Positions 1 through 64,000 of a stretch of DNA of 64,000 bases are shown here, piece by piece. Every line of letters starts with the position of its first letter. Position 1 is the first letter of the stretch. The stretch comes from Pseudofrankia saprophytica (GTDB lineage: Bacteria > Actinomycetota > Actinomycetes > Frankiales > Frankiaceae): assembly GCF_000235425.2 (NCBI RefSeq), contig NZ_KI912266.1, positions 5,943,582 to 6,007,581 on the forward strand. The letters are read 5' to 3'. Made by a program: the position numbers and the translations under genes. A model generated the notes under the pieces. That model saw only the letters and a list, made by a program, of their open reading frames with translations, ran no database searches and was not told the DNA's origin.

Positions 1-384
1 TGGTGACCTCGACCGGCCGGCGGCCGTGAGGCCATCACCCAGGCGGCACTCGGGCTACACGCCGCCCACTTCCCCTCCCCGTTCGCCACCGTCCTCGCCC
101 GCGCCGAAACCCTCGACGTCACGCTGTCGCTGCTCGACCGGCCCCAAGGTCTCACCACGCTGCGGTGCATGCGTCGCCACGCCGCACCTGCTGCCCCTCG
201 ACCTCGCCGCCGCCGCGCACCAGGCCACCGTCCACTACCGTCTCCGCGACGCGACCCGGCGCAGGCGTAACGCCACGCCCCAGACAACCTGCTCAACCCA
301 GACCAGCGGACAGCTGCACAGCCTGCTGGCCGACGGCCCGTCACCGCGCGGCGCAGGACGATAGGCGGGCCGTGCGGAACCCGG
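1..384. other. No confident gene; decayed coding-like stretch
   Basis: No intact gene is visible. A plus-strand frame at about 30-165 reads like protein (it contains AALGLHAAHFPSPF and ETLDVTLSLLDR). The protein-like signal then jumps to another frame at about 185-260 (HLLPLDLAAAAHQATVHYRL). This pattern suggests the tail of an old gene broken by a frameshift and cut by the window edge. I do not recognise the family. Confidence 0.3.
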
Positions 385-918
385 CTATCCCGCGACGGGC
401 TGCAGCTCGGTGACCTGGCTGGTGTTCAGCACATCGGCGATGCGCCAGAGCCCGAGCCAGCTCTGTGGGTGGACCGACTCGTCGAGCAACGCGGCATGGG
501 CTCGCGGGTCGGGGTCGGCGCACGCCTCGGCGCAGACGGTGACCTGGTAGCCGACGTCGACCCCCCACCTGGTCGTGGACAGCACCGTCCCGGAGGTCGC
601 CACCCCCGCCAGGATGATCTTCTCAATGTTCGCGGCCCGGAGGAGCTCGTGCAGGTTCGTGGTGGCGAAGGCTCCGATGCTGCTCTTGGTCAGAACCGGC
701 TCGTCACCGACCGGCACGAGGAGGGGATGGATCCGATCCTGCATCCCGGCCGGGACGACGTGTATCACGGGCAGCCCCGCGGAGCGGGCCGCGTCCAGCG
801 CGCCCGCGGCGTGCTCGGCGATGGCGGCGTTGTGGCTGAAGTTCTCGACGATGTACGCGGCGAAGTCCAGCGCCAGGAACGCGGCCGGCACGGACGTCGG
901 CTGACTGGCCACAGTCAT
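385..918 (-). CDS. Isochorismatase-family hydrolase lacking the catalytic Cys
   Basis: This 177-residue protein has the length and fold pattern of the isochorismatase/cysteine-hydrolase family, which cleaves C-N or vinyl-ether bonds. Two of the three usual catalytic residues are visible: Asp18 in FLALDFA and Lys78 in LTKSSIGAF. The strand that normally carries the nucleophilic Cys reads GVATSGTVLST, with Thr111 at that position. The following GVDVGYQVTV is typical of the family. The ATG at 918 is chosen because AAGGAG lies 6-8 bases upstream; a longer in-frame extension to 1125 has no such site. The gene is divergent from a TetR regulator, so that regulator may control it. Members with this ATSG motif occur in the family, so the Cys loss may be natural and the substrate unknown. 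Confidence 0.85.
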   Translation of the reverse strand: MTVASQPTSVPAAFLALDFAAYIVENFSHNAAIAEHAAGALDAARSAGLPVIHVVPAGMQDRIHPLLVPVGDEPVLTKSSIGAFATTNLHELLRAANIEKIILAGVATSGTVLSTTRWGVDVGYQVTVCAEACADPDPRAHAALLDESVHPQSWLGLWRIADVLNTSQVTELQPVAG

Positions 919-1025
919 CAGGTTCTCCTTCGCGAATTGGTACGGGCCGGCGGTGCACGAGACCAAGACGCCGCCGTCACCACCGGCGTTCTCACGCCGA
1001 GCGCCACAGCGGACACGAGTAAAAT

Positions 1026-1075
1026 CGGAGACAGCGCCCCGGTTCGACCACTGTACCGGAGACAGCGCCCCGGTT
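1026..1075. promoter_or_regulatory. Paired 19-bp direct repeat, candidate TetR operator
   Basis: CGGAGACAGCGCCCCGGTT occurs twice, at 1026-1044 and 1057-1075, with starts 31 bp (about three helical turns) apart. The pair sits in the divergent intergenic region between the hydrolase gene and the TetR gene, just before the preferred ATG at 1104. That is the expected place for an autoregulatory operator. Operator function is inferred. Confidence 0.5.
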
Positions 1076-1103
1076 GGAGAACCTCGGACCGAGGGAGACC
1101 CGG

Positions 1104-1706
1104 ATGGAGACCGAGCACCGGCCACTGCGCGCCGACGCGCGCCGCAATCGCGACCGGCTTCTGCAGGTGGCCCGGGAGGCCTTCGCGGCCGACGGACTGT
1201 CCGTCTCGCTGGACGAGATCGCGCGCCGGGCCGGTGTGGGGCCCGGCACCCTCTACCGCCACTTCCCCACCAAGGAGACGCTCTTCGAGTCCGTCATCCA
1301 CGAGCGCCTCGACCCCCTGCTGGCCGAGGCGCGGGCCCTGCGCCACGCCGACGACGCAGGAGCAGCCCTCTTCAAGTTCATCGAGCGCCTCGCCGTCGAC
1401 GCCTCGACGAAGACAGACCTCATCGACGCGATCGCCTCCACCAGGGCCGACATGCAGGCATCCGTAGCCGCGATGACCGCCGCCCTGCGCGATGAGATCG
1501 GCCACCTCCTCGTCCGGGCGCAGGACGGCGGGGAGGTACGCGGCGACATCGACACCGCCGACCTGATGGCGGTGCTGACCGGTACCCTCCTCTCGCTGCG
1601 TCACCTCGCGCACCACGACGCGGACCCCACGCGAGTGCTCGCGATCCTGCGCGACGGGCTCCGGTCACCGGACTTCTCGCCCCAAGGGGAGGCTCCCCGT
1701 TCCTGA
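1104..1706 (+). CDS. TetR/AcrR-family transcriptional regulator
   Basis: This is a one-component DNA-binding repressor of 200 residues. The N-terminal helix-turn-helix is clear: an RRNRDRLLQVAREAF helix, then SLDEIARRAGVGPGTLYRHF followed by PTKETLFESV. The C-terminal ligand/dimer domain has no recognisable specificity. The ATG at 1104 is preferred over the upstream TTG at 1074 because GAGGGAG lies 8-12 bases upstream and because the TTG would sit inside the second direct repeat. It is divergent from the isochorismatase-like gene, so regulation of that gene and of itself through the 1026-1075 repeats is the simplest reading. Confidence 0.88.
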   Translation: METEHRPLRADARRNRDRLLQVAREAFAADGLSVSLDEIARRAGVGPGTLYRHFPTKETLFESVIHERLDPLLAEARALRHADDAGAALFKFIERLAVDASTKTDLIDAIASTRADMQASVAAMTAALRDEIGHLLVRAQDGGEVRGDIDTADLMAVLTGTLLSLRHLAHHDADPTRVLAILRDGLRSPDFSPQGEAPRS

Positions 1707-1946
1707 GTGCGCCGCGCGGTCATCGCGGCTCCGAGTCCGACGAAGACGACAGGGAGGCTCCCGGGTGGGGGCCGGCCCGCAGAGCAGACGTCCTCGTCCG
1801 GACATGGCGCTGTTCCGGCCGACGATCGGGCGGACGCCACAGCGTCCGGGGCAAGCGGTCGCCCGGAAGCCCTGAGCCGTCGCGGCCTCGGCGTCGTCCA
1901 GTTGGTCTGGCCGCGCGCCCGCGGCCGAGCGCGCCGCCAGGCGTGT

Positions 1947-2098
1947 TCAGGCCGGGGTGAAGATGACGGGGAGTTCGGCCAGGCCGCGGACCCAGAAGGT
2001 GGGACGCCAAAGGAGGCTGACAGAAGGGATGGCGAGGGCGATGTCGGGGATGCGGTCCAGGAGCACCGTGACCGCGGTCTCAGCAATGATCTCGGCGA
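1947..2098 (-). pseudogene. Cytochrome P450 C-terminal stump
   Basis: Reading the minus strand gives about 50 residues ending in a stop at 1947, with the signature P450 tail: a LLDRIPDIALAIP stretch, then LLWRPTFWVRGLAELPV, then IFTPA. This is the end of the protein, after the haem-binding Cys loop, which is missing. The 5' part is removed exactly where an IS6 element begins at 2099, so this is a gene cut by IS insertion and/or IS-mediated deletion. Confidence 0.75.
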
Positions 2099-2922
2099 GG
2101 CTCTGTTGCGTTGGCGGTGCACAGCGGTCGGGCCATCCGCTCAGGCATGATCGAGTAGTGCGTCGTCGGCGTGTACGACCTGTCGTCCCGGCCTCGGAGT
2201 TTGCTGGGTTCCGCTTCCGCCAGAGGTGATCGTTCTGGGCGTCCGCTGGTACCTACGGTTCGCCCTGTCGTACCGCGACGTCGAGGAACTGCTGGCCGAA
2301 CGCGGCCTCGACGTCGATCACGTCACGATCTTCCGGTGGGTGCGGCGGTTCACGCCGCTGTTGATCGACGCGGCCCGGCCGTGCCGCCACAGCCCGAGCG
2401 ACAGGTGGTTCACCGATGAGACGTATGTGAAGGTCGCCGGGCGCTGGACGTACGTGTACCGGGCGATCGACCAGTTCGGCCAGGTCATCGACGTCCTCGC
2501 CTCCGAAAGACGCGATCTGGCGGCGGCGCGCCGGTTCTTCACCCGGGCACTGGCACACGGGTGGCGGCCGGTCGAGGTGACCACCGATCGGGCCGCGGCT
2601 TACCCGCGGGTCCTCGACGAGCAGCTTCCGGCCGCCCACCACATAGATGCCCGGTATGCGAACAACACGATCGAAGCCGATCACGGCCGGCTGAAGGCCC
2701 GGCTGCGGCCGATGCGCGGGCTGAAACGGCTGCGCTCCACCCAGGTGATCGGTTCCGGGCACGCCTTCGTTCAGAATCTTCGCCGCGGCCACTACGAACT
2801 CGGCGTCGACGCCGAGCCCCATCTCCGGCTCGCAGCAGCGTTCACCGAGCTCGCGCAGGCCATCTGATCAGGCCGCCAACCTGACCCTGTCGTGCCTCGG
2901 GCCGGCCCAACGCAACAGAGCC
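2099..2922 (+). mobile_element. IS6-family element, copy 1
   Basis: An 824-bp element bounded by a 16-bp perfect terminal inverted repeat: GGCTCTGTTGCGTTGG at 2099-2114 and its complement at 2907-2922. Size and terminus match the IS6/IS26 family. The adjoining 8 bp (CTCGGCGA left, GCCGGGCC right) do not match. There is therefore no target duplication, as expected after replicon fusion or IS-mediated deletion. Confidence 0.9.
2158..2867 (+). pseudogene. IS6 transposase, frameshifted near the N-terminus
   Basis: DDE transposase of the IS6 family. The catalytic motifs are present: [10 protein letters not shown] (first D), [12 protein letters not shown] (second D) and [12 protein letters not shown] (E). 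Compared with the intact sister copies, one C is missing in the stretch coding GFRFPPEV. The N-terminal 24 codons (from GTG 2158) therefore run into TGA at 2227. The remaining 213 codons could still start at GTG 2226. The enzyme would lack its first residues, so activity is doubtful. Copy 2 at 4505 carries the same deletion. Confidence 0.85.
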
Positions 2923-3118
2923 GCCGGGCCACACTCCGCCGGGCAGTTCGTCGGGGCGCAGGCCCCGAAGATGCCCGTCCTGCGGTGGCCTGATCATAAC
3001 CATTCGCGGGAGGACAAGCTGCGACGAGTGGACGCCACTCTCCGGGCGAGCGCGGCGTCGCTGACCTGGATAGGTGGGGCGGGCGGGCTCACAGGGCGGT
3101 TGCGCGGTCGGTGATGCG

Positions 3119-4129
3119 TCAGCCGGCGGCGGTTCGGACGAGGGTGACGTCGGTGCGGGCGGGCGCGGATGCGGTCTTGTGGGCGAGCACCGTGCCGTCG
3201 GCGCCGAGGAAGTCGTAGGCGGCGGTCTGCTCGACGACTCGCAGCACGACGCGGTCGGGCCTTTCGTCGGTGATCTGCAGGTTGAGGGTGCGGGTTGCCA
3301 GGTGGGAGACGTGCGCGAAGCGGCCGGTGATGTCGCGCAGCAGGGCGAGGTCGGGCGGGAGCGGTCAGCCGCTGAGCCAGGTTCCCATGGTGAGCGGGTC
3401 GAAGCCCCGCCACCAGCGGACCAGGGTCACCGCGTTCGAGCCCTGCACACTGACCGCGACCGGGACGGCGTCGTAGGCCCAGAGGACGACGAACTGGCGG
3501 TTGGCCCAGAAGCACAGCAGGGCACCGCCCTGGCCGCCCTGGGGCGGGATCCACCGGCCGACGGCCGGTGCGCCAGCGTCGCAGGAGCCCGGGGTGGGCA
3601 CGTTGACGGTCAGGAGGTCAAGGCGGCGGTCCAGTGCCGATCGGTCCGGGAAGTGCCAGGCGTACACGAACCGGCCGTCGGAGGCCGCGCAGCGGACGGC
3701 GGCGTCCGGATAGGTGCTGTTGGCCGCCGGATCGACCCGGATGCAGCGGGTCATGGTCACGGGGTTGAGCAGCGCCCGCAGCGCCTGGTCGGCCGACAAC
3801 CCGGCCGCCGGGTGCGGCACCGGCGAGGTCCTCGGTGGCACTGTCGACGGTGGCACGGTCGGCGACGCCGACGCCGACGCCGGGGCCGGGTCGGTCGAGG
3901 TCGCGGTCGCCGGCCGTGGGGTGAGAGTGGCCGTTCCCAGGGGGACGGGCGTCGGCGCGCCATCCGGGCTGCCCGGCGGGGGCAGGCGGCTGCCGAGCAG
4001 GATCACGGCGGCGATAGCGGCAACGAGGGTGACGCCGACCGCCGTCGGCCTGCGGCGCGCCTGCCGCCACCGGTGCTGGCTGGCACGGGCCGGGGCGGCA
4101 CTGTCCCGGCCAGGGTTGTGACTGTCCAT
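3119..4129 (-). pseudogene. Membrane-anchored extracytoplasmic protein split by TGA
   Basis: The first 254 codons (4129 to 3365) encode a short basic cytoplasmic tail, one membrane helix (TAVGVTLVAAIAAVILLGS, about residues 30-50), a Pro/Thr/Ser-rich linker and a globular domain. That domain resembles the extracellular tails of actinobacterial Ser/Thr kinases (it contains WHFPDRSAL and GGALLCFWANRQFVV). The frame meets TGA at 3365 but continues in the same frame with protein-like sequence (LPPDLALLRDITGRF, TLNLQITDERPDRVVLRVVE) to a second stop at 3119. I read this as a nonsense mutation; a 254-residue product is the alternative. ATG 4129 is chosen because GGAGA lies upstream. Confidence 0.6.
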
Positions 4130-4300
4130 CAGGTCTCCGCTTACAGCGTGCCGGACCCGCCTTCGGTGACGTTCTTCAGACCGGCGTGACGGCGAGGCCG
4201 AGTGCCGATGAGTATGTGCCACCGCAGCGGTCAGTAGTTCGTCGTTTCAACGGATAGTGGCAGTCGCCCGGCACCGCTCGAAGATCCAGAAAGGGACCTC

Positions 4301-4504
4301 ATGCCGAAAGTCGTAACGATCGGTTACGGCGATCGTCCGGGATATGACAGCACAGCCTCATCCGTCCGCGACGAGGCGCACGCGCACGACGGCCGCCTGC
4401 GTCGCGGCGGAGTGCTCATGGGGATCGCCGGCGCGCCGGTCCAGGTTCGCAACCACGACGCCGTGCGCGTAGAGACCGACAGGGGCGCGTTCCCGCGGTC
4501 CCCG
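4301..4504 (+). pseudogene. YCII-like domain protein, N-terminal stump
   Basis: A good start (AAAGGGA then ATG at 4301) opens a frame whose first 68 residues contain RRGGVLMGIAGAPVQVRNHD. This resembles the YCII-related fold seen in small actinobacterial proteins. The frame is interrupted at 4505 by the left end of an IS6 element, and the second half of the gene is not seen in the window. The family assignment rests on the pattern only. Confidence 0.5.
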
Positions 4505-4755
4505 CGGCTCTGTTGCGTTGGCGGTGCACAGCGGTCGGGCCATCCGCTCAGGCATGATCGAGTAGTGCGTCGTCGGCGTGTACGACCTGTCGTCCCGGCC
4601 TCGGAGTTTGCTGGGTTCCGCTTCCGCCAGAGGTGATCGTTCTGGGCGTCCGCTGGTACCTACGGTTCGCCCTGTCGTACCGCGACGTCGAGGAACTGCT
4701 GGCCGAACGCGGCCTCGACGTCGATCACGTCACGATCTTCCGGTGGGTGCAGCGC
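4505..4755 (+). mobile_element. IS6 copy 2, left 250 bp only
   Basis: The sequence from 4505 matches the left 250 bp of copy 1 essentially base for base, including the GGCTCTGTTGCGTTGG terminus and the same single-base deletion in the transposase. It stops at about 4750, where another IS6 element (copy 3) begins. Copy 1 and copy 2 are therefore recent duplicates, and copy 2 was later truncated by copy 3. Confidence 0.88.
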
Positions 4756-4756
4756 A

Positions 4757-5578
4757 CTGTTGCGTCGGTGGACGCTGTGGTCCGTCCCGGCGGCCAGGCA
4801 TGATCGGATGATGGCGCACCGCCGTCCTCATCCGCCGGTCCCGGTCTCGGCCTCGGAGTTCGCCGGCTTCCGGTTCCCACCGGAGGTGATCGTTCTGGGA
4901 GTTCGCTGGTATCTGCGGTTCGCGTTGTCGTACCGGGACATCGAGGAGTTGCTCGCCGAACGCGGCGTCGACGTTGATCACGTGACCGTGTACAGGTGGG
5001 TCCGCCGGTTCACCCCGCTGCTGATCGACGCCGCCCGGCCCTGTCGCCACAGCCCGGGCGACAGGTGGTTCACGGACGAGACATATGTCAAGATCGCGGG
5101 CCGGTGGCGCTACCTGTACCGAGCGATCGACCAGTACGGGCAGGTCATCGACGTACTCGCCTCCGAGAATCGGGACCTGGCCGCGGCGCGTCGGTTCTTC
5201 ACCGCCACGTTGTCGCATGGTCGTCGCCCGGTGGAGGTGACCACCGACCGGGCCCCGGCCTACCCACGCGTCCTCGACGAGCAACTGCCTGCTGCTCACC
5301 ACGTGGACGCCCGCTACGCGAACAACCCGATCGAGGCCGACCACGGCCGGTTGAAAGCCCGGCTGCGGCCGATGCGAGGACTGAAACGACTGCACTCGGC
5401 CCAGGTGATTGGCTCCAGGCACGCCTTCGTCCAGAACCTTCGCCGCGGACACTACGAACTCGGCATCGACGCCGAGCCCCATCTCCGGCTCGCGACAGCG
5501 TTCGCCGAGCTCGCGCAGGCTATCTGATCAGGTCGCCAACTTGGCCCTGCCGTGCCTCGGGCCGGCTCAACGCAACAG
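4757..5578 (+). mobile_element. IS6-family element, copy 3
   Basis: About 822 bp, bounded by CTGTTGCGTCGG at 4757-4768 and CAACGCAACAG at 5568-5578 (imperfect inverted repeat). It lies in the same orientation as copies 1 and 2 and sits inside what was copy 2. Its transposase differs from copy 1 at many positions, so it is a distinct IS6 lineage, not a recent duplicate. Confidence 0.85.
4808..5527 (+). CDS. IS6-family transposase (copy 3)
   Basis: An intact DDE transposase of 239 residues, the family's usual length. It has an N-terminal helix-turn-helix ([19 protein letters not shown]), then [26 protein letters not shown] and [18 protein letters not shown], which hold the D, D and E of the active site. 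ATG 4808 is immediately followed by a second ATG. The longer frame to 4760 runs into the terminal repeat. This copy looks capable of driving transposition in this region. Confidence 0.9.
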   Translation: MMAHRRPHPPVPVSASEFAGFRFPPEVIVLGVRWYLRFALSYRDIEELLAERGVDVDHVTVYRWVRRFTPLLIDAARPCRHSPGDRWFTDETYVKIAGRWRYLYRAIDQYGQVIDVLASENRDLAAARRFFTATLSHGRRPVEVTTDRAPAYPRVLDEQLPAAHHVDARYANNPIEADHGRLKARLRPMRGLKRLHSAQVIGSRHAFVQNLRRGHYELGIDAEPHLRLATAFAELAQAI

Positions 5579-5668
5579 CCCCAGCCCGGCTCCCCGCGCA
5601 TCGCCGTCCACCAGGCCCGCCACGACCAGCCCCCGGACGACCCGTGGCCCCTCTACCCCCCGGACTGA
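5579..5668 (+). pseudogene. C-terminal scrap of an unrecognised gene
   Basis: Directly after copy 3, one frame reads GSPRIAVHQARHDQPP and then DDPWPLYPPD before a stop at 5666. It has the look of an acidic, Pro-rich protein tail. The upstream part would lie on the other side of the IS. The family is unknown. Confidence 0.25.
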
Positions 5669-5720
5669 CCACCCGCAAGACACAGACCACCAGCCCGATG
5701 AGGGCTGGGGCCTGACGCTC

Positions 5721-5744
5721 GGCGCCTCGCCGCGGCGAGGCGCC
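5721..5744. repeat. 24-bp perfect palindrome
   Basis: The 24 bp at 5721-5744 (GGCGCCTCGCCG followed by its exact complement CGGCGAGGCGCC) form a perfect palindrome with no loop. It precedes a longer palindrome by 10 bp. It has no U-run, so it is not an ordinary terminator. Confidence 0.8.
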
Positions 5745-5754
5745 GTAGTCCCGC

Positions 5755-5809
5755 CAGCCCCGCAATCCGTGTACTCCCATTGAATGGGAGTACACGGATT
5801 GCGGGGCTG
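5755..5809. repeat. 55-bp perfect inverted repeat (27-bp arms)
   Basis: The arms at 5755-5781 and 5783-5809 are exact complements separated by one base. The arm contains CCGCAATCCGTGTACTCCC. At 27 bp it is far longer than a normal terminator stem. No gene on either side clearly needs it. Confidence 0.9.
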
Positions 5810-5830
5810 ATCTCGGTCATACGCCCGCGA

Positions 5831-5935
5831 CTACCGCTCGCCGGCCGGCTCGTCCTCGTCCAGGCGGCGGTAGACGGTGGCGCGGCGGCTCGGCAGGATT
5901 CTGGCCGCGCTTTCTGGCAGGGGTGGATCGCCGTG
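5831..5935 (-). pseudogene. Possible resolvase/invertase C-terminal HTH remnant
   Basis: On the minus strand a frame ends SRRATVYRRLDEDEPAGER and stops at 5831. The RRATVYRRL core resembles the recognition helix at the end of small serine recombinases (SRATLYRHL-type). The catalytic domain is absent here, although an unrelated N-terminal scrap lies at 9162. The assignment rests on a short motif. Confidence 0.3.
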
Positions 5936-6309
5936 TGCGGGCGTCCGATGGCGGTGGCGGTACAACCCTTCCCATAACCGACAACGGGGGAGCGGCCGGG
6001 CGTTCCGGCCGGCACCGGTTGCTGGCGGTGGCGGGGCTGGCCGGGCTGGGCACGGTCGCGGCGGTGGTCGCCATCTGGCGCCTGCCGGTCCGGGATGTAC
6101 CCGGGCGGCTCCGACGGGGCGGTCCAGGCCCGGCCACAGCACTGCAGGGCGGGCTGCTGTTCGCCGGGGTCGTCGGCGTGCTCGCGCTGCCGCTCGGCAC
6201 CGGCGGCCGCCGCTATGCGCCGGACTTCGCCGACGGCTGCGCGCGGCTCGCCGCGGCTCTGGTCGGCGGCCGCACCCTCGCTCAGCGCCAAGCCCGGTCG
6301 ACGCGCTGA
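5923..6309 (+). CDS. Possible small two-helix membrane protein
   Basis: A 128-codon frame with two hydrophobic stretches: LLAVAGLAGLGTVAAVVAIW (about residues 33-52) and GGLLFAGVVGVLALPLG (about 77-93). No family is recognised and no strong ribosome site is visible. An opposite-strand frame competes for the same DNA, so this call is tentative. Confidence 0.35.
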   Translation: MDRRVRASDGGGGTTLPITDNGGAAGRSGRHRLLAVAGLAGLGTVAAVVAIWRLPVRDVPGRLRRGGPGPATALQGGLLFAGVVGVLALPLGTGGRRYAPDFADGCARLAAALVGGRTLAQRQARSTR

Positions 6310-6644
6310 CCGCTGACGGGGAGCGCTTTCGAGAGGACAGGATAAGAGGCATTACCCCATCCTTCAGATGATCGTTTGTGGGTTGCAGTGGGGGAACTCG
6401 TGCCGGTCGCCGTGCCGGTGCCGGCAACCCAAGATCAATCTCGCCGATAACCGCTGTTCCGTTGTTCCCCGACGCCGTCCTCCCGGCCGACGCCGTTGCC
6501 AGCGGACATGATCCCGCACCGCGCCCGCGCGATGGCCACGCCGGTCAGCCATATCCGCCCGATTTTCGGCGAATGCCACGGCGACCCCATAGGTGTCGAG
6601 GCCGCTACTCTGACCCCCGGTCGAAGACGATCAGGGGGATTCTC

Positions 6645-7109
6645 ATGACACAGCCAGGCTTCCAACCGCCCTACGGCTACCCGCCACCGCCACCACCCGT
6701 ACGCCGCTCCACGTTCCGCCGACTGCTACCCCTGTGGATCATCCTCGGCGTGCTGTTCATCGGCCTGGCCAGCTGCGCCATCGCCATCGGCGTGGCCGCC
6801 GGCCACACGGTGAAGCTCAACGGTCAGCATCCCGAGGATGTGCGCGTCGACAGCTGTACGACCGACACTGCTGGCGCGCTGCACGCGACGATCACTGTGA
6901 CGAATAGGACCGACCGAACCGCGTCCTACGTGATCACGGTGGCGTTCACCGCGCCCGACGGCGCCCAACTCACCACCGGCCCCGCGTTCATCCCACGCCT
7001 CGGCCCCGGCCTGGCCGGACGGGAAGAAGTCCGTGGCTTCACCGGGCAGACAGTCGGCGGCCAGGTGGGCTGCCGGATCACGTCGGCCCAGCGGACCATC
7101 CTGTCCTGA
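6645..7109 (+). CDS. Pro-rich N-tail, single-TM extracytoplasmic protein
   Basis: A 154-residue protein. It has a Pro/Tyr-rich cytoplasmic head (PYGYPPPPPPVRR), one membrane helix (LWIILGVLFIGLASCAIAIG, about residues 31-50) and an exported domain with ITVTNRTDRTASYVITVAF, typical of FxLYD/DUF4352-like immunoglobulin-type domains. AGGGGGA lies 7 bases before ATG 6645. Such proteins are common and mostly uncharacterised in actinobacteria. It is a single gene with nothing obviously cotranscribed. Confidence 0.75.
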   Translation: MTQPGFQPPYGYPPPPPPVRRSTFRRLLPLWIILGVLFIGLASCAIAIGVAAGHTVKLNGQHPEDVRVDSCTTDTAGALHATITVTNRTDRTASYVITVAFTAPDGAQLTTGPAFIPRLGPGLAGREEVRGFTGQTVGGQVGCRITSAQRTILS

Positions 7110-7113
7110 CCGG

Positions 7114-7245
7114 TCAGCGCGCGGGGCGGTGGGATTCCAGCGCGTAGGTCGTCGTACCGCCGTTCGTGCTCCGGCGGCGGTACACCCACACCTGGCCGTT
7201 CCGCACCGACGCGATCAGATTATGTTGATCTTCAACCTCGATGCG
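7114..7245 (-). pseudogene. C-terminal scrap of unknown protein
   Basis: The minus strand reads IEVEDQHNLIASVRNGQVWVYRRR and ends at a stop at 7114. The composition is protein-like (NGQVWVYRRR), but there is no start nearby and the upstream frame is lost. It may be the tail of a DNA-binding or integrase-like protein. The identity is not known. Confidence 0.3.
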
Positions 7246-7320
7246 GTCTTTGCTCCGGCATCTCGATGGCAAGTGGAGGTCCCAGCCCGACTTCACCAAC
7301 CCGGCGTTACCTTGGGCGCC

Positions 7321-7475
7321 GTGGGCAGCAGTTCGGACTTCGCCACCTCCCGTATCGACTGGGGCTCGGTCCCCGACTGGATCGGCGGCGTTGGCAGTGC
7401 CCTCGCCTTCGCCGGGTTCGCGGTCGCGTTCATCTGGGAAGTCAGGAAGCGCCGACAAGACGACGAACAGGGGGA
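7321..7475 (+). pseudogene. N-terminal piece of a small membrane protein
   Basis: GTG 7321 opens a frame that reads IDWGSVPDWIGGVGSALAF, continues through a membrane helix and ends in EVRKRRQDDEQ. This is a recurrent N-terminus of actinobacterial single-helix proteins. After about 7475 the sequence becomes the end of an integrase reading the other way, so the gene is broken here. Confidence 0.5.
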
Positions 7476-7509
7476 CCGCCGAGATACGGCAGAAAGGGGC
7501 AACGGGCTC

Positions 7510-7745
7510 AGCGGCGGCGGGCCGCGCGCGGGATCCCGGCCGGCCTGCCAGCGGGCCAGCGCCTCCGGCGGCACTCGGGCATAGCGCGCCAGGGAGGCGA
7601 CCGAGGTGTGGCCCGAGTAGGACAGGAGCGTCGAGGTGTTCGCGCCGTCCTCGGCGGCGTGTGTGAGCGCCGAGTGGCGCAGCTGGCGCAACGTCGCCCC
7701 GCCCGAGCCCCGACCCCGCCCGTCGGTGAAAATGCCGCCGTGGCA
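7510..7745 (-). pseudogene. Tyrosine recombinase (integrase) C-terminal fragment
   Basis: The minus strand encodes the catalytic tail of a phage-type integrase. LRQLRHSALTHAAEDG supplies the second-Arg/His box, LLSYSGHTSVASLARYAR supplies the His and the Tyr nucleophile region, and PPEALARWQAGRDP follows. The N-terminal and core-binding domains are missing, because the lipoprotein gene starting at 7789 occupies that side. It marks an old integration or deletion. Confidence 0.75.
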
Positions 7746-7788
7746 GCCTGAAGCGGGACGTATCGGGATAAGTCGGATGGAGAGCTGC

Positions 7789-8850
7789 ATGCTGGTCAGC
7801 GACGGTTTCGTGCCTGCGGCGGCCCGGCGCCCTCGGCGGCGCGTGCTGTCCGTACTCGCGGCCACGGTCGCGCTCGTGGCCGCAGGCGCGGCAGCGGGCT
7901 GCGGCTCCGGCGGCTCCGGCGGCTCGGTGCCGGCCTCGCTGACCCGGCAGGTCCCGCTCGGCGGGTGGGCCGCCACGCTGACGGCCACCCCGGTCCAGCT
8001 GTCCGGGTCGCTGGCGCCGACCGGCGCCACGCGCACGCTGTCGATCCGCTGGCGCCTGACCAACACCAAGGGCGCCGTCCTCCCTGTCCAGGCGCCGAGC
8101 CAGTCGGCGCTGGTCGACGCGGGCGGCCACCCGACCCGGGGCGCGGGTTACCCGACGCTGCCCACTACCGGCGCACCGGCGCCGCTGGTCGCCTGGCTGG
8201 GGCCGGGCGAGACGCTGACCGCGTCGATCCCCTACGTGGTGCCGGCCGGGGCGAGCGTGCGCACGGTCCGCTTCGGGCGGCTGCTGACCACGGGCGCCGC
8301 GCCGGCGTTCGGCGCGGCCGAATGGGCGGCCGAGACGATCCCCACCCGGCCGGACACCGCCGGACCGCCGGCGGTGCCGGGGCCGCTGCTCGCCCCCGGC
8401 GCCACGACCACCCTCACGGCGACGACGTTCGCCAGTGCACCCGGGACCAGCGGCGGACAGACGGGCCCGGACGCGTCCAACCCCGTCCACCTGGCGGTGA
8501 CGCTGCGGCGAGTGGTCGACCCGGCGCCGGCGCAGAACGGCGGGGCCGCCACCGGGCCGGCGGGCTCCCACCTCGTCGTCGCCGAGTTCGACGTCCGCAA
8601 CGTCGGTACGACCCCGAGCTGGGACCCCGCCGAGACGAGCATCTTCGACACGCAGGGGCAGGACTTCAGCCTGGGGTTCACCTTCAGCGGGCTCGGCCCG
8701 GACACGCCGGCCCAGACCCTCGAGGCGGGCGCGCGCCTCAGCGTCCTGCGCACCGTCGAGGTCCAGGACGGGGTGCAACTGCGGTACGTCCAGTTTGTGC
8801 TCGGCGGTGGCAGCGGGAACGTCGCGGTGGGCCGCTGGCGGGTGCGCTGA
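7789..8850 (+). CDS. Secreted lipoprotein with two Ig-like DUF4352-type domains
   Basis: A 353-residue exported lipoprotein. It begins with a basic n-region (RRPRRRVL), a hydrophobic core and lipobox AAAGC, followed by a Gly/Ser linker. Two halves of about 140 residues look like repeats of one beta domain: the first contains TATPVQLSGSL and SIRWRLTNTKGAVLPVQ, the second HLVVAEFDVRNVGTTP and DTQGQDFSLGF. ATG 7789 is preferred because GGAG lies 6 bases upstream; longer frames to 7636 run back into the integrase remnant. Its role is unknown, possibly surface or ligand binding. Confidence 0.8.
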   Translation: MLVSDGFVPAAARRPRRRVLSVLAATVALVAAGAAAGCGSGGSGGSVPASLTRQVPLGGWAATLTATPVQLSGSLAPTGATRTLSIRWRLTNTKGAVLPVQAPSQSALVDAGGHPTRGAGYPTLPTTGAPAPLVAWLGPGETLTASIPYVVPAGASVRTVRFGRLLTTGAAPAFGAAEWAAETIPTRPDTAGPPAVPGPLLAPGATTTLTATTFASAPGTSGGQTGPDASNPVHLAVTLRRVVDPAPAQNGGAATGPAGSHLVVAEFDVRNVGTTPSWDPAETSIFDTQGQDFSLGFTFSGLGPDTPAQTLEAGARLSVLRTVEVQDGVQLRYVQFVLGGGSGNVAVGRWRVR

Positions 8851-9059
8851 GGCGCCCGGATCGCCGGCCGCGGGCGCTGGGGGGCGAATCAGCTCTGTCC
8901 GGTCAGGCGTCTCTCGGAGGGGTCCGCCGAGACGGCAGAAAGGGCAATGCCCGGCTGGCCGTCGGCAGACGAACGTGAGCTGTAGCAGCCCCGGCCCTGT
9001 CGGGAGCAGCGGAACGAAGAGTCCCGACAGCGGGCGGGTGTCCGGTAACGAACGTTCAT

Positions 9060-9111
9060 GAGACGCAGAGATCGACAATGCGTCTCCGCAGGTCGCATGC
9101 GTAACGCATGC
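9060..9111. promoter_or_regulatory. Inverted repeats upstream of resolvase remnant (res-like)
   Basis: Two dyads precede the truncated resolvase start at 9162. GAGACGCA/TGCGTCTC (9060-9067 and 9079-9086) is followed by GCATGCGTAACGCATGC (9095-9111). Paired dyads directly upstream are what a serine resolvase uses as crossover and operator sites. The function is inferred from position only. Confidence 0.35.
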
Positions 9112-9161
9112 CGTGTACGCACCTATGACACGCATACCCCCATTCGCGTTACGAACCGATC

Positions 9162-9329
9162 ATGCATGTCAGCTACGGACGGGTCTCCCCCCGTGACCAG
9201 CGCGCCGCGCTGCAGGCGGCCGGCCGCGACGAGATCTTCATCGACAAGGCCGCAGGTAAGCTCGCCCACCGCCCCGAACTCGACAAACCATCTGTGAGCC
9301 GGGTGTCGGCTCCCAGTAGATCTGCATAG
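9162..9329 (+). pseudogene. Serine resolvase N-terminal stump
   Basis: ATG 9162 starts a frame with YGRVSPRDQRAALQAAG (catalytic Ser9 in GRVS), then DEIFIDKAAGKLAHRPELDK. This is the unmistakable beginning of a Tn3/Hin-type resolvase. Similarity stops after ELDKP at about 9291, and the frame ends at 9327 after about 13 unrelated codons. The rest of the catalytic domain and the DNA-binding HTH are gone. Confidence 0.8.
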
Positions 9330-9526
9330 CCGTCCTGGTCGTGAGCTGGCGCTGCTCAGGTCGACTGGTCTACTCGGGCCGCTTGAGGTGTTCCGGTGGT
9401 TCTGCACCTTTCGGCGGACAGCTGCGGCGGTATCGAGGCCGGTGATGCCTGCCCTGCCCGGGTGTTTGGCGTGGCGGATGTCGGCCTTGTCGCTGGTGGT
9501 GACAGATCGGCGACGATGATGCTGTC

Positions 9527-10657
9527 ATGGGGGGAACATGCACTGGGGGCGCCCGGGTCGTCGCGCTCGCGCTGCTGGGTGTCTCGGCTGTTCTGACGGC
9601 GGTGACAGTGGTGGTGGTGGGGGTGCCGGGCTCGGCGGCTGACTGGGTGACTGTCGTGGGGGCGCCTTTCGTGCCACCGGGTCTGTACCTGGCCTGGGCG
9701 GCCTACCAGGCCAACCGGCGAGAGGCAGCGGCCGGCGCACTGGACCTGGCCGGGGTCGCCGACCAGCTCGCGATCGCAGTACGCCGCCAGTGGGAGCACG
9801 AAGTCGGACTACGCCGGCTCAATGACCCGTATCCGCTGCCGGTGCGCTGGATCCCGGCGGACAGCGACCTGGTGCAGCAGTGGGAGTCGCTGGTGCGGCT
9901 GGCGAGCTCCGGAGCCGGCTGGCCACCACCCCCGCCGCCAACGCCACCGGGCACGCCGCAGGTGTGGGCGGCCGGGCCGGGCGACCTCGCCGGCGGTGAC
10001 GGTGATCTCGCGGGTCTGCTCGACCGGGTCCCGACCGGCCGGCTGGTCGTGCTCGGCGAACCCGGGGCGGGCAAGACGATGCTCACCGTGCGCCTGGTCC
10101 TCGACCTGCTCGCCGCCGTCCGGCGTGCCCCGGGCGGGCCGGTCCCGGTCCTGGTCGCGCTGGCGTCCTGGAACCCCCACCAGCAGTCCCTGCACAGCTG
10201 GCTGGAGACCCGGCTGGCCATCGACTATCCCGGCCTGACCGAACCCGCACCGGGCGACGCCGAGACCAGCCGGGCCAAAGCGCTGCTCGACGCCGGGCTG
10301 ATCCTGTCGATCCTCGACGGCCTCGACGAGATCGCCGACACGGTCCGCGGCGCCGCGATCGCCCGGATCAACGACGCGGCCCCTGCCGGAATCCGGCTGG
10401 TGGTCACTGCCCGCACCGACCCCTACCAGCGGGCGGTCTGCCCGCCCGGCGGACCCGAGATACGCCTGGCCGGCGCCGCCGGCATCCAGCTCTGCCCGCT
10501 GGACGCGGCCGTGGTCGCCGACTACCTACGTGCCTCCTCCGGCGGCCCAACCGGCGCCGCCCGCTGGGACCCCCTGCTCAACACCTGGCCGGCACCAGTC
10601 GCCCAGGCGCCGACGACCCCGCTGATGGCCACCCTCGCACGCACCATCTACAACGGG
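9527..10657 (+). pseudogene. Membrane-anchored NACHT NTPase, cut by IS6
   Basis: The N-terminus has two hydrophobic segments (ALALLGVSAVLTAVTVVVVG and VTVVGAPFVPPGLYLAW). A cytoplasmic linker and a NACHT-type NTPase domain follow: Walker A GEPGAGKTML, Walker B LILSILDGLDEIA, then LVVTARTDPY (sensor-like). NACHT proteins act as ligand-triggered switches, and many bacterial ones serve in phage defence. The C-terminal sensor region expected after the NTPase is lost. At about 10658 the frame enters an IS6 element and stops soon after. No downstream half is seen within the window. Confidence 0.8.
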
Positions 10658-11475
10658 GCTGTTGCGTTGACTGGGCACCGTGGTCGGGTTGGCAGTCAGG
10701 CATGATCGACTGGTGCATCGTCGGCGTGTCCGTCCCGTGGTCGCGGCCTCCGAGTTCGCGGGGTTCCGGTTTCCACCGGAAGTGATCGTGCTGGCCGTCA
10801 GGTGGTACCTGCGCTACGGGCTCTCCTACCGGGACGTCGAGGAGCTGTTGACCGAGCGCGGCATCACGGTCGATCACGTCAGCGTCTACCGGTGGGTGCA
10901 GCGGTTCACTCCGTTGCTGATCGACGCCGCCCGGCCGTGCCGCCACAGCCCGGCCGACAGATGGTTCACCGATGAGACGTATGTAAAGGTCGCCAGCCGC
11001 TGGACGTACCTGTACCGGGCGATCGACCAGTTCGGCCGGGTCATCGACGTCCTCGCCTCCGAGAAACGGGATCTCGCCGCGGCCCGCCGGTTCTTCACCC
11101 GGGCGCTGTCCCACGGCCGACGCCCAGTCGAGGTGACCACCGATCGGGCCCCGGCCTACCCACGGGTCCTCGACGAACAGGTGCCCGCCGCCCACCACGT
11201 CGACGCCCGGTACGCGAACAACCCGATCGAGGCCGATCATGGCCGATTGAAGGCGCGGCTGCGGCCGATGCGCGGCCTCAAACGGCTGAGCTCCGCCCAG
11301 GTGATCGGCTCCGGGCATGCCTTCGTGCAGAACGTTCGCCGCGGCCACTACGAACTCGCCACCGACACCGAACCCCACCAGCGGCTCGCGGCAGCCTTCA
11401 CCGAACTCGCCCAGGCCATCTGACCAGGTAAACCACCGGCCCTTACCACGCCCCACGCCGGCTCAACGCAACACC
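10658..11475 (+). mobile_element. IS6-family element, copy 4
   Basis: About 818 bp, bounded by TGTTGCGTTGA (10660-10670) and TCAACGCAACA (11463-11473). It is nearly identical to copy 5 at 16604-17408 over the right three quarters, but lies in inverted orientation. It truncates the NACHT gene on the left and a minus-strand gene on the right. No matching 8-bp target duplication is apparent. Confidence 0.9.
10713..11423 (+). CDS. IS6-family transposase (copy 4)
   Basis: An intact 236-residue DDE transposase. It has a helix-turn-helix around [19 protein letters not shown], then [26 protein letters not shown] and [21 protein letters not shown] 10713 ([10 protein letters not shown]) is the start shared with the sister copies. 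The protein differs from copy 5 only near the N-terminus (TERGITVDHVSVYRW against [15 protein letters not shown]), so the two elements are recombinants of one lineage. Confidence 0.88.
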   Translation: MHRRRVRPVVAASEFAGFRFPPEVIVLAVRWYLRYGLSYRDVEELLTERGITVDHVSVYRWVQRFTPLLIDAARPCRHSPADRWFTDETYVKVASRWTYLYRAIDQFGRVIDVLASEKRDLAAARRFFTRALSHGRRPVEVTTDRAPAYPRVLDEQVPAAHHVDARYANNPIEADHGRLKARLRPMRGLKRLSSAQVIGSGHAFVQNVRRGHYELATDTEPHQRLAAAFTELAQAI

Positions 11476-11699
11476 GCCGGTGGCACTCCCGACAGCTTTC
11501 CGCTCCAGCCACGATCTCTGGTCAAGATGAGGCGTCTTCCGTCGCGCAGAGTCGCGAACTCTTCGATGCGAAAGTGCAGCGTGTTCATGGACGAGTTGTC
11601 TTTCCCCGAAGGCCGCGGCACCGCGGATGGTGTGCCGCGGCGCTCGTCCTCGGTCACATAGTCGCACCAGGCCCCCATTGCCACGACCACCGCATCCAT
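11476..11699 (-). pseudogene. N-terminal fragment of an unknown gene, cut by IS6
   Basis: Minus-strand ATG 11699 opens MDAVVVAMGAWCDYVTEDER and continues to FRIEEFATLRDGRRLIL and TRDRGWSG before IS6 copy 4 is reached. The sequence has good protein character, but I do not recognise a family. About 70 residues remain. It is divergent from the nuclease-NTPase gene and could once have been its partner. Confidence 0.5.
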
Positions 11700-11909
11700 G
11701 GAGATAGCATAGGCCGTCCTGGCAATCGACCACTTCCGAAAGTCGACGCCGGCGGAGCCAGGCGGCGCCTCATTCCCGGTGTCGCTCCCTGTCCGCCAGC
11801 CGACTGGTGGATCCGCACGTCGACGGGACCATCGTGCGAGCGGGCTACCCGGAAGCATCATCCACGACGCCATCGTCGATCGTTCGCCGAGCCATGCAGA
11901 ATCGGGTAC

Positions 11910-14900
11910 GTGGACTACGATCTCAACCGGCTGGGCGACCGAGAGTTCGAACATCTGTCGCAGGCGCTCGCGGTGTCCGAGCTGGGGTCGGAGGTGCACG
12001 TCTTCGGTGATGGCCCCGACGGAGGACGGGAAGCCTCGTTCGAGGGCACGTTCGATCTGCTGCGGGACAGAGTCAGCGGCGGTAGCTGGCAGGGTTACGG
12101 AGTGCTCCAGGCCAAGTATCGACGCCGGCCGGAGGGCGCGACGCGCGACGCCGGATGGTTCGTCGGCCAGGTCAGGACCGAACTCGAGAAGTGGTCGGAC
12201 CCGGGATCGAACCGGGTCCGAGGAGGTCGGCGTCCCGAGTTTCTTCTGCTCACCACCAACGTAGTGCTCTCACCCGCACCAAGAAGCGGCGGGATCGACG
12301 TGGTAGATGCTCTCCTGGAGGGCTACGCACAGCGCCTCGGCCTTCGAGGATGGGAGGTGTGGCACTACGACAAACTTTGCCGCCTGATCGATGTGGCGTC
12401 TGGCGTCCGCACCGGCTACCGCCATTTTGTCACGCCTGGGGACGTCCTCTCGCGGCTCCTTGACCGCTTTCCCGAGAGTTCGCCGCCGACTCGGTCCGCG
12501 CATCCTTATCTACGCGAAGCCCACACTCCCCTGCCGGGCAGGTACCTTCCCGCACAGCTTCTCAACCCGCGCTACGGTGTCGTTCCGTTCCTCGGGCGCA
12601 GCCGCCTGTTGGGTGAGCTCGTGGAGTGGTGTGAACGCACGGACATATTCAGCGTCGCGCTCATCGTCGGACAAGGAGGCAGCGGAAAAACTCGTCTGGC
12701 GACGGAGTTGTGCTCGCACATGAGATCCAGACGCTGGGACGCCGGCATGGTCGACGCCCCGGCGTTCGCCAGAGGCCCATTGGTCGATAGTCCATCGCTG
12801 TTGGTGTTCGACTACTCGGACCAGGTGTCGGACCTTGTGAAGGAGGGCCTCGCGGCGCTGGCACATCGGCCGGCAGGACCTCCGGTCCGCGTGTTGCTTC
12901 TGGCGCGACATGCCACCGGCGCCTCCGACTCGTGGTGGTCTCGCCTCGCCGACGCGACCGACCAGACGGTCACGGAGATGGTAGACCTTCGTGTCACTCT
13001 GGAGGATCACCCTATGGACCAGGAGGAGCGGATGTTGCACGCCGAGCGCGCGACTCGGGCATTCGCTGACCACCTCGGGTCCTCTGCATACACCCCGCCC
13101 GACGTCGCCGGCGATGACTTCGCAAGCCCGCTGCTCGTTCACATGGCCGCGTTGCTCGCTGCGCAGGGCGATACCGTGAATCATCCGGCTGGCGGCCGGA
13201 GCACCCGAGAGACGGTCCTCGCTCAAATCCTTGGACGTGAGCGCAGAGCGTGGACAGCGCATCTGCCGGCGCATCGACTGGAAGATCTACATCCATCCCA
13301 TGCCAATCGAGCGGTCCTTGTCGTCAGTCTCGTGACGCCGAGCCGGGCTGAGATCTTCGACCTGCTGAAGGCCTTCCCTGAATTCGCGGACCCGACTCTC
13401 CGTTCAAAGATCTCCGAATGGCTTTCTGCGGTATACCCGGATTCTTCGATAGGTCCGGATCTCCTGGCCGAGGAGCTGCACGCTCAAAGCGCCGACCTCG
13501 CAGAGGTCGTCTCGGCGATCTACCGGAGCCCTGCCTGCGGCGACAGGCATCTTGCGCGGCTCCTACAAGTGCTCGGGCGGGGGGCGGAGCGGAGGGAGCA
13601 GCCAGCCAGGGTTCTCGGCGACCTGTTCGCCGACCATATCCAGGAGCTGGTCGACCGGGCGCTGGCCAATGCGGACGGTGAACTCGCCGGCACTCTGAAC
13701 GGCGCGTTGTGGATCTGTTGGCTGACATATCGCGAGCTCAATTTCATCGTAGCTGTGTCCACTACTGAGCACGCTCTTGGTCCGCACGGGGCCGGAGCCG
13801 CCGCACTGCTTGTCGGTCTCACCTACCTTCGTGCCTGCGCCACCCAGCTGCTGGCAGCCCGCGAGGGGCCGGAGATGCGTTCATACCACGTTGGGGCGCT
13901 GATCGCGCTTGGTGAAAGGTATGCGGACGCGGGCCGCTACGACGAGGCGCTCACAACTACCGAGGAAGCCGTTGTCGAGTTTACCAAACTGGATCCGAAT
14001 ACGACGGAGAACCTCGAACAGTGGATTCGTTTGGCTTTCCAACTATTCGGTTGCCTCAGCGTCCGCTATGCCCAGCTCGGAAGGCACGATGACGCGGTAC
14101 AGGTGGGCGAGCTAGCCGACGGACTGGCCAGGGAGTTCACCCCAGAACGTGTTGCATCACCTAGTTCTCACGCCCAGCTACTGAGCTCCCTGGCTGGTAG
14201 CTATAGCGGGCTTGGCAAGCTCGACAAGGGTCTTGCGGCGGCCACCGAAGCCAAGAGTCTGTGCCAACAGTCAGGCGGCGACGATAGCGAGGAAATTCTC
14301 TCAGGTATTCTTTTCAATATCGGCTCTACGCTACGGGAATCCGGCCGCGACGCCGATGCCCTACGGCACTATCGAGAGGCGCTTTCCGGATATCGACGCC
14401 TTGCGGCCGAGGACGCCGCGGGCAAGTATCTGCCCGACCTTGCCCAGATCGAGCTCTCGATCGGCCAAACGATCCTTGAGATCGGACTGGGAAGACGTCG
14501 AGCCGGCGAGGAGGAAGCGGCGCGATCAGACTTCGCCGAGGCGCGCGTCGCGCTCGAGGAGGCGTCCGAACTATACTGGAAGCTTTCGCTGCAACTCCCC
14601 GACCGGTTCAACCCCGAGTTCAACCGCGCCCTGTGCGAGCTGGCTCGCTGTCATGTTCACCTCGGCTTCCCGGTCAAGGCCGTCGATGCACTCCGTGCGG
14701 CCGCAGGCCTACTTCCGGACGTCGAATCAATCAGGAATGGCCGGCGGTACCCCTGGCTGGAGAAACAGGCGGGGCACCTGGTCGATACCCTTAGCGAGCT
14801 CGGACTGGAATGCGACGACGTCCGCAGCGTCGCGCGCGACGTGCTGGAGCTCCTACGCGGCGCGGAAGCGGCATCGCCGGGCATTTTACTTCACCCACTT

Positions 14901-15506
14901 GCCCGATCCCTGCACCAGGTCGCCTACTTCGATGCGCTTGGGGGAGATGACGGGGCGATCCTTCTACTGGACGAGGCGTCGGCGACGTGGTCGGATCTCG
15001 TGTCACAGCTAGAAGACACGCCTGGTCCGGGACATGTCCGTGGAAGGTCGTCAGAGCAGGCACCCGTGAGTCGCGACGCGATCATGATGTCGTGGACTCG
15101 GACGCTCAGCAGCCTTACGTCGCTCTACAACACGGCCGGCCACTACAGTGCAGCCAGGGCCTATACCCGAAAGACGGTCGAAATCTGGCGCGAGCTAGCG
15201 AGTATTGACGGAGAGCATCGAGAATCCCTCGCGAGGTCCCTGGTCCAACTAGGGTATCTCGCTGAGTTGATCTTCATGGGAGCTGGCGTCCCCGCCTGCC
15301 GCGAGGCGCTCACCCATCTGCGTGCCTACTGTGCGGATCATCCGGACAGGGCCGCCAATACTGTTGGGGTTTTCCGCTCCATAGGGGATCTCTTTCAGAT
15401 GTCCGGGCTGACGGCAGAAGTCGCCACGACCGCGGCGGACGTGCGACGTCTCGGCGACCCCGCAGAGGTACTCGGGGCGTCCATGAGATCCGACCGGGAT
15501 CGCTGA
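11910..15506 (+). CDS. Mrr-like nuclease / STAND NTPase / helical-repeat protein
   Basis: A 1198-residue three-part protein. Residues 1-150 match the Mrr-like PD-(D/E)xK restriction domain of actinobacteria: DYDLNRLGDREFEHL, then GDGPDGGREASFEG (Asp37) and GVLQAKYRRRP (Gln67-x-Lys69). Residues about 230-480 are a P-loop NTPase with Walker A GQGGSGKT (254-261) and Walker B LLVFDYSD (297-304), in the style of STAND switches. Residues about 500-1190 are TPR-like helical repeats (for example ALIALGERYADAGRYDEAL). This layout is that of single-protein antiphage sensors (Avs-like): the repeats sense, the NTPase oligomerises and the nuclease cuts DNA. GTG 11910 is chosen because the conserved domain begins there, although no strong ribosome site is seen. 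It lies alone between inverted IS6 copies. Confidence 0.85.
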   Translation: MDYDLNRLGDREFEHLSQALAVSELGSEVHVFGDGPDGGREASFEGTFDLLRDRVSGGSWQGYGVLQAKYRRRPEGATRDAGWFVGQVRTELEKWSDPGSNRVRGGRRPEFLLLTTNVVLSPAPRSGGIDVVDALLEGYAQRLGLRGWEVWHYDKLCRLIDVASGVRTGYRHFVTPGDVLSRLLDRFPESSPPTRSAHPYLREAHTPLPGRYLPAQLLNPRYGVVPFLGRSRLLGELVEWCERTDIFSVALIVGQGGSGKTRLATELCSHMRSRRWDAGMVDAPAFARGPLVDSPSLLVFDYSDQVSDLVKEGLAALAHRPAGPPVRVLLLARHATGASDSWWSRLADATDQTVTEMVDLRVTLEDHPMDQEERMLHAERATRAFADHLGSSAYTPPDVAGDDFASPLLVHMAALLAAQGDTVNHPAGGRSTRETVLAQILGRERRAWTAHLPAHRLEDLHPSHANRAVLVVSLVTPSRAEIFDLLKAFPEFADPTLRSKISEWLSAVYPDSSIGPDLLAEELHAQSADLAEVVSAIYRSPACGDRHLARLLQVLGRGAERREQPARVLGDLFADHIQELVDRALANADGELAGTLNGALWICWLTYRELNFIVAVSTTEHALGPHGAGAAALLVGLTYLRACATQLLAAREGPEMRSYHVGALIALGERYADAGRYDEALTTTEEAVVEFTKLDPNTTENLEQWIRLAFQLFGCLSVRYAQLGRHDDAVQVGELADGLAREFTPERVASPSSHAQLLSSLAGSYSGLGKLDKGLAAATEAKSLCQQSGGDDSEEILSGILFNIGSTLRESGRDADALRHYREALSGYRRLAAEDAAGKYLPDLAQIELSIGQTILEIGLGRRRAGEEEAARSDFAEARVALEEASELYWKLSLQLPDRFNPEFNRALCELARCHVHLGFPVKAVDALRAAAGLLPDVESIRNGRRYPWLEKQAGHLVDTLSELGLECDDVRSVARDVLELLRGAEAASPGILLHPLARSLHQVAYFDALGGDDGAILLLDEASATWSDLVSQLEDTPGPGHVRGRSSEQAPVSRDAIMMSWTRTLSSLTSLYNTAGHYSAARAYTRKTVEIWRELASIDGEHRESLARSLVQLGYLAELIFMGAGVPACREALTHLRAYCADHPDRAANTVGVFRSIGDLFQMSGLTAEVATTAADVRRLGDPAEVLGASMRSDRDR

Positions 15507-15639
15507 CAGGATGCGACCGCAGCGCTGCGTCCTCGTCAGCACAGCGACCGCCGCCCGCTGCCCCAGCGACCGCAGGCAGGCGGCCAGGTTGGTCGCCGAG
15601 GCCAGGGCAGGTATCCCCCCGTGTACCTGCTGTCATCCC

Positions 15640-15852
15640 GTGGCATGGCGGGTCAGGCTGGTGGGACGACACCGCGAACCCCGCGCTACGCCCGCCGACC
15701 TCGAGGCGTGGTGCCGGTCCACCCTGGCCCACGACAAGGTCCCCACCCACTGGCACCTCGTCGCCGACGCCCGCCCGCGCACCGCCACCGGCAAGCTCCT
15801 CAATCGCGAGATCCGCGAGCTGGTCGCGGTGGCGGAGCCCGGGAATCGCTGA
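15640..15852 (+). pseudogene. AMP-dependent acyl-CoA synthetase C-terminal stump
   Basis: The frame reads PADLEAWCRSTLAHDKVPTHW, then ARPRTATGKLLNREIREL, and stops at 15850. This is the C-terminal lid of the acyl-adenylate-forming (ANL) family, including the catalytic Lys in TATGK. The large N-terminal domain is absent; the preceding DNA belongs to the nuclease-NTPase gene and a short junk stretch. Confidence 0.75.
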
Positions 15853-16065
15853 TCAGCAGTTGGTGAAGTACCAGTGGAAGAGGGCGCCCTTGATGCCCGT
15901 GGTCGGGGGCACGATGTCGCTGAGCAGCCACTCCTCGAAGGGCTCGATGAGCGCGCAGGTCATGGGCTTGGCGATCGCGGTGCCGGTCGTGCCGACGATG
16001 GTCACCGTGGTGATGCCGGTGGTGAGTACGGCCGCGGTGGCCGCCGCAAGCAGTCGTCGCTTCAT
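15853..16065 (-). CDS. Small secreted peptide (70 aa precursor)
   Basis: ATG 16065 is preceded by GGGAGGA. The precursor has a classical Sec signal (MKRRLLAAATAAVL, a hydrophobic core, then a likely cut after TAIA). That leaves a mature peptide of about 38 residues with two Cys, PMTCALIEPFEEWL near its start and FHWYFTNC at its end. A single disulfide closing the peptide is plausible. Its stop abuts the stop of the synthetase stump with no gap. I recognise no family. A longer frame to 16119 lacks a better start. Confidence 0.6.
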   Translation of the reverse strand: MKRRLLAAATAAVLTTGITTVTIVGTTGTAIAKPMTCALIEPFEEWLLSDIVPPTTGIKGALFHWYFTNC

Positions 16066-16197
16066 GGTTCCTCCCTCGTCCTGTCTCGCCTTCTCGCGAG
16101 ACCGCTGGAACCAGATCACCTCGCCGCCGTGTGAAGAACCGTGTTGTAGCGTGCCAGAACTCGATTCGGGTGCCTGGCCTGCGGTTTCGTTGTTCGG

Positions 16198-16603
16198 TCA
16201 GGCGGCTCGGTGGTATTCGTTGATCACGCTGCCGAGGATCTTGCGGCGACGGATCGGGCCGTCGAGGGGGGTGACGGCGGCCGGGTCGTGGTTCGGTGGG
16301 CGCTGGTCGCGCCCTTGGTGGGGCCGATGATCGTCGAAGTGGCGGGTGTACTCGTCGAGCACCGCGGCGGCGTGGCGCTCGCCGTACAGGATGATCCTGT
16401 CAGTGCACTCCTCGCGCACAGAGCGGATGAACCGCTCCGCGTAGCAGTTCGCCTGTGGTGTCCGTGGCGGCGTGCGCACGACCTGCACGCCCTCGGAGGC
16501 GAACACGTCGTCGAACGCCTGGGGGAATTTCGTGTCCCGATCGCGGATGAGGAACCGGAAGCGGCCGAGGCGTCCGTCCAGGTCCATGGCGAGGTGGCGG
16601 GCG
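16198..16603 (-). pseudogene. rve-type transposase C-terminal half, cut by IS6
   Basis: The minus strand reads [20 protein letters not shown] (second Asp of the DDE triad), [21 protein letters not shown] (with the Glu) and [15 protein letters not shown], typical of integrase-core transposases of the IS3/IS481 group. The N-terminal HTH and first Asp are missing because IS6 copy 5 begins at about 16604. It belongs to a different IS from the rve element at 21803. Confidence 0.8.
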
Positions 16604-17408
16604 GTGTTGCGTTGAGCCGGCGTGGGGCGTGGTAAGGGCCGGTGGTTTACCTGGTCAGATGGCCTGGGCGAGTTCGGTGAAGGCTGCCGCGAGCCGCTGG
16701 TGGGGTTCGGTGTCGGTGGCGAGTTCGTAGTGGCCGCGGCGAACGTTCTGCACGAAGGCATGCCCGGAGCCGATCACCTGGGCGGAGCTCAGCCGTTTGA
16801 GGCCGCGCATCGGCCGCAGCCGCGCCTTCAATCGGCCATGATCGGCCTCGATCGGGTTGTTCGCGTACCGGGCGTCGACGTGGTGGGCGGCGGGCACCTG
16901 TTCGTCGAGGACCCGTGGGTAGGCCGGGGCCCGATCGGTGGTCACCTCGACTGGGCGTCGGCCGTGGGACAGCGCCCGGGTGAAGAACCGGCGGGCCGCG
17001 GCGAGATCCCGTTTCTCGGAGGCGAGGACGTCGATGACCCGGCCGAACTGGTCGATCGCCCGGTACAGGTACGTCCAGCGGCTGGCGACCTTTACATACG
17101 TCTCATCGGTGAACCATCTGTCGGCCGGGCTGTGGCGGCACGGCCGGGCGGCGTCGATCAGCAACGGAGTGAACCGCTGCACCCAGCGGAACAGCGTCAC
17201 ATGGTCGACAACGATGCCGCGCTCGGCGAGTAGTTCCTCGACGTCCCGGTAGGACAGGGAGTAGCGCAGGTACCACCTGACGGCCAGCACGATCACTTCC
17301 GGTGGAAACCGGAACCCCGCGAACTCGGAGGCCGCGACCACGGGACGGACACGCCGACGATGCACCAGTCGATCATGCCCGACCGGTCGCGCCCGGCCAA
17401 CGCAACAG
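16604..17408 (-). mobile_element. IS6-family element, copy 5
   Basis: About 805 bp with TGTTGCGTTGA near 16605 and CAACGCAACA at 17398-17407. It is inverted relative to copy 4 and nearly identical to it from the transposase middle to the end. The two copies bracket 5.1 kb that includes the nuclease-NTPase gene. The outer end abuts the IS110 upstream region. Confidence 0.88.
16655..17365 (-). CDS. IS6-family transposase (copy 5)
   Basis: An intact 236-residue DDE transposase from GTG 17365 ([10 protein letters not shown]). The motifs [26 protein letters not shown] and [18 protein letters not shown] are all present. The HTH region ([19 protein letters not shown]) differs from copy 4, while the catalytic and C-terminal parts are the same. 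This points to recombination between IS6 copies. Confidence 0.88.
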
Positions 17409-17425
17409 ACAGTGAGGATGTTGGT

Positions 17426-17510
17426 GAGCCCCGCGCCGGTCGGTCTGACCCGGCAACAGACTGACTGCGGGTCCTGGACGGGATCTGTCGGCCGTGCCGG
17501 CGCGGGGCTC
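17426..17510 (+). ncRNA. Candidate IS110 bridge-RNA stem (upstream of transposase)
   Basis: GAGCCCCGCGCCGG (17426-17439) and its exact complement CCGGCGCGGGGCTC (17497-17510) form a 14-bp perfect stem closing a 57-nt region. It lies 136 bp before the preferred transposase start. IS110-group elements encode a structured guide (bridge) RNA in the noncoding end upstream of the transposase, so position and structure fit. The donor and target loops were not identified. Confidence 0.35.
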
Positions 17511-17645
17511 GTGTGCACTCACCGGACGGGCGGGTGACCTTATAGGAGCCTGGCCAGAGGCCCCTTCACTGTCTTGTCCGTCGCCCGGCTGGTGCGTGCC
17601 GCCCTGTCGGTCGAGGTGATGGTGAAGGGACGGCTGGCGCCCACG

Positions 17646-18713
17646 ATGGCACAGCAGACTGATGAGGTCACGGGTGGTGTCGACACCCACAAGGACAGTC
17701 ACACGGCGGCGGCTCTCGATAGCGCCGGGCGGCTTCTCGGTGTGGAACAGTTCCCCGCGACCGGGGCGGGTTACGGCCGGCTGCTCGACTGGCTGCGTGG
17801 CTTCGGCGCCGTTGGGAAGGTCGGCGTCGAGGGGACCGGGGTATACGGCGCCGGGCTGGCCCGGCATCTGGCGGCGGCCGGTGTCGCGGTCGTCGAGATC
17901 GACCGGCCGGACCGCAAGGCCCGGCGCTGGCAGGGCAAGTCCGACCCGGTCGACGCCGAGGCCGCGGCCCGCGCGGCGCTGGCGGGCCGGCGGACCGGGA
18001 AGCCGAAGGACCGCACCGGCCAGGTCGAGGCACTGCGTGCTCTGCAGGTGGCCCGTCGTGGCGCGGTCGAGGGCCGCGCTGACGCGCAGCGCCAGATGAA
18101 GGCACTGGTCGTGACCGCACCCGAGCAGGTACGTGCCGAACTGTCCGCCCTGACCGCCACGCGCCTTGTGGAGGTCTGCGCCAGCGCCGACATCGCGGTC
18201 GCACACGCCGGCGACCCCGCGGTCGCTGTTCGGCTTGCACTGCGCAGCCTTGCGCGCCGCCATCAGCGGTTGTCCGTCGAGATCCGCGACCTCGACACAG
18301 TCATCAACCGGCTCGTGGTCACGATCAGCCCAAAACTGCTCGAGGTCCAAGGCGTCGGCCCGGACACCGCCGGCCAGATGCTCGTCACCATGGGAGCCAA
18401 CCCCGACCGGATGCGCTCAGAGGCCGCGTTCGCAATGCTCTGCGGCGTCGCCCCGCTACCCGCGTCCTCAGGCCGGACCCATCGCTACCGACTCAACCGC
18501 GGTGGCGACCGCCAGGCGAACGCCGCGCTCTACCGGGTCGTGCTCTCCCGCCTGCGCTGGGACGCGAGAACCCGTGCCTACGTCGAGCGCCGCACCAAGG
18601 AGGGCAAGAGCAAGAAAGAGATCATCCGCTGCCTCAAGCGCTACGTCGCCCGGGAACTCTACGCGATCCTCACCACCCTACGAGAACCAAACGATCTTCC
18701 AGTGATCACTTGA
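17646..18713 (+). CDS. IS110-family transposase (DEDD)
   Basis: A 355-residue recombinase. The N-terminal RuvC-like DEDD domain shows VTGGVDTHKDSHTAAALD (first D), VGVEGTGVYGAGLARHL (E) and KSDPVDAEAAARAAL (DxxD). The C-terminal Tnp20 domain shows LLEVQGVGPDTAGQML and a downstream Ser-containing ASSGRTHRYRLNRGGDRQ. ATG 17646 is chosen because conservation begins there; ATG 17619 in the same frame is possible. The reading frame looks intact. Confidence 0.88.
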   Translation: MAQQTDEVTGGVDTHKDSHTAAALDSAGRLLGVEQFPATGAGYGRLLDWLRGFGAVGKVGVEGTGVYGAGLARHLAAAGVAVVEIDRPDRKARRWQGKSDPVDAEAAARAALAGRRTGKPKDRTGQVEALRALQVARRGAVEGRADAQRQMKALVVTAPEQVRAELSALTATRLVEVCASADIAVAHAGDPAVAVRLALRSLARRHQRLSVEIRDLDTVINRLVVTISPKLLEVQGVGPDTAGQMLVTMGANPDRMRSEAAFAMLCGVAPLPASSGRTHRYRLNRGGDRQANAALYRVVLSRLRWDARTRAYVERRTKEGKSKKEIIRCLKRYVARELYAILTTLREPNDLPVIT

Positions 18714-18854
18714 CATCCATAGGAGCATCCCTGTGAGCAGCGAACGAGCAGTGGTCAGGTCTATTTGAGCAGTCGCTGCCTTTGGTGACGCTCGGTGGCG
18801 TGGTCTGTGGCGTGTCCCGGAGGTCGGTGGTACTGTCTAGCCGCTTCGGGGCTC

Positions 18855-18904
18855 GTTAGCCTCGCGTCTGCGAGGGTGCCTGACCCGAGAACAGAGCCGC
18901 TAAC
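18855..18904. other. Structured intergenic segment after IS110
   Basis: GTTAGC (18855-18860) pairs with GCTAAC (18899-18904), and inside it CTCGC-GTCT-GCGAG forms a tight hairpin. No gene occupies 18714-18975. It could be the 3' noncoding RNA region of an IS1111-type element, a terminator for IS110, or the leader of the kinase gene that starts at 18976. Confidence 0.35.
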
Positions 18905-18975
18905 TTAACGGTCCCCTGTCCGGGCCGCCGACAAATTCCTGGCCGCCACCGAGGCGTCGGCGATAGGTTGCGCAG

Positions 18976-19959
18976 ATGCCCGAACTAGTGTCGAAGCGCG
19001 CACAGGTCGCACGCATGCGCCGCACAGCCATGCGGGCGCTTGCGGACTACCCGGTCGACGAGCCACGCCTGTCGTTCATCGCGCACGGCGAGAACACCAC
19101 GTTTCGGGTCGACTCCCGCGATACCCGATTTCTGATGCGCGTACACCGGCCGAACCGGCACGGCCGTGGAGTCGATTCGCGGGTCGCGGTCGGATCGGAG
19201 CTGGCCTGGCTGGCCGCATTGCAGGCAGACACGGATCTGAGCGTGCCGACGCCGATCCGGGCCCGCAGTGGACAGTGGACCACCGTCGCCGACGGCCGGG
19301 TCTGCTCGGTCCTCGGCTGGCAGAACGGACGAATGCAGGCGGCCAATCCGCGGTCCGTGCACTTCCGGCGATTGGGTGGCATCCTCGCCCGTTTGCACAA
19401 TCACGCTTCGGTGTGGGCTCCGCCTTCCGGGTTCGTACGCATGCGGTGGGACTGGGAGACCTTCTTCGGCAACACCATGGAGTACGGCGGCGTGTCCGCA
19501 GCCGGGTGCTGGGACCTGCTGCCGTCGCCGGTGCGCGCGCAATTCGATGAGGTCGCGCGCCGGATGCGTACTGTCATGGCGGGTCTTGGATCGAAGCCGG
19601 ACGCCTTCGGCCTGATCCATGCCGACCTGCATCTGGAGAATGCTCTGTTCGACGGTGATGCGGTGCGGCTGATCGACTTCGACGACTGCGGATTCGGTTA
19701 CTGGCTCTATGACATCGCGGTACCACTGTGGGAATATCGTGGCCGGGCCGACTACACCGCAATCCGTACGGCGCTTCTCAATGGCTACAGTGAACGCCGC
19801 GAGCTGCCCGATCTCATTCACCTGGACGACTTCATCGCCACTCGAGACGTCGCCTTCGGCCTGTGGTTCGCCGGGATGGCTCAGGTCAATCCGGCATTCG
19901 CGGCCGACCTGGACGAGGTGATGGACTCCATCCAGCGGTCACTTGATCGAGTGCTGTGA
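18976..19959 (+). CDS. Aminoglycoside-phosphotransferase-like (APH) kinase
   Basis: A 327-residue protein of the APH/homoserine-kinase-like fold. The catalytic loop FGLIHADLHLENALFDGD holds the base Asp and metal-binding Asn, and AVRLIDFDDCGFG holds the second metal Asp. An N-lobe nucleotide loop (IAHGENTTFRVDS) precedes, and a helical C-lobe follows. The family phosphorylates small hydroxylated molecules (antibiotics, homoserine, choline-like substrates); the substrate cannot be read from the sequence. ATG 18976 follows a structured leader. It converges on the GNAT gene. Confidence 0.85.
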   Translation: MPELVSKRAQVARMRRTAMRALADYPVDEPRLSFIAHGENTTFRVDSRDTRFLMRVHRPNRHGRGVDSRVAVGSELAWLAALQADTDLSVPTPIRARSGQWTTVADGRVCSVLGWQNGRMQAANPRSVHFRRLGGILARLHNHASVWAPPSGFVRMRWDWETFFGNTMEYGGVSAAGCWDLLPSPVRAQFDEVARRMRTVMAGLGSKPDAFGLIHADLHLENALFDGDAVRLIDFDDCGFGYWLYDIAVPLWEYRGRADYTAIRTALLNGYSERRELPDLIHLDDFIATRDVAFGLWFAGMAQVNPAFAADLDEVMDSIQRSLDRVL

Positions 19960-19999
19960 CTGGGGCCTCCACATCGACCCAACCCGACGCGGAAGGCGT

Positions 20000-20467
20000 T
20001 CAGCCGGGCTTTTCCATGTCAACGAACTCCACGGGCCCGTAACCGTCGAACGTCTCGGTATGCCGGCCGGTCTCGATGAAACCGAGGCGCCGGTACAGGC
20101 GGATGGCGCGTTCGTTGAAGGCCGCGACATCGAGCACCACGCGGCACCGGCCGTAGATAGGGCGGGCGAACTCCAGGCCCGCCAGCACGAACTGCTCGCC
20201 GAGCCCACGACCAGTGAGATCCGGCCGCAGGCCAAACCCGTAGAACAGCCCGTCGTCGACCGGCTCAAAGAAGTAGAAGCCGATGAGGGTGCCGTCGTCG
20301 TCGCGCACGGCGAAGAAGAGCTCGGGGTTCTTCACGGGTAGGCCGTCGGTGTCGTAGAAGTCGTAAGGCGGGTCGTAGCGCCAGGCGTCGCGTTCGCAGA
20401 ACATGGCGTCGTCCGCCGGTTCGATCCTCACAGCTCCCGCCCGTCCCGAACGCCGGTCCCACCCCAT
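20000..20467 (-). CDS. GNAT-family N-acetyltransferase
   Basis: A protein of about 155 residues with the acetyl-CoA loop GLRPDLTGRGLGEQFVLAGLEF (R/Q-x-x-G-x-G/A type), a preceding beta strand (IGFYFFEPVDDGLFYGFG) and the C-terminal FNERAIRLYRRLGFIETGR, typical of the fold. It would transfer acetyl from acetyl-CoA to an amine; the substrate is unknown. ATG 20467 is chosen; a GTG a few codons in, before RIEPADD, is also possible. It is convergent with the APH gene. Confidence 0.85.
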   Translation of the reverse strand: MGWDRRSGRAGAVRIEPADDAMFCERDAWRYDPPYDFYDTDGLPVKNPELFFAVRDDDGTLIGFYFFEPVDDGLFYGFGLRPDLTGRGLGEQFVLAGLEFARPIYGRCRVVLDVAAFNERAIRLYRRLGFIETGRHTETFDGYGPVEFVDMEKPG

Positions 20468-21084
20468 CAGCGCGATTCTCCCACAGCAGGCGGTGGCTGG
20501 ACACCGCCATGGAATGCTGGCCCTACCGCGTCCGCTGGGCGTGACGGGCAGACCGTCCAGCGGCGTCGAGCCCGTTCTCGGCCTCCCCCACTGGACCCAG
20601 ACTGCGGTCACGTTCAGTAGTTGACAATGGAGCCCAGATCCCGTCAGCACTAGCAAGAACTGCTCAACTGGCTCCGCCGCGCGACCACAGTTTTGCTCAC
20701 ATAGCTGCGAACCCCAAGGATCGGCTGCTCATCTTCGCTCGATCCCTACAATGCCTGTAGGGATCGGATCGCGCTGGGAGTCGCCGTCCGTCGTTGGCGA
20801 GGATCCAGCGAACGGCCTGACCTACTGGGCAAGCTTGCTGGTCACGGCCCGGTCGGCCTCTCGCTGTGCAGCCTGCTGGCAGTGCCAGTGCGCGCCGCGG
20901 GGACGCGCCCGGCGCGCTGGCGGCTTGCCAGCAACGGCGATTCTCTCCATACGGATTCGTCGTTCCGGTCAGATCCCTATAGTGCCCATGGGATTGGTCC
21001 CAGTGGGGTGGATGGCGCACGGCCCGGTCCACGCTTAGCTGGCTGGCCGACCGGCACCGCCTCGCCCGGTGGCCCTGTTCCTGC
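20468..21084. other. Intergenic region with a pair of related inverted repeats
   Basis: No convincing gene. CGATCCCTACA (20740-20750) and its exact complement (20756-20766) form an 11-bp-arm dyad around 5 bases. A degraded relative (GATCCCTATAGTGCCCATGGG, in two parts) lies near 20972. Between them a minus-strand frame of 42 codons (contains HWHCQQAAQREADRAVTSKL) might be a micro-gene but has no supporting site. Confidence 0.35.
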
Positions 21085-21800
21085 CGAAAAATACGTCTGG
21101 GCTGGTCAGGCTGCGTGTTCGTATTCGTGCAGGATGCCGGCGAGGCGGTCGCGTCTGCGGATGTCTAGGTGGGCGAGCCGGTTCGGGTCGGTGATCGGTT
21201 CGGGCAGCGGTTGGAGTGGCCTGGCATCGGCGATGCCCTGATGTGACCGATGATCGTTGTAGAACGCCTCGTATGCGCGGAGAGCATGCAGGAGGTGGCG
21301 CTGGTTCCAGATCAAGGTTCGGTCGAGGAGCTCCCGGCGGCAGGTTCCTACCCACCTTTCCATGATCGCGTTCATGCGTGGGACTCGGACGCCGCTGCGG
21401 ACGACTGTGATCCCGGCGTCGGCGAGGATCACGTCGAACAGGGCCGGGTATTTGCTGTCTCGGTCGCGGATGAGGTAGCGGGCGGTGCAGCCGGCGTCGT
21501 GGAGGTCCATGGCGAGGTTGCGGGCGGCCTGGGTCACCCACGCGGCGGTGGGGTGCGCGGTGGCGCCGAGGATCCGGATGCGGCGGGTGGAGTGTTCGAT
21601 CACCGCGAGGATGTACAGCCGTGTCCCGGTCAGGGTCAGGGTCTCGCGGAAGTCGGCGGCGAGCAGGCCGTTGGCCTGGGAACGTAGGAAGTCGGCCCAG
21701 GTGGTCGCGGTGCGGTCGGGTGCGGGTCGACGCCTGCGGCGCGAAGGATCTCCCAGACCGTGGAAGGGGCGACCTTCACGCCGAGTACCAGCAGTGTGCC
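21085..21800 (-). pseudogene. rve-type IS, truncated and frameshifted copy
   Basis: The minus strand carries the C-terminal two thirds of the same transposase that is intact at 21918. It includes LIRDRDSKYPALFDVIL, MNAIMERWVGTCRRELL and FYNDHRSHQGIADARP, plus the IS end with TGCCGAAAAATACG at about 21085. Near 21730 the frame jumps relative to the intact copy (DPHPTAPRPPG in place of DPAPNRTVTTW), a one-base deletion. The 5' third is missing, and the break abuts the intact copy's left end. Confidence 0.8.
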
Positions 21801-21802
21801 TG

Positions 21803-23042
21803 CCGAATATGCCATCCGCCCTGGTCAGGGCGGTCGCAGCCGTCGGGACCGATCGTGGCCCTCCCAGCGTCCGGCCCTCGCCCGGCAGGACCGGGTGCTG
21901 GGCGAGGATGCCGGTTCATGGTGCTTCGGCTGACCTACCTCGGTGTCGCGAACGTCTTCGCGCTGCTGCGCCTGCTGCCCCGCGGTGACCGCGATAAGGA
22001 CATCGAGATCCTCACCCTGCGACACCAGATCGCCGTGCTCCAACGCCAGCTCGACGGCCAAAGGATCCAGTTCCAGTCTACCGACCGCGCCCTGCTCGCG
22101 GCACTCCTGCACGCGCTGCCGCGGCCAACACTGCACCGCCTGCGGCTACTCGTGCGCCCGGAGACCGTCCTACGCTGGCACCGCAATCTGATCGCCCGCC
22201 ACCACGCCGCCGCCTCCCGCCCCAAGCGGCGCGGCCGGCCCCACACTGTGGCCTCGATCCGTGCCCTCGTGTTGCGTCTGGCCCGGGAGAACAGGGGCTG
22301 GGGCTACAGACGGATACACGGCGAGCTCCTGGTCCTCGGCATCAAGGTCGCCCCGTCCACGGTCTGGGAGATCCTGCGCGAGGCAGGCATCGACCCCGCG
22401 CCCAACCGGACCGTCACCACCTGGGCCGACTTCCTACGTTCCCAGGCCAACGGCCTGCTCGCCGCCGACTTCCGCGAGACCCTGACCCTGACCGGGACAC
22501 GCCTCTACATCCTCGCGGTGATCGAACACTCCACCCGGCGCATCCGGATCCTGGGCGCCACCGCGCATCCCACCGCCGCCTGGGTGACCCAGGCCGCCCG
22601 CAACCTCGCCATGGACCTCCACGACGCCGCCTCGACCGCCCGTTTCCTCATCCGCGACCGCGACGGCAAATACCCAGCCCTGTTCGATGCGATCCTCGCC
22701 GACGCCGGAATCACGGTCGTGCGAGGCGGTGTTCAAGCCCCACGGATGAACGCGATCATGGAACGGTGGGTACGGACCTGCCGCCGAGAACTGCTCGACC
22801 AGACCCTGATTTGGAACCAGCGCCATCTTCTGCACGCACTCCGTACATACGAGGCGTTCTATAACACGCACCGACCACACCAGGGCATCGCCAACGCCAG
22901 ACCACGGCGCCCGCTGCCCGAACCGATCACCGACCCGAACCGGCTCACCCACCTCACCATCCACCGACACGACCGGCTCGGCGGGATCCTGCACGAGTAC
23001 GAGCATGCAGCCTGACCTGCCCGGACGTACTTTTCGGCAGGT
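21803..23042 (+). mobile_element. Intact rve-type IS (IS3/IS481-like)
   Basis: About 1.24 kb with ends containing CCTGCCGAA (left, about 21805) and TTCGGCAGG (right, about 23034-23042). The truncated sister copy lies immediately to the left in inverted orientation, giving a head-to-head pair. A third, 5'-half copy lies at 48725-49262. Confidence 0.7.
21918..23015 (+). CDS. Integrase-core (rve) transposase
   Basis: A 365-residue transposase. It has an N-terminal basic/HTH region (DIEILTLRHQIAVLQRQLDG, then SIRALVLRLARENRGWGYRR), a TTWADFLRSQANGLLAADF strand holding the first Asp, FLIRDRDGKYPALFDAIL (second Asp) and MNAIMERWVRTCRRELL (Glu). The C-terminal HRPHQGIANARP is typical of IS3/IS481-like enzymes. 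ATG 21918 matches the start region of the copy at 49 kb. The frame is uninterrupted, so the element may be active. Confidence 0.88.
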   Translation: MVLRLTYLGVANVFALLRLLPRGDRDKDIEILTLRHQIAVLQRQLDGQRIQFQSTDRALLAALLHALPRPTLHRLRLLVRPETVLRWHRNLIARHHAAASRPKRRGRPHTVASIRALVLRLARENRGWGYRRIHGELLVLGIKVAPSTVWEILREAGIDPAPNRTVTTWADFLRSQANGLLAADFRETLTLTGTRLYILAVIEHSTRRIRILGATAHPTAAWVTQAARNLAMDLHDAASTARFLIRDRDGKYPALFDAILADAGITVVRGGVQAPRMNAIMERWVRTCRRELLDQTLIWNQRHLLHALRTYEAFYNTHRPHQGIANARPRRPLPEPITDPNRLTHLTIHRHDRLGGILHEYEHAA

Positions 23043-23615
23043 ACACCGCGCTGGGTGACGTTATCGGACGAATCCCAACACTCGCCCAGTAGTCCCCGAG
23101 GACAGGGACCTCCTACGGCCAGAGTGACAGACGGTGAGCGGGGGGCGGGGAGCGGGGAGCGGGGAGCCCACACGGTGGTAGACGCCACCTCGCCTCACGC
23201 TGTCTGCGGGCCGGCGGCGGACGGTCCGACCGTCGCAGCCGCCGTATCAGGGACGAAGCCAAGAACCTACATAGATTTCAGTTGACTGGCAGAGTGCTGG
23301 TATTAGGCGTGCGCAGTATTCCTCCTCGCGTGGCGGCCTCGTATCGTCTCGTGGCGGATCGGATTGCCTCGCCGGCTGACGGGGGCGGCGGCGGCTTCAC
23401 GGGGCGCCGATCATGTTCGGCGAGGCGATGCAGCGGTGTGTCAGGACCGTCGTCGTGGGAGGTAACCGTTCGATCAGGGCGGTTTCAGGTTGCCGCCGAT
23501 GGAGGAACGCTCCTTCTCGCGGAAATCTCACATGACCAGCTGCGTTGGGCCGCGCCGGGTTACACCTGAAGCGGTGGCCGGTAAGCCAGAGGGCGGGCCG
23601 GCGTGTGGAGGGTCC
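23043..23615. other. Gene-free region upstream of terpene synthase
   Basis: No gene is supported. It holds a short G-rich tandem (GCGGGGAGCGGGGAGCGGGG at about 23143-23162) and the first copy of a dispersed repeat at 23279. A longer in-frame extension of the cyclase to 23490 is possible but reads unlike a protein and lacks a ribosome site. Confidence 0.5.
23279..23322 (+). repeat. Dispersed 45-bp repeat, copy A
   Basis: Begins CAGTTGACTGGCAGAGTGCT, then TATT, 11 bases, GTATTC. The first 26 bases match copy C (25547) at 23 positions, and the TATT-N11-GTATTC spacing is the same in all four copies. It lies 290 bp before the cyclase gene. Confidence 0.6.
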
Positions 23616-24650
23616 ATGCCGCAGGACGTCGCATTCGATCTGCCCTTTCCGCTCCGCGTCCACCAGGACATGGAAGGCGCACGCGCTCGCAACCTCGCCT
23701 GGGTCCGTCGGCACGGGCTTGTGGGTGGCGAACGGTCGGTGGACTGGTACACCTCGTGGGACATTCCCCGGCTCGCCGCCTACGGCTTCCCCGACGCCAC
23801 CGGACCGGGGCTAGATCTATGCACCGACGCTATGGCGTTCTTCTTCGTCTTCGACGACCAGCTCGACGGCCCCCTGGGTCGGGCGCCCGACCGCGTAGCC
23901 CGAGTGTGCCAAGGCCTGATCGACATCATTCACGGCACCTCCCCTCGCCACGGCGACGACCCGTGCTCGGTCGCCTTCGCTGACCTTTGGCGGCGCAGCA
24001 CCCATGGTGCCTCGCCCGCCTGGGCGGCCCGGGTCGCCAGCGAGTGGGAGTACTACTTCGCCGCCCACGCCCACGAGGCGCTCAACCGGCGCCGTGGGGT
24101 GCCGGCCGACATGGAGCAGTACCTCCAGGTCCGGCGGGGCATCGCCGGGACGACACTGCCGCTGTCGCTGGGGGAACACGCCGCAGGCCTCACGCTGCCT
24201 CCAGCCGTGTTCCACAGCCCGCAGCTCAGGATCATGCGAGAGATCGCCATCGACATCACGCTGATGTGCAACGACGTGTACTCCCTGGAGAAGGAGGAAG
24301 CGCGCGGGGACATGGACAACCTCGTCCTGGTTCTCGAACACACCCGGCACTACACCCGCGACGAGGCGGTCGCTGCGGCTCAAGGGGAAGTCCACCGACG
24401 CTGCACCCGCTTCCAGGAGCTGGCCCACGACGTCCCGGCCATGTGCACCCACCTCGCACTCCCCGCCACGCAGCGCGCCACCGTGACCACCTATGTCGGC
24501 GTCCTAACCGCCTGGATCTGCGGCTATCACGCGTGGGAAACCGAGACCCTGCGCTACACCACCGCGCTGGAGGTCCTCCCTCGGACCGGCCCCGGATTCT
24601 TCGAAAACGTCTTGGAAGATCCAGGTCCCACTGATTCGTCAAGACCGTGA
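23616..24650 (+). CDS. Class I terpene cyclase (sesquiterpene-synthase type)
   Basis: A 344-residue bacterial terpene synthase, the usual single-domain length. The Asp-rich metal motif is DDQLD (residues 80-84, in [12 protein letters not shown]). The NSE triad is N219/S223/E227 in NDVYSLEKE, and the terminal R313-Y314 pair is in ETLRY. These bind the Mg ions and diphosphate of farnesyl (or a similar) diphosphate in the cytoplasm. The product cannot be predicted. ATG 23616 is chosen because GGAGGG lies just upstream and the family N-terminus ([13 protein letters not shown]) follows directly. No P450 or other tailoring gene is adjacent, so it probably makes a volatile such as geosmin-like or pentalenene-like hydrocarbons. 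Confidence 0.93.
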
Positions 24651-24689
24651 AGTCAATCTCTGCCGACCATTGGCGCGAATAAAACTCAC

Positions 24690-24735
24690 TCGATTGGTGG
24701 AGTGCCGTTATTTGAACCCTGCCGTATTCGCGATC
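24690..24735 (+). repeat. Dispersed 45-bp repeat, copy B
   Basis: Contains TTGGTGGAGTGCCG, then TTATTTGAACCCTGCCGTATTC. It starts 40 bp after the cyclase stop. It is closest to copy D (28563), with which it also shares upstream bases (GCGAATAAA-like). It has the same TATT-N11-GTATTC spacing as the other copies. Confidence 0.65.
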
Positions 24736-24913
24736 GCCGGCTCGGAGGCGGTCCGATATCCCACGCTGACTACGCGCCGCAGTGTAATGGCTGGGCCTCG
24801 CCATGGCTGACGGCAGCGGGGCTGGACCCGGCCGGCATCGCTCTTGGGCGTCAGGCCCCTTGGCTCGACACCGCGGTCTCGGTCCCGCGTAGTAGGCAGC
24901 CCTGCTCAATGTC

Positions 24914-25449
24914 CTACTGGCGGCGGGCCACGCTCGGCAACTGGTTGGACAAGCTGGCGCTATAGGCCGCCCGCGCGACCTTCCGCCGTTCCTGTCGTGC
25001 CCGGTAGTCCTCCCAAACGAGGTAGATCGTCATCACGCCGTAGGCGATTGCGGGTGCTATCACCCAGTCGGCTGCGGTGTGAATACCGTGGATGATCAAC
25101 CCCGCCAGCGTGAGCGCCGCGGTGTAGGCGACGAACAGCGCCGCCGCTTTGATGCCGACGTGATGCTCCCGCGTATAGGCCGTTCCCGCGCTGCCCCCCA
25201 AGCGGGCGCCGTCGTCAGCCGTTCCGGGAGCGCCACGAGCAGCAGCTGTCCGCGCGCTGGACTCCCGCCTTGCCCGTCGAGCGGACCACAGGAAATACAG
25301 GCTCGTCGTGCCCACGAGAGCGGCCCGACGATCACCCAGTCCATGGACGAGTGGAACGTCCGCAGCCCTACCAGCACTCCCAGCCCGGCGATAGTGACGA
25401 GCAACGTGATGCCGATCATGGCGACACGCCGCTCGGACGGTACCGTCAT
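24914..25449 (-). pseudogene. Four-helix membrane protein with internal duplication, frameshifted
   Basis: Two overlapping minus-strand frames make one sensible protein. ATG 25449 gives VAMIGITLLVTIAGLGVLVG and MDWVIVGPL, then the sense moves to another frame at about 25318 (GTTSLYFLWSARRARRES). That frame continues to a second, homologous unit (AALFVAYTAALTLAGLIIHG, ADWVIAPAIAYG, IYLVWEDYRARQERR) and stops at 24914. Each unit is helix, DWVI, helix, basic tail. A one-base indel or sequencing error is likely; two translationally coupled genes (GTG 25315) are the alternative. The function is unknown. Confidence 0.55.
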
Positions 25450-25546
25450 GCCTCCATTATCGCAATCATCCTCACGCTCCGCCCCTCCCCACCCGACGCC
25501 CTACGTCGGTCGTCGCTGGCGCCTATGCAGAGCCTCACGAAGACTC

Positions 25547-25595
25547 AGTTAACTGGCAGGGTGCTGATATTCGAACCCTGTCGTATTCGACGATC
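25547..25595 (+). repeat. Dispersed 45-bp repeat, copy C
   Basis: Contains CAGTTAACTGGCAGGGTGCT, then TATTCGAACCCTGTCGTATTC. It sits in the gene-free stretch between the membrane-protein gene (start 25449, minus) and the lipoprotein gene (25896, plus). Nothing else is seen in 25596-25895. Confidence 0.65.
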
Positions 25596-25895
25596 TTGAT
25601 GCGGTCTCGGTGCGGGGCAGTGGGTCCCGACGCTCGACCCGCGGTGCAGGCGCCGTCCGCGGCGCACAGGCGCAAACAGCGCGCCGTCGGTCATCATCGA
25701 ACGGCGACGCAGCCGGCTCGGGGCGCGCCGACCAGCCGCCGTGCACGCGCGTAGAGCAGGAGAGACGTGTGCGAGACGAGTGGAGCGTCGATGCGCGCGT
25801 CGTGCGGGCGGCCCCGCGGGCGTCTGGGCCGGGAGCATTCCCGGCCCGACGTACTGCACCATCGGTATGCTTCCCAGGCTTCTAGGGAGGATTCG

Positions 25896-26753
25896 ATGCG
25901 TCATCGGCTGCCGGCACGGGTGAGCGCTGCCGTGTCCTGGGTCGTCGTGGCCACGTGCGCGGCCTGCGCCAACGACCTGACTCCGCCGGAGGTCACCGGC
26001 AGCGGCACCACGGCGCGGACCGTCACGTCGGCGCCGTCGAGCGCCGCCGCGGACGGCAACGGCTGGAAGGAGTACCTCGCGTTCGCCGTCGGGCACGGGT
26101 GCTCGCTGGTCGGCGCGGACCCGGCCGTCACGCCGAGGATGGCGCTGGACACCGACGACGAGACCGAACGGGCCGACGGCACCGAATACATCATCACCGT
26201 CATGACCTTCCCGCCAGGCGCCGACGAGTACACGAGGCCGGTGACGCAGACGGTGCCGTACTTCGTGCACCGCAACGGCACGGTCACCGTCGCGCAGAAG
26301 CCCGCCGCGGCGAAGCCCTACGTCTTCACCGTCGACAACCCGGTCGTCTGGCCCAGCCCGACCGAACTCGCGCGCGGCGAGTCCCGCCGGTCGACGCTCA
26401 CGATGGCGATGTCGGCGACGACCCCAGAGGCGCAGAACGAGATCCGCGACATGATCACGGACGGCGACGCGCTGAAGATCTCGATCACCTACACGGTGAC
26501 GGCGGCCCCCAAGGTAGCCACCATCGCGACACCGAGCGGCACCTACCAGGACATCGTCGGGGTGACGGTCACCGAGACAGACGTCCACTACGTGAACGCG
26601 ACGCCGTCCGCCGCGCAGGATGGGGCCGGCGTGCTGGCGACCATCCAGGGCAAGCCGATCACCGAGTACTTCGCGCGCGGCATCGGCATGGTCGAGGCAC
26701 AGATCGGCGGGGACAGCGGCTACGTCCTGAAGCGGAGCGCCTGTAGCGGCTGA
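25896..26753 (+). CDS. Secreted lipoprotein of unknown function
   Basis: A 285-residue exported protein. A basic N-terminus (MRHRLPARV) is followed by a hydrophobic stretch ending TCAACAND, with a plausible lipobox Cys, and then a Thr/Ser-rich linker. The globular part (VGHGCSLVGADPAVTPRMAL, YTRPVTQTVPYFVHRNGTV, LKISITYTVTAAPKVATIA) matches no family I know. A second Cys near the C-terminus (KRSACSG) could pair with the one in HGCSL. AGGGAGG precedes ATG 25896 by 5 bases. Confidence 0.75.
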   Translation: MRHRLPARVSAAVSWVVVATCAACANDLTPPEVTGSGTTARTVTSAPSSAAADGNGWKEYLAFAVGHGCSLVGADPAVTPRMALDTDDETERADGTEYIITVMTFPPGADEYTRPVTQTVPYFVHRNGTVTVAQKPAAAKPYVFTVDNPVVWPSPTELARGESRRSTLTMAMSATTPEAQNEIRDMITDGDALKISITYTVTAAPKVATIATPSGTYQDIVGVTVTETDVHYVNATPSAAQDGAGVLATIQGKPITEYFARGIGMVEAQIGGDSGYVLKRSACSG

Positions 26754-26963
26754 TCCGGCTGGGCGCGACGCCGGCGCGCCGACGTGACCGCGAATCCCCC
26801 ATGGAGACATCATCGCGGATCAGCCCGGTGACCGGCGGCATCCCCGCCCAGTCGGTCATGTAGCCGGCAGGCACGAAGACACGGTGCAGCGGGCTGCCGC
26901 GAACAGCAGCCCACGAAAAACTCCGCCGAGATGACCACGACAGCCGGCCACGCAGCGGTGTCC

Positions 26964-27092
26964 CTACTGGGAGCAAAGGCCCAGCCTCGTACTGGTCTGG
27001 GCGGTACGAGGGATCTGAATGCCGGCAGCTGCGTAGGAAGCATGGGTAAGGCCGGAGCAGTCGGTTAGGTCGACTGCGTCGAGCCCAGATCG
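26964..27092 (-). pseudogene. NlpC/P60 catalytic-core scrap
   Basis: The minus strand reads LTDCSGLTHASYAAAGIQIP then RTAQTSTRLGL. This is the catalytic-Cys box of an NlpC/P60 peptidoglycan endopeptidase (compare FDCSGLTAAAYAAAG in the intact gene at 35616). The His half and the N-terminal part are missing. It is a remnant of the same kind of conjugation-associated hydrolase. Confidence 0.6.
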
Positions 27093-27239
27093 GCGCGATC
27101 CGCGTGCCCACAAGCTGCTGCTGTTGTAGTTGTCCGGTCGCATGGCCACCACAAGTAGCAGCGAAGCGAGCTATGCCGAGGCGGAGCGGTCGGTTGGCGA
27201 TCTGATCAACCAGTTCGGTCCGCCGATCCGCCACTCGAC

Positions 27240-27533
27240 AACGCGGCAGCGGGCCGATCGTGCACCTGGAACGCGAGCTGTGAGACCTGCGCGGCGCCGC
27301 CCGGCGAGCCGTGCTCGCTGCACCACACACTGCTCGACCTCGGCGTCATCGGCCTCACCCCTGACCGCATGCTCAAGGTGTCCGAGCTCTACATCGCCCA
27401 GACGCCATCCGGCCGGGCGGTCTACGACCTCGCGGGACGCCCGCTCGCCTCCCCCCGCCCCGGCGAAGCTCTTGTGGACGTCGAGCACATCACCTGGCAT
27501 GACCGGCAGGTCTTCCGCAGCAACGCAGCCTGA
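27240..27533 (+). pseudogene. HNH restriction endonuclease C-terminal remnant
   Basis: In frame with the stop at 27531 the DNA reads ASCETCAAPPGEPCSLHHTL, LDLGVIGLTPDRMLKVSELY, GRAVYDLAGRPL and DVEHITWHDRQVFR. This is the HNH tail (CxLHH then a final His) of the restriction-type HNH enzymes, some of which cut phosphorothioate-modified DNA. No start or N-terminal recognition domain is present, so it is a broken gene. Confidence 0.6.
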
Positions 27534-27606
27534 AGGGCGCGCCGCCGCAAAAATGACTACGGAGGAACTGTCCGATTCTGCTACGGTCGCCCTCATTGGG
27601 GGTGGC

Positions 27607-28488
27607 ATGATCGAAAATTCGTCGGAGGCGGGCCCGTCGCTCGGAGCGCAGCTGGAGGCGTCCGCACGTGAATTCCTCGGGATCTTCGATGCGCTGCTAG
27701 CGGCCAGCGAGTTGCAGTTCGCGCCAGACCTCGCGATCCGCCATGTAGTCGCGAAGGCGGTTATCGAGCGGCAGACTTCCGCGCTGCGTGCGGCGCTGTT
27801 GCTTGGCGACCAATGCCTTGGCAACCTGGCAACCGCCTTTGTCCGGCAAGCATTCGAAGAGCAGATCTGGCTCGCGTACGTCGAGACTCTTGACGCCGAG
27901 CCAGGCGAGCGGCTGCTCACAGCCATGAGGCTCAACGACGCGTTGCGGGGGCTAGCCGCCTTTCACAACTATGCGGGCGCCGATGCCCTTCGAGGCGTCG
28001 GGTTCCCGTCCAGGTTCGCGGATGCAGCCGGCCGCGAAACGTCGAAGATCCGCGACGATCTACGAACACTCGGCCAAGAGTTGGGCTGGCCCAAGGGAAC
28101 CGTCGTACCCTCCACGAACTGGGTCGCTGAGCGGGTCGGCGCCCAAGCCAGGTACGACTACTTGTTCGCGGCGACGAGCCGGGCGGTGCACTTCTCCGCA
28201 GGGGAGGCGATGCGTAACTCGTGGTGGGACAGCGACGGGCGGATAATGATGGCTTCAGAGCGCACGAGGCACCAATACGCCTTTGCGCTGCAGCAGCTGA
28301 TCAACATCGCAGTGCGCACTTTTGCGAACGCTCTTGCGATCATTGGCCCGACGACCTCACTGGCCGGCCCGACCGAGGGCAGATTCACCGCGACCGTCGA
28401 GCGGTTCGCCGAGATTAAATGGGTTCCGCTGGTCATCACCGAGGAGTTCAACCTGTCACCAAGGCAGAGATCTCGATCTCGGGCATAA
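27607..28488 (+). CDS. DUF5677-like helical protein
   Basis: A 293-residue, mostly helical protein. The middle (KAVIERQTSALRAALLLGDQ, TAFVRQAFEEQIWLAYVETL) resembles DUF5677 proteins, which have a HEPN-like helical build and an R-x-x-x-E helix. It contains RYDYLFAATSRAVHFSAGEA with a conserved-looking His. No membrane segment is present. ATG 27607 follows GGGGGTGG; an upstream ATG at 27553 is also in frame. Similar proteins occur near restriction and toxin genes, and here it directly follows the HNH remnant. The RNase role of HEPN proteins is only a possibility. Confidence 0.6.
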   Translation: MIENSSEAGPSLGAQLEASAREFLGIFDALLAASELQFAPDLAIRHVVAKAVIERQTSALRAALLLGDQCLGNLATAFVRQAFEEQIWLAYVETLDAEPGERLLTAMRLNDALRGLAAFHNYAGADALRGVGFPSRFADAAGRETSKIRDDLRTLGQELGWPKGTVVPSTNWVAERVGAQARYDYLFAATSRAVHFSAGEAMRNSWWDSDGRIMMASERTRHQYAFALQQLINIAVRTFANALAIIGPTTSLAGPTEGRFTATVERFAEIKWVPLVITEEFNLSPRQRSRSRA

Positions 28489-28562
28489 CCGACCGTCTCT
28501 CGGGGGATCTGGTCGACTGGTGGATTCCGCCCGCTTCTTCGGGCGAATCAATCCTCTTTAGG

Positions 28563-28605
28563 CTGGTGGAGTGCAGTTATTCGAACCGTGCGGTATTCAC
28601 CCTGC
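28563..28605 (+). repeat. Dispersed 45-bp repeat, copy D
   Basis: Contains CTGGTGGAGTGCAG, then TTATTCGAACCGTGCGGTATTC. It starts 75 bp after the DUF5677-like gene. It is closest to copy B. The rest of the gap to 28863 shows no gene. Confidence 0.65.
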
Positions 28606-28863
28606 TGTCGACCTTGAGGGCCTTCCGGGAACGGGCCGCGTGGGCGAGCTCGGGTGAGCTGGCACGGTCGCGCCCGCCCGTCTCCCCCTCCTCCGAGCTT
28701 GCGCTGAAGGGGACGGTTGGCCGTGGTGGCGCCAGATTTATCGCTTCGCAACGGGCAGCAGGCCGCGGGCCAACGACGTGTGACAGCCGGGTCGATGACC
28801 ATGCATGCTGTCCGGGAGCATGCCGTGCGATCTCGTCGCGCATGCCTGGGATCGGGGGTACGC

Positions 28864-29946
28864 ATGGGAGAAGGGCTCACGACTGGCGAGATCGGCGCAC
28901 TCGCGGAGCTGTTCACGGATCCGCTGTCTGCCGGTCAGTTGTTGAACGGGGCCGGTCTTCGCCGAGCGCATCATCCAGCATGGGTGGCGGGACTGAGCGC
29001 GCACCTTTTCTGGTCGGAGGTGTCGCGCCTGCTTGCCGCGGGTGTGTTGGCTGACGGCCGGGACCGGCTTCTGGCCGCGGCGCATGCCTGGTTTCCCGCC
29101 AATCCGGCGTTCGTGGGTGGCCCGCTGCCCGGCGGCGCCGCGGGCGACGTGGTCGCCGCGGTCGTCGCCGCCCGCCTGGCCTGCCTAGAGGTCATGTGGC
29201 TGGTCGCAGACGCCACTGCCCGGTCGTTCGGTAGCGCCGTCGCCCGCAAGGGAGCCCGCAGGTTCGCCCAGCGCGCTGCCCGAGAACACGGCACTGACGC
29301 CGACGCCCTTCCGGCTGGCAACGCCCGAGGCCTCGCCCGCGCGGGCGGCGACCGACTCGCGGACTGGCTCGACCAAGGGCGTGGCCGTTCCCTTGACCGC
29401 GCGCACCAGCTGACCGACCAGCTGGCCGCCGCCTTGGACCGCGCCCGTGAACTTGGCGGCGATGACAGCCCCGGGCTCGACCGGGCGTGTTACCTGGCAC
29501 ACGATCTTGTCAACCGGCTACGGATCCCCGCCCTTCGCGATCTGCGGACAATGTTGGACACGCTCAACGACCTCGGCGAGCACCTGATGGGCACGGTCAC
29601 GGTCGAGGCCTCCGGACTGGACCTGTCCGCGCTGAAGGGCGTCGGCCTCGACGGCCTCGACCTGCTGGCCGGCGTGACCTGGACCGAGGAGACAACCTGG
29701 CCACCTCACCTGACCGAACCTCTACGCGCACGGTCCATCGAGACCAGCCCCGGTATCTACCAGATACGCGGTGACGAGGCCTGGGCACTGGCCTTCGCGG
29801 ACGTCGACCGGCAGCTCGACGACGTCACGGCCACGCCAGCTCCCACACAGCGTCGCGAGACGAGCGGACCAGAAGACATGACCAGCGACGAACCCGCCTG
29901 GGCGTATAGCCAAGAGCCCGAGCCTTTGCCGCATACAGACCAGTAG
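28864..29946 (+). CDS. EAD1-like domain protein (conflict-system adaptor)
   Basis: A 360-residue protein. Residues 1-85 (LTTGEIGALAELFTDPLSA, HLFWSEVSRLLAAGVLADGR, LLAAAHAWFPANPAF) match the pattern of effector-associated domain 1 (EAD1). EAD1 is a death-fold-like adaptor described in bacterial conflict systems, where matching EADs couple sensors to protease or nuclease effectors. A helical middle follows. The C-terminal part (GLDLSALKGVGLDGLDLLAG, VTWTEETTWPPHLTEPLRAR, SPGIYQIRG) is a module frequent in actinobacterial multidomain proteins. No catalytic motif is seen. ATG 28864 follows GGGGGTA. A protease partner would be expected; the TPR-CHAT protein at 32083 is the nearest candidate but shows no EAD. 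Confidence 0.65.
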   Translation: MGEGLTTGEIGALAELFTDPLSAGQLLNGAGLRRAHHPAWVAGLSAHLFWSEVSRLLAAGVLADGRDRLLAAAHAWFPANPAFVGGPLPGGAAGDVVAAVVAARLACLEVMWLVADATARSFGSAVARKGARRFAQRAAREHGTDADALPAGNARGLARAGGDRLADWLDQGRGRSLDRAHQLTDQLAAALDRARELGGDDSPGLDRACYLAHDLVNRLRIPALRDLRTMLDTLNDLGEHLMGTVTVEASGLDLSALKGVGLDGLDLLAGVTWTEETTWPPHLTEPLRARSIETSPGIYQIRGDEAWALAFADVDRQLDDVTATPAPTQRRETSGPEDMTSDEPAWAYSQEPEPLPHTDQ

Positions 29947-30032
29947 GCGGAACGTTAACGATGCGGGCGCGGTACCTTAATGACCCGCTGACGACCGGGC
30001 CCCACGGTCGCGGCGGCCTCGGCCAATAAAGC

Positions 30033-30505
30033 TCATTTTCCCGGACGTGTCGCTCCGAAATAGTCGTCTCCCGCCCACCTGTACGGGGCGACGTGTACCA
30101 CCTTGCCCTGTCCCGGAGCGCTGATCATCTGGCCGTTTCCGATGTAGATCGCGACGTGGTGGATGTTGGTGGCGGTGCCGTAGTAGACAAGGTCGCCGAT
30201 CTGGAGTGGTTCTCCGGGTGGGACTACGGGGCCGGCTTCGTACTGGGTCTGGGCGGTGCGGGGCAGGTCACGGCCGGCGGCGCGGTAGGCAGCACGGGTT
30301 AGGCCGGAGCAGTCCCAGCCGCCCTCGGCCGGCCCGTCTCCGCCCCACAGGTAGGGAAGGCCGACCTGTCCCTGGGCGTAGAGGACGGCGGCGTAGCCGG
30401 CGTCGGACGGCGCGGTGTCGGCGGCGAAGCCGCTGGTCGAGCTGTACTTGTCAACCGCACCCGAAGACTTCAGTCGGTCGGCGCCGTGAGCTGGACACTG
30501 AAATC
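30033..30505 (-). pseudogene. NlpC/P60 endopeptidase lacking its N-terminus
   Basis: The minus strand reads AVLYAQGQVGLPYLWGGDGP, GGWDCSGLTRAAYRAAGRDL (catalytic Cys), PLQIGDLVYYGTATNIHHVA (catalytic His) and then a normal end (FGATRPGK) at 30033. No ATG or GTG with a signal peptide is found upstream before the frame degenerates at about 30505. It is therefore a 5'-truncated cell-wall hydrolase, probably from the same conjugative element as 35616. Confidence 0.65.
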
Positions 30506-30668
30506 TTGGAGTGCGCCTAGTTGTGTGCGATCGTCCGGTTGATCTTTCAGTCGGAGGTCCGGCCGGCGCTCGCCCGCGGATTCAGCGCGATGTAGCTGTA
30601 GCCGGTCCCCGATTCGGTGTGGGGTTTTCACTCGTCGCGCGGGGCTGTCTGGCGATGGCGCCAGTTGT

Positions 30669-31598
30669 CTATGTGGGTGAAGTGAAGGTGGGAGTCGTGT
30701 CGTCGGAGCCCCGCCACAGGTACGCGGTCAGCCGTTGCCCGCATGCGCGTTCCTCGTGCGGGTTGGTGGGTGGGGGCCAGCGAAGCTGTTGGTAGAGGGC
30801 GGCGCGGTGCAGGTCGTAAGCGGTCTCGATCAGGTCACCGAAGAGCTGCGCCCGGGTCGGGACGGTAACGACAATCGTCAGCGCGGCGACGCCGAGGCCG
30901 ATCGGGACGGCCAGGTAGGTGAAGGGAGCGAACGCGCAGAACAGCAGGCCCCACATGGCGGTGGTGACGGCGGTGTCGAGGCTGGCACGGATGGTGAGAA
31001 TCTCCTCGCGGATCGCGTCGGGGAGCAGTGTCCAGATCCTGGGCCACAGCGCGACGGTGTCCAGGCCGTACTTGTCTATGGGGCGGCGTTCGGCGGCGCG
31101 CAAGATGTTTCCGATCGGTGTGGGCATGAAGTAAGCGGGCGCGGCGGGCCGACGACGACGGCGACGTTCCAGCCGGGTATAGGTGGCGAGGTCCTCGGCG
31201 GTGGGGGCGGTTGACTCGTGGGCTCGGTTGTAGGCCTGCTGCCAGGCCGAGGCCTCGGCGGCGGCGCGGCGCGCGAGCCTGTCGGTGAGCCGGTGATGTA
31301 GCGGTCCGGCCCATGCCGGCCAGTAGCCCTCCAGCAGCCGCAGAGCGGGGGTGGCGAGTCGGTTCATGACGATCCCGGATGCGGCGACGGCGAGCAGGAC
31401 GGTCAGGATGACCGCGACCTGGGTCGCGGGGGTCTGCCGGTCGAGCCAGCCGGTCTGGGTGGACAGGGTGTGCAGGCCGCCTCGATGGCGGGCGAAGGCA
31501 GCCAGCCCAGCTAGCCAGAAGACGAGTGCGGGGACGGAGGCGGTGGCCCATCGGTCGGCGAGCTTGTTCCCGGCGGCCTCCCAGAATGCGGTGAGCAC
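30669..31598 (-). CDS. Multi-pass membrane protein, partner of TPR-CHAT
   Basis: A 309-residue protein with about four membrane helices: VPALVFWLAGLAAFA, TQVAVILTVLLAVAASGIVM, and a C-terminal pair in AMWGLLFCAFAPFTYLAVPI and GLGVAALTIVVTVP. A long basic cytoplasmic loop (about residues 95-205) includes TRLERRRRRRPAAPAYFMPT. It starts with GTG 31598, 7 bp after the stop of the small protein, so the three genes are probably cotranscribed. No known family is recognised. As the only membrane component beside a caspase-like protease it is the natural candidate effector, with the exposed basic loop as a possible cut site. That role is inference. Confidence 0.7.
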   Translation of the reverse strand: MLTAFWEAAGNKLADRWATASVPALVFWLAGLAAFARHRGGLHTLSTQTGWLDRQTPATQVAVILTVLLAVAASGIVMNRLATPALRLLEGYWPAWAGPLHHRLTDRLARRAAAEASAWQQAYNRAHESTAPTAEDLATYTRLERRRRRRPAAPAYFMPTPIGNILRAAERRPIDKYGLDTVALWPRIWTLLPDAIREEILTIRASLDTAVTTAMWGLLFCAFAPFTYLAVPIGLGVAALTIVVTVPTRAQLFGDLIETAYDLHRAALYQQLRWPPPTNPHEERACGQRLTAYLWRGSDDTTPTFTSPT

Positions 31599-31605
31599 GC
31601 GGCCG

Positions 31606-32028
31606 TCAGCTCCGGACCAGCGGGACCTGGTGGGTTTTGCAGTCCGGAACCGGGGTGCCGATTTCTGGCCGGTACCAGACGTAGTCGCCGCCGCGCGGGC
31701 AGGTGTAGCGGTTCGCGCCGATCAGTCCGGCGTCACCGGCTGGAGAGGCCATGCCGCCGGCGCCACGCGGCACGTAGGGCGGCTGAAGGTAGGGCGGCCT
31801 GTAGTGGGGTGCGTCGGCCAGCGTCTCGGCGAGGAACCAGCGGGTGTCCTCATGTTCGTCAAGCACCATCTGAAGCTGGCTGCTGGTCTGCACCCGGCCG
31901 GCGGAGCTGTTGAGGTGGTCGGCGATCTGCCGGTCCAGAGGTCCGGCGGCATCCGGTCCGACCAGGTCTGTCAGGTAGGGCCGGATCGTTCGCGCGGCTT
32001 CCAGCACCCCGTCGTCATAGGTTCCCAT
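31606..32028 (-). CDS. Small Cys/His-containing protein, TPR-CHAT operon
   Basis: A 140-residue protein. An N-terminal helical part (ARTIRPYLTDLVGPDAAGPL, QMVLDEHEDTRWFLAETLAD) is followed by a Pro/Tyr linker (HYRPPYLQPPYVPRG). The tail (NRYTCPRGGDYVWYRPEIG, VPDCKTHQVPL) looks like a minimal zinc-knuckle (C...C-x-x-H). It lies between the TPR-CHAT gene (54 bp upstream) and the membrane protein (7 bp downstream). Similar small C-terminal C/H tails accompany actinobacterial conflict-system genes. An adaptor role is inferred from size and position. Confidence 0.65.
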   Translation of the reverse strand: MGTYDDGVLEAARTIRPYLTDLVGPDAAGPLDRQIADHLNSSAGRVQTSSQLQMVLDEHEDTRWFLAETLADAPHYRPPYLQPPYVPRGAGGMASPAGDAGLIGANRYTCPRGGDYVWYRPEIGTPVPDCKTHQVPLVRS

Positions 32029-32082
32029 CAGTCCCCCTGCGCGCGTCGTACTGATCTCACGACCGAGTTTTCCAGGTTCACG

Positions 32083-35000
32083 TCAGGCGCCGCTGTGGAT
32101 GTGCGACGCCCACACCGACGGCATGTGTGCCCATCGGTTGCGCAGCCGGCGGGTCGCGGCATGCAGCGCGGCAGCTGCGTCGATGACGCCGTCGGCGTCA
32201 GGGAGGGCGGTGTAGATATCGCGGGCGAGGGTCGCGGCGTGCCGATCATTGATCGGCGACAGGGTGCCGATCACGTGCCGGTAGCCGGCTAGTTGGAACG
32301 CCGAGGCGAGGTGGATCGCTTCGTCGGCCAGCCGGTTACCTGGGCGGGCTGTCGAGCAGGCCGATAGGAACGCCAGCTGAGCATCGTCCAGACGCAGCCG
32401 GGCCACGTCGACCACGGTCAACGGCTGCTGCCGGTGGTCTTGGAGGAGCAGCCGACTGGCAGAAGGGTGACTGGGGTCGCTCGACCCGTGGCAGGCGAGA
32501 TGCGCCCACCCCGCCGTGGGCAGCGCGGCAAGCACCGCCGCGCGGGTGGCCTGAGGTCCGACAAGCGTGCTGGTCCGGTCCGGGAAACGCTGCTGGAGCA
32601 TGGCGACCTCCGCATCCGCACCGGGAAGATCAGCGGCCTCAGGGGTGTGCGGCATCGCCACCACCAGCCGGCTGTCCGAACCGAGCCGTCCTCGGTCGAC
32701 GTCTCTGTCGCCTGAGTGGGTCCGGCGGGCGTAGATCAGCGCCCGGATGGTCGGGGTGTAGGACGACACCACTCGGTCAACCACCGTTTTCGGGGCGGGA
32801 TCGAAGCGGGTGGCGTGGTGGCCGGCGGCGTGCAATGGCAGGAACGACAGCAGTCCGGACACACACCACCACAGCCGCGGCCACTCCTCGTCCTTCTGGG
32901 GCGGTCCGGTGATGCCTAACCGGTCCAGGACCGGGCCGGTGACGGCGTCCCACAGCCAGCCGAGCGTGTCCGCCAGCCGCCGTTGCGCGGCACCCCAACC
33001 TTCGGTACCTCCGTCTGGCGAGGACACCTCGTCGAGGGCTGCGAGGAATCCGTCCGCCTGGTCGTAGACGGCCTCGGTAGTTAGAGCCACCAGCGGCACC
33101 GGCTCCAGGACACCTCCGGTGGTCAGGATCAGCGCGTGCGAGCCGAACCGGGAGACGTTGACGACGACGACCGGACCGCTCGCCGCAGCCGCCGTCAGGT
33201 CCTGCACCGGTGGTGGACGCAGGAAACGCGCGAAGGCCGGCAGGTCCCGGATCTCGCCGATCGTCTGGTCGAATGCGTCGGCTAGCTGCCGCCGTCGCTC
33301 CACGTCGCCGCGTGCTACGTCGACGTTATGGTCCCACCCGGGAGGTGTCGTCACCGGTCGCGTACCCAAGCCATCGGCCCTGTCGAGGTCGTCACGCAGA
33401 GCGATGAACCGTCTGGCTAGGTCCGGAAACTGCTCAGCGAGCGCGGTCAGGTCGGTGCGGGTGTCCAATGCCTGACCCAGCAGGACCCCACGGCCCTGCT
33501 CGAAGAGTTCGATCGCGCGTTCCGCTAGGCCGGCGTGCACGCAGCATGCCGCCGCTTGCGATCCCAGGCCGCCTAGCTCGGCGAGTAGATGTTCCTGGTC
33601 GCCTCGGGCGAGGCTACGCGGTGCCACCCGTCCCAGGAGGTCAACGGCTGCCGCGAAACCCGCGACGGCCTCGTCCCACCGCATCCCGTCGGCAGCGGTG
33701 TGTCCCCAACCGCGTGCGGCCCGCGCGCGAAGCCGAGGTGACGCCACCTCGACGGCCACGGCGGCCCGACTCGCGGCGATCGCCTCGTCTAGATCCGCCT
33801 GGTCGCCGTACTGCTCGAACCGGAGGCTTAGGGCGGTGCCCAGGTTAGAGAGCCATGCGGCGCGGTAGGGATGATCGGGCGGGCTGGCGTCCAGCGCCCC
33901 GCGGCACGCCATGACCGCCTCGTCTAGATCGGCCTGGCTGGGTGATCGCTCGAACCGGGTCAGCAGGGCGATGCCCAGATTGGAAAGCCACGCGGCGCGG
34001 TAGGGATGAGTGGGTGGGCTGGTGGCCACTGCGTCGCGGCCGGCGGTGACCGCCTCGTCCAGATCCGCCTGGCTGTCCAACAGTTCGAACCGGGTCAGCA
34101 GGGCGCGGCTGAGGTTGGACAGGTAGCTGGCCATGCCCGGATGGTCGGGTGGGCTGGTGGCCACTGCGTCGCGGCCGGCGCTGACGGCGTCGTCCAGATC
34201 CGCCTGGCTTCCCGTCCACTCGGACCGGATAAGCAGCGCGGCGGCGAGGTTGGACAGCCATCCGGCCCGGTGGGGATGGTCAGGTGGGCTGGCTGCCAGC
34301 GCCGCCCGGCCGGTGCTCACGGCCTCATCCAGGTCTGCCTCGCTGCCCGTCCGCTGCGATCGGATACGGAGCGCAAGACCAAGATTCGCCCCTGCCGTGG
34401 CACGGTCGAGATGATCGGGTGGACTCGCCGTCACCGCGTCGCGGGCGGCGCCGATGGCCTCATCCAGATCCGCCCGGCTGCCCAACAGTTCGAACCGAGC
34501 CTGTAGCGCCGTGCCCAGGTTCGTTACCAGAGCGACCTTCGCAGGGTCGCCGGGTGCCCAGGCGGCCAGCGCCGCCCGGCCGGCTCTGATGGCCTCATCC
34601 AGGTCCGCTTGGCTGCCCGTCCGCTCGGACCGGAGACGTAGCGCGGCCACATGGTTAGCCACCATCGTGGTTCTTTCCGGGTGGTGTGAGCTGACAGCCA
34701 GCGCTTCGCGGCCTGCGCTCACGGCCTCGTCCAGATCCGCCTCGCTGCCCGTCCACTCGGACCGAATACGCAGCGCGGCGGCCAGGTTGCCCAGTCGTTT
34801 GATCATTTCCGGATGGTCGGGTGGGCTGGCAGCCACCGCGTCGCGACCCACGCTGATGGCCTCGTCCAGATCCGCCCTGCTGCCCCACCGCTCGGACCGG
34901 GTACGCAACGCCGCCCCGAGGTTGGACAGCCATCCGGCCAGGTTGGGATCGCCGGGTCGAAGGGCGGCCAGCGCCGCGCGGCCTGCGACGACTGCCTCAT

Positions 35001-35292
35001 CCAGATCCGCCCTCCTGCCTGACCACTCGAACCGGACATACAGTGCGGCAGCCAGATTGGCCAGTATCCCGGCCTGCGCCGGATGGTCGGAAGGACAGAT
35101 GTCCAGCGCCTGCCGATGCAGGTCGATCGCCGCGGTCAGCCCGGCACGGTCACCGGTACGCACCGTGTTCCGCATAAGTTCCTCGGCGCGCATCGCCGTG
35201 ATCTGCAGACGGGCGATTAAGACGGGATTACGTCTGTCGAGTCGCGCTCGGAACTGTTCCAACCGTGCCCACACCTCTGCTACCGCCTTCAT
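32083..35292 (-). CDS. TPR-CHAT caspase-like protease
   Basis: A 1069-residue protein. Residues about 60-510 hold ten tandem copies of a 44-residue TPR-like unit (consensus around RADLDEAVSAGRDAVAASPP). A helical connector follows (about 515-690). The C-terminal CHAT domain carries the catalytic dyad His935 (WAHLACHGSSD) and Cys979 (LAFLSACSTARPGN), then GYRHVIGTLSPINDRHAA. CHAT proteases are caspase relatives; TPR-CHAT proteins are activated by a partner or sensor and cleave specific substrates, causing cell dormancy or death. It is the first gene of a minus-strand unit with a small protein and a membrane protein. ATG 35292 has no strong ribosome site. Confidence 0.9.
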   Translation of the reverse strand: MKAVAEVWARLEQFRARLDRRNPVLIARLQITAMRAEELMRNTVRTGDRAGLTAAIDLHRQALDICPSDHPAQAGILANLAAALYVRFEWSGRRADLDEAVVAGRAALAALRPGDPNLAGWLSNLGAALRTRSERWGSRADLDEAISVGRDAVAASPPDHPEMIKRLGNLAAALRIRSEWTGSEADLDEAVSAGREALAVSSHHPERTTMVANHVAALRLRSERTGSQADLDEAIRAGRAALAAWAPGDPAKVALVTNLGTALQARFELLGSRADLDEAIGAARDAVTASPPDHLDRATAGANLGLALRIRSQRTGSEADLDEAVSTGRAALAASPPDHPHRAGWLSNLAAALLIRSEWTGSQADLDDAVSAGRDAVATSPPDHPGMASYLSNLSRALLTRFELLDSQADLDEAVTAGRDAVATSPPTHPYRAAWLSNLGIALLTRFERSPSQADLDEAVMACRGALDASPPDHPYRAAWLSNLGTALSLRFEQYGDQADLDEAIAASRAAVAVEVASPRLRARAARGWGHTAADGMRWDEAVAGFAAAVDLLGRVAPRSLARGDQEHLLAELGGLGSQAAACCVHAGLAERAIELFEQGRGVLLGQALDTRTDLTALAEQFPDLARRFIALRDDLDRADGLGTRPVTTPPGWDHNVDVARGDVERRRQLADAFDQTIGEIRDLPAFARFLRPPPVQDLTAAAASGPVVVVNVSRFGSHALILTTGGVLEPVPLVALTTEAVYDQADGFLAALDEVSSPDGGTEGWGAAQRRLADTLGWLWDAVTGPVLDRLGITGPPQKDEEWPRLWWCVSGLLSFLPLHAAGHHATRFDPAPKTVVDRVVSSYTPTIRALIYARRTHSGDRDVDRGRLGSDSRLVVAMPHTPEAADLPGADAEVAMLQQRFPDRTSTLVGPQATRAAVLAALPTAGWAHLACHGSSDPSHPSASRLLLQDHRQQPLTVVDVARLRLDDAQLAFLSACSTARPGNRLADEAIHLASAFQLAGYRHVIGTLSPINDRHAATLARDIYTALPDADGVIDAAAALHAATRRLRNRWAHMPSVWASHIHSGA
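33740..35115. repeat. Ten 132-bp tandem coding repeats
   Basis: Within the TPR-CHAT gene the DNA repeats with a 132-bp period, each unit including a segment like GCCTCGTCCAGATCCGCCTG (plus strand). Neighbouring units are close in sequence, so copy number may vary between strains by slippage or recombination. That would change the length of the sensor array. Confidence 0.8.
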
Positions 35293-35615
35293 CGCGACGT
35301 TGCTACACGCCCCTGCTCGCCAAGTTAAGAGATCATATTGGCATCAAGGGTCGAGTTGGGTCCTGCCTACCGATCGGTCGGCTCCACTTAACGATCTAAC
35401 CAGCACGATGATGGTGTCCGCCGCCCGAAGCCGGACATGGAGGACGCCGTAGGGGCCGAGGTCACCGCCGATCAGCGGACGACGCCCGACGCGTCCTCGC
35501 GCGCCACCTCGACCACCGACTCGGCCCACATCGCTGAACGGCGTGCACGGAGCGCGAGCGGCCGAGGCCGGCAAACGGCGCTCCAGGCTCCCGTCGTCCG
35601 CCGCCTGCGCCCGTG

Positions 35616-36473
35616 TCAGCCAGCGGTTGGCGTACTCGCTCCGAGGTAGAGCTCTGATCCCCATCGGGCACCCACCGTCGCGGGAAACGGTTCGACGCGG
35701 ACGTAAGCCCCCTCGTGAGGCGCGTCCACCATCATCGCCTGGCCATTCTGGATACCAAGGAAGATGCCGACATGGGTGACCTTGGCTGGTCCGCCACCGA
35801 AGAACACCAGGTCCCCCGGCAGCAGGGGCCTATCAGCTGAAACAAGCGGGCCGGCGTTGTACTGGCCCTGGGCCGTACGAGGGATCTGGGCACCCGCGGC
35901 GGCATAGGCGGCAGCCGTCAGACCACTGCAGTCGAACCCGGGCTCGCCATTACCACCCCAGACGTAGGGCTTACCGATCTGCCCGCAAGCGAACTGAACG
36001 GCAGTCAGCGCGACGCTACTGAAATGATCTATCCCGGACTGAAACGATGACTGAAATGTAGCGCACGCTACTGAAGCGTTCGGGTTCGGTTCAGAGTACT
36101 GGGTGGCCTGGGTGAGGACCTGAGCGACGTAGGAATCGTCATGGTTATACGCCCACAGCGCCCCGGTCAGGTCGGTGGCGACGTGGTTGTCGCACAGGTA
36201 GGCCGCGGCGGCGTAGACGGCGTCCTGGGGGTTGTGGAGCGACGGCGGGTCCGCGCCGCCCGCTGGTAGCTGGTGGTGGGCGACGACCTCGGCGAAGGTC
36301 GGGGCGAGGAACTGCATGGGACCGCCGGCGCCGGCGCTGTTGGTGCCGCTGGCCACGCCCGGCAGCCGACTACGACCGTGATCGGATTCGACCTTGCCGA
36401 TGGCGGCGATTGTCGTCCAGGACAGGCCGGGGCAGGTCGCGGCGGCCTGCATGTAGAGGTTCGGCGGCGGCAC
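35616..36473 (-). CDS. Lytic transglycosylase / NlpC-P60 cell-wall hydrolase
   Basis: A protein of about 285 residues with two wall-degrading domains. The SLT lytic transglycosylase comes first (TTIAAIGKVESDHGRSRL, with catalytic Glu in KVES; GGPMQFLAPTFAEV). The NlpC/P60 endopeptidase follows (GFDCSGLTAAAYAAAG with Cys; KVTHVGIFLG with His). Such two-domain enzymes open peptidoglycan for conjugative machinery. The GTG at 36473 is the first in-frame start. A good signal peptide (YLTAAVAAVVLLIVMTGAAA) lies immediately upstream in another frame, and the replication-relaxation gene upstream ends with a GTGA overlap at 36538. This hints at a frameshift at the N-terminus. Confidence 0.75.
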   Translation of the reverse strand: MPPPNLYMQAAATCPGLSWTTIAAIGKVESDHGRSRLPGVASGTNSAGAGGPMQFLAPTFAEVVAHHQLPAGGADPPSLHNPQDAVYAAAAYLCDNHVATDLTGALWAYNHDDSYVAQVLTQATQYSEPNPNASVACATFQSSFQSGIDHFSSVALTAVQFACGQIGKPYVWGGNGEPGFDCSGLTAAAYAAAGAQIPRTAQGQYNAGPLVSADRPLLPGDLVFFGGGPAKVTHVGIFLGIQNGQAMMVDAPHEGAYVRVEPFPATVGARWGSELYLGASTPTAG

Positions 36474-36537
36474 CTGTCATCACGATGAGCAGGACCACGG
36501 CGGCGACGGCGGCGGTGAGGTATTTGGTCGTGGTCGC

Positions 36538-37554
36538 TCACCCCCCGGTACCGCTCGGGGGCATCGGTGTGGGCGGGCGCAGGCCCGGCCGTGCCGAGGT
36601 GTCACCAGAGCGGCCGTCGATCGGGTCGGGGGGTCGTAGCCGGGGCCAAGCGGAGGTGAGCTGGTCGAGGGGGAGCCGTCCGCCGCGGGCCGTGGTCAGG
36701 GGCAGCCAGCGGGGAAGGGTGGGATCGAGCTGGGCGTCGGCGGGGGCGAGGGTGGCGGCGGTGGTGGCGACCGGGACCATGTCGGGCTGGTCGAGCCCGG
36801 CCAGCGCCGTGGCGAGCGTTCGCCGCGCGTTGGTCTCCCGTCCGGCGGTGGGGAACCAGAACAGCACCGGGGTGCTGATCCTGGTCGCCGCCGCGAGCCG
36901 GCCGTAGTCGCCGATCTTCAAAGCGAGCCGGCCCAGCTGTTCGGTGGCCCAGTCGAGTTCGAGGAACCATTCGATCTCGCCCCGGGCGGTGCTCCAGCGG
37001 CCGTAGGCGTCGGGGCGGACGATGTCGCCGAACGCGCGTAGGCAGCGGGTTTCTGACCACCAGGCGGTCAGGGTGCCGGGTGGGGTGGGGCGGCGGGCGT
37101 GGGCGATCAGGGCGGTGAAGAAGCCATTGACGGCGACCGTGTGCGCCAAGCGCAGCGAGTGGGCGACGGCCATCGCACGGGTGTGGCGGTAGCCGGTCTC
37201 CTTCAGCTCGATGCTGTCCTCGGCGGCGAGCACACTGGCGCCGGCGATGTCACAGACGTAGTGCGCCGGGGGCTGGCCCTGCCCGACGGGAACCAGGGGC
37301 TGGAAGCGGTCGAGGACCCGCCACCGGTAGAGCTCGAGTAGCCGGCGATTCGCGGCCCGTTGGCTGGACCAGCCGACCTCGACGATCTGGTGGGTGGTCA
37401 ACACCCGGTGCTCGTGGGCCAGCCGGGTGATCCACCGGTCGCGGGGCGAGAGGTGGCGGGCGAGATAGGTGACCAGCGCGGCGTCGGCAACGACCCGGCC
37501 GGGGGCCCGGGGCGGGATGCGCAGGGCACGTTGGGGCTGCGGGTAGGCGACCAT
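36538..37554 (-). CDS. Replication-relaxation family protein
   Basis: A 338-residue protein with the Replic_Relax winged-helix pattern: LAHEHRVLTTHQIVEVGW, then AANRRLLELYRWRVLDRF, and RHTRAMAVAHSLRLAHTVAV with GEIEWFLELDWATEQLGRL. It is typical of actinobacterial conjugative and integrative elements, lying next to TraD-like ATPases, and is thought to act in initiating element transfer or replication. It lies 15 bp after the ATPase stop and overlaps the next gene region by 4 bp, so it belongs to one transfer operon. Confidence 0.85.
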   Translation of the reverse strand: MVAYPQPQRALRIPPRAPGRVVADAALVTYLARHLSPRDRWITRLAHEHRVLTTHQIVEVGWSSQRAANRRLLELYRWRVLDRFQPLVPVGQGQPPAHYVCDIAGASVLAAEDSIELKETGYRHTRAMAVAHSLRLAHTVAVNGFFTALIAHARRPTPPGTLTAWWSETRCLRAFGDIVRPDAYGRWSTARGEIEWFLELDWATEQLGRLALKIGDYGRLAAATRISTPVLFWFPTAGRETNARRTLATALAGLDQPDMVPVATTAATLAPADAQLDPTLPRWLPLTTARGGRLPLDQLTSAWPRLRPPDPIDGRSGDTSARPGLRPPTPMPPSGTGG

Positions 37555-37569
37555 GAGAACTCCGTGGTG

Positions 37570-38352
37570 TCAGCTGGCGGATCGGCGGGGGTCGGCCTGT
37601 GGCTGCGGGGCCTGTGGGTCCGGCGGCGTCGGTGCAGGGGTGGGTGTGCGGCGGCGCAGCTCGCGGCGGATCTGCGCGGCCCGGCCGGGCACTGGGGCGG
37701 GGAGCTTCTCGGTGCGCAGCGTGAAGGCCGGTGCCTCTTCTCCGACGACGACGAGGCGGGTGGCCGCGTGGAAGCGGCCGAGGTTGGCCAGGTCGTGCTC
37801 GGACAGGCGGGGCTCGACGTGGCGGACGAGGCGCTTCGCGTCGGCCGGCGACATCGTGAAGTAGATCTTGCTGCGGGCGTTCGCGGCGATGCTCTCTTCA
37901 AGGTGCCGTGGCAGCTGGGCGAGGTTCTGGTGCGCCAGGGTGATCCCGAGGCGGTAGCCGCGGGCGGCGGCGAGCATGTCCTCCAGCGCGTACGGCAGCG
38001 TGAGGAAGTTGTGGGCCTCGTCCAAGAACAGGCTGGCGTCCGGCCGTTTCCCCTGGGGCATGCGGGCGCGGCGGGTGGTGGCCTGCCAGACCGAGGACAC
38101 GACGATCGAGCCCATGAGTGCCGCGGTCTCGACCCCGAGGGCGTCTTGCGCGATGCGGACCAGGCACACCCCGCCGTTGTTGAGCACGGCGTCCATGTCC
38201 ACTGTCGAGGGGCCGGCGGCGATCGCGGCCCGGACGAACGGCCGTAGCAGGAAGCCTCTGAGTTTGTTCATCAGCGGGGCGACGGCGTGCGCCCGCGCCG
38301 GTTCGGACAGCGCTTCGTACCACTGCCAGTGGATCGGCGGAATGACCAACCT
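37570..38352 (-). pseudogene. TraD/VirD4-like conjugation ATPase, 5' part lost
   Basis: The C-terminal half of a type IV coupling-type ATPase. It contains IHWQWYEALSEPARAHAVAP, GGVCLVRIAQDALGVETAAL, Walker B DASLFLDEAHNFLTLP, then LGITLAHQNLAQLPRHL and a Pro-rich tail. The Walker A half is missing. Protein sense stops at about 38350 and the DNA changes character, near a large serine recombinase at 39056. Insertion of an integrative element into this gene, or deletion, is likely. Confidence 0.75.
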
Positions 38353-38897
38353 TCCGGCAGACGAGGGTCGCCGTCGTGCATGATCCGGCCGACATCGGTG
38401 CTGGCTTTTCGGACGGCAACGGACTCGACCAAAGCGAAGACCCGCTCGAGGCCCACGGCGGCGATGATCCGCCCGACTCTGCCCTCGCAGACAGTCCAGC
38501 AGTCCTAGGTCGGCTTGCAACCGACGCAGACCGTGCGAGCCGAGTCGCGGCGAAGCGCGCGGCCTCTCCGAAAAAAATCAGGCACGAGTCCGCATCCGGA
38601 CTCATTCCCAGTCCGACAACGGACCGAACAACAGATGCCTTTCCGGGCCCAGACCGGCCTTTCATATGCGCCAGATCAAGTTCCGGAGCCGACGATTTTC
38701 CCTGCACCTCCGGGCAATCGCCACACCTCGGCCGCGGTACTATTTCCACGCACGGCCCGGGTACCGCACCATGCCCTCCCGGCACTTCCTGCGCCGCTAG
38801 TCCGATCATCCCGACGGCCGCGCCGGTAACCGACGCACAACTCGCCCCGGCCCCGCGGTCCAAAAGGTCCAACAGCCGTTCCTCAGCCACATCCGTT
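38353..38897. other. Gene-free stretch between ATPase remnant and recombinase
   Basis: No supported gene. Long frames here are low-complexity and compete across strands. This is where an integrated element's attachment junction would be expected, but I could not define matching att sequences. Confidence 0.4.
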
Positions 38898-39038
38898 CAG
38901 GTGATCGTTCCAAAGCAGTCAGCGGACGTGGCAGCGAACGTGGCGATGGCATTGCTGCGACTGATCCAACGGGTCATGGACCGACGCACAGGGGAGGCAC
39001 CGACGGTGCCCGAGGAGATCTCGACGCCGCCCGAGTAG
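38898..39038 (+). CDS. Possible 46-residue protein before recombinase
   Basis: GTG 38898 would start VIVPKQSADVAANVAMALLR then LIQRVMDRRTGEAPTVPEE, an amphipathic helix with a charged end. It stops 17 bp before the recombinase ATG. Short helical proteins often precede large serine recombinases in actinobacteria. The support is codon character and position only. Confidence 0.35.
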   Translation, partial: QVIVPKQSADVAANVAMALLRLIQRVMDRRTGEAPTVPEEISTPPE

Positions 39039-39055
39039 GCAGAAGGGAAACTCGC

Positions 39056-40747
39056 ATGACGATCCGGTTCGCGTTCTACGGCCGCGTCTCGACCGAAGAC
39101 CAGCAGGACCCGGAGGCATCCCGGGAATGGCAGCTGACCCGCGCGCGGGCGCTGACCGCGAGCCACGGTGCGATCGTCGCCGAGTACTTCGACATCGGCC
39201 ACTCCCGGGCGCTCCCATGGAAGCGCCGCCCACAGTCGAACCTGCTCCTTCAGGAGCTACGCGACCCCGGGCGGGGCTTCGACGCGGTTGTCATCGGAGA
39301 GCCGCACCGGGCGTTCTACGGCAACCAGTTCAGCCTGATCTTCCCCGTGTTCACCCACTACCGCGTTGCTCTGTGGGTACCCGAGGTCGGCGGACCGATC
39401 GACCCGGACAGCGAAGCCCACGACCTGATCATGTCCGTCTTCGGCGGGATGTCCAAGGGCGAACGCCAACGCGTCAAGATCCGCGTGCGCACGGCCATGG
39501 AAACTCAGGCCCGCGTCGAGGGTCGGTTCCTCGGTGGCCGTCCGCCCTACGGCTACCAGCTCGCCGACGCCGGTCCGCACCCCAACCCAGGCAAGGCCGC
39601 CGATGGCAAGCGCCTTCATGCTCTGGAGAAGGACCCTGTCACCGCACCGGTAGTCGAGCGGATCTTCGCCCTGTTCCTCGACGGCATGGGCTTCTTCCTG
39701 ATCGCGCAGACCCTGACCGACGAAGGCATCCCCTCACCATCTGCCTACGACCGGACCCGCAACCCCCATCGTGACGGCGTTGCTTGGTCCAAGAGTGCCG
39801 TGCAGGCGATCTTGGCCAACCGTCGATACACCGGCCACCAGGTGTGGAACAAGCAGCGCAAGCATGAGGAGCTACTCGACGTCGAGGACGTCGCCCTCGG
39901 CTACGAGACCAAGCTGAAGTGGAACGAGAAGGACAAGTGGGTCTGGTCGGAGCGCCCCGCGCACCCGGCAATCATCGACGAGAGCACCTTCCTCGCCACC
40001 CAACAGCGCCTCAGCACCCGCGGCCCGGCCTCAGGACGCATCGGTACGCCGCGAACACAGCATCCCTACGCGCTTCGAAGCCTGCTGTTCCACAAGCAGT
40101 GCGGCCGGCGCATGCAGGGCAACTGGAACCACGGCCATGCCCACTACCGATGCCGCTACCCCGAGGAGTACGCCCTCGCCAACCACGTCGACCATCCTCT
40201 AGCCGTCTACGTCCGCGAGGACGCCGTCCTCCCCGCGCTTGACGCCTGGCTCGCCACCGCGTTCGACCCCGACCACATCGAAGCAACGCTCACCGCGCTG
40301 GAACGGGCACAGCCCGACGACTCCCCCGCCGCGGACCCGCTGCGACAGACCATCGTCACCTGCGACCGCAAGCTCGCTCGACACCGCGCCGCCCTCGAAG
40401 CCGGCGCAGATCCGGCCATCGTCACCGGCTGGATCGCCGAGGTCCAAGCCGAACGCGCAGACGCCGTCGCGGCCCTCGAACGCCGAGGCGACCGCCACCC
40501 AAACCGGGCGAGGCTCACCCGCCTCCAGATCAAGGCGCTCGTGGACGGGTTCGGTGGGCTGCTCGCGATCCTGAAGGAGGCCGACCCGGCCGACAAGGCG
40601 GAGGTCTACCGCGAACTCGGCCTAAAATTGACGTACGACCACGAGACGGAGACGATCATGGCCGAAGCCAGACCAAGATCATCCGTGTGCGCAGTGTCTG
40701 TGTCCGAGGACGGACTCGACCCATTCCTACATGATCGGTCTACGTGA
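39056..40747 (+). CDS. Large serine recombinase (integrase)
   Basis: A 563-residue site-specific recombinase. The resolvase domain begins FAFYGRVSTEDQQ (catalytic Ser12) and includes FGGMSKGERQRVKIRVRTAM. The recombinase domain follows (RFLGGRPPYGYQLADAGP, GVAWSKSAVQAILANRRYTG). The zinc-ribbon region (KQCGRRMQGNWNHGHAHYRC) keeps only two of the four usual Cys. A coiled-coil part lies at about 415-480 (ALERAQPDD to AALERRGDR). It would integrate or excise its element at att sites. AGAAGGGAA precedes ATG 39056. It lies beside a broken TraD-like gene that may be its target. Confidence 0.92.
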   Translation: MTIRFAFYGRVSTEDQQDPEASREWQLTRARALTASHGAIVAEYFDIGHSRALPWKRRPQSNLLLQELRDPGRGFDAVVIGEPHRAFYGNQFSLIFPVFTHYRVALWVPEVGGPIDPDSEAHDLIMSVFGGMSKGERQRVKIRVRTAMETQARVEGRFLGGRPPYGYQLADAGPHPNPGKAADGKRLHALEKDPVTAPVVERIFALFLDGMGFFLIAQTLTDEGIPSPSAYDRTRNPHRDGVAWSKSAVQAILANRRYTGHQVWNKQRKHEELLDVEDVALGYETKLKWNEKDKWVWSERPAHPAIIDESTFLATQQRLSTRGPASGRIGTPRTQHPYALRSLLFHKQCGRRMQGNWNHGHAHYRCRYPEEYALANHVDHPLAVYVREDAVLPALDAWLATAFDPDHIEATLTALERAQPDDSPAADPLRQTIVTCDRKLARHRAALEAGADPAIVTGWIAEVQAERADAVAALERRGDRHPNRARLTRLQIKALVDGFGGLLAILKEADPADKAEVYRELGLKLTYDHETETIMAEARPRSSVCAVSVSEDGLDPFLHDRST

Positions 40748-40910
40748 GGTCTTCGACCTCGCGCTCCTCGCCGGAGGGAACGGGGCATACCGATGACCCG
40801 CACCCCTATGACGGCTGCCTCAACCCGGCCTTGAGATCGCTCCTGCTCCTGACCCGCGCGTGTGGCGGTGCGCCAATGGCTGTCCGCTGGTGCTTCGCTA
40901 CGTTCCCTGT

Positions 40911-41372
40911 ATGAGCTACGACATCATCTTCCTGCGACGGGAGCCTGGCCAGTCGTGGGAAGACGCGATCAACGCGCTCGAGGGCCAGGACGACGCACCC
41001 GCAGACCCTGCACACCCGCCGAACTGGGATCAGGTGGTCGCGGGAGTACGCACGCTGCTCGGCGAGGTGTCAGTCCGAGAGAGTCCCCAGGCATGGGAGA
41101 TCCACCATGAGCCGACCGCCATCCAGGTGAGCTGCTTCTCCGGCGAGTGGTCCATCACAGTGCCGTACTGGAGCGAGGGACACACCGCCAGGAAGATCGC
41201 CGAAGACCTGCGCGGTCTCGCCGCCATCGTCCACGCCTCGACTGGACTCGACGCATACGACCCGCAGGTCGGCGAGGCCGTCCTGTCCGATGTCTGGGCG
41301 CCGGCGCGGGCCGCCTCCGTCTTCGACCAGGTCGCCGAAAGCTTCAACACGCGAGGCATCACCCGCGGTTGA
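40911..41372 (+). CDS. Hypothetical protein, 153 aa
   Basis: ATG 40911 opens SYDIIFLRREPGQSWEDAIN, followed by WEIHHEPTAIQVSCFSGEW, SITVPYWSEGHTARKIAEDL and TGLDAYDPQVGEAVLSD. Such proteins occur widely in actinobacteria and read like compact alpha/beta folds, some related to immunity proteins. I cannot name the family. No membrane or signal segment. It lies downstream of the recombinase and probably belongs to its cargo. Confidence 0.65.
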   Translation: MSYDIIFLRREPGQSWEDAINALEGQDDAPADPAHPPNWDQVVAGVRTLLGEVSVRESPQAWEIHHEPTAIQVSCFSGEWSITVPYWSEGHTARKIAEDLRGLAAIVHASTGLDAYDPQVGEAVLSDVWAPARAASVFDQVAESFNTRGITRG

Positions 41373-41491
41373 GGTCGTCGCCACCGCCCGGCTCCGGCAT
41401 GTGCGAAAGGCGTGGCCTCGCTTGCCGAGGCCCGTCCAAGCGGACCGGCTCCAGACAGGTCTGGCCGTGCCGATGCGTAGGAAGGATTCCG

Positions 41492-41926
41492 GTGCCGCCA
41501 GGACTGATCTTTGTGTTGCACTCGATCGGAGTCGCCTCTGATCCAGACGAGTACCAGGAAACCGAGAGAGGGCTGGGCGGATCCTTCCGGCAGCTGTCAG
41601 AGCTACGGAGCGACCCGGACATCGAGCGCGACGTGTCGGAACTCGCCGGGCCGCAGCTCGGGACGTGGCTGGCAAGCCTTCCGGTAGGCCGGGACGTCGA
41701 CGTGCGAGTCGCCTGGCCCGTCGACCGGATCGGCGCACGGATGACGTGGTCGACCTTCGTCGACCACGTGTCGGACCTCTGGTACCCGTCGATGGACGAC
41801 GTCGTGATCCTCATCGAGGCGAACCGACTCCTCGTGCTCGACCACGAGGAGCGCATCACCCTGTCGCACCTGACCTCTCCGCCCCACAGCTCAGAAACCA
41901 CGGCCGCCCCGGAGGCGGCGCCATGA
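41492..41926 (+). CDS. Hypothetical protein, 144 aa
   Basis: GTG 41492 preceded by GGAAGGA starts PPGLIFVLHSIGVASDPDEY, then SFRQLSELRSDPDIERDVSE, VDVRVAWPVDRIGARMTWST and SMDDVVILIEANRLLVLDHE. It is soluble and acidic; the family is not recognised. Its TGA overlaps the ATG of a tiny Cys-containing frame (ATGA), suggesting translational coupling. Confidence 0.6.
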   Translation: MPPGLIFVLHSIGVASDPDEYQETERGLGGSFRQLSELRSDPDIERDVSELAGPQLGTWLASLPVGRDVDVRVAWPVDRIGARMTWSTFVDHVSDLWYPSMDDVVILIEANRLLVLDHEERITLSHLTSPPHSSETTAAPEAAP

Positions 41927-42036
41927 GATGCCCAGTGTGCGCGTACACACCCTCAAGGTCGACCGCCGCGACGGAAGCCCTCCCCCAGCCCCGCCAAGGC
42001 GCAAAGCCCAACAGCCGTCCGATCACACGCGCCTAA
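41923..42036 (+). CDS. Tiny CPVC protein, possibly truncated
   Basis: It overlaps the previous gene by ATGA and encodes 37 residues beginning MRCPVCAYTPSRSTAATEAL. The CPVC start resembles half of a zinc ribbon. The second Cys pair is absent, so this may be the head of a gene lost to rearrangement. Confidence 0.35.
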   Translation: MRCPVCAYTPSRSTAATEALPQPRQGAKPNSRPITRA

Positions 42037-42364
42037 CAGCCATCAGCACGAACAACCTCATCCGCCACACAAAACCGCAGGTCAAGCAACCAGCAGCCAG
42101 TTGCGCGCAACACATTCAGAACCTATCTAGCCGCCCGATTACAAGACGGCCATTCCCGTGTTTCCTGCTACCGTCCAGTATCAGGAAATGCCGATTGGTC
42201 CACGTCGCGGCCACGATAGGTGTTGTGGCGGGTTTCCTGATGCCGGAAAATGCCGCGCCGTCCGTACGCACAATGAGCACACGTCGGCCACCGATGACCG
42301 TGATGCCCTACAGTCACGGCCGGTGATGGCGCGTCGTCAACTGCCGATCCGGACGGACTGGATC
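42037..42364. other. Gene-free stretch with TTTCC/GGAAA dyads
   Basis: No gene is supported. TTTCCTG (about 42160) faces CAGGAAA (about 42183) across 15-16 bases. TTTCC and GGAAA face each other again near 42234-42252. These could be protein-binding sites. Nothing else is seen. Confidence 0.3.
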
Positions 42365-43195
42365 CGGCTACCTGGGGTGACGCTGCGCAGGTAGCCGGTG
42401 TGGGGGCTCGGAGGCCACGGCATGATCGGATGATGGCTCGCAGCCGTCCTCGTCCGCCGGTCCCGGTCTCGGAGTTCACCGGCTTCCGGTTCCCTCCCAA
42501 GGTGATCGTTCTGGGAGTTCGCTGGTACCTGCGATTTGCACTGTCGTACCGGGATGCCGAGGAGCTGCTGGCCGAACACGGCATCGAAGTTGATCACGTG
42601 ACTGTGTACAGGTAGGTGCAGCCCTTCACGCCGCTGCTGGTCGACGCGGCCCGACCGTGCCGGCACCGCCCGGCCGACAGGTGGCACGTCGACGAAACCT
42701 ACATCAAGATCGCCGGCAGATGGCGGTACCTGTATCGGGCCATCGACCAGCACGGCCAAGTCATCGACGTGCTCGCCAGCGAACGGCGCGACCAGCTCGC
42801 GGCCCGCCGGTTCTTCCAACGAGCGCTCATCCACGGCCGCCAACCAACCGAGGTCACCACAGACAAAGCGCCCGTCTACCCGCGGGTCCTCGACGAACTG
42901 CTGCCCGAGGCATGCCATGTCGACGCGCGGTGGGAGAACAACCGGATCGAGCCCGACCGCAGCCGACTCAAGGCCCGGCTACGGCCGATGCGCGGGCTCA
43001 AACGGCTGCGCTCGGCCCAGACAGTCAGCACCGGACACACCTTGATCCAGAACATCCGCCGCGGTCACTACGAACTCGCCGTCGACACCGATCCACGACT
43101 GCGGCTGTCGGTCGCGTTCACCGAGCTCGCCGCATCGGTCTGATCCTCAAGCCTGCCAGGCCTCCGCGCGCACCCCGGCCCTCCGAATGCAACAG
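42365..43195 (+). mobile_element. IS6-like element, copy 6 (degenerate)
   Basis: A diverged IS6 element. Its right end is CCGAATGCAACAG (43183-43195). The left end lacks a clear match; a 9-bp dyad CGGCTACCT/AGGTAGCCG lies at 42365-42397. Its transposase carries a nonsense codon, so it is an old inactive copy. Confidence 0.65.
42430..43143 (+). pseudogene. IS6 transposase with amber codon (copy 6)
   Basis: The frame from ATG 42430 reads FRFPPKVIVLGVRWYLRFAL and HVTVYR, then TAG at 42613 where sister copies have TGG (YRWV). Beyond it the frame continues intact: WHVDETYIKIAGRWRYLYRA, PTEVTTDKAPVYPR and RIEPDRSRLKAR, with all three DDE residues. One point mutation inactivates it. Confidence 0.85.
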
Positions 43196-43476
43196 GCAGC
43201 GTTGAAGACGTCCGACGTCGTCGCTGCACGTGCCATGGCCGAATTATATGCCGATATCGGCATGCTTCAAGGGCGGTGGCTGGCCCTGAGCCGGCCCTGG
43301 CCTGACGAGTCGAGGACGGGCCCTCGCGCCGGCCGTCGCGCGCGGGCGGCTGCGAAGTTTTGCTTTCGGCCCGCGATGACGGGGTGGGATCGTCGAGGGC
43401 GACCGCCGGCCCGGCGGGGACCGACGACGCAGGACGCGATGACGGCGGACGACGGCCTGGCAGCGGGGGGAATCGG

Positions 43477-44910
43477 ATGGGGTCCGACTGGTCCGGCCGG
43501 CCTGACATCGTCTGGGTGACGGCGCTGCGCGCCCTCGACGAGCAGCACCGGACCACGTCGCTGGTGCGGCTTGGCCTCCTCGCCGTCATGTGGGGGGCGG
43601 TCGCGACGCTGCCCGCCCACGAGATTCCCCGGGGCGCCGGTCAGCTGGCGATGGTGACGGTCGGCTGTGCGCTGTCCTGCGTGCACGCCCGGCCTGCGTT
43701 GATGGACGCGGTCGAACGGCTGCAGGGCGCCGGGCAGCTCGCGGACCATCTCGTCGGTACCCGCGGACGGGCGACGTTCGACGTGCCCGGCCTGTTGGAG
43801 GCGTTCGGGGTGGTGGCGGCGGGGCTGCTGTTCGCCGGCCCGTGGCCGGTCACCGGGTTGTCCGTCGCTGTGCGGTCGGCTGCGATCCTCGCGGCGGTGG
43901 CGTTCGCCTGGTTGGTCGGCTTGAACTCGCTGATCGACGCCGGCTGGTACGCGCCGTACGCCCCGGTCGTCATCGGGTCGGACCGGAGCGATCAGCCCGC
44001 GCCCCGGGTGCTGCTGTTGTTCCGCCGGCTGGGCGTGCTGCTGCTGGCCAGTCTGGTCGCGCTCATCGTCGCCGTTCCCTGGTCGCCGGAGGTGAGCGAG
44101 GTCCCCGTCGCGCTGCGCGTGGCGGCCGTCGGCAGCGTGCTCGCCCTGGAGATCGTGCGGATCTGCTTTGAGCAGCTGCTCGCCGCCACGGTTGCCACCG
44201 TGCGCGACGCCGAGGACATCGTGCGCAAAGGTGCCGCACAGGACCTCCACAGCCTCACCAAGAACGCGGTGCGCCTGGTCGCGCAGGCGGTCGAGGAGGC
44301 GGAACCGAACCCTGCCGAGCTCCGTGCGCGCGTCCGCGACCTGCTCGTCGTGGTCGAGGAAAACCGGCTGGAGATGCTGACCGGCGACGGCGCGGCCCGG
44401 GTCCAGGACGTGGCCGCGCTGTGGCAGGCGGTCGTCCGGGTCCTGCCCGAGGCGCGCCGCCACCGCTGCCGCCTGGTCGAGGGCGGGAGCATCGTGCTGA
44501 GCTCGACCGACTACCAGCTGGCCCGGCGTGCCCTGGCCGACCTGGTGATGAACGCGTTGAACGCGGGCGCGAGCCGGGTGGAGGTGCGCCTCGCGGTCGG
44601 CGCCATGGCGGCGGATGACCGGTTCGCGCGGTTCGAACTCGACGTGACCGACGACGGCCCGGGCATGCCGCCGGACGCTTTGGACGACCCGGCCGGCAGC
44701 CTCCGGCTGCTCGACTGGGAGCTGCACCGCTACGGCGGCGCCATCAGTTTCGAGCCGGCGCCGGATCGGGGCGCGACGGTACACGTCCGCTGGCGGTCCC
44801 CGCGGGGGAACCGCGATGGGACAGACGAACCTCGCTGCGCTGCGGATGGCTGCCAGCGACCCGGGCGCGCGGCTGACCCGACGCCCGATCGGGTTGGGGA
44901 GGGCCGATGA
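43477..44910 (+). CDS. Membrane histidine-kinase-like ATPase
   Basis: A 477-residue protein. The N-terminal half has about five or six hydrophobic segments (LVRLGLLAVMWGAVATLP, FGVVAAGLLFAGPWPVTGL, SAAILAAVAFAWLVGL, LGVLLLASLVALIVAVP). The C-terminal half is a GHKL ATPase with N-box DLVMNALNAGA (Asn359), G1 box DDGPGMPPDA (392-398) and GAISFEPAPDRGATVHV. A helical dimerisation region with KGAAQDLHSLTKNAVRLVAQ holds His251 (DLHSLT) as a plausible phospho-acceptor. It overlaps the response-regulator gene by ATGA. It is probably a two-component sensor for an unknown signal. ATG 43477 follows GGGGGGAA. Confidence 0.8.
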   Translation: MGSDWSGRPDIVWVTALRALDEQHRTTSLVRLGLLAVMWGAVATLPAHEIPRGAGQLAMVTVGCALSCVHARPALMDAVERLQGAGQLADHLVGTRGRATFDVPGLLEAFGVVAAGLLFAGPWPVTGLSVAVRSAAILAAVAFAWLVGLNSLIDAGWYAPYAPVVIGSDRSDQPAPRVLLLFRRLGVLLLASLVALIVAVPWSPEVSEVPVALRVAAVGSVLALEIVRICFEQLLAATVATVRDAEDIVRKGAAQDLHSLTKNAVRLVAQAVEEAEPNPAELRARVRDLLVVVEENRLEMLTGDGAARVQDVAALWQAVVRVLPEARRHRCRLVEGGSIVLSSTDYQLARRALADLVMNALNAGASRVEVRLAVGAMAADDRFARFELDVTDDGPGMPPDALDDPAGSLRLLDWELHRYGGAISFEPAPDRGATVHVRWRSPRGNRDGTDEPRCAADGCQRPGRAADPTPDRVGEGR

Positions 44911-45653
44911 CGATACGGGTGCTGGTCGTGGACGACTATCTGGGCGCCGAAACAGCCGTTGCGCGGGCGCTTGTCGACGCCCCCGACGTGGAGGTGCGCG
45001 GCGTGCGCAATCCACGGGATCTGGCGGATCTGCTGGCTGTGGACTGGGACTTCCAGCTCGCGTTCGTCGACCTGCATTACGGGCGGGGAGTGCGGGAGAG
45101 CGGGCTGGCCGCCCTGGACAGCCTCGCCCAGCGGGAGATCCCCTGCGTCGTCCAGACGGCGGACGGCGAGGACAACCGACTGTTGTTCTTGCTAGCCGTG
45201 TTCAAGTTCTTCCCGGACACCTGGACCCTGGCTCCGAAGTCCGCGGGCCATGAGCCGGTCCGGCGCGCCATCGCGGCGCTGCGGGCCGGTTACCGACCCG
45301 ACGACGGGGCCGCCCGCCGGTACAAGAAGGCGGCGCCGCTGCTGGACCGGCTCATCACGCGCCCGAGCGATCTGCTGATCTGGCGCGCGCTGCTGAACAA
45401 CTTCCGGGAACCACAGGTCGCGCAGGCCGCCCACGTCTCCAAACGAGTCGTCTCACAGTTCACCGCCGACCGTCGGCCGGTCGTCGCGCAGCTCGAGGCC
45501 GACCTGCTCGACCGGCGCGCCGATCCGGCGGCCGACGCGGACGAACGCGGTGCCAACCTGCTCGAGGTTTCCGCGTTCGCCCGGCTACACGCCGACTTCT
45601 TCAGCGCTCCTGACGTGGAACGGCTGTTCAGTCGGGCCCGCACGGCCGGATGA
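44907..45653 (+). CDS. Response regulator with HTH output
   Basis: A 248-residue protein. The receiver domain shows RVLVVDDYLG (Asp9, Asp10), LAFVDLHYGRG (Asp55 phospho-site), VVQTADGED (Thr84) and LAPKSAGH (Lys111). The C-terminal part has a possible helix-turn-helix (FREPQVAQAAHVSKRVVSQF). The receiver is unusual in giving DLHYG in place of the common DxxMP. It overlaps the kinase gene upstream and the membrane protein downstream by 4 bp each, so the three are translated together. Confidence 0.8.
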   Translation: MTIRVLVVDDYLGAETAVARALVDAPDVEVRGVRNPRDLADLLAVDWDFQLAFVDLHYGRGVRESGLAALDSLAQREIPCVVQTADGEDNRLLFLLAVFKFFPDTWTLAPKSAGHEPVRRAIAALRAGYRPDDGAARRYKKAAPLLDRLITRPSDLLIWRALLNNFREPQVAQAAHVSKRVVSQFTADRRPVVAQLEADLLDRRADPAADADERGANLLEVSAFARLHADFFSAPDVERLFSRARTAG

Positions 45654-46300
45654 GCGACGACGAAGGCGGCTGGTTGCCCTGCCTCGGCCTCGCCCTGAGC
45701 CACGGCCCCCTTGTCGCCTTCGCCGTGTGCCTGGCTGTCAGCCCGGTCGTCCATGCGCTGATCGCCCGGATCCTGGAACGTCGCTGGCTCTCGCCGCGCG
45801 GCGAGTTCGTCGCGCTTCTCTACGGGGATCCGCTGCTCGCGGTGGCCGCGGGCTTTGGCGTCGTGCTGTGCCCGGACGGCCCGTCGGCGTCGGTCCGTGC
45901 CGTGGTGCGCGGCGCACCCGCGTGGGCCATGGTCGCGGCCTGGCTCGCCTTCGGGCTCTGGCAGTGGTGGGCGGAGGTGCACTCACGGCTGTACGTGCCC
46001 GCGCAGGCCGTGGCGCCTACGAAGATCTGGCACCAACTTGTCGTCTACCCGGTGCTGGGTTATCTCGTCGTCGCTGCGACGGTCGCCGGGCTGGCTTCGC
46101 CCGGCCTGTCCGTCGCCCGGGTGCTCGCCCGGATCACGATCGTGGCCTGCGTGGCTGCCTGGACGGTCGCGAACGTCTACGACCGCCGGCACACCAAGCT
46201 CGGCCACCCGCCCTACGACTGGCGCCGGCTGCGGCCTACTCCACCGCCTTGGCCTCGGTCTTCCCGCTCGCTGCGCGTCGGCGTCCACCCGGCCGACTGA
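45650..46300 (+). CDS. Five-helix membrane protein of the two-component operon
   Basis: A 216-residue protein that starts inside the regulator stop (ATGA). Membrane segments include GPLVAFAVCLAVSPVVHALI, LLAVAAGFGVVLCP, AWAMVAAWLAFGLWQWWAEV, LVVYPVLGYLVVAATVAGLA and ITIVACVAAWTVANVY. A C-terminal basic tail follows (YDRRHTKLGHPPYDWRRLRP). The family is not known. Its coupling to the kinase and regulator suggests it is the sensed or controlled component. Confidence 0.75.
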   Translation: MSDDEGGWLPCLGLALSHGPLVAFAVCLAVSPVVHALIARILERRWLSPRGEFVALLYGDPLLAVAAGFGVVLCPDGPSASVRAVVRGAPAWAMVAAWLAFGLWQWWAEVHSRLYVPAQAVAPTKIWHQLVVYPVLGYLVVAATVAGLASPGLSVARVLARITIVACVAAWTVANVYDRRHTKLGHPPYDWRRLRPTPPPWPRSSRSLRVGVHPAD

Positions 46301-46587
46301 CCCCGTCCGTCGGCCACGCGTTGCCATCCAGGTGATGGCCATCCCACCGTGACCGTCGCCGCTTGACCGTCGCCGGCCGGCGCCGCGAGAGCCGGCTGCG
46401 AAGTTTCGCGGGCGGCGGCGCGCAGAATGGCATATCGCCGCGCGTTCTGGGCCGCCAGGCGTGACGGAAGTACGCGCCGCGGGGCGCGCATCTGATCGCT
46501 GTTTCGTCTCCAAATCCGCCGCATTCTGGATTCAGGCGCAATTCCGCAGGAAGCCAAGGAATTCAGAAAGAAGGCGGGGACGGAACC

Positions 46588-48354
46588 ATGGAGACGCTGC
46601 AACAGGACGACCCGCAGCGGCTGGGAACGTACGAAATCGTCGGGCGGCTGGGTGCCGGGGGGATGGGGCAGGTCTTCCTGGCCAGGTCCCGATCGGGCCG
46701 GGCGGTGGCGATCAAAGTCATCCGGCCGGAGTTCGCGGGTGACCCCGAATTCCGGGGCCGCTTCGCGCGGGAGGTGGCGGCGGCGCGCGCCGTGAGCGGC
46801 GTGTTCACCGCCGCGGTCGTCGATGCCGATCCGCTCGGCCAGCGGCCGTGGCTGGCCACCGAGTACGTCCGCGGCCCGTCACTGCTCGCGGCGGTGACCC
46901 GCCACGGCCCGCTGCCGGCCGCCTCAGCCGCCGCCCTCGGTGCCGGCGTGGTCGAGGCGCTTGCCGCGGTGCACCAGGCAGGTCTGGTGCACCGCGACCT
47001 CAAACCGTCCAACATTCTGCTCGCCGCCGAGGGCCCGAAGGTCATCGACTTCGGGATCGCCCGATCGATGGAGGCCAACGCGGCGACGCGCACCGCCGGC
47101 ATCATCGGCACGCCGGCATTCATGGCGCCCGAGCAGGCGGGCGGCCCCCCGGAACCGAGCCCGGCGAAGCCCCTGAGCCGCGCGGAGTGGTCTCCGACCG
47201 TGGCCATCGCACCCGACGTCACGCCCGCAGCGGATGTCTTCGCGTTCGGCGGAGTCCTGACGTTCGCGACTACCGGATATGGCCCGTTCGGCCACGGCTC
47301 TGTGCCCGAACTGCTGATGCGCGTCGTGTACGGCCAGCCGGATATCGGGCATGTCCCGCAGAGTCTGCGCGACATCGTCTACGACTGCCTGGACAAGGAT
47401 CCAACCCGACGGCCGACGCTCGACCAGATCCTGGACCGGCTGACCGACGCCGTACCGAACGTGCCGGACCTGCATCACCCTGGCTGGCTGCCGCCGACCC
47501 TGACTCAGGTCATTCTCGCGACGCCGTCCGTCCCGCCCGACACCTTCCGGTCCGCCGCCACCCCGGCGGGCGGCGTCTCCTGGCCGCCGCACCCGACGGG
47601 CCAGCGAGCGTCGGCCAGTCAATCGCAGGCCAACGTGGCGGCGGGAGGATCAAGCATTCCAGGCGTCGCCGCCGACCCTGCGGCGAACGGCCGGCCGACG
47701 GGCACCGACTGGCGGAGCGATCCGGCGGTACCGCACTGGATGGAGGCCAGAGACGGTCCGGGGCCGTTCACCGGCACCGGCACCGACGCCGGCGGGAATG
47801 CGTTCAGCCGAGCGACGAACCCGCCGCCATTCGACTCGTCGGTAGCATCGAGCCGCGCACGCCGAACGGCGCGGCGCTCGGTCGGTGCCGCGGTCGCGGT
47901 CGGCGCGCTGCTCGCGACGGGCCTCACGCTGGGACAAGGCTGCGCCGGTCCCACGCCTCCCGACCCTCCCGTGCTCTCCTCGCCTCCCTCGACGACTCCG
48001 CCTTCCTCAACGACTCCGCCTTCCTCGCCGCCGCCAACCGCTGACAGCGACTTCTCTTTCAACTACGGTTCCTCCGCCCCGTACAGCTGCAACCCGAAGC
48101 CGAGGTCCCTGTGGGACAGCGATACGGCGCCGACCACGATCACCTTTGTCAACAACCGGTCCGAGCAGATACAGATCTTCGAGCACGACCAGTACGGGAA
48201 CCGGCTGACGCTCCAATACAGCACGCTGCCGCCCGGCAAGCAGACCACGATCAGCACCTACACCACGTACGCGTACGAGGTCGCCGACGACGCGCTGCGC
48301 TGCCAGGAGGTGTTCGTCCCCGCATATGGCGGGAGCACCGTCGTCGTCCGCTGA
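46588..48354 (+). CDS. Ser/Thr protein kinase with VHL-beta-like extracellular domain
   Basis: A 588-residue Hanks-type kinase. The kinase domain (about 15-290) shows the Gly loop RLGAGGMGQVFLAR, Lys43 (VAIKVI), HRDLKPSN (Asp137), IDFGIARS (Asp154) and FMAPEQAG. A Pro/Ser linker, one membrane helix (SVGAAVAVGALLATGLTLG) and a Pro/Thr stalk follow. The outer domain TITFVNNRSEQIQIFEHD, YGNRLTLQYSTLPPGKQTTI and STYTTYAYEV matches the pattern of VHL beta domains, a small sandwich that in eukaryotes binds hydroxyproline peptides and in bacteria is a presumed sensor. ATG 46588 begins the conserved N-tail; GAAAGAAGG lies upstream. Confidence 0.88.
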   Translation: METLQQDDPQRLGTYEIVGRLGAGGMGQVFLARSRSGRAVAIKVIRPEFAGDPEFRGRFAREVAAARAVSGVFTAAVVDADPLGQRPWLATEYVRGPSLLAAVTRHGPLPAASAAALGAGVVEALAAVHQAGLVHRDLKPSNILLAAEGPKVIDFGIARSMEANAATRTAGIIGTPAFMAPEQAGGPPEPSPAKPLSRAEWSPTVAIAPDVTPAADVFAFGGVLTFATTGYGPFGHGSVPELLMRVVYGQPDIGHVPQSLRDIVYDCLDKDPTRRPTLDQILDRLTDAVPNVPDLHHPGWLPPTLTQVILATPSVPPDTFRSAATPAGGVSWPPHPTGQRASASQSQANVAAGGSSIPGVAADPAANGRPTGTDWRSDPAVPHWMEARDGPGPFTGTGTDAGGNAFSRATNPPPFDSSVASSRARRTARRSVGAAVAVGALLATGLTLGQGCAGPTPPDPPVLSSPPSTTPPSSTTPPSSPPPTADSDFSFNYGSSAPYSCNPKPRSLWDSDTAPTTITFVNNRSEQIQIFEHDQYGNRLTLQYSTLPPGKQTTISTYTTYAYEVADDALRCQEVFVPAYGGSTVVVR

Positions 48355-48390
48355 CCGGCATCGATGGAGCATGCCTACGCTCGCTCACTA

Positions 48391-48635
48391 TGACTGCCGA
48401 TCCGCGTCCGGGGACACACGCAACGGTCATCGTCGAAGCCGACCAGCCGTCATCCTCACGAACAGTCTCCACGGAAACCACATGGCCTTCTACCGGCGCA
48501 TTCCGCGAAACCGCTGCTGCGGGCCGCAGGACCATGCATGCCCGCTGGGGCCCGGCGCGTCGGGCCGGAACCACCGTTCGTGCGGCTCTGTCTCACTTTC
48601 GGCTCTGGCGCACATTCGGTGGTGACGCACAGTGA
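48391..48635 (+). CDS. Doubtful small ORF, 81 aa
   Basis: ATG 48391 gives TADPRPGTHATVIVEADQPS and ends VRAALSHFRLWRTFGGDAQ. There is no recognised domain and no good ribosome site, and the DNA joins an IS fragment soon after. It is included because it is the only protein-like frame between the kinase and the IS remnant. Confidence 0.25.
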
Positions 48636-48724
48636 TTGTGAGACGCAACATCGCCCACGCCGACTTCGTCCTCGTTTGCGGCTTTCCAAGGCCGCGCGGC
48701 GGCGACATCCCGACCTCGCGCACG

Positions 48725-49262
48725 ATTGTGACGCCGAGGACGACCAGCTCGCCGTGTATCCGCCGATAGCCCCAGCCGGTGTTCTCGCGGGCCAGGCGCA
48801 GCACCAGGGCGCGGATCGAGCGCACGGTGCGAGGCCGTCCGCGCCGCTGGGGGCGGGAGATGGCGGCGTGGTGGCGGGCGATCAGGTTGCGATGCCAGCG
48901 AAGGACGGTCTCCGGACGCGCCAGCAGGTGCAGGCCGCGCAGCGTTGGCCGGGGCAACGCGTGCAGGAGTGCCGCCAGCAGCGCACGGTCGGTGGGCTGG
49001 AACCGGATCCGCTGGCCGTCGAGCTGGCGCTGCAGCACGGCGATCTGGTGCCGCAATGTGAGGATTTCGACATCCTTGTCACGATCACTGCGAGGCAGCA
49101 GGCGCAGCAGCGCGAACACGTTCGTGACACCGAGGTAGGTCAGTCGAAGCACCACGAAGCGGGATCCTCCCGCAGTCACCGCCCCCGACGGGCACCAGGC
49201 ACCGGGAGGGCCCAGGATCGGCCGCGACCGTCCCGATCAGCCCGGATATACTTTTCGGCAAG
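48725..49262 (-). mobile_element. 5' half of the rve-type IS
   Basis: The minus strand carries the IS left end (GCCGAAAAGTATA at about 49246-49258) and the transposase N-terminal half: VEILTLRHQIAVLQRQLDG and LRLARENTGWGYRRIHGEL. Similarity to the intact copy at 21918 ends at GELVVLGV, about 48730. The catalytic domain is missing. It cuts the PAS-protein gene next door. Confidence 0.8.
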
Positions 49263-49612
49263 TACAGGGCCAGCACCGCGGCCGCATGGTTCCACAGCCG
49301 GTCAGGCTCGGCGGTCCGCAAGGCCTGATGAGCCAAATTGGCGAGGACGCTCTGGTCGAAACGGGCCTGCTCACGATCGGTCACATCGGTACTGATCGAT
49401 GCCACCTGGCTGACCTCGCCACAAGGATCGAAGATCGGCCTGATGTGTAACTCGTAGTGCCGCCCGAAGGCCTCATGGATGTCGCAGCCCGGTTCCCCGT
49501 CCATCGCTCGCCGTATCAGCTCCAGCGCCCGCGGCACGTAGGCGAACACCTCGAATATCGACGACTGCTCGGCGGCCTTCAGGTCATCGATCAGGTCGGG
49601 GACGCTCATCAC
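49263..49612 (-). pseudogene. PAS/GAF signalling protein fragment
   Basis: The minus strand reads EQSSIFEVFAYVPRALELIR, then YELHIRPIFDPCGEVSQVAS and ISTDVTDREQARFDQSVLAN, which is a PAS/PAC motif followed by the first helix of a GAF-like region (LWNHAAAVLALY). The 3' end is cut by the IS at about 49262, and the N-terminus is short. It is a piece of a sensor kinase or phosphatase. Confidence 0.65.
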
Positions 49613-49747
49613 CTGACGTCGACACCTGACGTCGACCCGCCTTCGTACAGTTCGGGCATGCCGTGCACCCAGAGTGCGAGGAGGGTCCGGCTGTCCGATG
49701 CCGGGACAGGGCCATCCCCGGCAAACCCGTCCAGCGCCGCGGGTCGG

Positions 49748-51109
49748 CTACAGGGTCGCGACGTCGGTCCGACGACGGTCCGGCTTGAACGGCAGCGTGG
49801 TGACCGTCGCTCGGATCTCCCGCTGGGGCGTTCCAGGTCGGCCCCAGACGACTACGACGTCCGCGCCGGCGACCGCGCGGTCACGGTCGATCACACAGAG
49901 CGAGATCATGGCCCGAAGGTTAGAACTCAGGCACCGGCCGGTCGAGACACCGACAGGGTTGCCACAGACCAGGACCTGATCGAAACTGGGGCCAAGACGG
50001 CGAGGAATGTCCATCTGTTCCGGGATGTCGCCGCCGTGTAGCAGCGACGCAAACACTTCGCCGACGTCATCCGCGTTCCACACGAGGCCAACGAGCAGTC
50101 GGGCCGGCCCTCCGATCTCAGCCTGCGAGACCAGCGCCTCCCGACCAAGGAAATCGTGATCTGAGATCTTTCCCGAGGTGCCCCAGCCGAGCTCGCCCGG
50201 TCTCCGGAAGTAGTCGGTCAACCCATTCTTGGGAACGAAGCTCCCACCCATCACTCCACGCCTGAACTGTCGCGGAGCTCCGGGCGTCACGATCGCCGCC
50301 GGCAGGTAGTCCAAGCCATTCGTCGCGATTCCCGCCTCGATGTGCTGCACAGGCTGTGAGCGGAATCCGAGCTGACGGATTCCGAAATCCTCACCAGCAG
50401 CCAGGATGGTCGACCAGATCCCGCTCGCGGCGTTCGCGGATCCATGCACCTCGTACCCGAGTTCTCCCGAGATTCCGGTCCGCAGGACGTGCACCGGAAT
50501 CTGGCCGATCTTGGCGGGCCGGCTTCGGTTGAAATTGACGTCGCGAAGGCTTTCCCCGGTCGCCTTCTCGAGCACAGCCAGGGACGTGGGTCCCTGTACT
50601 CCGAAGATAAATCTGTCCGGGCTGATGTCCGACAGCTCCGCGTCCCAGCTTCCGCGACTGAACTGCCACTGCGCCCAGTCACAGCTTCCCGCGGTGTAGA
50701 CGAACTCCTCTGGACCAAGCCTGCACAGGACGCCCTCGGAGGCCACCCAGCCGTTCTCGTCGAGCTGGACATGATGTTTGACCTGCCCGGTCTCGAACCG
50801 GGACAGGTCGTTCATGCCAATCCGGCTGAGGAATTCCAGTGCCCGCGGGCCCCGTAGGTGCAGTTTGCTGAGAGACGTCCAGTCGCCGATGTAGCAGGAC
50901 TCGACGTGGGCAACGCTTTCCTCGACCCAGTTCGTGTACTCCAGCGGAAGTAATATCTGCGCGAAGCGCCCGAAAGTTCCCTTTAAGTTCGCTTCGTCCT
51001 GGATTGCGGCCGCCGGGCTGAACAGAGCCGGGCGCTCCATGATGAACGAGGCCTCGGGAAGGTCAAGCAGTTTCTTGTAGTCCTGGCGCTGTCGCGACAG
51101 CACGTCCAT
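49748..51109 (-). CDS. GcvT-fold THF-dependent demethylase, divergent LigM-like paralog 1
   Basis: A 453-residue aminomethyltransferase-fold protein of LigM/DesA/DmdA length. It carries folate-binding-fold features (LSKLHLRGPRALEFLSRIG, FIFGVQGPTSLAVLEKATG, GISGELGYEVHGSANA, GHD-like SDHDFLGREALV) and a C-terminal GcvT domain (GNPVGVSTGRCLSSNLRAMI). Such enzymes move a methyl group from a methoxy aromatic (or similar donor) to tetrahydrofolate. The SHHM motif present in both paralogs here (and in LigM-type enzymes as an active-site His) is replaced by CYIGDWTSLSKL, so its substrate may differ. ATG 51109 is chosen because GAGGT lies 6 bases upstream. It is transcribed separately, 475 bp after folP. 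Confidence 0.8.
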   Translation of the reverse strand: MDVLSRQRQDYKKLLDLPEASFIMERPALFSPAAAIQDEANLKGTFGRFAQILLPLEYTNWVEESVAHVESCYIGDWTSLSKLHLRGPRALEFLSRIGMNDLSRFETGQVKHHVQLDENGWVASEGVLCRLGPEEFVYTAGSCDWAQWQFSRGSWDAELSDISPDRFIFGVQGPTSLAVLEKATGESLRDVNFNRSRPAKIGQIPVHVLRTGISGELGYEVHGSANAASGIWSTILAAGEDFGIRQLGFRSQPVQHIEAGIATNGLDYLPAAIVTPGAPRQFRRGVMGGSFVPKNGLTDYFRRPGELGWGTSGKISDHDFLGREALVSQAEIGGPARLLVGLVWNADDVGEVFASLLHGGDIPEQMDIPRRLGPSFDQVLVCGNPVGVSTGRCLSSNLRAMISLCVIDRDRAVAGADVVVVWGRPGTPQREIRATVTTLPFKPDRRRTDVATL

Positions 51110-51584
51110 CGCATACCTCACAATATTCATCGAGACATCAAAAGAGACCTAGACTCCGACCCAGGTCGTCCGTACTCCTGCGATGCGGCGCCGAAAGGGT
51201 GGATCTAGCGTCCAGATTTCCGCGGGTGCCTGCCACCAGTCCCACCACAGAGCTGCACCGGACCGTTCCGACCTAGGGCGCTCCGGAGGGGCTCCCTGCT
51301 CAGATCCGCCTTTGGGCATCTCCATCGATGCTGCGCAACGGGGTTCCACGAGGATCGCCAGTCTATGACACCTCTACCCCGCGGAAGCGACGCCGGATGC
51401 AACCTTTGATTCTCGATCCGGCGCGACACCCAGACGGTGACCTCTTGACGTTCGTCCGACGATCTGGGAAACCCTAGGACCGGTCGAAGGTCGCGATGCC
51501 AACCTGCGCGCAGCTCGAGCTGACCAACCTGGCCACCGACCAGCGTGCGTGATCATTCACGCTTCGACCCCACGGGTTTTCGGG
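51110..51584. other. Intergenic region between folP and demethylase paralog 1
   Basis: No gene is supported. It must hold the promoter of the paralog-1 gene and the end of the folP transcript. I see no copy of the GTAC palindrome found at 60778 and 63970, so paralog 1 may be controlled differently. Confidence 0.5.
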
Positions 51585-52556
51585 TCAGGTCGCCATGTCG
51601 GCTGGTAGGTGCAGGGCGTGGAGGGCGGTGAGGGCGTCGACAGATTGCTGGACGTCGTGCACGCGGACGGCCCACGCGCCGGCCATCGCCGCCCAGACGT
51701 CGACGGCCAATGAGGCGGCTGCCCGCCCCGGTATAGGCCGCGGGACTCCGTCCGGACCAGCGAGTAGCTGGCCGAGGAACGACTTGCGTGAGGCGCCGAC
51801 AAGGACCGGCAGACCGAACGCGACCAACCGGTTCAGGCCAGCGAGCAGCGACCAGTCGTGCTCGCTTCGTTTGGCGAAACCGAGCCCGGGGTCAAGCACG
51901 AGTTGGCCGGGATCGACACCCGCGGCGACGACGGCGTCCACCCGTCGGCGCAGTTCGGTGAGGACCTCGGTGGTGACATCGCCGTACTCGGCCGCGGCGT
52001 ACATCCGCCGGCTGTGGGCCCGCCAGTGGGTGAGTACCCACGGAACGCCGGCGTCCGCAAGCAGATCGACCATGCCGGCGTCGGCGAGCCCGCCGCTGAC
52101 GTCATTGACCAGCACCGCGCCGGCGGCGAGCGCGGCCGCGGCGACCTCGGCCCGGGTGGTGTCGACGCTGACCTGCACGCCCGCCGCCGCGAGCTCCCTG
52201 ATCACCGGCATGATCCGCCGGCGTTCCTCCGTGGCGTCGATGCGGGCCGCTCCCGGACGTGTCGATTCGCCGCCGACGTCCACGTAGGCGGCGCCGGCCT
52301 CGTGCATGGCCAGACCATGGGCAACGGCGGCTGCCTGGTCGAGGAACCGCCCGCCGTCGGAAAACGAGTCGGGTGTGACGTTCAGGATGCCCATGACCAG
52401 GCATTGGCCGGCTCTCGGCACAAAAGCCTGGCCACGGCGGTCGGCAACGTTTCTCGCGCTCTGCACGCTGCTAAGACACCTGCCTCGTTCGCTCTGATGA
52501 TCTGTCGTGATGCCGTGCTTCCGCGAACTATCCGCTTCGTCGACCGCCGTGTTCAC
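51585..52556 (-). CDS. folP: Dihydropteroate synthase
   Basis: A 323-residue TIM-barrel enzyme joining p-aminobenzoate to the pterin diphosphate in folate synthesis. All signatures are visible: MGILNVTPDSFSDGGRFL, YVDVGGESTRPGAARI, VSVDTTRAEV, VLVNDVSGG, LVLDPGLGFAKRSEHDW and VLVGASRKSFLGQLL. The first 50 residues before MGILNVT are longer than usual; an internal GTG (52467) may be the true start. It is last in a minus-strand run metF-purU-folD-pabB-folP. A primary copy of folP probably exists elsewhere, so this one may serve to raise the folate pool for demethylation. Confidence 0.93.
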   Translation of the reverse strand: MNTAVDEADSSRKHGITTDHQSERGRCLSSVQSARNVADRRGQAFVPRAGQCLVMGILNVTPDSFSDGGRFLDQAAAVAHGLAMHEAGAAYVDVGGESTRPGAARIDATEERRRIMPVIRELAAAGVQVSVDTTRAEVAAAALAAGAVLVNDVSGGLADAGMVDLLADAGVPWVLTHWRAHSRRMYAAAEYGDVTTEVLTELRRRVDAVVAAGVDPGQLVLDPGLGFAKRSEHDWSLLAGLNRLVAFGLPVLVGASRKSFLGQLLAGPDGVPRPIPGRAAASLAVDVWAAMAGAWAVRVHDVQQSVDALTALHALHLPADMAT

Positions 52557-52668
52557 ATCGACGCCCGCCGTCCGATGACCAGTCGGGACGGGCCTCCGGT
52601 GCCGGTGCGCGAGGGGTTCGGATCGTGCTCGCCCGGCACGGCGGAGGTGACTTGTACGGTGCGGTACG

Positions 52669-53871
52669 TCATGTCACGAGACCGCCGACGGGCGCAATGC
52701 CCGGGATGTCGGCACGACGGTCGGCCTGCATGGCCCTTCGAGTGAGCACCGCCGCCTTGGCGAGGAGTTCGGCCCACTCGGCGGCGGGCCGGGAATCCCA
52801 GGTGATGCCTCCGCCGGCGCCGTACACGCCGCAAGCCGTTTGCCGGTCGACCACCGCCGTTCGGATCGCGACGCTGAAACGGGCCCGGAACGGCGCGGAC
52901 GGCGGTGCGACGAGACCGACCGCTCCGCAGTACACCCCGCGCGGGCCAGTCTCGACATCGCGGATTACCTCCATGCTGCGCCGCTTCGGCGCGCCGGTGA
53001 CCGAGCCGCACGGGAACAGCGCGCGGAAGATGTCCACGAGGCCGCGATCCGGATGCAGACGGCTAGTGATCTCGGAGGTCAGCTGCCAGACGGTCGGATA
53101 TCGCTCGAGGGCGAACAACCGCGTGACCTCGACGCTGCCCACGAGGGCGACCTTGGCGAGGTCGTTGCGCAGCAGATCGACGATCATGACGTTTTCGGCG
53201 AGCTCCTTGGGGCTCGTCCGCAGCCGTCGCGCCTGATCGCGGTCCTCCGCGGGGGTGCGACCGCGCGCGGCGGTGCCCTTCATGGGTCGCGTCCGGAGGC
53301 GGTCCCCGGCCCAGTCGAAGAACAGTTCCGGGCTGGCACTGATGACGACGAACCGGCCGAGGTCGAGGTAGGCGTTGTACGCCGCGAGTTGCGCGCGCGC
53401 GAGCCGGGCGTAGAGGAGGTAGGGGTCTGCGTCGACGGCGGCGCGTAGCCGGTCGGTGACGTTGCACTGGTACGTCTCTCCCGCCGCGATGTGCTCGCGT
53501 ACACGGGCGACGACGCGGGCGTGATCGTCGGCGGTCCAGTCCGGCGTCCACCGCGCGGGGCCCTGGGCCGCCGACGGCGGGGGAACCGGCGGGACCTCGG
53601 TCGGATCGCCGCACAGGCCGAACCAGATCAGCGGCGGGTCATCGGCCGACGCCGGCGCCACGGCCAGCCCCTGGTCGAATCCCGGCGCTGCCTCGTAGGA
53701 GACGTATCCGAACGCCCAGGCACCCGCGGCGGTGGCGCGCTCTACCTCGGCCAGCACGGAGACTACCTCGTCTGGGCGCTCGGCCGTGAGTACCTGGTGC
53801 GGCGGCGGGAAGGCAAGGGCACGGCCCGCGACAAGGTCGTCGAAGCGAGCCCAGAGGTGCGGGATCGTCAT
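52669..53871 (-). CDS. pabB: Aminodeoxychorismate synthase component I
   Basis: A 400-residue chorismate-binding enzyme making aminodeoxychorismate, the p-aminobenzoate precursor. The motifs are AAGETYQCNVTDRLRA, RPMKGTAARGRTPAEDRDQA (with the Lys of PabB/TrpE active sites), ENVMIVDLLRNDLAKV, LFPCGSVTGAPKRRSMEVI and YCGAVGLV. No glutaminase (PabA) or PabC gene is nearby, so it must use partners encoded elsewhere. ATG 53871 is preferred; the longer frame to 54009 overlaps folD and reads unlike protein. Confidence 0.9.
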   Translation of the reverse strand: MTIPHLWARFDDLVAGRALAFPPPHQVLTAERPDEVVSVLAEVERATAAGAWAFGYVSYEAAPGFDQGLAVAPASADDPPLIWFGLCGDPTEVPPVPPPSAAQGPARWTPDWTADDHARVVARVREHIAAGETYQCNVTDRLRAAVDADPYLLYARLARAQLAAYNAYLDLGRFVVISASPELFFDWAGDRLRTRPMKGTAARGRTPAEDRDQARRLRTSPKELAENVMIVDLLRNDLAKVALVGSVEVTRLFALERYPTVWQLTSEITSRLHPDRGLVDIFRALFPCGSVTGAPKRRSMEVIRDVETGPRGVYCGAVGLVAPPSAPFRARFSVAIRTAVVDRQTACGVYGAGGGITWDSRPAAEWAELLAKAAVLTRRAMQADRRADIPGIAPVGGLVT

Positions 53872-53987
53872 GGGGTTTCTCTGTGGGAAGGGCGGCGCCG
53901 TGTTCTGGCTTGTGCGCCGCGCGACTCTGCTCTGGTGGTTCCGCTGGCTCTGACCGCCAGTGCGGCGCTGGGTGGCGGCCGACGTGC

Positions 53988-54842
53988 CTACGGCTGTGGC
54001 TGCGTCCATTGAGCGGCGCGCAGCGTGTTGACCATGAGCATGGCGATCGTCATGGGTCCGACGCCGCCGGGCACCGGGGTGACGCGGTCGGCGATACCCT
54101 CGAGCTCCGCGGTGCGCACGTCGCCGGTCAGCCCGGTCCTCGTGCGGTGGATACCGACGTCGATGACGATGGCGCCGGGTTTGACGTGCTCGGCGCCGAT
54201 CAGGCCGCGCACGCCGGTCGCCACGACCAGGATGTCCGCGAGTCGGGTCACCGCTGGCAGGTCCGAGGTCGGCCGGTGCGCGATGGTCACCGTGGCGTCG
54301 CGCTGCAGCAGCATCTCGGCCATGGGGTGGCCGACCAGCGCGGATCGGCCGACGACGACCGCGTGTCTTCCGGCGATCTTGATGCCATCGGCGTCCAGGA
54401 GCTCGATCACGCCGCTGGGCGTGCAGGGGCGCAGCCCGAACAGGCCGCGTGCGAGCAGGCCAGCGCTTTCGGTGGTGAGGCCGTCGACGTCTTTGGCCGC
54501 CGGGATCCGGTCGATGAGTGGGGCTGGGTCGAGGTGGGGAGGCAGCGGCAGTTGCAGCAGGATGCCGGAGACGGACGGGTCGGCGACCAGTTCGTCGATG
54601 ACCGCGGCGACCTGCGTCTGGGTGGCGTCGGCTGGCAGGGAGCGGTGCAGGTCGCGCATGCCGGCCTCGCGGACGGCGCGGCGCTTGCTCGCGATGTAGA
54701 CGGCGCTGGCCGGGTCGTCGCCGACGAGGATCGTGGCCAGGCCCGGAGCGGTGTCTGGCCCGGGGTAGGCGGCCGCGACGTCGGCAGCGACCTGAGCGCG
54801 AACCCGCCGCGCAATCGCCGTGCCGTCGATCTTCATGGTCAT
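53988..54842 (-). CDS. folD: Methylene-THF dehydrogenase / methenyl-THF cyclohydrolase
   Basis: A 284-residue bifunctional enzyme that oxidises 5,10-methylene-THF to methenyl-THF with NADP and hydrolyses it to 10-formyl-THF. It shows YIASKRRAVREAGM (catalytic Lys), GILLQLPLPPHLDPAPLIDR, PCTPSGVIELLD, VVVGRSALVGHPMAEMLLQR (nucleotide site) and VTPVPGGVGPMTIAML. GGGAG precedes ATG 54842. It lies 19 bp after purU in the same direction. It forms the middle step of the methyl-oxidation route. Confidence 0.95.
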   Translation of the reverse strand: MTMKIDGTAIARRVRAQVAADVAAAYPGPDTAPGLATILVGDDPASAVYIASKRRAVREAGMRDLHRSLPADATQTQVAAVIDELVADPSVSGILLQLPLPPHLDPAPLIDRIPAAKDVDGLTTESAGLLARGLFGLRPCTPSGVIELLDADGIKIAGRHAVVVGRSALVGHPMAEMLLQRDATVTIAHRPTSDLPAVTRLADILVVATGVRGLIGAEHVKPGAIVIDVGIHRTRTGLTGDVRTAELEGIADRVTPVPGGVGPMTIAMLMVNTLRAAQWTQPQP

Positions 54843-54861
54843 GAATCGGCTCCCGAGGCTG

Positions 54862-55770
54862 TCAGGCGAAGACGATGGTGCGGTTGGCGTGGCGGATGAC
54901 ACGGTCCTCGCTGTGCCAGCGCACGGCGCGGGACAGTACGAGCCGTTCGACGTCGGCGCCGCGGCGCTGCAGGTCGGCGACGGTGTCGGCGTGGGTGACC
55001 CGGACGACGTCCTGCTCGATGATCGGGCCCTCGTCGAGGTCCTCGGTGACGTAGTGCGCGGTGGCGCCGACGAGCTTCACACCGCGTTCTTTTGCCTTGG
55101 CGTACGGGCCGGCGCCGATGAAGGCCGGGAGGAAGGAATGGTGGATGTTGATGATGGGCACTCCGACCCGCGTGATGAGGTCGCCGGAGAGGATCTGCAT
55201 GTAGCGGGCCAGCACGACGAAGTCCACGTTGCCGCGGAGCAGGCGGAGGTGCTCGGCCTCGGCGGCGGACTTGTCCGGGCCGGCCGACGGTACGAAGAAG
55301 AACGGGATGCCGAAGGCGCGCACCTCGTCGGCGACGTCGGTGTGGTTGGAGATGACCATGGACACGGTGATCGGGAGTTCGCCGCCGCGGTGCCGCCAGA
55401 GCAGGTCGAGCAGGCAGTGGTCGGCCTTGGAAACGAATATGGCGACGCGCTGGGGAATCGACGTGTCTCGCAGCGTGTAATGCAGCTCGAAGCCTTTGGT
55501 GAACTGCGCCCGCAGGTCTTTCTCGATCTGGGGCAGTATCGCCTTGAGCCGGTCGGAACTGAAGACCGTACGCTGGAAGAACGACCCACCCTGCGGATCG
55601 TCAGAGTACTGGTCCAACGACACGATGTTCGCCCCGTGCTGGCTGAGCACCGAGCCGACGGCCGCCACGATGCCGGTCCGGTCGCGGCCGTGCACGATCA
55701 GCGATGCCTGATTCCTGGTTCTCGTTGTTGGTGACGCCTGCGGCGCGGGAGCTTCCTGGGCGACCGTCAC
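54862..55770 (-). CDS. purU: Formyltetrahydrofolate deformylase
   Basis: A 302-residue enzyme that hydrolyses 10-formyl-THF to formate and free THF. An N-terminal ACT domain (LIVHGRDRTGIVAAVGSVLS, HGANIVSLDQYSD) precedes the formyltransferase-like domain. That domain has VPIINIHHSFLPAFIG (Asn and catalytic His), GATAHYVTEDLDEGPIIEQ (catalytic Asp) and SRAVRWHSEDRVI. It begins one base after the metF stop, so the two are coupled. It regenerates the methyl acceptor THF for the demethylases. Confidence 0.94.
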   Translation of the reverse strand: MTVAQEAPAPQASPTTRTRNQASLIVHGRDRTGIVAAVGSVLSQHGANIVSLDQYSDDPQGGSFFQRTVFSSDRLKAILPQIEKDLRAQFTKGFELHYTLRDTSIPQRVAIFVSKADHCLLDLLWRHRGGELPITVSMVISNHTDVADEVRAFGIPFFFVPSAGPDKSAAEAEHLRLLRGNVDFVVLARYMQILSGDLITRVGVPIINIHHSFLPAFIGAGPYAKAKERGVKLVGATAHYVTEDLDEGPIIEQDVVRVTHADTVADLQRRGADVERLVLSRAVRWHSEDRVIRHANRTIVFA

Positions 55771-55771
55771 G

Positions 55772-56638
55772 TCAGCCTTCTTTCCTGAGATGATCGATCC
55801 ATTCCGACGTGGTCCGCAGCCCCCCGAAGGTGTAGAAGTGCAGCTTGACCTCGCCGTGTCGCCGCGGGTCGTAATCCGTGGCGAGGGTGTGCAGGAAGCG
55901 GTCGGGCCCGGCGGTGCCCATGAGGTTGGTCAGCGACAGACCGTATTTCTTCGCGATCGAGGCGCTGGTACCGACGCCGAACCGCGCCGCGTAGCGCAGC
56001 AGCCGGCGCACCCCTGCCGGGCCGGGCACACCGATACGGACCGGCGCGTCGACGCCGCGTTCGCGGAGCGCCTCGGTCCAGGTCAGGACCGAGTCGACGT
56101 CGAATCCGAACTGCGTGATGACATCACCGGCCAGACCGCGTTCGGCAAGGGACGCGTGCTTGTCCCGCAGGGCAGGCCAGAGGATTCGGTCAGGAATATC
56201 GGGGTGGCCTTCGGGATAGCCGGCGACGCTGGCACGGCGGACGCCGTACTGCTCCAGCAGGCCGGACTGGATGACCGACAGCGCGTCGGCGTAGGGTCCA
56301 TGTGGGACGCTCGGATCACCGCCGACGACGAAGACGTGCTCGCCGGTGCCGTCGGCCTGTAGAGCGGCGAGAAACACCTCCAGCGACGCACGCGACTCCA
56401 GGCGGCGGGCTGAGATGTGCGGCACCGGGACAAAGCCGTACGCCTTGACGGCCCTGGCGGCCGCCAGCCGCATCTGTAGATCCTCGTTGCCGAGGAAGGT
56501 CACGTTGATGCAGGTGCCCGTCGGGATGGACTCCCGCGCCAGGTCGAGTTCCTCAATGTCCTTGCCGGTCATTTCGAGGGATACGTCGTGCAACAGCGTG
56601 GCGAGACGCCCGGCCTGCTCGACGGGTAAGGAAGTCAT
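55772..56638 (-). CDS. metF: Methylenetetrahydrofolate reductase
   Basis: A 288-residue FAD-dependent TIM-barrel protein. It contains FVPVPHISARRLESRASLE, HVFVVGGDPSVPHGPYADAL, VRRASVAGYPEGHPDI, AGDVITQFGFDVDSVLTW and VRIGVPGPAGVRRLLRYAAR. In this setting it would run in the oxidative direction, turning methyl-THF from the demethylases into methylene-THF. That is the role proposed for metF in the ligM and dicamba-demethylase clusters. ATG 56638 has AGGAGAA just upstream. It lies 210 bp after the paralog-2 demethylase. Confidence 0.92.
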   Translation of the reverse strand: MTSLPVEQAGRLATLLHDVSLEMTGKDIEELDLARESIPTGTCINVTFLGNEDLQMRLAAARAVKAYGFVPVPHISARRLESRASLEVFLAALQADGTGEHVFVVGGDPSVPHGPYADALSVIQSGLLEQYGVRRASVAGYPEGHPDIPDRILWPALRDKHASLAERGLAGDVITQFGFDVDSVLTWTEALRERGVDAPVRIGVPGPAGVRRLLRYAARFGVGTSASIAKKYGLSLTNLMGTAGPDRFLHTLATDYDPRRHGEVKLHFYTFGGLRTTSEWIDHLRKEG

Positions 56639-56848
56639 CGTTCTCCTCGGTTCCAGGGTCCGTTCTGTGCCGGGGGCGAGGCAACAGGCCCCCTTCGCCG
56701 CCGCGACGCGGCCGTCACGCTGGGAGGGCTCGCCAGCTGGCCGCGCCGCGGCGGTGAGACGGAGGTCCGCTGCCGGCCGACCGGCAACGGACGACGTCGT
56801 GACACTTGCTGACCCGGTCGGCCCGTTTTGTTACTGCTGGATGTGTCG

Positions 56849-58186
56849 TTACTGGTCGTTGTGGCGGTACTGGGTGCGCGCGTGCTCGTTGTACGGCGCG
56901 GGCTGCACGGTGGCCCGGATGCGGGGGAATCCCAGATCAGCGTCGGCCGGTGTCCCCGAGCCGGGATGGTCGCCCCAGACGACCTCCACCCGGGTGCCGG
57001 GCGCGGCGTGCGCTTGGTCGACCAGCGACAGCGCGATGATCGATCGGTACGGGTGTGACGACGCGATGTGGTAGGTCGTGCCGACCAGCGCCGAGCTGGC
57101 CTCGACACGGTGGCGGGCGTAGCTGAGCACGAAGCCCGGCTCGTCGCCGAGCACGGAGCGAACGTCGTCGTTGTCGAAGACCAGCGTGACCTTCGCCCAG
57201 CGAACCGCGTCCTTCGCCTTCTCCAGCGCGTCGCGGCCGATGAAGTCGCGGTCCAGGCGGATCAGCCGGCCGTACCCGAGCTCGTACGGCGTGACGTAGT
57301 AATCCTCGATGTCGTCGGAGTAGAAGCTGCCGTGCAGCGGCCGCTGTCCCTCGATCCCGAACAGCGGCAGCCAACGGCGGTAGCCCAGCAGGTCCGGGTC
57401 GGTATAGATCGCGGGCGTCGGGGATGGGATCCAGCCGCTCTCCACGGACGCCGTGGTGTAAGCCAGCGCGCCGACATGCACGAGGCCGAACGGCTCGCCG
57501 GCCCGCATCAGCGTCTCCTTGACATACGCGCCATCCGCCCAGTCACCGATGAACTCGTAGCCAGGCTGCCCGGCCATGCCGTGCCGCAGGGCACGGAAGT
57601 TCCGTCCGCCGAGCGTGACCGCCGTGGCGTGGAAGAACCTGGTCGCGGGCAGCGGCCCGCCGAACGCGCGCTCGACCAGCTGCCGCGCGAGCGGTCCCTG
57701 GATCTGGTAACGGAACAGCTTCGGGTCGCCGCCACCGCGGAAGGCCGACGACGGGTCGGTGGTGAAGGTGACGTCGTAGCCACCCTGCTCACCGTGGTAG
57801 CGCACCCAGTGCTGGGACGCCGGAATGCCGCTGAGCGTGTACTGCTGCTCGGCCCGGCGCAGCAGGATCCCGTCGGTGACGATGAACCCCTCGTTCGTCA
57901 CCGGGATGATCTGCTTGGCCTGACCGACCGCGAACGTCTCGTAGTTGTTCGCGCTCACCGCGGCGAGCAGCCTGGTCGCGTCCGGCCCATCGATGACCAT
58001 GTCGTACATGTGATGCGACAGGTCCGAGATGGCCACCCCGTCATGCCAGGCCGCCTGCTCCTGCCGCCAGCCCACGTACTCGCGCTCGACAACCTCGGGC
58101 GTCCAGGGCGCCGCGCCTGGCTTCCACAGCAGGCGTAACGGCGAGCCGGCCTTGTCGATGCCGTCCTGAAGACTTGGAACTGTCAT
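56849..58186 (-). CDS. LigM/DesA-like O-demethylase, paralog 2
   Basis: A 445-residue GcvT-fold THF-dependent demethylase. It keeps the family hallmarks: EREYVGWRQEQAAWHDGVAI, SDLSHHMYDMVIDGPDATRL (active-site His region), VTNEGFIVTDGILLRRAEQQ, FRYQIQGPLARQLVERAFGG, MAGQPGYEFIGDWADGAYVK, YELGYGRLIRLDRDFIGRDA and a C-terminal VGTTYHIASSHPYRSIIALS. It resembles the aryl O-demethylases for vanillate, syringate or dicamba; the actual methoxy aromatic is not known. AGGAAGAGG precedes ATG 58186. It heads the run that continues into metF, purU, folD, pabB and folP. Confidence 0.88.
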   Translation of the reverse strand: MTVPSLQDGIDKAGSPLRLLWKPGAAPWTPEVVEREYVGWRQEQAAWHDGVAISDLSHHMYDMVIDGPDATRLLAAVSANNYETFAVGQAKQIIPVTNEGFIVTDGILLRRAEQQYTLSGIPASQHWVRYHGEQGGYDVTFTTDPSSAFRGGGDPKLFRYQIQGPLARQLVERAFGGPLPATRFFHATAVTLGGRNFRALRHGMAGQPGYEFIGDWADGAYVKETLMRAGEPFGLVHVGALAYTTASVESGWIPSPTPAIYTDPDLLGYRRWLPLFGIEGQRPLHGSFYSDDIEDYYVTPYELGYGRLIRLDRDFIGRDALEKAKDAVRWAKVTLVFDNDDVRSVLGDEPGFVLSYARHRVEASSALVGTTYHIASSHPYRSIIALSLVDQAHAAPGTRVEVVWGDHPGSGTPADADLGFPRIRATVQPAPYNEHARTQYRHNDQ

Positions 58187-58498
58187 GCCTCTTCCTTATG
58201 TCGTCCACTGCATAGGTCCGCGTCTCAAACGAGCTGCGCATCGAGCTTGTTGTGGGTCCGCGCCGCGGCTCTCCGTAGGGCAAGTGGCACACCCTTTGCT
58301 TGGACAACCCGAGCACGGCCCTGTCCACGCCCGCTGGAAGCACCATCCATATCGACGCGGAAGCCCACGGCCCTCGCGCCGCCCGAAGCATGCTCGGTTT
58401 GCACACGGCGGGCCGCACGCCGCCGCCAGCCCAGGTGGTTGTCCATGAATCGGTGTGAGGTGGCGGACGACACGCAGGTCCCGACGCGGTGGTCAAGC

Positions 58499-58512
58499 TA
58501 TACTTCCAGGGT
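58499..58512 (+). promoter_or_regulatory. -10 element for a leaderless TetR transcript
   Basis: TATACT at 58499-58504 is followed six bases later by GTG 58511, where the TetR frame begins. Transcription starting about 7 bases after the -10 would put the 5' end at the start codon. Leaderless mRNAs are common in actinobacteria. No ribosome site is visible there, which agrees. Confidence 0.45.
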
Positions 58513-59146
58513 GGATAGTGGGCGCCGGCGAGCGCGGATCCTGCGCGAGGCGGCCGCGCTCTTCATCGCGAACGGGTTTTCCGGAGTCACCATGGATGAC
58601 GTGCAGACCGCCGTGGGTGGCTCGAAGGCGACGCTGTACAAGTACTTCAGCGACAAGAGCGACCTGTTTCGGTCCGCCGTGGAAATGCTTATCGACGAGC
58701 GCAGTCAACCCTTGACCTCCTTTCATCCAAGCGGCGGCGACCCCGTCGAAACACTCAAGGAGTTTGGGCGGCATTTTGCCGCGATCGTGCTCGATTCCGG
58801 AGCCATTGCGCTCCATCGTCTCGTGACATCGGAAGCGGAACGGGTCGACGGGCTGGGGCAGATGTTCTTCCAACACGGTCCCGCGGTGGGTAACGCCATC
58901 CTCGGCCGTTATCTTGGCACGCTGCGCGACGCGGGCATCATCGAAGTCGCGGACCCGGTGCTGGCGGCATCCCAGCTCTACCAGGCGATGCTGGGCTCGC
59001 TGCAGATGCGGCTGCTGATGAATACCGCCGACCGGCCCACCTCGCAGGAGATCGAGTCGAGCATCACCCACGCGGTGAACACGTTCGTCGACGGCACCCG
59101 GCTCCGGACACCGCAACCACGGGCCGCGGACGCGACAACGCGGTGA
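58511..59146 (+). CDS. TetR-family regulator of the demethylase cluster (A)
   Basis: A 211-residue regulator. HTH: ARILREAAALFIANGFSGVT, then MDDVQTAVGGSKATLYKYFS and DKSDLFRSAV. The C-terminal domain (AERVDGLGQMFFQHGPAVGN, AASQLYQAMLGSLQMRLLMN) belongs to the AefR-like type. It is about half identical to the second regulator at 62778, including nearly the same recognition helix (GGSKATLYKYF against GGSKSTMYKHF), so both may bind related operators. It is divergent from demethylase paralog 2. GTG 58511 is favoured by the adjoining -10 box; ATG 58446 in the same frame is the alternative. Confidence 0.85.
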   Translation: MDSGRRRARILREAAALFIANGFSGVTMDDVQTAVGGSKATLYKYFSDKSDLFRSAVEMLIDERSQPLTSFHPSGGDPVETLKEFGRHFAAIVLDSGAIALHRLVTSEAERVDGLGQMFFQHGPAVGNAILGRYLGTLRDAGIIEVADPVLAASQLYQAMLGSLQMRLLMNTADRPTSQEIESSITHAVNTFVDGTRLRTPQPRAADATTR

Positions 59147-59209
59147 TGGGCAGTGCCACGTCCGGCTCATCGCACTCACGACACCCACGCGCGTCGCGGA
59201 TACCTCAGC

Positions 59210-60556
59210 TCAGCGCTTGTCGGCGGGAAACGGACGATCCACGACGGTGGCGCGAATCGTGGTCTGCGCGTGCCGCTCCACCGTGGGATTGGCGGAGCCG
59301 CCGTTCGGCTCACCCCAGACCAGCTCGACCTGGTCGCCGTAGGTCGCGCCATCCTCGTCGATCATGCAGATCGAAATCCAGCCGCGCACGTTCGACGTGT
59401 AGCTGCACAGCGTCGACACCCCGACGAGACGTCCGTCCTTCTCCACCCGGTCGAACTGCGACGCGGAGTAGAACGCGGCTGGCATGTCGATGTACTTGAA
59501 CCGCTTGTCGGCCGGTTCGTACATGCTGGCGAAGATCCGGGCCACATCGTCGCGCTCCCAGGCGAGCCACGCCTTCCGGCGGTGCGGCTCGCCCTTCCGC
59601 CGCTGCAGCGCGTCGCGGCCGATGAAGTCGTGGTCGAACTTCAGGATGTGACCGTAGCCGAGATCCCAAGGTGTGGTGTAGTAGTCCTGCACCTTGTCCG
59701 AGGCGAAACTGCCGCCGAGCGAGAGGTTCGCCTCAAAGGTTCTGGCGTTCAGCCACTCCCGGTATGCCTTGAGGTCGTCCCCGGTGTAGACCGCCGGCAC
59801 GGTGCTGGCGATCCAGCCGGACTCCGTGGCGACCGAGGCGTACGCGCGGGCACCGACCTGGCGGATGCCGAACTGCTCGCCGGCCTCGAGGAGCGTGTCC
59901 CGGACACCGTCGATCTCCGCGTACGGTCCGAAGAACTCCAGGCCGGGGAACCCCGACATCCGATGGTTGAGGGCGGTGACCTGGTGGCCGCCGATGGCGA
60001 ACGTGCCCATCGTGAAGAAGGGGATATCGGGCATGGCGCCGCCGTTGACCTTCTCGAAGATCCGCGCCGCGTTCGGTCCTTGCAGCTGCAGGCGGAACAG
60101 CTCCCGGCCATGCGGGTTCTGCGCGGTGCGCTCGTCACGGCGCAAGGTGACGTCGTAGCCGCCGGTCTCGGCGTGGAACTGCACCCAGTTGAGCGCCGGT
60201 GGTCGCCCGACGAGCCGGACCAGGTTGTCGGCCAGGCAGAACAGGATACAGTCGCCGATCATGTAGCCGTCGTGGTTGCAGGCGATGAACTGCTTGGCCT
60301 TCATCGGGCCGAAGCCCTTGAAGGAGTTGGCGCCTAAATCGGACAGCAGGCGATAGCAGTCGGGGCCGGTGACCCTCAGGTCGGTCATGTGGTGCGACAG
60401 GTCCATCAGGGCGGCGGTGGTACGCCAGCTCTCCTGCTCATCGCGCCAGTTGGTGAACTCGGCCCGGATCGGGAACGGGTACGCTCCCGATCGGCCGCTG
60501 CGCATCAGCGTCAGCGGATCGCCAGCCTTACGAATTACGTCTTCAAGACTCGCCAT
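59210..60556 (-). CDS. LigM/DesA-like O-demethylase, paralog 3
   Basis: A 448-residue GcvT-fold enzyme with FTNWRDEQESWRTTAALM, DLSHHMTDLRVTGPDCYRLL (His region), NHDGYMIGDCILFCLADNLV, FRLQLQGPNAARIFEKVNGG, HRMSGFPGLEFFGPYAEIDG, WDLGYGHILKFDHDFIGRDA and VGVSTLCSYTSNVRGWISIC. It is clearly paralogous to paralog 2 and closer to it than to paralog 1. It would transfer a methyl from a methoxylated aromatic to THF. It is transcribed alone, with the GTAC palindrome 222 bp before its ATG (60556), and converges on TetR (A). Three paralogs suggest several substrates or successive demethylations. Confidence 0.88.
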   Translation of the reverse strand: MASLEDVIRKAGDPLTLMRSGRSGAYPFPIRAEFTNWRDEQESWRTTAALMDLSHHMTDLRVTGPDCYRLLSDLGANSFKGFGPMKAKQFIACNHDGYMIGDCILFCLADNLVRLVGRPPALNWVQFHAETGGYDVTLRRDERTAQNPHGRELFRLQLQGPNAARIFEKVNGGAMPDIPFFTMGTFAIGGHQVTALNHRMSGFPGLEFFGPYAEIDGVRDTLLEAGEQFGIRQVGARAYASVATESGWIASTVPAVYTGDDLKAYREWLNARTFEANLSLGGSFASDKVQDYYTTPWDLGYGHILKFDHDFIGRDALQRRKGEPHRRKAWLAWERDDVARIFASMYEPADKRFKYIDMPAAFYSASQFDRVEKDGRLVGVSTLCSYTSNVRGWISICMIDEDGATYGDQVELVWGEPNGGSANPTVERHAQTTIRATVVDRPFPADKR

Positions 60557-60777
60557 GGGACATCCTTCCGGTCGTTGCCGCGTGCTCGGCCTTGCCCGGC
60601 CACGAACAAGGACACGAGGTCGGTGGCCGATGGTGCAGCCATCCGTCCACCAAGCGGTTGCCTCGCCTGAGGACTCGGCCCAGGACCTGCCGTCCTGGGA
60701 TCACTGCGACGAGGAGGCGGTCAGGTGAGTAAGCCACGGGATAGGTGGAGGAGTTCTACAACTCAACGGCAGAATCG

Positions 60778-60796
60778 GTACTGTACCGTACAGTAC
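60778..60796. promoter_or_regulatory. 19-bp perfect palindromic operator candidate
   Basis: GTACTGTACCGTACAGTAC: 9-bp arms around one base, perfectly symmetric. It lies in the 692-bp intergenic stretch upstream of demethylase paralog 3. The same site with one mismatch recurs at 63970. Two TetR regulators flank the region. Apart from this site and the palindrome at 61092 I see no gene in 60557-61248. Confidence 0.65.
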
Positions 60797-61091
60797 TGCT
60801 TGTGGCTTGCGGCCGCAAGGTCGCCGTCACCTTCATGTCGTCGTTCTCCATGACGGTGAAAGGGGTCATCGAGGGAGCTGTGTTGGTTCCCGTGGCACCG
60901 ACGTCGGGCAGGGCGATCTCGTGGGCTACGAAAGCCCCGTCAGCTCGACCGCGAGTACCGCTGCCTGTTCGGCGTCTCCCGTATCCGCGTCCGCGACGTG
61001 CTGAGGTGAGCGTCGGCGACCTGCCCGCGCCGCCGCTCCCTGTTGACGTGGATGGCCGGCCGGAACTCCGCGTCCGCTGGCGTGGCCGGGC

Positions 61092-61123
61092 GGTGTTCGG
61101 CGCGCCGCGGCGCGCCGAACACC
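61092..61123 (-). terminator. 32-bp palindrome after the binding-protein gene
   Basis: GGTGTTCGGCGCGCCG is followed directly by its exact complement, giving a 32-bp perfect palindrome 125 bp past the binding-protein stop (61249, minus). It is a likely factor-assisted or GC-hairpin terminator of the kind used in high-GC actinobacteria. No U-run follows. Confidence 0.45.
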
Positions 61124-61248
61124 CCTGGAACTCGTGCCGTCGTCGTCATGGAGCCGGCAGGTTCCCGGCCTCCCGACACCGATCGGCTGTCCTGACCGGC
61201 AAGGGAAGCACCCGCCCCGCCCGGAGTGGGTGGCCCGCGGTCAGGTGC

Positions 61249-62442
61249 TCAGCTCAGTCCCCAGAGAGTCTTGAACTTCGCTGGGAAGTCGGCCGGTCCG
61301 TACCACTCGCCCGAGGCCTCCGCCGCGGTGGTCACGGAGATGTCCTTGATGTTGTCCCGCGTGAAGATGCGGATGGGAATGTCATAGCTCGGAAGCTCCT
61401 TGCCCAGCATCATCCTGAGCGCGGCGTCCGCGTCCGCCCAGCCCTGGTAGGCCGCGGCCTGACCGACGTCCATGTGCAGGAACGTCCCGGCCGCCAGCAT
61501 CTGCAGGCCGTTGATCTGAGCGGCCGTGGACACTCCCTTGACGGCGGCCGCCCGACCGGACTGCTGGACACCGGCGAACGTCGGCTGCAGGTACACCTCG
61601 AACTCGGAGACCACGTAGTTCACGCCGGGAGTCGAGAGGATCGCCGAGCTGGTTGACGGCGCGATCAGCTGGAAGTTCGCCGACGAGATCCTGTTGAGCG
61701 TGACCTTGCAGCCGGGGCAGCGAGCGCTGAACTCTTTTTGTGCGGCGGCCACGTAGGCCTGGGTCGAGGCTGTGTCCGTGGCGACGTTGATGACCACCGT
61801 CGCCTTCCCGCCGGAGTCGGCGATGATCCAGTCGGCGATGGCCAGCAGCCCCTTCGTGCCGGAACCCTCCAGGTATCCGAGCTTGGGGCCGGCCGGGTGC
61901 GCCGGGTCGGGGATCTGGTCGGTGATGAGGACCGGAATGTCCTTCGCCTGCGCGGCCGCGAAGCTGTTGGCGGCCAGCGCGTAGGGGATCGAGTCGGTGA
62001 TGATCGCGCCCGCGCGCGCGCCGGTCGCCTGGTTGACGCACGCCGAGATATCGGACGGGTTCGCCTTGCCGTCGCAGGTCTGCACCTCGATCCCGACCGA
62101 GCCGAGCGCTTCGGTCAGCGCCTTTCCGGTCACGTTGAGCTGCGGCGCCTGCCGGGTGATGGGAATGAAGTAGACAACCTTTCCGCGCAGTTGCGCGACA
62201 TCGCCCAGCGGTGTCGTCGGGACCGGGTAGGCCGGCCGCGGCTGGGACAGCTCGCTGACAATGGCCGCGGCGTCGCCAGAGGTTGGCGCCGAGCTGGATG
62301 CCGACGGCTGGTCGCCCGACGTCGAGCCGGAGGAGCCACAGGCCGCGGCCGGCAGAAGCGCGGCCAGCGCCGATAATAAGACGACTCTCATGCGTGCCTG
62401 GCGCCGCGCGGTCAGGCCGAAAATTCGTCGAGTAGTTCTCAC
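61249..62442 (-). CDS. ABC-type sugar-like substrate-binding lipoprotein
   Basis: A 397-residue periplasmic-binding-fold lipoprotein of the Peripla_BP_4 (RbsB-like) class. Signal: RVVLLSALAALLPAAACGSS with lipobox AAAC, then a Ser/Thr linker. The mature part includes GKVVYFIPITRQAPQLNVTG, AGAIITDSIPYALAANSF, IPVLITDQIPDPAHPAGP, YVVSEFEVYLQPTFAGVQQS and a QGWADADAALRMML helix. No permease or ATPase gene adjoins it, unlike a normal ABC operon, so it must use components encoded elsewhere or act as a receptor. GTG 62442 has AGAGG upstream. It probably delivers the methoxylated compound or a glycoside of it, which is inference from the neighbours. Confidence 0.85.
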   Translation of the reverse strand: MRTTRRIFGLTARRQARMRVVLLSALAALLPAAACGSSGSTSGDQPSASSSAPTSGDAAAIVSELSQPRPAYPVPTTPLGDVAQLRGKVVYFIPITRQAPQLNVTGKALTEALGSVGIEVQTCDGKANPSDISACVNQATGARAGAIITDSIPYALAANSFAAAQAKDIPVLITDQIPDPAHPAGPKLGYLEGSGTKGLLAIADWIIADSGGKATVVINVATDTASTQAYVAAAQKEFSARCPGCKVTLNRISSANFQLIAPSTSSAILSTPGVNYVVSEFEVYLQPTFAGVQQSGRAAAVKGVSTAAQINGLQMLAAGTFLHMDVGQAAAYQGWADADAALRMMLGKELPSYDIPIRIFTRDNIKDISVTTAAEASGEWYGPADFPAKFKTLWGLS

Positions 62443-62777
62443 GGGTTTTTCCTCTCACGTCTGGAGCCGCGATCCTCGTCACGCCCCGGGTGGGTCTGCC
62501 GGATCAGGTCGGCGGTATGTGCCGTGTTCCTGTGGTGCCATGCTCACTTCGGAGCGCCCGGTAGCGGAATCGGCGCGGAAATGAACGCGTGATGCCGAGC
62601 CCGGGACGCCCTCCGGGGCTCGGGCCTGCGCCCCGAGCTCCGGACGAGTCGATCTTGTTTTCGGAGGTCGCGGCCGCCCAGCCGCGGGCGCCGACGGGGG
62701 TCCGGGCCAGGTGAGCGCTGTCAGGACGGTCCTGGATGGCACCTCGATGGCCGTCGACATTCGTCGTGGCGGCTAGC

Positions 62778-63425
62778 ATGGGATTCGTGTCGAGGATGAA
62801 AGCGGCGGACTATCGGAAGGCTCTCCTGCGGGCGGCCGGCGAGCTGTTCACGGCCCGCGGGTACGCCGGCGTGACGATGGAGGACGTGCTCGCCGAGGTC
62901 GGCGGGTCGAAGTCGACGATGTACAAACATTTCGGCGACAAGACCGAGCTATTTCGCGCCGCGGTCGAGAGCCTTCTTGACGAGGGGACAGCTCCGCTGC
63001 GCTCGTTCACGCCCGGCGGCACGGACCTGACGTCCACACTGATCGCGTTGGGCGAGCACTTCGCGACCGTCGTCCTCAACCCGGGGTCGATCGCGCTGCA
63101 TCGGCTCGTCACCGCCGAGGCGGAACGCGTCCCGGGTCTGGGGGCGGCCTTTTTCGAACACGGACCAGCGTTCGGCCAGGCCGTTCTCGGCAGATATCTG
63201 CGGCAGGCTTGCGACGCCGGCCTCATAGCGTTGCCGGATCCGGTCAAAGCAGCCGCGCAGCTCTATCAGGCGATGCTCGGCGACGCCCAGATGCGCCTGC
63301 TGACCGGGGCGCCGAACCAGCCGACCGGAGCCGAGATCCGGGAGAGCATCGTGGACGCCGTCGACTTTTTCCTTCATGGTGTGTCCCGACGGCCGGCCGG
63401 TGGCACGGACGCGCGCCGTGCATAG
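62778..63425 (+). CDS. TetR-family regulator of the demethylase cluster (B)
   Basis: A 215-residue regulator. HTH: YRKALLRAAGELFTARGYAG, then VTMEDVLAEVGGSKSTMYKH and FGDKTELFRAAV. Its ligand domain (AERVPGLGAAFFEHGPAFGQ, AAQLYQAMLGDAQMRLLTGA) is paralogous to TetR (A). It lies divergent from the binding-protein gene and convergent with the Rieske remnant. ATG 62778 is chosen (GFVSRMKAADYR), though an ATG six codons later is equally possible. It probably binds the GTAC palindromes. Confidence 0.85.
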   Translation: MGFVSRMKAADYRKALLRAAGELFTARGYAGVTMEDVLAEVGGSKSTMYKHFGDKTELFRAAVESLLDEGTAPLRSFTPGGTDLTSTLIALGEHFATVVLNPGSIALHRLVTAEAERVPGLGAAFFEHGPAFGQAVLGRYLRQACDAGLIALPDPVKAAAQLYQAMLGDAQMRLLTGAPNQPTGAEIRESIVDAVDFFLHGVSRRPAGGTDARRA

Positions 63426-63453
63426 CGGGAGCTGGGTGTGCCGGGTCCGGCGG

Positions 63454-63918
63454 TCACGCCGCGAGTTCCGGCATACTGGCCAGCCGGTCCTCCTGCTCGG
63501 CCATCAGGGCGAGGTGGCGGCGCAGTGTCAGGCCGGACCGGTCGGCGGCGACGCCGGTCTTCTGGACGCCGTCGCCGTCACAGAGCTGTTCGATCCAGCG
63601 CATTCCTTCTACGTCCTGGCGGAACCCGTAGCGCTGGGGGCGCCGGACCTCGTCCGAGATCGCGCCGTCACTGGTCACGCTATGACGCGAGACGGCCCAG
63701 GAGTAATCGTCCTCGACTTCACCCTTCGCGGGCGTGAACGAGCGGTGGGGACACCGGTTCGACAGCACGACGGGCGTTCCGTCGGCTCGGCGTATCAGGA
63801 GCATGCTGCGCTCCACTAACTGGCGCTCGACCGGAGTCGTCGTCAGTTCGTCCGTGCGGGCGATGAAGTACCAGTGATTACGCGGGAGAGGGATGATACT
63901 GCCGGCGAAGCGTTGCAT
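63454..63918 (-). pseudogene. Rieske oxygenase with internal deletion
   Basis: A 154-codon frame that joins two ends of a VanA-type Rieske oxygenase. The start (PLPRNHWYFIARTDELTTTP, VVLSNRCPHRSFTPAKGEVE) includes the first C-x-H cluster ligand pair. The second pair (C-x-x-H-G) reads VSRHSV, with no Cys. Then comes what looks like the far C-terminus (FRQDVEGMRWIEQLCDGDG, VAADRSGLTLRRHLALMAEQ), normally about 200 residues further on. The mononuclear-iron domain is gone, so it cannot be a working oxygenase. ATG 63918 lies 52 bp from a GTAC palindrome. Confidence 0.65.
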
Positions 63919-63969
63919 GGCAGTTCTTTCTTTGTCGGGACGGCCGGACCGCTCGTTATTCCAAACCAG

Positions 63970-63988
63970 GTACCGTACCGTACAGTAC
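63970..63988. promoter_or_regulatory. GTAC palindrome, second copy
   Basis: GTACCGTACCGTACAGTAC matches the 60778 site at 18 of 19 positions. It lies in the promoter region of the Rieske remnant at the window edge, so it may also control a divergent gene beyond 64000. Confidence 0.65.
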
Positions 63989-64000
63989 GGATGGTGCCCT

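What the first reader, a model, noticed from the sequence alone, without database searches (positions are those of the whole stretch)
11910..15506. Single-gene Mrr-nuclease / STAND NTPase / TPR sensor, likely antiviral
Seen: PD-(D/E)xK-type box (Asp37, QAK at 67-69), Walker A and B, and about 650 residues of helical repeats in one uninterrupted frame. Known: Avs-type STAND proteins have effector-NTPase-sensor order, some with Mrr-like nucleases. Inference: a pathogen-triggered DNA degrader. The actinobacterial N-terminal domain looks distinct from the enterobacterial Avs nucleases.
Basis: partly seen in the sequence, partly recalled or inferred. Interest (0 to 1): 0.75.

Follow-up and report, generated by a model that had tools for sequence, protein, structure and literature searches.

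The report
Frankia nuclease-STAND-TPR immune sensor gene
A soil actinobacterium (Frankia) carries one large protein built from a DNA-cutting domain, an ATP-driven switch and a long sensing arm, most likely a bacterial immune receptor that degrades DNA on sensing an invader; it is a divergent new member of a known kind.

Summary
In detail: an intact 1,198-residue gene (GTG 11910 to stop 15506), almost certainly from Frankia sp. CN3. The N-terminal ~186 residues are predicted to fold as an Mrr-type PD-(D/E)xK nuclease. The best solved structure in the VIA comparison is the Avs4 nuclease (Z 10.8, 12% identity), before AF1548, AspBHI and MspJI. One correction: aligned with Mrr and MspJI, the catalytic acid is Glu41, not Asp37, with Gln67 and Lys69. 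The middle is a divergent STAND-like NTPase, below every Pfam cut-off; the C-terminal half is TPR. Relatives swap parts: of 27 other proteins with the nuclease module, 5 have nSTAND1, 20 NACHT-like and 1 NB-ARC-TPR bodies, 1 none. Relatives of the body carry trypsin-like, EAD1 or TIR domains instead. The gene is AT-rich for its surroundings and IS-flanked; only its own genome, 1 of 58, has the full architecture. Best reading: an Avs/NLR-like receptor that cuts DNA when its TPR arm binds an invader component. Avs membership is unsupported by sequence; defence is untested. Sound, fairly ordinary.

The parts
11910..15506 (+). whole gene, 1,198 aa, single-chain nuclease-NTPase-TPR protein
   Evidence: GTG start agrees with relatives
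11910..12467 (+). residues 1-186: Mrr-type PD-(D/E)xK nuclease module
   Evidence: AlphaFold2 model pLDDT 80.2; VIA match to Avs4 nuclease Z 10.8; hhalign to Mrr_cat domains of relatives 93.9%
12018..12032 (+). residues 37-41 (DGGRE): invariant Asp37 and presumed catalytic acid Glu41 (E or D in relatives)
12108..12116 (+). residues 67-69 (Q-A-K): QxK half of the active site, end of strand 3
   Evidence: Q and K in 28 of 28; strand 59-69 in model
12585..13259 (+). residues ~226-450: STAND-like P-loop NTPase (borders approximate)
   Evidence: AAA_16 21.9 bits and nSTAND_NTPase5 17.3 bits, both below cut-off; invariant motifs in 8-sequence alignment
12669..12692 (+). Walker A, residues 254-261 (GQGGSGKT)
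12798..12812 (+). Walker B, residues 297-301 (LLVFD)
13683..15500 (+). residues ~592-1197: helical TPR array, presumed sensor (confident in the model only to about residue 990)
   Evidence: Pfam TPR_2, TPR_12, TPR_10 over cut-off; model helices; VIA matches to TPR proteins, Z up to 20.2
10695..11478 (+). upstream IS240/IS6-type transposase element; its inverted copy (785-base match, 97.3% identity) lies at 16600-17383

Best explanation
The gene encodes a single-protein, NLR-like (STAND) immune receptor. At rest the STAND NTPase holds the N-terminal nuclease inactive. When the C-terminal TPR arm binds an invader-derived protein, the NTPase exchanges nucleotide and the protein oligomerises. This brings Mrr-type PD-(D/E)xK domains together, active site Glu41-Gln67-Lys69, and they cut DNA without much specificity, killing or arresting the infected cell. 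Shown here: the architecture, the predicted nuclease fold, conservation of the active-site residues, NTPase motifs, TPR repeats, exchange of effectors and bodies among relatives, and IS-flanked, strain-specific occurrence. Inferred: activity, oligomerisation, DNA as substrate, protein ligand, antiviral role.
For: Nuclease: model with the helix-three strands-helix-strand core; in the VIA comparison only 4 of 999 chains reach Z 8, and the top four entries are the Avs4 nuclease, AF1548, AspBHI and MspJI, Z 10.8 to 8.0; profile match to Mrr_cat domains; Pfam Mrr_cat found in 3 of 16 module sequences (E 6.6e-4, 0.0042, 0.16); an acid at 41, Q67 and K69 kept in 28 of 28. Switch and sensor. Modularity: of 27 other module proteins 5 have nSTAND1 (4 of them with WD40), 20 a NACHT-like body, 1 NB-ARC-TPR, 1 no NTPase; of 8 body relatives 3 start with a trypsin-like domain, 2 with EAD1, 1 with TIR, 2 with nothing recognised. 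Context: GC3 0.71 against 0.78-0.87 in four neighbours and IS copies on both sides; a NACHT gene that ends at the IS upstream; EAD1 and TPR-CHAT proteins and a serine recombinase further down the window. Precedent: nuclease effectors of Avs1-4 act on recognising phage packaging proteins (PMC12931631, passages).
Against: No defence or cleavage test exists. The NTPase part was modelled poorly (ten-residue means of 26-66 pLDDT over 221-450) and scores below every Pfam cut-off. Plain Foldseek gave no hit at E <= 0.001 for the nuclease model, with a KefC domain ranked first; the Avs4 match rests on VIA, and unrelated chains (acetyl-CoA carboxylase, RNA polymerase subunits) reach Z 4.6-5.8 in the same list. 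The window protein itself has no Pfam Mrr_cat hit. No Avs model matched. No restriction or CRISPR gene was recognised among the 19 neighbouring ORFs scanned.
Confidence: 0.68

Rival explanations
1. A STAND regulator of a host programme (development, programmed lysis, control of a gene-transfer agent) in which the nuclease executes self-killing for reasons other than phage.
For: Relatives of the NTPase-TPR body occur in many actinobacteria; an NLR-like AAA-TPR protein controls release of gene transfer agents in Caulobacter (PMC13236601, two passages read, and the abstract's start in a listing).
Against: The full architecture is in 1 of 58 genomes searched, only its own, and the gene is AT-rich and IS-flanked, which fits accessory conflict genes better than a conserved regulator.
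Confidence: 0.14
2. A modification-dependent restriction enzyme of the Mrr/MspJI kind, with the NTPase and TPR parts as accessory, cutting modified foreign DNA directly.
For: Predicted fold and active-site motif resemble AspBHI and MspJI.
Against: No modified-base reader domain was found by Pfam; the same module occurs with WD40 bodies and the same kind of body with protease-like or TIR domains, which argues for a receptor and not a DNA reader.
Confidence: 0.08
3. A true member of an Avs family (an Avs4-like protein of actinobacteria) that senses phage portal or terminase.
For: Avs4 nuclease is the top structural match of the N-terminal domain, Z 10.8, rmsd 3.0, 139 aligned, 12% identity; same order of parts.
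Against: No Avs model matched in PADLOC or NCBIfam at E <= 1 (no positive control run); no PDB sequence match of the protein or of the NTPase profile to Avs; an NTPase match by structure could not be tested because that part of the model is poor.
Confidence: 0.06
4. A decaying or silent gene, its neighbourhood being rich in IS elements and truncated genes.
For: Shortened NACHT gene and a gene fragment beside it, IS copies on both sides.
Against: Frame intact over 1,198 codons, catalytic and Walker residues kept, coding-type codon-position GC.
Confidence: 0.04

Closest known systems
Avs4 (AVAST type 4; PDB 8dgf)
   Same: Order nuclease-STAND NTPase-helical repeats (recalled for Avs4); the predicted N-terminal fold has the Avs4 nuclease as top VIA match, Z 10.8 over 139 residues
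   Different: 12% identity in the nuclease; no match to any Avs model nor to a PDB Avs sequence; NTPase not shown to be related
Mrr_cat (PF04471), with MspJI, AspBHI and AF1548
   Same: FE helix, DGGxD/E before strand 2, QxK at end of strand 3; hhalign 93.9% over 62 columns; MspJI aligned through
   Different: The window protein itself has no Pfam Mrr_cat hit; Glu instead of Asp at position 41 in 14 of 28 module sequences; longer stretch between strands 2 and 3 than in the Mrr_cat set
nSTAND1-WD40, NACHT-like and NB-ARC-TPR proteins with the same nuclease module (Frankia, Parafrankia, Streptomyces, Streptantibioticus, Lentzea, Crossiella, Herbidospora, Rhodococcus, Caballeronia)
   Same: Same N-terminal module: 39-60% identical in 19 of 27, 25-33% in 6, profile match only in 2
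   Different: Different NTPase and sensor; none of the 27 matches this body at E <= 1e-4
Trypsin-, EAD1- or TIR-STAND proteins of Frankiaceae
   Same: Same NTPase family, 5 of 8 with recognised TPR, 27-38% identity in the main matched parts
   Different: Different N-terminal effector or adaptor

Membership tests
Mrr-type PD-(D/E)xK nucleases | PD-(D/E)xK core fold with K at end of strand 3 | tested here: met
   Predicted model; VIA matches Avs4 nuclease, AF1548, AspBHI, MspJI
Mrr-type PD-(D/E)xK nucleases | Catalytic acid plus (Q/E)xK | tested here: met
   Acid at 41, Q67, K69 in 28 of 28; aligned to Mrr_cat
Pfam Mrr_cat PF04471 | Curated Pfam score for Mrr_cat (21 bits) | tested here: not met
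   No hit for the window protein; 3 of 16 module sequences match, best 20.2 bits
Avs (AVAST) | Effector-STAND NTPase-TPR-like sensor in one chain | tested here: met
Avs (AVAST) | Sequence match to an Avs family model | tested here: inconclusive
   No Avs-named hit at E <= 1 in PADLOC or NCBIfam, but that these libraries hold Avs models was not checked and no positive control was run
Avs (AVAST) | NTPase and sensor fold like solved Avs proteins | tested here: inconclusive
   NTPase modelled at low pLDDT; fold search filled by TPR chains
Avs (AVAST) | Activation by phage terminase, portal or other phage protein | not testable with these tools
   needs experiment
nSTAND_NTPase5 (PF25199) | Curated Pfam score (34 bits) | tested here: not met
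   Window 17.3 bits, E 0.0044; 6 of 8 body relatives match at E < 0.01, 21.6-31.5 bits, all below cut-off
STAND NTPases in general | GR box, Walker A, Walker B and sensor arginine in one chain with repeats | tested here: met
   G229-R230, K260, D301, R333 invariant in 8 sequences; TPR models

The most novel reading that the evidence does not exclude
The N-terminal domain represents an unmodelled, portable subfamily of Mrr-type nuclease effectors (DGGR[E/D]...QAK) that actinobacteria plug into at least four distinct receptor platforms (nSTAND1-WD40, NACHT-like, NB-ARC-TPR and this nSTAND5-like-TPR), with this gene the only carrier of the last combination seen in these searches; receptors would be built by swapping effectors and sensors between platforms.
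Probability: 0.5. Interest if true: 0.55.

Novelty: new member of a known kind. Interest (0 to 1): 0.4.

Why it matters
If right, it adds to bacterial NLR-like immunity a receptor whose nuclease resembles that of Avs4 in predicted fold but whose switch and sensor come from a different, actinobacterial lineage. The relatives make a natural swap series: one effector on four platforms, one platform with several effectors. That makes it directly testable whether effector and sensor halves are interchangeable, and it gives Frankia, a plant-associated genus, a concrete candidate defence gene.

Tried and rejected
Avs identity by sequence: PADLOC and NCBIfam at E <= 1 gave no Avs-named model, PDB phmmer one chance hit, the NTPase profile against PDB only 8 weak hits, best E 0.094, generic P-loop proteins, one plant NLR (MLA13, E 0.45) and others. 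The module profile against PDB sequences found one chance hit. Plain Foldseek with the nuclease model gave no hit at E <= 0.001; Avs4 ranks second there at E 0.12; the VIA comparison was needed. Absence of Avs chains from the 50 rows shown for the full-length model is not evidence, since TPR chains filled it. PADLOC matches to PDC-S73 and to an Argonaute-associated REase-TIR model rest on the first 39-45 residues, and I do not file the gene there. Viral contigs: 2 pattern hits, none confirmed; phages: no match in 50,697 records; plasmids: 57 of 72,556 records match parts, none covers 80%. The NTPase profile search of 197 class genomes (133 with a match) includes very many short P-loop matches and is not used as a count of relatives. 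Dropped rows: three records of contigs already counted (L041, L045, L051) before the count of 27; L031, the same contig as L047; fragments L032, L068 and L072 never entered the count. L036 has an assembly gap over its Walker A and was left out of the alignment. For the Mrr_cat alignment I used 16 of the 20 loci.

Papers: listings (with starts of abstracts); whole text of PMC3622958; passages of PMC7159879, PMC12931631 and PMC13236601. The two original AVAST papers, looked up by DOI, are not held. No listed paper was seen to describe this gene; that is not a claim that none exists. The published MspJI triad D334-Q355-K357 is recalled; one search shows the aligned letters, and counting along its row gives those three positions.
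Full report
What is there. It starts with GTG at 11910 and ends with the stop at 15506, 1,198 residues. A search of the window's own genome returns it at full length once, with five further partial matches elsewhere. The genome has 9,978,592 bases in two contigs, exactly the figure published for Frankia sp. CN3 (2 scaffolds, 9,978,592 bp; PMC3622958, read whole), so the source is almost certainly that strain. The mechanical ORF reaches further upstream to 11574, but relatives carry V/M-DYDL at the same place, so 11910 is the likely start. In 100 simulated 64-kb sequences with the gene's dinucleotide make-up the longest stop-free run was 590 codons.

The N-terminal domain. Pfam finds no nuclease there in the window protein at E <= 1 nor at E <= 10. 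An alignment of 16 sequences (the others 40-56% identical to the window) was used for an AlphaFold2 model: mean pLDDT 80.2, pTM 0.76, with helix 10-28, strands 29-31, 42-49 and 59-69, helix 82-96, strand 111-116, helix 128-143, strand 147-151, the PD-(D/E)xK layout. Foldseek alone gave no hit at E <= 0.001; Avs4 was second at E 0.12, after a KefC domain. The VIA comparison put Avs4 residues 2-175 first (Z 10.8, rmsd 3.0, 139 aligned, 12% identity), then AF1548 (9.4), AspBHI (8.4) and MspJI (8.0), then nucleases such as FokI, Card1 and LmuA, with unrelated chains such as acetyl-CoA carboxylase at 5.4 and below and a viral RNA polymerase subunit at 5.8. A profile of the module aligns with 93.9% probability over 62 columns to a profile of 16 Mrr_cat domains, 15 from Frankiaceae and one from another family of the class. 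Pfam's own Mrr_cat model matches 3 of 16 module sequences, best E 6.6e-4 and 20.2 bits against a cut-off of 21, the others at E 0.0042 and 0.16.

The active site. In the profile alignment Glu41 falls on the invariant Asp of the Mrr_cat set and Lys69 on its invariant Lys. The MspJI chain aligned to that Mrr_cat profile shows SGDGGVD and QAK; counting along the row gives Asp334, Gln355 and Lys357, which I recall as the published catalytic residues. Across 28 module sequences (the window plus 27) position 41 is E in 14 and D in 14, and Asp37, Gln67, Lys69, Glu91 and Asn117 are unchanged. So Asp37 is conserved, but Glu41 is the better candidate for the metal ligand.

The middle and the C-terminus. 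Residues 226-450 hold a P-loop NTPase. AAA_16 (21.9 bits) and nSTAND_NTPase5 (17.3 bits) match below their cut-offs; nSTAND_NTPase5 also matches 6 of 8 body relatives, all below cut-off. In an alignment of eight sequences the GR box (229-230), Walker A Lys260, Walker B Asp301 and Arg333 are invariant. Three TPR models exceed their cut-offs. The full-length model, made without relatives for the body, is poor over the NTPase and fair to good over about 650-990, where VIA finds TPR proteins, Z up to 20.2.

Swapped parts. In 58 related genomes only the window gene covers the whole query; six other genomes match from residue 1 or 3 to between 186 and 294, one more matches residues 2-91, and the other matches fall on NTPase and TPR parts. 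I collected 27 other proteins with the module: 5 from the relatives, 12 of the 15 loci (3 being the same contigs), 1 plasmid and 9 from genomes. Of these, 5 continue into nSTAND1 (4 with WD40), 20 into a NACHT-like body (16 whose module is found by blastp at E <= 1e-19, 4 with a remoter module), 1 into NB-ARC-TPR and 1 into no recognised NTPase. Of 8 body relatives, 3 begin with a trypsin-like domain (two of them below the Pfam cut-off), 2 with EAD1, 1 with TIR and 2 with nothing recognised, one of those having an assembly gap. In one Frankiaceae genome a module-nSTAND1-WD40 gene and an EAD1-STAND-TPR gene lie next to each other (L028 3702-8492 and 9132-11873). The module is uncommon: 18 of 393 class genomes, the window's own and a few partial or remote matches included. 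EADs, STAND NTPases and Mrr-like REase effectors are described in conflict systems of multicellular bacteria (PMC7159879, passages).

Surroundings. Gene GC is 63.9% against 68.5% for the window, and GC3 is 0.71 against 0.78-0.87 in four neighbours. An IS240-type element lies just upstream, with an inverted copy downstream (785-base match, 97.3% identity). A NACHT ORF upstream ends where the IS begins and looks cut short by it. Further down the window are an EAD1 protein, a TPR-CHAT protein, a Replic_Relax protein and a serine recombinase. This is the look of an integrated, conflict-rich region, though no restriction or CRISPR gene was recognised among the 19 neighbouring ORFs scanned.

How it most likely works. 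By analogy with Avs proteins, whose nucleases act when phage packaging proteins are recognised (PMC12931631, passages), the TPR arm would bind an invader protein, the NTPase would switch and oligomerise, and the Mrr domains would cut DNA and stop the cell. The parts are shown or predicted; the switching, the ligand, the substrate and the antiviral outcome are inference.

Membership. It is built like an Avs protein and its nuclease is most like that of Avs4 in predicted structure, but no Avs model matched by sequence (without a positive control) and the NTPase could not be compared structurally. I therefore file it as an NLR-like STAND receptor with an Mrr-type effector, not as an Avs.

Verdict. 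A correct and careful first reading with one residue to change. It is a new member of a known kind; the exchange of this nuclease module over four receptor platforms is the more interesting part.

Noticed in passing
9527-10705 (+): NACHT-domain ORF with an N-terminal hydrophobic stretch, apparently cut short by the IS240-type element that follows it; a second, broken STAND-type gene beside the finding.
   Followed up: partly
10695-11478 and 16600-17383: Two inverted IS240/IS6-type copies, 97.3% identical over 785 bases, bracket the gene; further IS6-type-looking transposase ORFs at 2226, 4760 and 42616 (judged by eye).
   Followed up: partly
28717-29946 (+): Protein with effector-associated domain 1 (EAD1, 61.2 bits), a marker of bacterial conflict systems.
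   Followed up: no
32083-35292 (-): TPR-CHAT protein of 1,069 aa in the same region.
   Followed up: no
35616-40747: NlpC/P60-SLT protein, Replic_Relax protein and serine recombinase, suggesting an integrated mobile element.
   Followed up: no
L048:6998-8173 (Streptomyces tagetis): The same nuclease module in a 392-residue protein without any recognised NTPase; possibly a stand-alone nuclease with an unknown C-terminal domain.
   Followed up: no
L028:3702-11873: Nuclease-nSTAND1-WD40 and EAD1-STAND-TPR genes side by side in one genome: relatives of the two halves of the window gene as neighbours.
   Followed up: partly
23490-24650 (+): Terpene synthase gene within the IS-rich region.
   Followed up: no
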